Origin: a virus
DNA: 22,936 nucleotides
IMG/VR virus record: IMGVR_UViG_3300037586_003966
Span: 1-22,936 of that record
Strand: one strand, 5' to 3'
Shown here: piece after piece, positions 1 to 22,936 of the stretch
How positions within the stretch are numbered: position 1 is the first letter of the stretch
Layout: every line of letters begins with the position of its first letter
Notes under the pieces: generated by a model
What the model saw: the letters and a program-made list of their open reading frames with translations, nothing else
What the model was told of the DNA's origin: nothing
Database searches by the model: none
Program-made: the position numbers and the translations under genes

Positions 1-641
1 CGCATCACAAACGCATTAATTTGCCCGGTACGGGCAATAAATGGTGCCAACATAGTATTCATTTGCTGTTGGTATTCAGATTTTAAAACTATTTTATAGT
101 TCACATTAACATATACTGGAATAGGGATAGACAGCGTCTTGATCACTACCTTTTTGTTAACTCGGGGGTAATACAACTGTTGACTTCCTGAAGTCTCATG
201 ATTCCGGGTGCCGGCTGCTGCAGCAAAATTACGTGTTTTATCTTCCACAATCTTTTTAGCAATCACCATTCGACCTGAACGGCCATCATGTTTATCCGAA
301 TAAAAATTAGCCTGCCAGGATCCTTTTTTAGTAGGATCCTTCACCATTCCTGTACGCTGCACACTGATAATAGGCAGCGTGATAGCTCCACTATCATCTC
401 GTAACGCTTTTTCGTGCTTCACTTGGTACGCCCTTTCGGGAACTTGCCACAAGACAGGGACATTTTTAAATCCTTCGTTGGTGGATGTACTAATATCTAA
501 ATCATCCTTTACCCATTCCACCATCGCAGCATCAATCGTCTCAATTGTAGACTCCAGCATTCCTATTTCTTCTAACGCGAAGAGCTGTTTCCCGTTGCTC
601 CCCGTGGGAATCATAGCAAAATCAAAATTCTTAGGTAGCAT
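1..641 (-). CDS. gp15-like tail/neck connector protein (partial, 3' end off window)
   Basis: The frame opens with ATG at 641 and stays open through base 1, giving about 213 residues with no stop, so the C-terminus is missing. An AAGGGG site precedes the start, and the gene overlaps the end of its upstream neighbour by 11 bases. The order of blocks resembles T4 gp15, the tail-terminator and sheath-stabilising protein. There is an early VPVLWQVPERAYQVK segment, then a LPIISVQRTG segment, and later PIPVYVNVNYKIVLKSEYQQ followed by a helix with APFI. In T4 gp15 the matching places read roughly as a VPITY strand, an ILPRINL strand and an IYELSIFTRYEDDM segment. This comparison is from memory of the family, not an alignment. 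Its place after two neck-like genes fits. It could instead be another connector protein. Confidence 0.6.
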   Translation of the reverse strand, partial: MLPKNFDFAMIPTGSNGKQLFALEEIGMLESTIETIDAAMVEWVKDDLDISTSTNEGFKNVPVLWQVPERAYQVKHEKALRDDSGAITLPIISVQRTGMVKDPTKKGSWQANFYSDKHDGRSGRMVIAKKIVEDKTRNFAAAAGTRNHETSGSQQLYYPRVNKKVVIKTLSIPIPVYVNVNYKIVLKSEYQQQMNTMLAPFIARTGQINAFVM

Positions 642-1119
642 CGAAAAGCCCCTTGCGTGCGCGTTTACAAGTCGCAGATATTTCAAACAAGTGATTAACC
701 TGCCCAAACAGCTGTTTACTTTGATCTAGCTTCACGATTTCATAATAATTATCTCCATAAAGAACAAAATCTCCTTCTCGTACTGCTAAATTTTGGTCTT
801 CTTCAAGGCGCCGTTTGTGGAAATGAACGTTAATTTCCCATACCTTGTCCACTCCTACACTCGGCATATATTCTGTTTCAAAGGCAGTAAACTCCACTAA
901 GGCGTATACGCGAATCGGAGGTAAAAAAGTTTTCTTTATGGCTTCTCCATACAGTTCATGAAAATTTGTTCTTTCCAAGTCAATGGGATAGTAAAGAATT
1001 TGTTGCCCTATGACTTTTTCAATAAGTTCGTCATTGACCTGTTTAACAAGATCTCTTTCCTTCTTCCCCAGAAACAAGGGAGGGGGCGGTGCACTCGGTC
1101 TTTTCCATTCATCAGCCAT
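631..1119 (-). CDS. putative neck / head-completion protein (gp14 position)
   Basis: A 162-residue protein starting at ATG 1119, with a GGGGTGAT site just upstream that overlaps the end of the preceding gene. It has a Pro-rich start (KRPSAPPPPLFLG), a helical KKERDLVKQVNDELIEKVIGQ segment, and a beta-rich remainder with HKRRLEEDQNLAVREGDFV and YGDNYYEIV. The REGD...YGDxYYEIV arrangement is typical of small head-closure or stopper folds in tailed phages. It lies between a gp13-like and a gp15-like gene, matching the T4 order 13-14-15, although at 162 residues it is shorter than T4 gp14. The assignment rests mainly on position and general character. The second ATG-like triplet at 1123 is in another frame. 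Confidence 0.75.
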   Translation of the reverse strand: MADEWKRPSAPPPPLFLGKKERDLVKQVNDELIEKVIGQQILYYPIDLERTNFHELYGEAIKKTFLPPIRVYALVEFTAFETEYMPSVGVDKVWEINVHFHKRRLEEDQNLAVREGDFVLYGDNYYEIVKLDQSKQLFGQVNHLFEISATCKRARKGLFDAT

Positions 1120-1125
1120 TCATTA

Positions 1126-2418
1126 TCACCCCACAAAAATCGGCAACGGCGAATTCTTAAATGTAGTAGCTGTCGCCTCAGCCTTTTCACTATCGCGCTT
1201 AACTAGCTCTGTATACTCTAGCTCCTTCAGAATTTCTGCAAGCTTATCTTTCAAATTTTGCTGTTCTTCTTTTGCTTGACTCAGCAAGTCGGCATAGTTC
1301 AACGTCACACTATCCCCTGGTATAGGTAGGGTTTGAAACTTGCCTCTAATCTGCCCCAGCATCTCCTTACAGAGCGCTAAACAATATTTTCGTATCCACT
1401 GTTTACCAATGGAATTGATGTTCTTATAGGGTATGTTATCGAAGGGGAGCGTGTTAACATTATTGATGCCGTTAACTCCGCTTTCGTAATTGGGGTCTTC
1501 ATCCCACGAGTTATCGTCTACATAGAACCTCACCCAAATCTTATCCATCGCCCCAAAATCCCAATAACTCGGATTAGGATAAAGACGTAGATTGTTATTA
1601 ATAATCTCGTACGAATAGTTAGAAGTTCGCGTCATAATCGAATCTTCATACATGATGGCTTGTAGCTTGTTCTGCCATGTTGGAATAATTTCAAATGTCG
1701 AATCATCCGCGAATTGCCCATACGTGGAATAGTTACCTACAACCCCAATCCCTCCATAATATCCATAAAATCGCCACATGGCGCGCGGAGACCGATAAAA
1801 GACTTGGGTAACAATAATACGTCGCCCTTCTACTTTCCCCTCAAAGGGAACTACCCCCTCCGAATCGTTAGTTCCCGTGGCGGCAGAGCTAGAAATTATG
1901 TTTTGCAGATCATAATCTTGAATGCCTTCTTTAGGGGTGAAAGATGCAGAATATTGAGGCACAGTGCCTCCGAACCCAGCCACCGCCGACAGTCCATCAC
2001 CGACGCGGCGCGCATAATCAAACTGGAAACGCGGATACTTGAGGGCCACTCTTTGACCTCCCAAACTAGATGAAAGCTCTCCCGCTTCTAATTCTCCCCG
2101 ATGATCAAAAGTGCCTGTGGCGTTTCCCAACGCATCCGAAAGCATGTTTTTGCCTTGATGAAGATTAACAATATAAGAATATTCTAAGACAGCCTCTTCA
2201 TAAGCCGCATATACATTAGCCGGAGTCAACTCAATGTCAACTACGTCCCCTCCTAACTTTTTATATGTATAGGCTACCTGCGTGGCTGCACCTGTTAAAA
2301 ATTCTAGCGACCCAGTGTACATTCCAAATGGTACAGCGGTGGCCACTTGAGTAACAGAGCCTGTTTCGCTCAGTACAATGGCGCTCGTTTGCGATCTAGG
2401 ATTAAGAGCGGTAGGCAT
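1126..2418 (-). CDS. putative neck / portal-adaptor protein (gp13-like)
   Basis: A 430-residue protein. The start at 2418 is preferred because GAGGAG lies 10 bases upstream. The longer frame to 2460 begins inside the T-tract of the preceding terminator and would add an unlikely 14 residues. The N-terminal region is Ser/Thr-rich. A helical AAYEEAVLEYSYIVNLHQ segment follows, then a variable central part, a NYSYEIINNNLRLYPNP strand, and IWVRFY. The C-terminal half has PYKNINSIGKQWIRKYCLALCKEMLGQIRGKF and a long charged helix. This mix of a helical bundle that recurs late and an NxLRLYP strand resembles neck/adaptor proteins at the gp13 position of T4-like phages. It is the first gene after three terminators and begins the neck block 13-14-15. 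The exact equivalence to gp13 is an inference. Confidence 0.75.
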   Translation of the reverse strand: MPTALNPRSQTSAIVLSETGSVTQVATAVPFGMYTGSLEFLTGAATQVAYTYKKLGGDVVDIELTPANVYAAYEEAVLEYSYIVNLHQGKNMLSDALGNATGTFDHRGELEAGELSSSLGGQRVALKYPRFQFDYARRVGDGLSAVAGFGGTVPQYSASFTPKEGIQDYDLQNIISSSAATGTNDSEGVVPFEGKVEGRRIIVTQVFYRSPRAMWRFYGYYGGIGVVGNYSTYGQFADDSTFEIIPTWQNKLQAIMYEDSIMTRTSNYSYEIINNNLRLYPNPSYWDFGAMDKIWVRFYVDDNSWDEDPNYESGVNGINNVNTLPFDNIPYKNINSIGKQWIRKYCLALCKEMLGQIRGKFQTLPIPGDSVTLNYADLLSQAKEEQQNLKDKLAEILKELEYTELVKRDSEKAEATATTFKNSPLPIFVG

Positions 2419-2437
2419 CGATATTATTCTCCTCGCA

Positions 2438-2450
2438 GTAATTAGTAGTT
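2438..2450 (-). promoter_or_regulatory. weak copy of the late promoter-like element
   Basis: On the minus strand this reads AACTACTAATTAC, a degenerate match to the AACTA(C/T)TTATAG element seen before other late genes. It sits between a terminator and the gp13-like start. It may allow the neck genes to be read after termination. The match is weak. Confidence 0.2.
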
Positions 2451-2454
2451 CATA

Positions 2455-2479
2455 AAACAAAACCCCCGACGGGGCGGGG
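2455..2479 (-). terminator. intrinsic terminator
   Basis: On the minus strand a GC-only stem CCCCCG / CGGGGG with a CCCCGT loop is followed by TTTTGTTTT. It lies 25 bases after the stop of the small basic protein and before the gp13-like gene. Confidence 0.85.
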
Positions 2480-2503
2480 GCTTATTGTATAAAGGAAAAT
2501 ATT

Positions 2504-2752
2504 TTAGGTAGTTGACTTTTTAGTAGTACGCTTGGTGGTTTTCTTGCGCAACGTAGGTCTCTTAACCCGAGGCTCTATAATCTCAGGGATCTCGGGGATC
2601 TCCTCTATGGTCTCTGCTATGGGCTCCGTAATCTCTTTAATCGTAGCTGTGATGTTTTCGATTTCTTCCAGTAAAAGGCGCAGCCGAGGATGATTAGCGT
2701 GTTTACCTCCAAACTTAGTCTGCGATGCGTTCATTCGTCGTTTCTTTCCCAT
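2504..2752 (-). CDS. small basic protein between capsid and neck genes, unknown
   Basis: An 82-residue protein with an AAGGAG site before ATG 2752. It begins MGKKRRMNASQTKFGGKHAN, has a central helix, then an acidic Ile/Glu/Pro-rich run (EEIPEIPEIIEP), and ends in a Lys/Thr/Arg-rich tail. The basic ends with an acidic middle suggest binding to nucleic acid or to a virion surface, but no family function is known to me. It has its own promoter-like element and is bracketed by two terminators, so it appears to be expressed as a single-gene unit in the late region directly after the capsid genes. Confidence 0.75.
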   Translation of the reverse strand: MGKKRRMNASQTKFGGKHANHPRLRLLLEEIENITATIKEITEPIAETIEEIPEIPEIIEPRVKRPTLRKKTTKRTTKKSTT

Positions 2753-2773
2753 GGGAATTCTCCTTTGTAATAT

Positions 2774-2784
2774 AGTAAATAGTT
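2774..2784 (-). promoter_or_regulatory. late promoter-like element (CTATTTA)
   Basis: On the minus strand this reads AACTATTTACT, 24 bases before the ATG at 2752 and just after a terminator. It matches the CTATTTAT(A) element upstream of several other late genes. Calling it a promoter is an inference from position and recurrence. Confidence 0.45.
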
Positions 2785-2799
2785 AGTATTCTTCAAAAA

Positions 2800-2823
2800 G
2801 AAAAACCCCCTCCGAAGAGGGGG
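2800..2823 (-). terminator. intrinsic terminator with UUCG loop
   Basis: On the minus strand a perfect 7-bp stem CCCCCTC / GAGGGGG is closed by a TTCG tetraloop and followed by TTTTTC. This is a textbook Rho-independent terminator, 38 bases after the stop of the 157-residue protein. Confidence 0.93.
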
Positions 2824-2861
2824 ATAAATATAAAATATTTTATTGAGTATCTCTTATCGGC

Positions 2862-3335
2862 TTATCCAAAAACAACAGCGGCGGAAGTGTTGGAAAGACC
2901 CACCACATACCAGTCGTCATCGTTATAACACGTTACCTGAACCCAGTCGCCCACTGCTGCTCCTCCGCTTTGATCGAAGATAATCTTCGTATCGCTCGCA
3001 GAGGCAGTGTCTTTACCGTTGTGAGCAGTAATATTGCCAACAAAGTCTTCCGTGGCGGTGGCGCCTTGGACGATATCGACATCGGCCGTAGCGTCAACAA
3101 GGAAAAACGTAAACGTAAGTCCTGTGGCTGCAGCCGGCAAAGTAACATCGTGTGTAGTCGAACCATCCAAGAAAATTGTCTTTCCTGAGTCTGATACAGT
3201 TAAAGTCTTATCTGCCGTAGTCGTCAGTGTTTTCTCTTTAAGACCAGCCAACGACGTGCCGTTCATTTGCAACTCTCTTTTTAAATTCTCAATTAATGCT
3301 TGGGTTCTCGCCAAGCCCACTCTTTTAGTTCCCAT
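2862..3335 (-). CDS. putative capsid decoration / head-fibre protein with shared beta tip domain
   Basis: A 157-residue protein with a GGAGGG site before ATG 3335. Residues 1-28 (MGTKRVGLARTQALIENLKR) form a basic helix, followed by a beta-rich domain. That domain has the plan seen at the C-terminus of the fibre-like proteins at 6.5-11.6 kb: a TLTTTADKTLTVSDSGKTIF strand pair, DVTLPAA, a hydrophobic turn, DTKIIFDQSGG, then VTCYNDDDWYVVG. It lies directly behind the major capsid gene and is set apart by terminators on both sides, which is common for an abundant capsid accessory protein. Decoration of the capsid is inferred from position. The N-terminal helix may be the capsid-binding part. It could instead be a short fibre. 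Confidence 0.8.
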   Translation of the reverse strand: MGTKRVGLARTQALIENLKRELQMNGTSLAGLKEKTLTTTADKTLTVSDSGKTIFLDGSTTHDVTLPAAATGLTFTFFLVDATADVDIVQGATATEDFVGNITAHNGKDTASASDTKIIFDQSGGAAVGDWVQVTCYNDDDWYVVGLSNTSAAVVFG

Positions 3336-3396
3336 TATTTAAACCCTCCATTTATAATCATGTCCAAAAACATGGGACGAGCCTTGCGACTCGCAC

Positions 3397-3406
3397 CTAT
3401 AAGTAG
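3397..3406 (-). promoter_or_regulatory. late promoter-like element (CTACTTATAG)
   Basis: The minus strand reads AACTACTTATAGGTG here, 62 bases before the ATG at 3335 and directly after the capsid terminator. It differs by one base from CTATTTATAG at 12074 and 9800. It probably restarts transcription for the decoration-like gene. Confidence 0.5.
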
Positions 3407-3414
3407 TTTCAACA

Positions 3415-3446
3415 AACGAAAGCCCCCGCCAAAAGGCGGAGGCTTT
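3415..3446 (-). terminator. intrinsic terminator after major capsid gene
   Basis: On the minus strand a 10-bp stem AGCCTCCGCC / GGCGGGGGCT (one U-G pair) with a TTTT loop is followed by TTCGTTTG. It lies 26 bases after the capsid gene stop. Confidence 0.88.
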
Positions 3447-3470
3447 ACATTTATTTGACTACGCTATTTT

Positions 3471-5273
3471 CTAGCTAGTAGCGCCTGCCTCTCCAAGGAG
3501 ACCGCGTACGATAACAAGACCGTACATATCGGGTCGCACCATCTTCTTGGCGTACCGCGTCATCACGCCCTTGCGGGGCACGAAGTCTTCGGGACCAAAG
3601 ATAGTGGGAGTGGTCTGCAGCGGCACATAAGGTGCATATACATATCCACTCTCAAGGAAAGAGCTTCCGCGGCGACCAACCAGAATCACCGAGCGTGGGA
3701 AGTAGGGGTCAACATAGACGTCGAACTTCTTCGTCAGTGAACCGACCTTCACAGCGCCGATGGAACCAGTCTCATCGTCAGCAGTAACGCTTGCGCGGAA
3801 ACCAGCGGTGAACTCAAGGACGTTAGCCACTTCAGGTCCGCAGACGATGAAGTTAGCACCACCCCGTAGAGTCTTACGGTGGATCTGCGCCGACACATCA
3901 TTGATGGTCTCAGCCAGGGTCTCATACCACTCAGACACAGTACCGGTGAAGTCAGGAGCAGCCGAAGATGCGCCAATTTCCCTACCAGTTGTGCGCTCCA
4001 CGAACAAGCCGGGAGAGCGGGCCCAGTAGTAGGTACCAGCCTTAGCACCGATAACCAGATCCTCAAGGATCTCGCGGTCAATCTCAAGAGCAATCTGCTC
4101 AGAGAGGATGCTAGTAAGCTCGACCTCGGCGTCAAGGTTGTGATAGGCATTTAGATCCTGTCCCAACTCTGGCGTCCACTTAGCCTTGAGCTTCTTGGTG
4201 ATAGCGGTCACCGCCACGGAATCGACCTTGATGTCAATCTCGGGGATGAGTGCCTGGTTTTCCAACCCCCACACTGTGGTACCGATGACGGAACCAAGAG
4301 CATTGCTCGTGGTAAAGTTATCATCGATTGGGAAGGACAACTGAGCGTTAGATGAGGTAATGGAAAGAACACCATCACCACCAGCGGCAGAAGAACCCAA
4401 CAGAGGCATTGCGCCACTGGTTGCAGTCCAAACTAAATTAATCTTCCAGTTTGCATTGCTGGGATCCTCGACACTAGAACCGGAAGAGATGGTCGTAAGA
4501 CGACGCACCAGCTTAACGGTTGCACCAGTTACACTATCTTCAGTTAGAGCAACCAAATCCTCAATGTTGAACTGAGCCAGGTTACCGACGCTTGCGCCAG
4601 TTAACTCAGTAACAACAACAGGGGAACCGGACAGATCCACATCATAACGTGTGAGAGCATCCAGGGTCGCCTGGTTTGCGGTAGACAAGGGATTTGCTCC
4701 CGAGCCACCAACAGCGCCGGCTGTACCGGAAGCGACGAGAACGCCACCACCAATATATAGACCAGCTGAACCGGTTGGCGAAGCATAACCGTTGTTCAAC
4801 GCATAAGGACCTGCCTCAGCATTGTCACCGGAAAGATCAACACCGCCAGTCAACTGTGAACCAACGACGCCACCACCATATAGTGACTCTTCGGCCGAAC
4901 CATAACCCAAACGGGGTAGGCCAGGACCGCTCGTAGACGTAGTAAAGTCTAGGAAGAAGATGAGACCACTTGGTAGACTCATCGGCTGAACGCTAACTAA
5001 ATCGTTTGCGATCAGACCCGCGAACACACGACGAACGATGGGGAATGCGACGGCTGCGAAACCTTCGACGTCTCCACCAGACATGGTGCTCTGCTCACGG
5101 AGTAGCTCTTTCGCCTGGTTTTCCAGTAGGCGAGCCATACCTTGACGAGAACGCTCTTTGCCCAGACCCTCTAACAGTCCGGTACGCTCCCACTTAGTTA
5201 ATAATGCATGACCTTCGGCGCGCATGTCGCGATTGACAACACCCTCGGTCAGCCTTTCAATAATATTAGACAT
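3471..5273 (-). CDS. 23: major capsid protein, T4 gp23-like precursor
   Basis: A 600-residue HK97-fold capsid precursor. The start at 5273 (MSNIIERLTEG) has a near-perfect TAGGAGGTGAT site. A longer frame to 5285 would use the GTG inside that site. The order of blocks follows T4 gp23. First comes an N-terminal KWERTGLLEGL...LLENQAKE region, then PIVRRVFAGLIANDLVSVQPM. A Gly/Ser-rich variable section follows, then LKAKWTPELGQDLNAYHNLD with EIALEIDREI-type helices. The C-terminal part has ANFIVCGPEVANVL, KFDVYVDPYFP and YVYAPYVPLQTTP. The protein is longer than T4 gp23 (521 residues), mainly in the central Gly-rich section, which may carry a surface insertion. The N-terminal LLRE/QST sequence fits the L-x-E cleavage rule of the T4 prohead protease. 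The gene follows the scaffold-like gene by 23 bases and is closed by a strong terminator. Confidence 0.96.
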   Translation of the reverse strand: MSNIIERLTEGVVNRDMRAEGHALLTKWERTGLLEGLGKERSRQGMARLLENQAKELLREQSTMSGGDVEGFAAVAFPIVRRVFAGLIANDLVSVQPMSLPSGLIFFLDFTTSTSGPGLPRLGYGSAEESLYGGGVVGSQLTGGVDLSGDNAEAGPYALNNGYASPTGSAGLYIGGGVLVASGTAGAVGGSGANPLSTANQATLDALTRYDVDLSGSPVVVTELTGASVGNLAQFNIEDLVALTEDSVTGATVKLVRRLTTISSGSSVEDPSNANWKINLVWTATSGAMPLLGSSAAGGDGVLSITSSNAQLSFPIDDNFTTSNALGSVIGTTVWGLENQALIPEIDIKVDSVAVTAITKKLKAKWTPELGQDLNAYHNLDAEVELTSILSEQIALEIDREILEDLVIGAKAGTYYWARSPGLFVERTTGREIGASSAAPDFTGTVSEWYETLAETINDVSAQIHRKTLRGGANFIVCGPEVANVLEFTAGFRASVTADDETGSIGAVKVGSLTKKFDVYVDPYFPRSVILVGRRGSSFLESGYVYAPYVPLQTTPTIFGPEDFVPRKGVMTRYAKKMVRPDMYGLVIVRGLLGEAGATS

Positions 5274-5296
5274 TTTTTTTATCACCTCCTACAATG

Positions 5297-6484
5297 TTAT
5301 TTAATGCCAGCTAATTTCTGCATACGATCTAAAAATAGATCTTTTGGCTGTGACGACTCTTGTCGAGTCGCACGAATAACAGACGATGGACGACCAATAG
5401 CTTCACTCAGTGATTGTGGGGCACGTTTAGTTTGTGCCGGCACTGCGTTTTCAAGCGTTTGATAGATCGTTTTCGCTTCTGTTACTGAACCAGCTTTTGA
5501 AATAGCTTCGGCAATTTTATCTTTTTGCCGCTCATTTAAGGAGGTATTTCTCAAAACACGGTTCGTGTAGAGCAAACGAGCGTTGGAAACATTTACTTCA
5601 TGTAAAGTTTCTTTCATCTCATATACTGCTTGCTCATATTGTTTGTTCCGCTCGCTAAGTTGGTTATTCTCAAAAACCAACTCTTCTTGAGCTTTCTTCA
5701 AAATTTCTAATTCATCGTGGGCCTTGGTGCCGCGGCGGTGGGCCATTTCTTTTTCCATCTCCCACTTAACATCGTAAGAGGGGCGGCCGGCCCAGCCGGA
5801 CAATTCTGCACCCATATCCACAGTAAGTTTTTCTACGATGGCGTCAATCAATTCGTCCGAAATATCTAACTCTTCGTTGGTTTTGACGCCTTCTTCGCTC
5901 TGGAGCGCTTCGGAGTCTGCCTCTTCGGCTGCTGCGCTACCGGCGAGGGCTCCGCCACCACTGGTCTGCGGAGCATCTTCTTGAGCACCAAAAATCTCAT
6001 CGGATCCGGTTGTAATATTTTCATCAATCTCGTCGTCCTCTTCGGAAAGAAGCTTAGCTAGATCCTCAGCGCTAAAACTAAACTCTTCATTTTCCTCTAT
6101 TTCGGTACCAAGCGCATCGACGGCTTCCTGTAGCTCATCTAAGTCTACAGTCACTTTAGCGCTCTGTCCTTCCTCGGGACAAGCGCACAACTTTTCACCA
6201 TCGGCTGCTCCGAGGGGGACGTCCTGCGCCACATCTTCAGCTACACCTTCCTCTGGGGCGCCCATGTCCATGCCGCCCATCGGGTCTCCCAGGCCACCAC
6301 CCATATCGCCTCCCAGGTCCCCACCCAGATCGTCTAGTGGTTCTTCTTCTTGTTCTAATAAATTGTCTAAAGCGTTACGTACTTCATCAGAATACTTTTC
6401 AATGATTGACGCCTCCGCGTTCTTTAACGCTGCTTCGCGCAAAGCGGTCGCATCAACAATCGCTTCCTGTAACAAAGTCGACAT
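5297..6484 (-). CDS. 22: prohead scaffold-like protein (gp22 position)
   Basis: A 395-residue acidic, helix-rich protein directly upstream of the major capsid gene, where T4-like phages keep the scaffold gene 22. It starts at ATG 6484 after TTTAGGAG. The N-terminus is helical (LLQEAIVDATALREAALKNAE). Residues about 49-73 are Gly/Asp/Met repeats of the DLGGDLGGDMGG type, then there are long acidic stretches. A coiled coil runs near residues 260-310 (EILKKAQEELVFENNQLSER). The C-terminus is basic and ends RMQKLAGIK. Several L-x-E and I-x-E sites could be cut by the prohead protease. At 395 residues it is longer than T4 gp22 (269). The same Gly/Asp repeat occurs in the portal C-terminus. The scaffold role rests on position and composition. 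Confidence 0.75.
   Translation of the reverse strand: MSTLLQEAIVDATALREAALKNAEASIIEKYSDEVRNALDNLLEQEEEPLDDLGGDLGGDMGGGLGDPMGGMDMGAPEEGVAEDVAQDVPLGAADGEKLCACPEEGQSAKVTVDLDELQEAVDALGTEIEENEEFSFSAEDLAKLLSEEDDEIDENITTGSDEIFGAQEDAPQTSGGGALAGSAAAEEADSEALQSEEGVKTNEELDISDELIDAIVEKLTVDMGAELSGWAGRPSYDVKWEMEKEMAHRRGTKAHDELEILKKAQEELVFENNQLSERNKQYEQAVYEMKETLHEVNVSNARLLYTNRVLRNTSLNERQKDKIAEAISKAGSVTEAKTIYQTLENAVPAQTKRAPQSLSEAIGRPSSVIRATRQESSQPKDLFLDRMQKLAGIK
6265..6340 (-). repeat. GGDLGG-type repeat region in scaffold-like gene
   Basis: The encoded segment, about residues 49-73, repeats (D/G)LGGD(L/M)GG units and ends in Met/Gly-rich MGGMDMG. It closely resembles the repeat in the portal gene at 16849-16912. 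Confidence 0.7.
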
Positions 6485-6510
6485 ATACTAACTCCTAAAA
6501 TATAGTAATT

Positions 6511-6522
6511 CAAAATAAATAG
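6511..6522 (-). promoter_or_regulatory. late promoter-like element (CTATTTATTTTG)
   Basis: The minus strand reads CACTATTTATTTTG, 30 bases before the ATG at 6484, in the 64-base gap ahead of the scaffold-like and capsid genes. It shares CTATTTAT with the elements at 12074 and 9800. Confidence 0.4.
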
Positions 6523-6548
6523 TGTTACTTGTTAGGAAAAGACAGAAA

Positions 6549-7670
6549 TTATGAGCCCATCTTCCCAATAATCCACCATTTTTTACCATCTGATTGGAGC
6601 GTGAGAGTAGAGTAGCTCATCTTAAGTTCAATGCTCTTCTTAAAATCAATCTCACCTTCTTCCACTTTCACTGTCAAAAGATTGGATTTGAGTTTAAACT
6701 TATCACTGTTGATTTTTTTAATCACGAGAATGCGGCCCGGATTATTGCATGCTGCTGGGATGGTTGCTACTCCTTTGTTTTTGGACGTGTCATAAAGAAT
6801 GGTATAGTCGTCGGGTTCGATGGTATAAGCCGGCGCAGAAATTGTTTTGAGACTTTGAGTCACCACTCCTTCAAAAATGGTGCGGCCGGTCACAATTAAT
6901 TCATCCGCTATTACTTTTCCATCTACATTTAAAATGTTGCTCTTAGAGTCGAAAGTTAAAGCCGGGGTCGAACTAAACTCTCCTTTTCCCTTTAGTTGAA
7001 CACTGTTGGCTACTCCCGTAGGCTTGGGCATTTTAATTTTAACATATGAATCAAACAAATTAGCCAAGGTAGTGTTGCGCACATCGCCCCGAGAAGTGTC
7101 GTGAACCATCAACATATCGTCATCACTTAAATTTTGTCCGTCGACAGTGATATTGAGACAACTTTTAGGTTGTACCGCAAGGCGCCCATTTTTAAAACCT
7201 AGGCCCCCTTTGGGTACTACTTTAATTCCTACCCCTTTTTCATCCACCGACACCCCTTGGGCGGCCTGTACTTGAACCGCACTTCTAACATTTGCCAATC
7301 CTACTCCCAAGTTTATAGATCGAGCGGGAATGGTACCCATAAATTGATTCGCGGGAAGGTTAAACAATTTTTCGCCTGAGCCTTCAAGACTTTCTGCACG
7401 AATCTTTTTAGTTACCAACATTTGCCCGTCAAACGTCAAATTAAATTCTGCTTTGGCTTTGGTGTTGGTCTGATAAGTTAAGATGGCATTTTTACTTCCG
7501 CCTTCAATTTCAGTAATTGCCGGGGGAACGATTTCACGTCCATCTTTAGACAAGAGGGTTCCTATTATTGTTTTTGTACCTTTTATCACTTGATTAGCAT
7601 GAGCATCCACAATCTCTGTATGCTGCGTAGTGCTATAATCTACGGTTCCATCTAAAACGTTATAAGCCAT
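6549..7670 (-). CDS. fibre-like virion protein with C-terminal beta tip domain
   Basis: A 373-residue protein with GAGAGGAT before ATG 7670. The N-terminus MAYNVLDGTVDYS resembles MAYNALSGTV of the 344-residue protein at 9831-10865. Both continue with a xxGxLxxxDG segment, an NALLT-like turn and a (N/F)LxFDGxxL strand, so they look like distant paralogs. The middle is beta-rich (ANVRSAVQVQAAQGVSVDEKGVGIKV). The last 95 residues form the shared tip domain: YTIEPDDYTILYDTS, VATIPAA, GRILVIKKI, then LTLQSDGKKWWIIG. Fibre or whisker function is inferred from the beta-repeat character and tip domain. The attachment point on head or tail is unknown. It lies after a terminator and before the scaffold-like gene, so it may share late expression with the capsid genes. 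Confidence 0.8.
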   Translation of the reverse strand: MAYNVLDGTVDYSTTQHTEIVDAHANQVIKGTKTIIGTLLSKDGREIVPPAITEIEGGSKNAILTYQTNTKAKAEFNLTFDGQMLVTKKIRAESLEGSGEKLFNLPANQFMGTIPARSINLGVGLANVRSAVQVQAAQGVSVDEKGVGIKVVPKGGLGFKNGRLAVQPKSCLNITVDGQNLSDDDMLMVHDTSRGDVRNTTLANLFDSYVKIKMPKPTGVANSVQLKGKGEFSSTPALTFDSKSNILNVDGKVIADELIVTGRTIFEGVVTQSLKTISAPAYTIEPDDYTILYDTSKNKGVATIPAACNNPGRILVIKKINSDKFKLKSNLLTVKVEEGEIDFKKSIELKMSYSTLTLQSDGKKWWIIGKMGS

Positions 7671-7711
7671 TTAGTATCCTCTCGCTTTTAATTAGCTTCT
7701 TTCTGTGTTTA

Positions 7712-7750
7712 AGGCAAAAAAAGAGGATGCCCCCACAGGGGAGGCATCCA
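7712..7750 (-). terminator. intrinsic terminator after 649-residue fibre gene
   Basis: On the minus strand the stem GGATGCC / GGCATCC has an inner CCCC-TGT-GGGG pairing and is followed by TCTTTTTTT. It lies 24 bases beyond the fibre gene stop. Confidence 0.93.
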
Positions 7751-7773
7751 AGAGACCAAAGATAAAACTTTGT

Positions 7774-9723
7774 TTAGAAGACACGCCAATCGTTAGCAGC
7801 AACGTAAGACAACGAAACTGCACCATAAGGCGATTCAATAACAATCTCAGATCCACCATCGATGGTATGAGAAGCTGTAGTCTTGATAATCGTAACACTG
7901 TTAGAGGTTGTAACTCCATCCTTTGCTTTAATATACACAATATCACCCGCAGTTGGGGCTGCTGGTAAATAAGCCGCAAAGGCGCCTGTCAAAGTGGAAT
8001 TAATATAATTCATACCCTCGACAGCAGTTGCACCAATGGTAAGCGCGGTCGGAGTTCCGCCAGCATCAGTGGAAAGTACACCGTTAGTAGCCGTGAGACC
8101 GCTACCTGCCATTCCTGACACCAAATCAACAATGCTCTCTTGACGAGAACCGTTAGAATCAGAAGAATCAATAATAGCAATAGAGTCAGTAGCAACATCC
8201 ACAGTGGCCGCGGTAAGAGTACTAAGGTCAACAGCGAGATTGCTTACTGCAGCAGAGCCGTTATATGTGGTCATCGCAAGACCTGAATTACCAGCCTTAG
8301 ATAAGGAATTGGTAAACGTAGCACTTAAGGTAGCGCCCGCAAGAGTAACAACATTCGCAGCTTGAGTCAATGTAGCATCACCGTTATCCCAGTTGATAAC
8401 GCCACCTTCCGCGAGAAACAAGTCGCTAAACTGTTTGGCGGCGGTGCCGATATACGCACCATCGTTGGCGTCCGGAATGAGTCCGGTAGCGATTTGAACA
8501 TCACCACCATCCGTTAATCTAAGCACTTCGGTTCCATCAAACTGATTAAAAACCAAGTCATCGCCATCAACCATGAGATTTACATCAATGTCACCAGCAG
8601 TGCCGTCTACGTCAATAGTTAGCATTGCCGTGCCGGCGTCCTTAAACTCGAAATTACCGCCAGCAGCATCGAGAACGATGTCTGTGGTTGAATCCAAAGT
8701 TAAATCTCCAGTTGAGTTAATAGAGATTGGTGCAGCAGCAACGGTCAAGCCAGTTGTACCGTCGTGAGTTAAACTAGCGTCAGCGCCGGCGCCCAGGGTC
8801 AGCACTGCAGAATCTGAGGCTAACCCTACATCATTACCAAAAATAGCGTCTTTTACGACACTCAAACCACCGTCAGTTTGTAAAGAACCATCGGTTGTAG
8901 AAGTAGCATCGGTTGCGTTGTTAACATTCAACAAACCAGCAGCTGAGAAAGTAGCACCTGTAGTGGAACCTATAGTGGTCACTCCGGAAGCACTAGCTAA
9001 AGTAGCTGCTCCGGTCGAACTCAAAGCGCCAGCAACGGCGGCTGTAGTAGCATTTATATCAACATCGCCACTAGAGATGATAGCCAGATCAGTCCCGTCA
9101 CCGGTGATATACTCACCAGCGTTGCCAAAAGCAAGCCTAGCCCCACTCGCAGCCATCACACAGTTATTAGCTGCTTGATCAGTCAAAGTGAACTTAGAAG
9201 TGCTTCCTACGTTAATGATACATCCATCAGATAATAGATCCAGATCATCACCGATAACTGCACTCTTTGCAACACTCAAACCACCGTCGGTCTGCAAAGA
9301 ACCGTCAGTTGTCGAAGTTGCTTCAGTTGTATCATCTGTTTTAACGATACCATCAGCTGTAAGAGCGCCCGCATCAGTAATAGTTACACCCGAGCTACCT
9401 GCGCCACCAGCGATGGTGAGCGCTCCGGCAAAAGATGAGCCAGCCGCACCACTATCAAGTGTTGCCGCACCGGACGAACCGATGGTAGTAGCGCCAGCGA
9501 TGGCACCAGCAGCAGTAATGCCGCCCGACTGTAACGCCAAAGACGTACCGGTAATTCCTAGTCCGCCAACCGTAGACGAAGCAGACAACGTCGTTGCCGT
9601 AGTAGCCTGCAGTGCAGACGTACCAGCAGTAACAGTCAAGCCTCCGGCGACGACAGTAATACCTTCTTCTTGTGTTAAGGATCCGCTCATTCGAGCATCT
9701 CCTAATTGAAATTTATAAGCCAT
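7774..9723 (-). CDS. large repeat-rich fibre-like protein
   Basis: A 649-residue protein very rich in Ala, Gly, Ser, Thr and Asp, with almost no Cys and few aromatic residues. This is the composition of a trimeric beta-helical fibre shaft. It begins MAYKFQLGDARMSGSLTQEEG. The unit ATSTTDGSLQTDGGLSV occurs twice, 138 residues apart, each time followed by a (V/I)(I/F)G(D/N)D strand. The last 90 residues have the shared tip plan: IGATAVEGMNYINSTLTG, AYLPAAPTAGDIVYIKA, HTIDGGSEIVIESPYGAV, ending LSYVAANDWRVF. The start follows a TGGAGGGTTTAAA leader nearly the same as that of the 157-residue protein at 2862-3335. A late promoter-like element lies 77 bases upstream and a strong terminator follows, so it appears to be its own transcription unit. 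Host recognition or surface adhesion is likely but not shown. Confidence 0.85.
   Translation of the reverse strand: MAYKFQLGDARMSGSLTQEEGITVVAGGLTVTAGTSALQATTATTLSASSTVGGLGITGTSLALQSGGITAAGAIAGATTIGSSGAATLDSGAAGSSFAGALTIAGGAGSSGVTITDAGALTADGIVKTDDTTEATSTTDGSLQTDGGLSVAKSAVIGDDLDLLSDGCIINVGSTSKFTLTDQAANNCVMAASGARLAFGNAGEYITGDGTDLAIISSGDVDINATTAAVAGALSSTGAATLASASGVTTIGSTTGATFSAAGLLNVNNATDATSTTDGSLQTDGGLSVVKDAIFGNDVGLASDSAVLTLGAGADASLTHDGTTGLTVAAAPISINSTGDLTLDSTTDIVLDAAGGNFEFKDAGTAMLTIDVDGTAGDIDVNLMVDGDDLVFNQFDGTEVLRLTDGGDVQIATGLIPDANDGAYIGTAAKQFSDLFLAEGGVINWDNGDATLTQAANVVTLAGATLSATFTNSLSKAGNSGLAMTTYNGSAAVSNLAVDLSTLTAATVDVATDSIAIIDSSDSNGSRQESIVDLVSGMAGSGLTATNGVLSTDAGGTPTALTIGATAVEGMNYINSTLTGAFAAYLPAAPTAGDIVYIKAKDGVTTSNSVTIIKTTASHTIDGGSEIVIESPYGAVSLSYVAANDWRVF
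8858..8913 (-). repeat. fibre repeat, copy A
   Basis: Encodes the SLQTDGGLSV unit. It is matched at DNA level, with scattered third-base changes, by 9272-9327 at an offset of 414 bases (138 codons). Confidence 0.7.
9272..9327 (-). repeat. fibre repeat, copy B
   Basis: Partner of the copy at 8858-8913. The amino-acid unit ATSTTDGSLQTDGGLSV is the same in both while many third codon positions differ, which suggests an old duplication kept by selection on the protein. Confidence 0.7.
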
Positions 9724-9758
9724 ATTTTAAACCCTCCATAAAATAGATTTTTTTAGGC

Positions 9759-9779
9759 GAGATAGGAAATTCCCATCTC
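9759..9779. repeat. dyad symmetry GAGAT...ATCTC
   Basis: An imperfect inverted repeat (GAGATAGGAAATTCCCATCTC on the plus strand, about 10 pairs with one wobble and a tiny loop) lies in the 107-base leader of the large fibre gene. No T-tract follows, so it is not a clear terminator. It could be a leader hairpin or operator. Confidence 0.35.
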
Positions 9780-9799
9780 AAGCGCACGAATGCACTCGA

Positions 9800-9809
9800 C
9801 TATAAATAG
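9800..9809 (-). promoter_or_regulatory. late promoter-like element (CTATTTATAG)
   Basis: The minus strand reads CCTATTTATAGTC, in the gap before the large fibre gene. The 10 bases are identical to the element at 12074-12083. As the sequence is almost a palindrome, its plus strand contains TATAAATA, the T4 late -10 box. Confidence 0.5.
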
Positions 9810-9830
9810 GCTTTTGGAGCACTTATTTTT

Positions 9831-10865
9831 TCAGCAGATGAAGTATTTTCCTACACCATTACAATAAATCTGGATAGATGCATAAGGTGATTCCAAAACT
9901 ACTTGATTTGTACCATCGACCACATCGTCCCCAGCGCATGCAATTGTCACCGGATGGGTGTGGGCGGCGCCTCCTTCATCTTTAATTACAAACGTCTGGC
10001 CGTTTAAAAGGTTAGTGGCCGCGGGCAAAGTCAGCGTAATGGACGAGGTTAAAGTATCCGATTGAATCCCTACAAGGTAGTCCTGGTCCTTAATAGTGTA
10101 GTCATCAGCTACAACCTTACGGATATATCCAATTCCACCAAACATCTGAATTTGATAAGCCCGAAGTTTAAAGAGTCGGCCCGGATCCATCCAAATGCCA
10201 TTGTTCTTAAAGTTCATAAACCCGACGTCAAAACCTTTGGTAGTGCTCCCCGAGCCAAACTTTAAGTTATCGTCAGACACGCTTAAAGCATCAGAACCAA
10301 AATAAATGGTGCTGCTGGATACATATAGATTGCGCCATGGTTTCGCCGATGATCCCAGATCATAAGTGTCGCCTATCGAAGGGATGAGGTGGCCATCCAC
10401 GTCAGTATTCCCACTCAAGAGAGAAGTCCCAACGACCGTCAAGGTGTGGGTGGGTGCCACGGCAGATCCTACATTAATACTGCTAGTAGTATAAGCAGTC
10501 GACCCATTAACTTCAGTAAAAATCCCCCCACCAGCACCACCACCACCAGCACTAATGCCCGTGAGGCGGCTGCCGTCCCCCATTAAATAAGAAGCAGACA
10601 TGCCAGTGCTTGCCGTTAACTCGCCTGTAATGGTTAAAACAGTGCCATCAAACTTGAGGTTCCCTTCACAAACGAGATCATTGGCATCACCTCCCACATT
10701 CGTAATGAGGGCATTATTGGTGGCGTTTGTAACGCGCGGAACATTGATGATAGAGGAACCATCCGAAGTGCTCAAATTACCGGAAACAATGTTTCCAATT
10801 ATCAAATTGCCAGGGGTATACTCTTGAGCGGCTAATACGGTGCCCGATAGCGCATTGTAGGCCAT
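9831..10865 (-). CDS. fibre-like virion protein with Gly hinge and beta tip domain
   Basis: A 344-residue protein with GGAGGG before ATG 10865. The N-terminal 115 residues (MAYNALSGTVLAAQEYTPGN, then LSTSDGSS, NLKFDGTVLTITGEL, YLMGDGSRLTGI) parallel the paralog at 6549-7670. A Gly-rich hinge (GGGGAGGG) follows. Then comes a TLTVVGTSLLSGNTDVDGHL / DLGSSAKPWRNLYVSS segment. The GxxxYDLGSxxxPWRNLY pattern is widely found in phage fibre and adhesin shafts. The final 95 residues are the tip domain: ADDYTIKDQDYLV, SSITLTLPAA, GQTFVIKDEGG, DGTNQVVLESPYASIQIY. Ending KYFIC, it lacks the usual WW(I/V) aromatic pair. Fibre function is inferred from these patterns. Whether it sits on head, neck or baseplate is not visible. 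Confidence 0.85.
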   Translation of the reverse strand: MAYNALSGTVLAAQEYTPGNLIIGNIVSGNLSTSDGSSIINVPRVTNATNNALITNVGGDANDLVCEGNLKFDGTVLTITGELTASTGMSASYLMGDGSRLTGISAGGGGAGGGIFTEVNGSTAYTTSSINVGSAVAPTHTLTVVGTSLLSGNTDVDGHLIPSIGDTYDLGSSAKPWRNLYVSSSTIYFGSDALSVSDDNLKFGSGSTTKGFDVGFMNFKNNGIWMDPGRLFKLRAYQIQMFGGIGYIRKVVADDYTIKDQDYLVGIQSDTLTSSITLTLPAATNLLNGQTFVIKDEGGAAHTHPVTIACAGDDVVDGTNQVVLESPYASIQIYCNGVGKYFIC

Positions 10866-10882
10866 GCAGCATTAGCCCTCCA

Positions 10883-11569
10883 CTAGAAAATCCACCAATT
10901 CATTCCATCGGAATACAAGTTAATTGCTGGGTACGTACCAGATAGTACATAATAACTAGCGCTATCGATTAGTTCGTGCGAGGTTCCTGTTGATGCAGAG
11001 ACATAAATTTTAGAAGTGCTGCGTGTAGTTTGGTCTTTAATGATCATAACAGCGCCGGCGCCTGCCGCGGAGGCACTGTGTACACAAATAGTAATGTCAC
11101 TGTCGGCGCTATCAACACCCAACACTAAATTATCTACCGACGATGTGTAAGGAGTTGTTCCAACGCGGCTATAGCCACCTCCTAGTCCTTTCACCGTGGT
11201 CTGTCCGTTAATAGCATTCGCTTTCATGACTAACGAACTGTCGTTATAGATTTCTAAACTTCCTGTTCTCGCATGAATGTCGGTTTGATCATCACCGAAG
11301 TAAGTGGAACCAGTGGCATCAATAATCGCGATGTCTTCAACATGATAAACGCTAGCGCTAAGGGTGCCAGTTACTACAAGATTACCCGACAGCACCATGG
11401 TGCTTGGGTCATAACTATAATATGATGCCGTGTAATACGTCAGCAGTGCTGAACCAGTAGTTCCCCCTTCCGACTCAGTAAGAAACTGTACAGAATAGGC
11501 TGGTCCAAAAGAGCCAGAGCCTGGGGTAATGTCCTGGCAATCAATATATGCCCAACCAAAGTTAGCCAT
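10883..11569 (-). CDS. short fibre-like virion protein
   Basis: A 228-residue protein with GTAGGT before ATG 11569 and only 2 bases after the upstream stop. It starts MANFGWAYIDCQ, runs through Ser/Thr/Tyr-rich beta sequence (SALLTYYTASYYSYDPSTMVLSGNL), then VYHVEDIAIIDATGSTYFGD and an IHARTGSLEIYN strand. The last 85 residues follow the shared tip plan with a GAVMIIKD strand, a SHELIDSASYYVLSGTYPAI turn and a terminal LYSDGMNWWIF. The end is almost the same as the LQSDGKKWWIIG end of the 373-residue protein. It is probably co-expressed with the preceding 157-residue protein and the following fibre gene. Function is inferred only from the shared domain. Confidence 0.8.
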   Translation of the reverse strand: MANFGWAYIDCQDITPGSGSFGPAYSVQFLTESEGGTTGSALLTYYTASYYSYDPSTMVLSGNLVVTGTLSASVYHVEDIAIIDATGSTYFGDDQTDIHARTGSLEIYNDSSLVMKANAINGQTTVKGLGGGYSRVGTTPYTSSVDNLVLGVDSADSDITICVHSASAAGAGAVMIIKDQTTRSTSKIYVSASTGTSHELIDSASYYVLSGTYPAINLYSDGMNWWIF

Positions 11570-11571
11570 TA

Positions 11572-12045
11572 TTAACCTACCCCTATAGAACCTGACCAGT
11601 TGGGGCCTGCTGCTTCCACTGCTCCATTAATTGTTCGGTCGCCGGTATACAGACTTCCGATTTGCACATTCGTTAGGCCCGCTAAAACGTCAACAGTGTA
11701 GGTGGCGCTATCTTCAGACATGAGCCATACTTCGCTCACTTTCATATCAAGAGGGCGGCAGAAACTAGAACTCGCATTGAGCCTAAAATTATAACCGTCC
11801 TCCGTGCCGCCGGCGCCTCCTTTGCCATAAAGTCCCTGTTCACTAAAGGCAACACGGAGGGTGCGTGAGCCAGAGCCACTTAAAGGTTCAATCTGGAACC
11901 ATTTCGTGACCGACGGGAATCTCACCACCAAGCTACTCCCACTAGCCGGGGCGACGCACGAACCTGACGCGAAGGGGCGGCCGCTAACCTGAAAAGAGCC
12001 AACGTTGTTTAATCCTGGGGCTAATTTCCATGAATTTGCAGGCAT
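11572..12045 (-). CDS. virion surface protein, unknown
   Basis: A 157-residue beta-rich protein with TTTAGGAGAT before ATG 12045. It contains PANSWKLAPGLNNVGSFQVSGRPFA, a TKWFQIEPLSGSGSRTLRVAFSEQG sandwich-like stretch, and SEDSATYTVDVLAGLTNV, and ends NWSGSIGVG. There are no membrane segments. The alternating strands and short Gly/Ser loops suggest a jelly-roll or Ig-like virion protein. It opens the fibre block, with a clean promoter-like element 29 bases upstream of the start. It could be a fibre-base or decoration protein. I do not recognise a named family. Confidence 0.75.
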   Translation of the reverse strand: MPANSWKLAPGLNNVGSFQVSGRPFASGSCVAPASGSSLVVRFPSVTKWFQIEPLSGSGSRTLRVAFSEQGLYGKGGAGGTEDGYNFRLNASSSFCRPLDMKVSEVWLMSEDSATYTVDVLAGLTNVQIGSLYTGDRTINGAVEAAGPNWSGSIGVG

Positions 12046-12073
12046 AAAAAATCTCCTAAATTACTTACTTTCA

Positions 12074-12083
12074 CTATAAATAG
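12074..12083 (-). promoter_or_regulatory. late promoter-like element (CTATTTATAG)
   Basis: The minus strand reads GACTATTTATAGTG in the 41-base gap between bS21 and the fibre block, 29 bases before ATG 12045. It is the same 10-mer as at 9800. It fits a late promoter driving the surface genes. Confidence 0.5.
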
Positions 12084-12086
12084 TCA

Positions 12087-12308
12087 TTACTTTTTTCTAT
12101 TGCGTTTTTGTTCTTCTTTCATTCGAAGTCTTCGGGCGCGCTGCTGCTTCTCTTTTCGAGCAACAGATCGCTTTTTAAAGAAGCGCCTATTCTTTACCTC
12201 TTCAATGATACGTTCTTTCTTAACTTTTTTCGAAAACCTGCGGATCATGCGTTCCACATTTCCTCTACATTGTTTTAAACTAACTGACGCGTTAACACCT
12301 TTTGCCAT
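12087..12308 (-). CDS. rpsU: phage-encoded ribosomal protein bS21
   Basis: A 73-residue, very basic protein. It matches the bacterial bS21 layout: a short beta start (VNASVSL), then a helix VERMIRRFSKKVKKERIIEEV, then RRFFKKRSVARKEK and a Lys/Arg-rich C-terminal helix. The RRFxKxVKKxxIIEEVxxRxFFxKxSVxRKxK pattern is the family signature. The length also fits. The start ATG 12308 has TAGGTG 5 bases upstream, overlapping the previous stop. bS21 sits by the anti-Shine-Dalgarno end of 16S rRNA on the 30S subunit and helps initiation. It is one of the ribosomal proteins known from many aquatic phages. Here it lies in the late structural block between head-assembly and fibre genes. It may swap into host ribosomes and favour viral messages, which mostly carry strong GGAG sites. 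That last point is inference. Confidence 0.9.
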   Translation of the reverse strand: MAKGVNASVSLKQCRGNVERMIRRFSKKVKKERIIEEVKNRRFFKKRSVARKEKQQRARRLRMKEEQKRNRKK

Positions 12309-12315
12309 AATACAC

Positions 12316-12714
12316 CTACTTCATTGCTTGCCAAATTCGGGAAGCATTCCCAAAAATGGAACTAATATCTACTCCGTTGTCGCGAGGATCTCCTAGATCC
12401 GCATGGCCCTGCTGGGGTTCGGATTGATGCATCGGTTCTGTTCCTTCAAACAAATCCACTCCGGCATAGGCATCGCTTCCCACCGCTTCCATTAGCTTTT
12501 TTCGATGAGCGTGTAGTTGCTGCCGCGACTGTTTAGCTTGCTGTTTAATAGGAGGCTCAGCAGGGATATTTTTAGTTTCCACTATTACGTTGGAATGCAG
12601 GCCGCGGGCCACCTCGGCCACCACATTTGAGAGAAGCCCTTCTTCCAAAAGGACTTCGTGAATACACTCTTTAACCAATGGTTTAATTAGCTGTTTTAAG
12701 TCAGCCTTCTTCAT
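12316..12714 (-). CDS. small head-associated protein with N-terminal tag, unknown
   Basis: A 132-residue protein starting at ATG 12714, overlapping the protease gene by 14 bases. The N-terminus MKKADLKQLIKPLVKECIHE continues into VLLEEG, giving an L-x-E site and a helix of the tag type found on several neighbours. After that come LSNVVAEVARGLHSN, a Lys/Gln-rich linker, and a C-terminal segment DPRDNGVDISSIFGNASRIWQAMK. T4 has small prohead core genes (67, 68) just before gene 21, and this gene lies just after it. A core or internal head protein is therefore plausible. No known family motif beyond the tag is visible. Confidence 0.8.
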   Translation of the reverse strand: MKKADLKQLIKPLVKECIHEVLLEEGLLSNVVAEVARGLHSNVIVETKNIPAEPPIKQQAKQSRQQLHAHRKKLMEAVGSDAYAGVDLFEGTEPMHQSEPQQGHADLGDPRDNGVDISSIFGNASRIWQAMK

Positions 12715-13309
12715 TTAAAACCTCATTTAATAGCCGATTAATTCTATCTGCTTTGGTAAATACTTTATTTTGATACTCTCGGGCCTCTTTCATCATGAAA
12801 GCTCCAGGCGTTGAGGGCTCCGACACAAAGTCAAAACAAATCAACTGGAAGTCATCTTCCACAATTGTCTGATTTTGATCTTCTCGGACGGACCCCATAC
12901 CACGAGAGGAAATCCCAAGACTGACGCCGGACTTCACTAACTCTTGTAATACTTTGCCGGCCGGTGTGTCCAGTACTTTAACCTTGCCCATTACATCGGT
13001 GTCACGCCACCAAATCTCGGTCACCAAATGAGATGCATTCTTCAAATTGATAACCGAATCTTCCGGGTGGTCCAGTTCACCTAAGGCACGGCGCTCCTTG
13101 ACGAGCTTTCCGTAATTCTCCACCTCTTTCATTAATACCTTATGCGGATAAATGCGTCCGTTGCCATTAACCGTGTCGGCTTTTTGCATAATGCCAGATA
13201 AAATCATACCGCCATTAGCCACATATCTTTTTTCGTCTTCGGTTAAAAGATCCTGGCAAACGCCGCCTTCGCATAATTCGTAGTATTCTCGTAAAAGTAC
13301 TTTGCTCAT
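12701..13309 (-). CDS. 21: prohead maturation protease, T4 gp21-like
   Basis: A 202-residue serine protease of the T4 gp21 type. The GELDHPE motif supplies the catalytic His at residue 81, and GISSRG at about 132-137 supplies the catalytic Ser (134 or 135). The block GIMQKADTVNGNGRIYPHKVL near residues 39-60 is the typical start of this fold, which resembles the herpesvirus assemblin. The length is close to T4 gp21 (212). It would digest the scaffold and trim the capsid protein and other prohead proteins at (L/I)-x-E sites before DNA packaging. It starts at ATG 13309 with an ATGA overlap to the upstream gene and overlaps the next gene by 14 bases, so it is translationally coupled within the head block. 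Confidence 0.95.
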   Translation of the reverse strand: MSKVLLREYYELCEGGVCQDLLTEDEKRYVANGGMILSGIMQKADTVNGNGRIYPHKVLMKEVENYGKLVKERRALGELDHPEDSVINLKNASHLVTEIWWRDTDVMGKVKVLDTPAGKVLQELVKSGVSLGISSRGMGSVREDQNQTIVEDDFQLICFDFVSEPSTPGAFMMKEAREYQNKVFTKADRINRLLNEVLNEEG

Positions 13310-14001
13310 TGCTTATTCCTATAAAGTAGTTGCATTTCTTCTCTAATAATTTGCTCTAATTGATGACGTGTTGCTTTCCAATGGCCTTCCTCCATTCCTG
13401 CTAATTGTTTGGCTGCGCCAGCAGCCGTCGAAACGGGGGCGGCGATCTTTTCGCCCGCAGATCGCGCCTGAGTCCAGACCGAATCTTTGCCAAGCATCTT
13501 GGCACGAGTCAATGCATCTTTGACTGCTTTTTTAACTGCTGGATCTCCGGGAGCATCGTCGATCAAGTCTATTTCAAACCTTAGCATCTTCTTGGTCTCC
13601 GCAGGAACATTGATAAGCCGTGCAGTCAAATCCTTCTGGATAGCAGGAATCAAAGTCGATGCATCAATCTGCGCATTTTTACCAGCCGCTTTTTGCGCGG
13701 CCGTATATAACCTCTGCGCGAACGCCACCAGTGTTTTTTCATCAAGTTCTACGTTTTTAAGCTGTTTATTCTCCCACCACTTGTTGACGGCCAGAAATAA
13801 TGGCGCGAGTGTTCCTGCTGCAGCTACTCCGCCAATCCCTCCGGCCGGAAGCGTGGCCAGAGCCGACAGGGTGATGGCCGCACCGACGCCTGCGCCGGCA
13901 TAGCCGCGGATCTTTCCTGCCTTGGTACCCGTGAGGTCCAACCTCACTTCCTGAAGTTCTTCACTAACTATCTTTTTTAATTGTGATTTGGTTATTTTCA
14001 T
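13306..14001 (-). CDS. tagged protein with Gly/Ala hydrophobic hairpin, candidate internal/ejected head protein
   Basis: A 231-residue protein with AAAGGAA before ATG 14001. The N-terminal MKITKSQLKKIVSEELQE is a tag shared with other genes here. A second copy, HQLEQIIREEMQ, lies at the C-terminus. Residues about 29-75 are Gly/Ala-rich and hydrophobic (GYAGAGVGAAITLSALATL, then GGIGGVAAAGTLAPLFLAV), compatible with a membrane-inserting hairpin. The rest is soluble and helical (LVAFAQRLYTAAQKAAG, KKMLRFEIDL). It sits directly before the prohead protease gene. The tag contains V-S-E and I-R-E, the second of which fits the L/I-x-E cleavage rule. An internal head protein that is ejected and enters the host membrane is a reasonable inference. 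A lysis or membrane role is the alternative. Confidence 0.8.
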   Translation of the reverse strand: MKITKSQLKKIVSEELQEVRLDLTGTKAGKIRGYAGAGVGAAITLSALATLPAGGIGGVAAAGTLAPLFLAVNKWWENKQLKNVELDEKTLVAFAQRLYTAAQKAAGKNAQIDASTLIPAIQKDLTARLINVPAETKKMLRFEIDLIDDAPGDPAVKKAVKDALTRAKMLGKDSVWTQARSAGEKIAAPVSTAAGAAKQLAGMEEGHWKATRHQLEQIIREEMQLLYRNKQ

Positions 14002-14083
14002 TATGTTATTCCTTTAGTCTGCGGGCATTACCCGCCTGGTTCAACATCCCTTCTTGCAATTACGCACGGGCTGTAGCATCCAC

Positions 14084-14404
14084 TTAACTGTCCAAATGTT
14101 CTGATCCATGTTCAACTCCTATTTGTAAGCCACTATCGCCAAAAATCATATTAAAAATATAAGAGGTTCCAGAAGAAAGCCATCCCAAAAGAAAGAAATT
14201 AGCGACAGTTACATCAAAATTAAATAGTTCTGTAAACGGAGAAAGTAACATCAAAAACCATCCGACGTGAAAGCCCATACACATAGGGCACGTTGCCATA
14301 TGTTTTAATCTTCCCTTTTTGGGTCGCACCCTATTAAAAATCTTACCATAAACAAGAATTTGAGTGAGGCCGTACGCTGCTAATATAAAAGTTAATAGTT
14401 CCAT
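14084..14404 (-). CDS. small membrane protein with CPMC motif (DUF1360-like)
   Basis: A 106-residue protein whose ATG 14404 directly abuts the stop of the upstream gene. Hydrophobic segments lie near residues 3-19, 44-59 and 66-88. Between the first two is a basic loop (RVRPKKGRLKH) leading to ATCPMCMGFHVGWF. A CPxCxGFxxG motif beside membrane segments recalls the DUF1360 family of small phage and bacterial membrane proteins, which has no established function. The two Cys may bind metal or form a disulfide. It lies between two genes whose products carry a tag and a hydrophobic hairpin. Possible roles are in lysis, superinfection exclusion or membrane remodelling. None is shown. Confidence 0.75.
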   Translation of the reverse strand: MELLTFILAAYGLTQILVYGKIFNRVRPKKGRLKHMATCPMCMGFHVGWFLMLLSPFTELFNFDVTVANFFLLGWLSSGTSYIFNMIFGDSGLQIGVEHGSEHLDS

Positions 14405-15046
14405 TTAAGTTGCCACCAATTTAGTATCATCAGTTCTGGCGTACGCAGACTGGTTGTTGAGCCAATCCACCAAATGGTTAGTGATATCCGGGAGTGGCGC
14501 TTCATCATTGGCGCTATCGAAATAGGTTTTTAATTCGTCTACCACGTCGCTTTCTTGAATATAAACTTTTTGAAACTTATCTTCGATTAAATCTAGGGTT
14601 TGTTGATCCACACAAAACGTCTCTAAAAACTGTTGATAGGTGTTATTGTTTTCATTGGTGCTCCCTAACATAAAAATACGCCCCAGGGCCTTGGCGGCTT
14701 CTCCTCCTTCAGCCACGTCTATGCCGGCCCCAACGGCGCTGGCGGCCATGGCGGCTCCTGTTCCGGCTATTGCCACCGGGGCCGACGTCGCCACACCAAC
14801 GCCAGCTACACCCAATTTGGCTAAAGGAATGGCTATTTTCTTTGCTTTGGCGAGGTAATTGCGCCAATGGCCATCTTGAGCAATCTCTTTCTCGCGTTGG
14901 TTTAGTTTTTCTTGATCTCCCAAATACTTGCTGATGTCAACTGCTAATTTAAAATCTCCCACATTGAAGGAAGTATCGCATGCGTCAAATTCTTCTACTA
15001 TAAAATTTTCCCATCTCTCTAATATTAGTTTCATCTGCGTCATCAT
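14405..15046 (-). CDS. tagged protein with Gly/Ala hydrophobic segment, candidate internal head protein
   Basis: A 213-residue protein. The start at 15046 (MMTQMKLILERWENFIVEEF) is chosen because AGGA lies 6 bases upstream and it leaves no overlap. The frame can be extended to 15100, but without a site. The N-terminal NFIVEE resembles the T4 internal-protein signal (which ends FIAE) and contains an I-V-E cleavage site. Residues 70-109 are a long Gly/Ala-rich hydrophobic stretch (IAIPLAKLGVAGVGVATSAP, then GTGAAMAASAVGAG). The C-terminal half is acidic and helical (FCVDQQTLDLIEDKFQKVY). The plan of tag, soluble part and Gly-zipper-like segment is the same as in the protein at 13306-14001, though the sequences differ. 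Function is unknown. Internal or ejected protein is an inference. Confidence 0.8.
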   Translation of the reverse strand: MMTQMKLILERWENFIVEEFDACDTSFNVGDFKLAVDISKYLGDQEKLNQREKEIAQDGHWRNYLAKAKKIAIPLAKLGVAGVGVATSAPVAIAGTGAAMAASAVGAGIDVAEGGEAAKALGRIFMLGSTNENNNTYQQFLETFCVDQQTLDLIEDKFQKVYIQESDVVDELKTYFDSANDEAPLPDITNHLVDWLNNQSAYARTDDTKLVAT

Positions 15047-15054
15047 TCTATATC

Positions 15055-15594
15055 CTAAATCGTATATAAATAATAGAGAGAATAAGGATCTCTCACCCAA
15101 CCCTTTCGGATAGAACCCTTTTCAACCGCCTGCGGAACCTCTCCAAGTTCAGTAGAATCTTCTTTGTCTGGATGTACAAATTCGTCATCGGTCATGGAAA
15201 TAATTGCTTCTGTAGATTCAAAATAAGGTCGTTCCTCCTCAATAAAACGAGAAATATTGATGAGCGTCATTTTAGCACTATTAAGTTTTTCAGAATATGG
15301 CTTTTCCATCGTCGCCTCCATCGATCCATAAAAGGAGCCTCCTTGAATCGACTCTGGTATTATTAAGCCTTTTTTGCGTAGGAAAGAAAACAATCTATTT
15401 TGCGCGCCGTACGATAGATCTGTGATGTTCTCCTTCGGAAAGGCCACCACCTTGGTCTTAGCTGCCGACAACACAATATCAATATCGCCATGATCAAAGA
15501 TCATTAAATCGCCATTCATACTTTTACGAATGTCAAGTTCTAAAGTGACTGAAGGCGCGTGGGCGCTATTCCCAATTTTAATTGTTATTGCCAT
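15055..15594 (-). CDS. unknown protein of the head-assembly block
   Basis: A 179-residue soluble protein, overlapping its upstream neighbour by 17 bases. It has a beta-rich N-terminus (MAITIKIGNSAHAPSVTLEL), a NGDLMIFDHGDIDIVL strand pair, then LSYGAQNRLFSFLRKKGLI and PESIQGGSFYGSMEA, with an acidic helix and a C-terminal GWVRDPYSLYYLYTI. No membrane segment or known catalytic motif is visible. Tight coupling to the portal-proximal gene and to the tagged hairpin gene suggests a head or portal assembly role. I do not recognise the family. Confidence 0.8.
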   Translation of the reverse strand: MAITIKIGNSAHAPSVTLELDIRKSMNGDLMIFDHGDIDIVLSAAKTKVVAFPKENITDLSYGAQNRLFSFLRKKGLIIPESIQGGSFYGSMEATMEKPYSEKLNSAKMTLINISRFIEEERPYFESTEAIISMTDDEFVHPDKEDSTELGEVPQAVEKGSIRKGWVRDPYSLYYLYTI

Positions 15595-16414
15595 CAGTGT
15601 AGATTTCCTTTACAAGAGCTTGAGTACACATCAACATCATCAACGTTTCTTCATTTACGGTACTATTGGAAAAGTCATCGAGACGCTCAATTACTTGATG
15701 AGTTTTTTTAATCATTTCTTCGTCGTTTTTAATATGTTCGGTTGTTTTAGCCCTTTCCAACATCATCTTTAAACGTCCTATTTCTTCATTTAAAAACATT
15801 TTAAGCTGGACAGCATTATCCATAAAAGATGAAATATAGTATCCTAATAATTCTTTTTGTTCTGCTAAAAGCCCATCAGTGTATTTGGTGTTAAACTTTT
15901 CCACGAAGGTTTTATACACCACATTATCCATCGGCGATGAAGTATCGCTGTCTATTATTAACTCGCCCATGTTTTTTACAATGGTGTTTTCTAAAATGAT
16001 TTGATCCCGGGGAGAGACCTTGTCAGAAAAAATCTGTGCAATTGTGGCCAGCGTTTTATAATTGGGTACAAAGTTATTGAAAACAGCGGGAGATAATTCC
16101 GTATTAACATCCCGAATGAGTTCACTTTGCTGCTTAAAAAGCGCCGGCGTGTCAATCATGCGTTGATGGAGTTTTACTTCTTTGATGATCTTTTCAGAGG
16201 TAAGCTGATCCAAATTTTGATTCTCATATAACGAGCGGTAACAATCTAAATCTTTTCTTAGCGGAGTACCCCTCTTAAAATGTTTTTTAATGAGGGAGGC
16301 GGCTATTTCTTTTCTCGCAGTATCCTTTTTAATAATAGCTACGGTTGCCTCTTTGATAAGAGCTTCGTAGACGAAGGCACTATTTCGCTTTTTGTTGTGT
16401 CTGAATTTCATCAT
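15578..16414 (-). CDS. unknown helical protein following the portal gene
   Basis: A 278-residue, mostly helical protein overlapping the portal gene by 35 bases. GGAG is spaced better for the second ATG (16411) than for the first (16414), so the first Met may not be used. The N-terminus KFRHNKKRNSAFVYEALIKE is basic and is followed by long helices (LTSEKIIKEVKLHQRMIDTP, EQKELLGYYISSFMDNAVQL, HVIERLDDFSNST-like). There are no signal or membrane segments. The position right after gp20 is where T4 keeps the prohead core genes 67/68, but this protein is far larger than those. A portal-associated or core role is a guess from position. Confidence 0.8.
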   Translation of the reverse strand: MMKFRHNKKRNSAFVYEALIKEATVAIIKKDTARKEIAASLIKKHFKRGTPLRKDLDCYRSLYENQNLDQLTSEKIIKEVKLHQRMIDTPALFKQQSELIRDVNTELSPAVFNNFVPNYKTLATIAQIFSDKVSPRDQIILENTIVKNMGELIIDSDTSSPMDNVVYKTFVEKFNTKYTDGLLAEQKELLGYYISSFMDNAVQLKMFLNEEIGRLKMMLERAKTTEHIKNDEEMIKKTHQVIERLDDFSNSTVNEETLMMLMCTQALVKEIYTDGNNN

Positions 16415-18380
16415 CTTGCTCCGTGGGATTTTCTTGATTTTTTTCCAAGTCAGTCAAAAGAGTGCGCACCGATTCGTTAATTCTAAATAATTTGTCTTCT
16501 TCGGTTTGTTCTCTCAAACTATAAATAGACTGGTCATCTTCATAAATACTCATACCTTCCGCCGTTGGTACAAATCCTTTTCCGAGAGAACTTAACCCAT
16601 CGGCATACCCCGGAAAGACATTTCGAAGCGTGCTGCTTGCTTTTTCGCCAGCATATTGAGATTTATTCGAACGCGTCCTAGCGCCAGCAGATCGTTTATC
16701 TACTTTAACGGGGTGATAGACTTTGCCTTTGGCTCCCGGTGTAAGACGTGGAGAATCCCGGGTGCCGGGGGGAGCGGCGAGGAGTGCCGATTCTTCTCCC
16801 CCTCCTGCCTCCGCGGCCGGCATTTCTTCGGGGCCTCCGAGTTCTTCTCCTCCCATATCTCCACCTAAGTCGCCACCTAAGTCGCCCCCTAAGTCGCCCC
16901 CTATGGCGCCACCAGTTTCGGCGGCTGCGGCTGCTTCAGCCACTTGCTGCAGCGCTGCGTCGTGTTTACGATCATAATACATTTCACGTTGGCTTCGCAT
17001 AAATTCATCATGGGAGAGCCCAAAGATGTGATCGGATACCCATCGTCGGGAGAAGTAACCTTCGGTGGCAGATGCAGCAATATCAAACTTTTGTTTCCAA
17101 TGTTCAATTTCTTGTAGCTCTGCGATCTTTGAAGGATTATTAAGAGCTAACGTAAACCCAAGTAAATCATCTCCGCGGAATCCCAAAGTATAAAGATGAA
17201 TAATTCCAATCTTGGTAAGTTCTGCGATGATGACTCTCTGAAGACGCTGAATGGTTCTGGAGAAACGAATGTCTTTCTGCGCTAGGGTGGTCTTATCTTC
17301 TTCGGCTCCTTCGCCCATTGTAAGATACGACTGAGGAATCTTGAGCGCAGAAAACAACTTGTCGCGTAAATATTTAATGTCATCAATTGCAGTAATGTTC
17401 TGGGCGCCGGCGAGTGAAACAATGTCTGTTGCCGACCCGGGCCGAATCGGAATGAAATAGTCTTCCTCAATGCTCATGGGGTTATAGCGCAAATCAATGC
17501 GCCCAGACTCTGGGTTAACCACCGAATGTCGTTTAAGTTGCGTGACTACCTTTTGCATATATTGTTCTACATCTTGTGGTGGAATTGCACCGACATCGAT
17601 CTTAAAGACCCGGCGTTCGGATGAACGAATGACGCGGTACGCCATCATTGCGTCTTCCATCAGTGTTAGCTGGCGCCATATACGGCGAGAAGCCTCAAGA
17701 ATAGAAGTACCATAGGGCATATATTTATCATTACCTAAAATGCGGAAGTGTGCGATCTGCCAATTCTCAAACGTCATTCCGGCTGAGTTCCATTGATACT
17801 GAACGTAGTTAGGGTTCGTGCTGTCTTGGCCTTCTAAACGCTCCACTTCGGCGGGGGGCAATGCGATGGCAGACTTCACGCCATACTTTTCATCGATGTC
17901 CAAATACAAAAAGAAATCCCCGTACTTGCACATCGTACGACTCCATCCAAAAAGATTATACTGTACGTTTAAAATATTTTCGTACAGAACACTCAAAACT
18001 GCCTTAATTTCTTCGTTAGAACATTTCACTCTTAACATGGGTCGTAAGTCTGAGTGGGTTGTCATCTCGTCGGCGTAAATATCCAACGATGAAGCCAACT
18101 CAGGCATATATTCCATCTGATCAAAATCCACATAACGTTCTGAGCGGCGCTGATTGGCCACCGCGTTGCTGGATAATATCTCTAGGGGGTTATAAAGGGT
18201 CTTTTTAAACTGTTGTCCCGATGCCGTCTTGAATCGAGAAGAGAATTTATCTAAATGCTGCCGTCGGATACGTCGACCTGACTGCGACCTATAATTAATA
18301 ATCGGGCCCGAAAATAATCGAGTCAGGGCTTTAAATAATTTAGTTTCAGGGTTGTCTGGGTTTCGTTTGGGTCGTGCCAT
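16380..18380 (-). CDS. 20: portal protein, T4 gp20-like
   Basis: A 666-residue portal that forms the dodecameric vertex through which DNA is packaged. The N-terminal part has a basic stretch (YRSQSGRRIRRQHLDKF), then YVDFDQMEYMPELASSLDIY-type sequence with the T4-like order of ADEMT and DLRPMLRVK. The core has FGWSRTMCKYGDFFLYLDI, then FRILGNDKYMPYGTSILEAS, RVFKIDVGAIPP, and IRPGSATDIVSLAGAQNI with LRDKLFSALKIPQSYL. These are characteristic gp20 blocks. It is about 140 residues longer than T4 gp20 (524). The extra length is a low-complexity C-terminus with GGDLGGDLGGDLGGDMGG near residues 490-511, followed by a Pro/Gly section and a charged tail. It follows the terminase gene by 8 bases. Confidence 0.95.
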   Translation of the reverse strand: MARPKRNPDNPETKLFKALTRLFSGPIINYRSQSGRRIRRQHLDKFSSRFKTASGQQFKKTLYNPLEILSSNAVANQRRSERYVDFDQMEYMPELASSLDIYADEMTTHSDLRPMLRVKCSNEEIKAVLSVLYENILNVQYNLFGWSRTMCKYGDFFLYLDIDEKYGVKSAIALPPAEVERLEGQDSTNPNYVQYQWNSAGMTFENWQIAHFRILGNDKYMPYGTSILEASRRIWRQLTLMEDAMMAYRVIRSSERRVFKIDVGAIPPQDVEQYMQKVVTQLKRHSVVNPESGRIDLRYNPMSIEEDYFIPIRPGSATDIVSLAGAQNITAIDDIKYLRDKLFSALKIPQSYLTMGEGAEEDKTTLAQKDIRFSRTIQRLQRVIIAELTKIGIIHLYTLGFRGDDLLGFTLALNNPSKIAELQEIEHWKQKFDIAASATEGYFSRRWVSDHIFGLSHDEFMRSQREMYYDRKHDAALQQVAEAAAAAETGGAIGGDLGGDLGGDLGGDMGGEELGGPEEMPAAEAGGGEESALLAAPPGTRDSPRLTPGAKGKVYHPVKVDKRSAGARTRSNKSQYAGEKASSTLRNVFPGYADGLSSLGKGFVPTAEGMSIYEDDQSIYSLREQTEEDKLFRINESVRTLLTDLEKNQENPTEQDDEIQTQQKAK
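16849..16912 (-). repeat. GGDLGG repeat in portal C-terminus
   Basis: Four tandem 12-base units, on the plus strand near cc(a/c)cctaagtcg, encode GGDL/GGDM units. The copies are nearly identical in DNA, so the tract is young or prone to slippage. The same peptide repeat occurs in the scaffold-like protein. Confidence 0.8.
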
Positions 18381-18388
18381 AGTTTATC

Positions 18389-19972
18389 TCACTTTATAAT
18401 CCACATGAATTCATCATATAGATTTTTTGCTTCTGACATTTTATCAAGTACGCTATCGTTTTTGTAGCCTTCCTGCCCTTTAACCCGCGTATTAAAGGTG
18501 GTTGTGCTAGTGATGATCGAATCTACGAAAGCCTTTTGATAGTTTAAGTCTCGCGCGTTCGATTGAATGGCCGTATCGCGGACCCAACAAGCAATAGCAA
18601 GAGCCATGACCAAATCGTCATTGTATCCTTTCATTGCTTGAGGCTTCCCGTTTCGCCAAATAAATGTCTTCATTTCATTAATAGTTCGTGTAGAATATAT
18701 CTTAATTAGTTTATTTCTTATAAACTCTTCCAATTTGGCCACGATAAGGGGGCGCGTTTTCATAGAGGTGGTAAACCCCGCAATAGTATTAGAACGATAT
18801 TCGGCTTGATGCTGTTCAATATACTCGTGTGTGGATTTGACCGAATAATATAAATTAGGATAACGATATTCTACTAATTTGTCCAACACGGTATATCCAA
18901 TATTATTATTCTCAACCACCATCATAGCATTTCCGAACTCTCGTCCAATTTGATTAAGCATATTAGCAAATAAATCCGGGGTAACCTTTCCTTGATATTC
19001 CCCTATCACTTCTAAGGTTTCTATCTTAATGATATGAAAGGTGGAAAAATCTGATGCATCTCCGCGGGCAACATCTACTACTTGTAAATAATTGCACGTA
19101 GGATCATATTCTTCCCAAATCCAAAAATTGCGGTCCACGCCGGTACGGTATTTAGGTTCACACGTTCCCGCATGCAACCATTCCATACACGCAGGATCGA
19201 TAACGGTCTCACCGGATGTATTGAAATTGCACATCAACTCTTGGGCAATCTGTCGCTTGGACATATTCTTCGTTTCTTTCTTAAACCATTCTTCATCCCG
19301 ATCTGGGTGAATGTCCCACTGAAAAGTTGTAATGTTAAAATTGTTGGCGCCTGCCTCGGCATCGGTGCACGTTTTATGAAACCAGTTACCTACGCCATTA
19401 GGTGTGGATATTGCAATACAACGCCCACCGGTCGAGAGGGTGGGATATAAACCAGTCCACAACTCTTCCAGGCCTTCAATGTGGGCAGCCTCGTCCAACA
19501 CTAGCAACGACAACGCCTCCGAACGACCAGCGTCTCCAGACGTCGAGGCTGCCTTGATAGAGGAGCCATTAGAAAGTTCAAAGGATGTACGGTTGTCTAC
19601 GCTAATTTCGGCAATGCGGAGCCAATCTGGTAACTGCTTCATAATGCTTTTGACTTTCTTCACCAAGTTTCCTGCGGTTTGAAACTTGGTTGCCATTACA
19701 AGAATAGCCTTATCGCGATGGAACAACATCATCCACACGATATAGCCCGCAGTAATGGTTGAAATGCCTAACTGGCGTGCCTTTAACACTACATTAAAAC
19801 GATAATCATTAAAATCTTTTAAGAGATCGTCTTGATAATCATAAGTGTCAAATAAAATTTGCCCGTGCATCGGGTGAGATATGCGGGCATACGTGGTTAG
19901 AAAGTACGATGGATCTTTACCGCACTTTAATATTTCTTTTACTCTTTGCTTTTTGTCTAATTGAAAAGTCAT
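18389..19972 (-). CDS. 17: terminase large subunit, T4 gp17-like
   Basis: A 527-residue packaging motor and nuclease. The ATPase domain has KARQLGIST at about residues 64-72 in the Walker A position, LLVLDEAAH with the Walker B Asp-Glu at 160-161, and AISTPNG near 187-193 as the coupling motif. The nuclease domain has VVDVARGDASD (Asp300), MMVVENNN (Glu354) and GYNDDLVMALAIA (Asp452/453), the three acidic sites of the RNase H-like fold. The length is slightly below T4 gp17 (610). The Walker A lacks the usual GKT: Lys64 stands before ARQLG and Ile-Ser-Thr follows, a variant also seen in other phage terminases. The start at ATG 19972 has only a weak ribosome site. No small terminase is identified with confidence. 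Confidence 0.96.
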   Translation of the reverse strand: MTFQLDKKQRVKEILKCGKDPSYFLTTYARISHPMHGQILFDTYDYQDDLLKDFNDYRFNVVLKARQLGISTITAGYIVWMMLFHRDKAILVMATKFQTAGNLVKKVKSIMKQLPDWLRIAEISVDNRTSFELSNGSSIKAASTSGDAGRSEALSLLVLDEAAHIEGLEELWTGLYPTLSTGGRCIAISTPNGVGNWFHKTCTDAEAGANNFNITTFQWDIHPDRDEEWFKKETKNMSKRQIAQELMCNFNTSGETVIDPACMEWLHAGTCEPKYRTGVDRNFWIWEEYDPTCNYLQVVDVARGDASDFSTFHIIKIETLEVIGEYQGKVTPDLFANMLNQIGREFGNAMMVVENNNIGYTVLDKLVEYRYPNLYYSVKSTHEYIEQHQAEYRSNTIAGFTTSMKTRPLIVAKLEEFIRNKLIKIYSTRTINEMKTFIWRNGKPQAMKGYNDDLVMALAIACWVRDTAIQSNARDLNYQKAFVDSIITSTTTFNTRVKGQEGYKNDSVLDKMSEAKNLYDEFMWIIK

Positions 19973-19986
19973 GCATTGTAACTATT

Positions 19987-20565
19987 TTACTTTTCTACTT
20001 CCGAGCCTTTTTTGCGGGTATCGTTCTGTGGGCGCTTACCTTTCCAACCGCCTAGGTCGAGGAAGGCGCGCCAGCCTTTTTCAATGCGGTCCGTAGATCC
20101 TTCATCCACCATCACCGCCTCTCCAATGCCGCCAATCTTGTACTTCTGATAAACAGTCGCCCAAGAGTGGACACGGGACGTACTCTGTACAAGCACATCG
20201 ACTTCGCCTTCTTTGGTGAGGGCAACACTATTACCCGTCACATTCTTGTATTCCTTTTTGAGGAACTTAACGATGTCGGCAACACGCTGCTCCATTTCGG
20301 CTTCGAAGCCCGGAGCATACACTTCTTTAATTTGCAGTTCGGTTTGATAACTGACGCACAGGAGGGGGCCCATGAACCGAATGTTAAAGCCATCCATCAC
20401 GCGACGATCAATGAGGGGATTTCCTTCTTCTCTCTTGAGTCCTGCGGTGCGAACTTCACCGTCGGGAGAAAAGCTCTCGATGTGGGTACCGTCGTATGCA
20501 TTTGCTGCGGCCTGTGAAAGTCCGCGAATAACATCGAGTACAGTAACTGAGTTGTTTTTAGCCAT
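19987..20565 (-). CDS. unknown protein upstream of terminase
   Basis: A 192-residue soluble protein with GGAGACC before ATG 20565, overlapping its upstream neighbour by 8 bases. It contains VLDVIRGLSQAAANAYDGTH, GLKREEGNPLIDRRVMDGF, then FMGPLLCVSYQTELQIKEVY. A helix follows (FEAEMEQRVADIVKFLKKEY) and then VDVLVQSTSRVHSWATVYQK. The C-terminus is basic. Its place just before the large terminase is where a small terminase subunit often lies, but no DNA-binding helix-turn-helix is obvious and the family is not recognised. The beta-helix-beta pattern with a long central helix resembles small virion-associated folds. Role unknown. Confidence 0.8.
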   Translation of the reverse strand: MAKNNSVTVLDVIRGLSQAAANAYDGTHIESFSPDGEVRTAGLKREEGNPLIDRRVMDGFNIRFMGPLLCVSYQTELQIKEVYAPGFEAEMEQRVADIVKFLKKEYKNVTGNSVALTKEGEVDVLVQSTSRVHSWATVYQKYKIGGIGEAVMVDEGSTDRIEKGWRAFLDLGGWKGKRPQNDTRKKGSEVEK

Positions 20566-20941
20566 TATTTGGTCTCCATCCTTTTATCCATCTCTCTTCT
20601 CTATCTTCGACATATTCAATGTAGCATCTATAGCAACAGTCAAATTTGACTAGACAAACATCATCCATTGATCTTCTCGCGAAAGAATCACAGATCGGAC
20701 AACATTTCAAAGATTCTCTATTAAGTAGTTTTTTTGATATCTTAATACCATTTACATCTATTTTTTCTTGCCACACTTCGTTTTGCTGAATTTTGTGATA
20801 AAACTCACGCATTTGTTCAAGATATTCTTCTTCTTTGGTCTCGTCCCAGTTTGCTTTGGGGTTCTGTATAGCTTCTGCTCCATACTTTTCTGCGATGGCT
20901 TTTTCAAATGCAGCCAGCGTATCCCAATCTTTCTCTGTCAT
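20558..20941 (-). CDS. Cys-rich putative zinc-binding protein, unknown
   Basis: A 127-residue protein with an ATGA overlap to its upstream neighbour. The N-terminal half is an acidic helical region (AFEKAIAEKYGAEAI, EEYLEQMREFYHKIQQNE). The C-terminal half has Cys at 80, 81, 84, 96, 102, 103 and 106. The CPIC and C(C)YRC pairs form a likely zinc ribbon, followed by EYVEDREERWIKGWRP. The spacing fits a structural zinc finger with two CxxC knuckles. Its place two genes before the terminase suggests a packaging or late-regulation role, but no family function is known to me. Confidence 0.8.
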   Translation of the reverse strand: MTEKDWDTLAAFEKAIAEKYGAEAIQNPKANWDETKEEEYLEQMREFYHKIQQNEVWQEKIDVNGIKISKKLLNRESLKCCPICDSFARRSMDDVCLVKFDCCYRCYIEYVEDREERWIKGWRPNNG

Positions 20942-21369
20942 TTAGAGGCCTCAATCCAATTCGTCGCGACGTTTACAATTCCCACTGTTACTACAACACC
21001 GGTCGCCGTTCCTCCCGCAAACCATAACCAATTGTTGCGTGGCGATTGCTTTTTTAATGTTTCGGTGAGTGCTTCAATTTCTAAATCTTTTTTCTCAATC
21101 AACAAATCTGTTTCTTCTTTTAGTGCATCATAGCGAATTTGAGCATTCTGTAGGTCCAAATGAAACTTTGTTCCTTGTTTGTCTAATTGAAATTCAATCT
21201 CTAAGTCGCACTCACGCTGCCAAAATTCTTTGTCGGACATAAGAATGGCGGTGGCCTCCGGATCGAATAAGACTCCCTCAAACGGTGCAGGTTCCTCTTC
21301 CGCCAAAACAGAAAACTTTGGCCCCTCGGCCAAAGCAACACTGGTCAACAACAGTATACTACTCCACAT
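20938..21369 (-). CDS. exported coiled-coil protein with C-terminal membrane anchor
   Basis: A 143-residue protein. The start ATG 21369 gives a clean signal peptide, MWSSILLLTSVALA/EG. The longer TTG frame to 21393 is less likely, although GAGGAG lies near it. No lipobox Cys is present. The exported part has a coiled coil (ALKEETDLLIEKKDLEIEAL). The C-terminal hydrophobic segment (WLWFAGGTATGVVVTVGIV) near residues 114-135 would anchor it in the inner membrane. It overlaps the next upstream gene by 11 bases. With that N-anchored coiled-coil partner it forms a pair that resembles a spanin arrangement, but the topology is not that of a known outer-membrane spanin. Confidence 0.75.
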   Translation of the reverse strand: MWSSILLLTSVALAEGPKFSVLAEEEPAPFEGVLFDPEATAILMSDKEFWQRECDLEIEFQLDKQGTKFHLDLQNAQIRYDALKEETDLLIEKKDLEIEALTETLKKQSPRNNWLWFAGGTATGVVVTVGIVNVATNWIEASK

Positions 21370-21742
21370 ACTCAAAACCGAATAACTCCTCAATATCTTT
21401 GGCTAGCTGTTCTGGATCTTTAATAAAATCGTGCAGGTATTCTTGATACTTTCTATCTCTTTCGCTTCTGATTGTTTCCAAATTCACTTCATAGTTCCGT
21501 TGAAGTTTTTCCAACTCTTCTTTATATGTCCGGAGTGCAGCATCTCGTTGTCTCAACTCCTCATCGTGAATGGCTTGCAAGCCTGTGATTTGGTCTTGTA
21601 AGCTTGTACGCATAGACTCATGTACTTCTTCTAAACGATTATAATCGGCTCGCATTTTACCCATTACTACCAACAAACATAATATTAGTAATGTCTCTTT
21701 CCAGTTCTTGCGGAAAAATCTAAAAATGCTTCCAATATTCAT
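21359..21742 (-). CDS. N-anchored coiled-coil protein (i-spanin-like)
   Basis: A 127-residue protein starting at ATG 21742 with an ATGA overlap. A basic N-terminus (MNIGSIFRFFRKNWKE) leads into one membrane helix near residues 16-29 (TLLILCLLVVMGK). A long coiled coil follows to about residue 110 (RLEEVHESMRTSLQDQITGL, ELRQRDAALRTYKEELEKLQ), ending in an acidic tail. This N-in/C-out plan is that of phage inner-membrane spanins (Rz type), which act with an outer-membrane partner to fuse the membranes at lysis. Family-level sequence identity cannot be judged. The overlapping next gene encodes another exported coiled coil, supporting a pair. No endolysin or holin is seen nearby. Confidence 0.75.
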   Translation of the reverse strand: MNIGSIFRFFRKNWKETLLILCLLVVMGKMRADYNRLEEVHESMRTSLQDQITGLQAIHDEELRQRDAALRTYKEELEKLQRNYEVNLETIRSERDRKYQEYLHDFIKDPEQLAKDIEELFGFEYVE

Positions 21743-22083
21743 TCTTTACTCAAATAGGAGGGATTAAATAGCGATTCGCCAGCGCGTTCGCGGCGCCACT
21801 CTTTGACCATATTGCCAAAACGATCCGAAAGAAGTTTTTCAAAGCTTTCCTGTGCTTCCGGGCCCTGGTCTTCCAGAGCTTCATACATGTCCATCATATT
21901 AAGAAACACTTTCTTAACATCGTCCATTGTGTAACCCGGGCCCGGGCGACTAAGAGGGCCCGGGCGTCCAACTTTTCCCAAGCTCTGGGCTGCAGACTTT
22001 TCGCTATAAGTCAACCCTGTAGGAACAGCTTCGTTAAGCTCTTCCAAAATAATCTGTACAAGTTTGTCTTTGGTGATTTTCAT
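21739..22083 (-). CDS. small tagged protein, candidate internal head protein
   Basis: A 114-residue protein. The start at 22083 (MKITKDKLVQIILEELNE) is set by GGAGGAATTTAAAA directly upstream. A 7-residue extension to 22104 would start inside that leader and overlap the previous gene. The first 18 residues are the MKxTKxxLxxIIxEE tag with an I-L-E site. The middle is Gly/Pro-rich (GKVGRPGPLSRPGPGYT), then helices (VKKVFLNMMDMYEALEDQGP, FEKLLSDRFGNMVKEWRRER). Its first 20 bases of leader and first codons are nearly the same as those of the upstream gene. Inclusion in the capsid is inferred from the tag. Confidence 0.8.
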   Translation of the reverse strand: MKITKDKLVQIILEELNEAVPTGLTYSEKSAAQSLGKVGRPGPLSRPGPGYTMDDVKKVFLNMMDMYEALEDQGPEAQESFEKLLSDRFGNMVKEWRRERAGESLFNPSYLSKE

Positions 22084-22098
22084 TTTTAAATTCCTCCT
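22064..22098 (-). promoter_or_regulatory. duplicated ribosome-binding leader, copy 1
   Basis: The minus strand reads AGGAGGAATTTAAAAATGAAA. It is identical to the leader at 22362-22388 from AGGAGG to the second codon. The GGAGGA site is built from the last codons of the upstream gene, which therefore ends in Gly-Gly-Ile. Confidence 0.75.
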
Positions 22099-22373
22099 GG
22101 CCAATCTTCGTCTGGGGGATCGCGATCCATTGATGCGGCGCGCCGATCTAGCTCGGGTAATACTATATTTTTGACTTCGTCAAGCAAGTCCTTAAGCATT
22201 TGAACGTCTATGCCGTACGATTCGAGGGAGTCCCGCTGGTCCCGATCATAGGCTAAAATTACATCTGCAATATCTCTGGCGAGTTCAGACTCGCGTCGGT
22301 CTATTCCTAATTCAAATAGGCGGGACACTTCTTCCTTGATAAGTTGTTTAAGTTGTTTCTTTGTGACTTTCAT
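22086..22373 (-). CDS. small tagged acidic protein, candidate internal head protein
   Basis: A 95-residue protein with GGAGGAATTTAAAA before ATG 22373. It begins MKVTKKQLKQLIKEEVSRLF, the same tag as its downstream neighbour, with an L-I-K-E-E site. The remainder is acidic and helical (LARDIADVILAYDRDQRDSL, MLKDLLDEVKNIVLPELDRR) and ends EDWPGGI, where the last three residues come from codons that form the next gene's ribosome site. No known enzymatic motif is visible. It differs from the downstream gene after residue 20, so only the tag and leader appear shared. Confidence 0.8.
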   Translation of the reverse strand: MKVTKKQLKQLIKEEVSRLFELGIDRRESELARDIADVILAYDRDQRDSLESYGIDVQMLKDLLDEVKNIVLPELDRRAASMDRDPPDEDWPGGI

Positions 22374-22388
22374 TTTTAAATTCCTCCT
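22362..22388 (-). promoter_or_regulatory. duplicated ribosome-binding leader, copy 2
   Basis: The second copy of the AGGAGGAATTTAAAAATGAAA leader, again carved from the Gly-Gly-Ile end of the upstream gene. The two copies lie 290 bases apart. Confidence 0.75.
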
Positions 22389-22729
22389 ATCGTAAATCGG
22401 TTTCCTTTAGGGGGTACCCTCCATCTAAGTGAGTATCCAGTCCACTCAATTTCACATAAATAGTTTGTTTTTCCTTCTAACAAATATTGTACCAGGCGAT
22501 GATAGCCATCAGTTACTAAAAATTTGTTTTCTTCTCTAATCCAACAAACCTGAATAGGTCCTGCGGTTCGGCTTGTTTTTCCTTCGCGAATATTCTTATA
22601 TGTAGCTATAATTCCATAATTAGAATCACCCGAATTGATTATTAAATCATTAAAATGAAGTTCACAAATTTCTGTTTTTTCAATTAAACCAAATTGTTTC
22701 CACTTTTTTAAACTTTCGTTTAAAATCAT
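22376..22729 (-). CDS. ParB/sulfiredoxin-like small protein
   Basis: A 117-residue protein with an ATGA overlap to its upstream neighbour. It carries a PIQVCWIREENKFLVTDGYHRL segment near residues 58-79, whose V-DGYHRL...G pattern matches the ParB/sulfiredoxin nuclease-like fold (typically DGxHR). Earlier, ICELHFNDLIINSGDSNYGI could be the substrate-facing strand. The rest of a full ParB (helix-turn-helix) is absent, so this is a stand-alone domain, as in several phage proteins with nucleotide- or DNA-related roles. It begins MILNESLKKWKQFGLIE, which ends in an L-I-E site but lacks the MKxTK start. The function here is unknown. Confidence 0.75.
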   Translation of the reverse strand: MILNESLKKWKQFGLIEKTEICELHFNDLIINSGDSNYGIIATYKNIREGKTSRTAGPIQVCWIREENKFLVTDGYHRLVQYLLEGKTNYLCEIEWTGYSLRWRVPPKGNRFTIGGI

Positions 22730-22936
22730 TTTCCTAATTCCTGTTTAATCTTATTAACAAGGACTTGTAGTTGTTGAGCTACTAATTTTAATTTTTCATT
22801 TCCCTGACCAGCTGCGTCAGCGCTCGTCGCCACCAAAGTCGGATCTGCGGTGGTAACTCCTGCCAGTGGGTGCGTGCCCGTGGGTTGGGGTCGACCTCCA
22901 ACGGGCGCCGCCGTGGTGGGCCCCGCCAATGGATTA
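22726..22936 (-). CDS. Pro/Thr/Ala-rich protein (partial, 5' end off window)
   Basis: The frame is open to the window edge. A TTG codon at 22929 could serve as a start, but the reading continues upstream (Asn-Pro before it), so the real start probably lies outside. What is visible is about 69 residues. First comes a low-complexity Pro/Thr/Gly/Ala linker (PTTAAPVGGRPQPTGTHPLA), then a C-terminal helix (KLKLVAQQLQVLVNKIKQEL). The end overlaps the next start by ATGA. A linker plus a terminal coiled-coil-like helix suggests a structural protein, without a known family. Confidence 0.6.
   Translation of the reverse strand, partial: NPLAGPTTAAPVGGRPQPTGTHPLAGVTTADPTLVATSADAAGQGNEKLKLVAQQLQVLVNKIKQELGK

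Follow-up and report, generated by a model that had tools for sequence, protein, structure and literature searches.

Genes of the window and the tagged proteins

The window, a viral sequence of 22,936 nucleotides (IMG/VR record IMGVR_UViG_3300037586_003966), carries a T4-type head module, and every gene identified in it is encoded on the minus strand (Table 1). The prohead protease matches Pfam family PF03420 with 111.9 bits (cut-off 27, E 3.5e-32) and contains the motifs GELDHP and GISSRG, which may hold the catalytic His and Ser. The gp22-like scaffold shows a conserved L-[RK]-E17.

Table 1. Features of the window discussed in the text; coordinates are those of the whole stretch.
Feature	Coordinates	Strand	Basis or remark
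Major capsid protein, gp23 family	3471..5273 or 3471..5285	(-)	Profile search
Probable propeptide cut site of the major capsid protein, LLRE60 before Q	5094..5105	(-)	Conserved in relatives
gp22-like scaffold	5297..6484	(-)	Position/gene order; no family match
Ortholog family behind the protease, look-alike helix	12316..12714	(-)	Conserved in relatives
Prohead protease, Peptidase_S77 (T4 gp21 family)	12701..13309	(-)	Profile search
Tagged protein, 231 aa	13306..14001	(-)	Immediately upstream of the protease gene
C-terminal tag-core copy RHQLEQIIREEMQLLYRNKQ of the 231-aa protein	13309..13368	(-)	Translation
Tag A MKITKSQLKKIVSE of the 231-aa protein	13960..14001	(-)	Candidate cut LQE18 before V
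Tag-B protein, 209 aa	14405..15034	(-)	Between portal and protease, the place of T4 gp67/gp68
Tag B MKLILERWENFIVE of the 209-aa protein	14993..15034	(-)	Translation
T4-type portal protein (gp20)	16380..18380	(-)	Profile search
Terminase large subunit (TerL)	18389..19972	(-)	Profile search
Tagged protein, 114 aa, no known family	21739..22083	(-)	Translation
Tag A MKITKDKLVQIILE of the 114-aa protein	22042..22083	(-)	Candidate cut LNE18 before A
Tagged protein, 95 aa, no known family	22086..22373	(-)	Translation
Tag A MKVTKKQLKQLIKE, residues 1-14 of the 95-aa protein	22332..22373	(-)	Candidate cut RLFE21 before L
Possible diverged tag B MILNESLKKWKQFGLIE, weak	22376..22729	(-)	W-x-x-F then L-x-E, by eye only

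A sequence-only reading of this DNA had proposed that at least five proteins share one N-terminal tag. The shared starts are real and go far beyond chance, but they fall into two classes, and four proteins of the window are secure. Three begin with a tag of the type MKITKSQLKQIIKEE, here called tag A, namely the 95-aa (MKVTKKQLKQLIKEE), 114-aa (MKITKDKLVQIILEE) and 231-aa (MKITKSQLKKIVSEE) proteins. The 209-aa protein begins with MKLILERWENFIVEE, tag B, which is in register with tag A; its ATG lies at 15034, and a start at 15046 would prepend MTQ. As had been stated, the bodies behind the tags of the window's proteins have no detectable similarity to one another. The 95-aa protein has an ortholog (L161:1425-1712) that has kept tag A, and no relative of the 231-aa protein was found in named phages.

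The fifth candidate, 12316-12714 (MKKADLKQLIKPLVKECIHEVLLEEG), was rejected. It represents a single ortholog family directly behind the protease (consensus in relatives MKKxxLKxLIKPxVKECIHExLxEEG) with Pro at the place of Glu14, and since this one conserved family keeps that position in relatives, its start is not a portable tag.

Frequency and conservation of tag A

Tag A was looked for in the window and 80 further loci picked by protease similarity only, with a rule that uses residues 1-12. In these 81 protease-bearing loci the 1055 genes include 74 that begin with tag A, and not one of the 5279 internal methionines opens a copy of it. Residues 14 and 15, both outside the selection rule, are Glu in 66/69 and 64/69 tag-A proteins respectively, and conservation declines afterwards; K2, K5, L8 and I11, which are not cleavage residues, are strongly conserved as well. 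Differences at codon positions 1, 2 and 3 of the tag amount to 0.31, 0.18 and 0.48; third-position differences thus prevail, and selection therefore acts on the peptide.

A scan of 2.9 million viral contigs with a degenerate pattern for the tag-A DNA also gave matches. A looser pattern occurred in 29 of 30 large records with 1-18 copies each (reversed pattern: 0), and tag A was absent from all 54 control records, namely 11 named phages and 43 contigs picked by means of a random 14-mer. Tagged genes are most crowded in L154 (17) and L202 (16), in each case within about 10 kb. When named phages were searched with the tags by short tblastn and blastn, no clear tagged isolate emerged.

Tag B and the register with the T4 leader

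Tag B, MKL(L/I)(M/F/L)ENWRK(F/Y)LNE, is portable like tag A. When it was selected by residues 1-8 only, Phe or Tyr followed at position 11 in 55/77 proteins, Leu, Ile, Val or Met at position 12 in 66/77 and Glu at position 14 in 57/77. Half matches numbered 80 in loci chosen independently of tag B (2754 kb) and 1 in random control loci (986 kb), and 14 of 25 tag-B contigs also carry tag A. Orthologs of the 209-aa protein keep tag B while their bodies diverge (32-56% identity among near-full-length ones).

T4 ipII and ipIII start with MKTYQEFIAE, a leader in which residues 4 and 7 serve targeting and residues 8 and 10 processing (PMC9026906). Aligned on the Glu, these four positions fall on residues 8, 11, 12 and 14 of both tags and read Y/F/I/E in T4, W/F/L/E in tag B and L/I/I/E in tag A. 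Tag B thus has the T4 targeting and processing positions (W8, F/Y11, hydrophobic 12, E14) at the same spacing, and tag A has the aliphatic L8 and I11 at the places where T4 is aromatic. The tags look like the T4 signal with four extra residues, about one helical turn, in front.

Candidate cut sites

T4 gp21 cuts by the rule L/I-x-E (PMC9026906; PMC12373910), and a motif of this type at the end of the leader, the predicted cut site, is present and enriched in the tags. The site behind tag A resembles that of the capsid protein, whose LLRE is nearly invariant among 101 relatives and followed mostly by Ser or Ala; LLRE8 and LLTE24 at the protease N-terminus are nearly invariant in relatives.

Behind tag A, hydrophobic-x-Glu occurs within residues 16-30 in 322 of 443 proteins (73%, compared with 24-27% in body windows), and hydrophobic-hydrophobic-x-Glu in 149 of 443 (4-6% in body windows). 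The residue after the site is Gly, Ala or Ser in 36% of tag-A proteins against a background of 20%, and in 33% of tag-B proteins; hydrophobic-x-Glu with a small residue near the tag is missing in 54% of A tags. A second site is present in 80% of proteins if residue 15 is Glu and in 41% if it is small (38% and 6% for the stricter motif). As the genomes are related, the p-values of these site statistics are nominal, and a continuing amphipathic helix may account for part of the second-site signal. Statistically, a second site that compensates for Glu15 fits presequences that would each keep one usable site. In correction of the earlier reading, where residue 15 is Glu a cut at a second hydrophobic-x-Glu, 4-8 residues on, is likelier than one at Glu14/15.

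Bodies behind the tags

The 638 tagged proteins collected fall into 435 body families, of which 354 are singletons. Searches against Pfam and PHROGs left most bodies without a match; in two scanned sets of 150 and 102 representatives, which have some members in common, those named were NUDIX, HAD-like, GNAT, HD, zeta-toxin-like, pentapeptide repeats, DUF192, M23 peptidase and GDSL, each family represented by one or few of the representatives scanned. In two AlphaFold models (shallow alignments, mean pLDDT 65 and 59) the tag forms a low-confidence lone helix before a better-folded body; tag B of the 209-aa protein is such a case.

Homologous bodies occur under tag A in one phage and tag B in another, with identities of 47-67% (L185/L333, 47% over 192 residues; L166/L409, 63%; L184/L171, 67%; L219/L366, 61%; L154/L149, 66%). 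In the pair L219/L366 close likeness starts exactly after the site, with ...VLSE followed by KDDRCTRIAKRK in one protein and ...SLNE followed by KDDRCTRIAKRK in the other (KDDRC junctions). A Foldseek search of one swapped cargo returned no significant match.

Copies of the tag core also turn up within A-tagged bodies or at their ends: 23 were counted, compared with 0 in reversed sequences and 0.28 in shuffles. Several of them, including that of the window, lie at most about 22 residues from the C-terminus, most often in the protein encoded immediately before the protease; for a few of the internal copies an in-frame gene start is a possible explanation. In T4, Alt is cut at both ends (PMC9026906).

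Association with the S77 head module

The S77 protease was found in 18/26 tag-A and 13/25 tag-B contigs of at least 50 kb and in 3/12 random contigs of that size; among tag-selected contigs of at least 125 kb it was present in 18/19. Of 20 tagged contigs without S77, 17 also lack a T4-type portal and three have a portal only near the contig end; a head module without the S77 protease was consequently not found in any tagged contig examined. In one 147-kb contig with five tags, S77, gp23 and portal were all not found. Tag A is absent from the S77-bearing T4, KVP40, HTVC008M, P-SSM2 and the immuto phage, and since the first three carry the protease without the tag, S77 alone does not imply tags. 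T4 and P-SSM2 carry 10-residue leaders in place of tag A.

Proposed function and alternative explanations

Tags A and B most likely act as removable presequences, exchangeable for one another, that direct proteins into the prohead, are trimmed by the S77 protease and leave the body in the head. The first 14 residues would form an amphipathic helix, probably binding the prohead core (scaffold) during head assembly. The gp21-type protease would then cut after hydrophobic-x-Glu, at Glu14 itself if a small residue comes next and, with Glu at position 15, at the second site slightly further along, and the freed body would remain in the head and probably be injected with the DNA like the internal proteins of T4. 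We infer packaging, cleavage, scaffold binding and injection by analogy with T4. Prohead targeting with gp21-type trimming, the core of the sequence-only reading, draws support from the unrelated bodies, the T4 register, the hydrophobic-x-Glu sites and the occurrence in S77 phages. Weighing against it are the A tags with no small-residue site nearby, the acidic bodies, the 147-kb contig without S77 and the S77 phages that lack tag A.

The tag might instead be a permanent docking helix, inserted into the prohead core or another part of the virion and never removed by the protease. The core copies at the C-terminus of the protease-adjacent protein would suit such a role, as would the strong conservation of tag residues with no part in cleavage; but the compensation at residue 15, the small-residue bias after the site and the swap junction exactly behind hydrophobic-x-Glu all point to cutting, and we regard permanent docking as unlikely. 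It is improbable, too, that the tag serves another destination (tail, replication site, membrane) or acts as a degradation or regulatory signal, its link with the head being incidental. Many tagged genes do lie outside the head cluster, and some bodies resemble enzymes (NUDIX, GNAT, HD, HAD-like) rather than structural proteins, whereas the register match with the T4 capsid targeting sequence, the gp21-type sites after the tag, the association with the S77 head module and the placement of tagged genes between portal and protease speak for the head.

Two neighbouring genes of the window have the leader GGAGGAATTTAAAAATG in common, as would be expected if a DNA cassette of ribosome site and start region had been copied between genes and the peptide had no function. 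Yet third-position changes prevail, the DNA identity of the tags is barely higher within contigs (0.73) than between them (0.69), and the DNA upstream of tagged genes is not shared (0.37 within, 0.35 between contigs). A cassette origin was rejected on these tag and upstream identities and is very improbable. A chance likeness of amphipathic helical N-termini is just as hard to credit in view of the internal methionines, the conservation of Glu14 and Glu15, the reversed pattern and the control records. On the sequence evidence the tags are best read as modular presequences that target the prohead and can be removed, a new and much enlarged form of what T4 has.

Comparison with known systems

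Like the tags, the capsid targeting sequence of T4 IPII and IPIII is a short N-terminal leader on otherwise unrelated proteins; two hydrophobic or aromatic residues, then a hydrophobic one and Glu, stand at the same distances, and the protease family is the same. The tags differ in having 14 rather than 10 residues, a sequence other than MKTYQEF, two classes and aliphatic residues in tag A instead of aromatic ones. A candidate second cut site often placed after Glu15, C-terminal copies and up to 17-18 tagged genes per genome also set them apart from T4, and the tag-A bodies are acidic (median net charge -5), unlike the small and basic T4 internal proteins IPI-III.

In P1, an N-terminal stretch of DarB is sufficient to carry a foreign protein into the head (PMC9024508), but the Dar proteins have no consensus and their signal is longer (over 9, at most 30 residues). 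Many head proteins of phiKZ and SPN3US are cut after Glu by a distant gp21 relative (PMC9026906); there the rule is S/A-x-E, and phiKZ lacks tag A. The cyanophage P-SSM2 has T4-type leaders, MKSFKQFLEE and MKSFSQFLTE, on unrelated genes, yet these have 10 residues and occur on only 2-3 genes. Neither tag was printed in the open-access papers to which our search was limited, so an earlier description is possible; in the same literature only a T4 review combined the terms 'capsid targeting sequence' and 'cyanophage'.

Implications

The three internal proteins of T4 have nothing but a leader of this kind in common, and each is injected and inhibits restriction enzymes (PMC12373910). We see an even chance that uncultured marine T4-like phages load up to about 17 proteins per virion by means of a signal readable from sequence, that many of these are enzymes or probable counter-defence proteins which are injected, and that hundreds of effector families can be read in this way. 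Two related leaders mark hundreds of protein families without known identity in common marine phages. If this reading is true, the proteins that uncultured phages package, and probably inject, could be listed from sequence, and what phages bring into cells besides DNA would become directly testable at scale.

Tag-like sequences in the window

Copies of the tag core were also found at protein C-termini, both in the window and in other viral loci (L028, L045, L048, L056, L095 and L217); the carrier is mostly the gene immediately upstream of the S77 prohead protease. Most relatives also conserve, upstream of the protease gene, a small protein that probably spans the membrane. Immediately behind the protease, the relatives encode a conserved ortholog family (consensus MKKxxLKQLIKPxVKECIHEVLxEEG), whose N-terminus, counted among the tags by the sequence-only reading, is a look-alike of the tag. 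The start MILNESLKKWKQFGLIE, on a gene adjoining two tag-A genes, may be a diverged tag B. Three adjoining proteins begin with MAYN(V/A)L(D/S)GTV or MAYK, a further shared terminus on differing bodies.

Features of the window with shared or tag-like termini, or adjacent to the protease
Position	Feature
6549-7670	Fibre- or decoration-like, MAYN/MAYK start
7774-9723	Fibre- or decoration-like, MAYN/MAYK start
9831-10865	Fibre- or decoration-like, MAYN/MAYK start
12316-12714	Conserved ortholog family
12701-13309 (-)	S77 protease
13309-13368	C-terminal tag-core copy
14084-14404	Small protein
22376-22729	Start MILNESLKKWKQFGLIE

Tags and leaders in other viruses

In the 147 kb contig L137 (record G018), five genes start with tag A and one with tag B; neither S77, gp23 nor a T4 portal was found in it, and it may represent a fragment or another head type. 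A GHYHDMG domain forms a separate tagged protein in L070 and is embedded in longer proteins in L033, L139, L195, L218 and others, preceded there by an internal LIREVLAE-like stretch, as if the same S77 protease cut it out of a polyprotein.

T4-type leaders are found on unrelated genes of the cyanophage P-SSM2 (114, 115 and 194; L547, L548), one of them annotated as a cytidyltransferase. In T4 itself, the hypothetical protein of gene 61.1 (54 aa; L545:467-631) starts with MKTFKEFIKED, which closely resembles the T4 capsid-targeting sequence, and is possibly an unrecognised internal protein.
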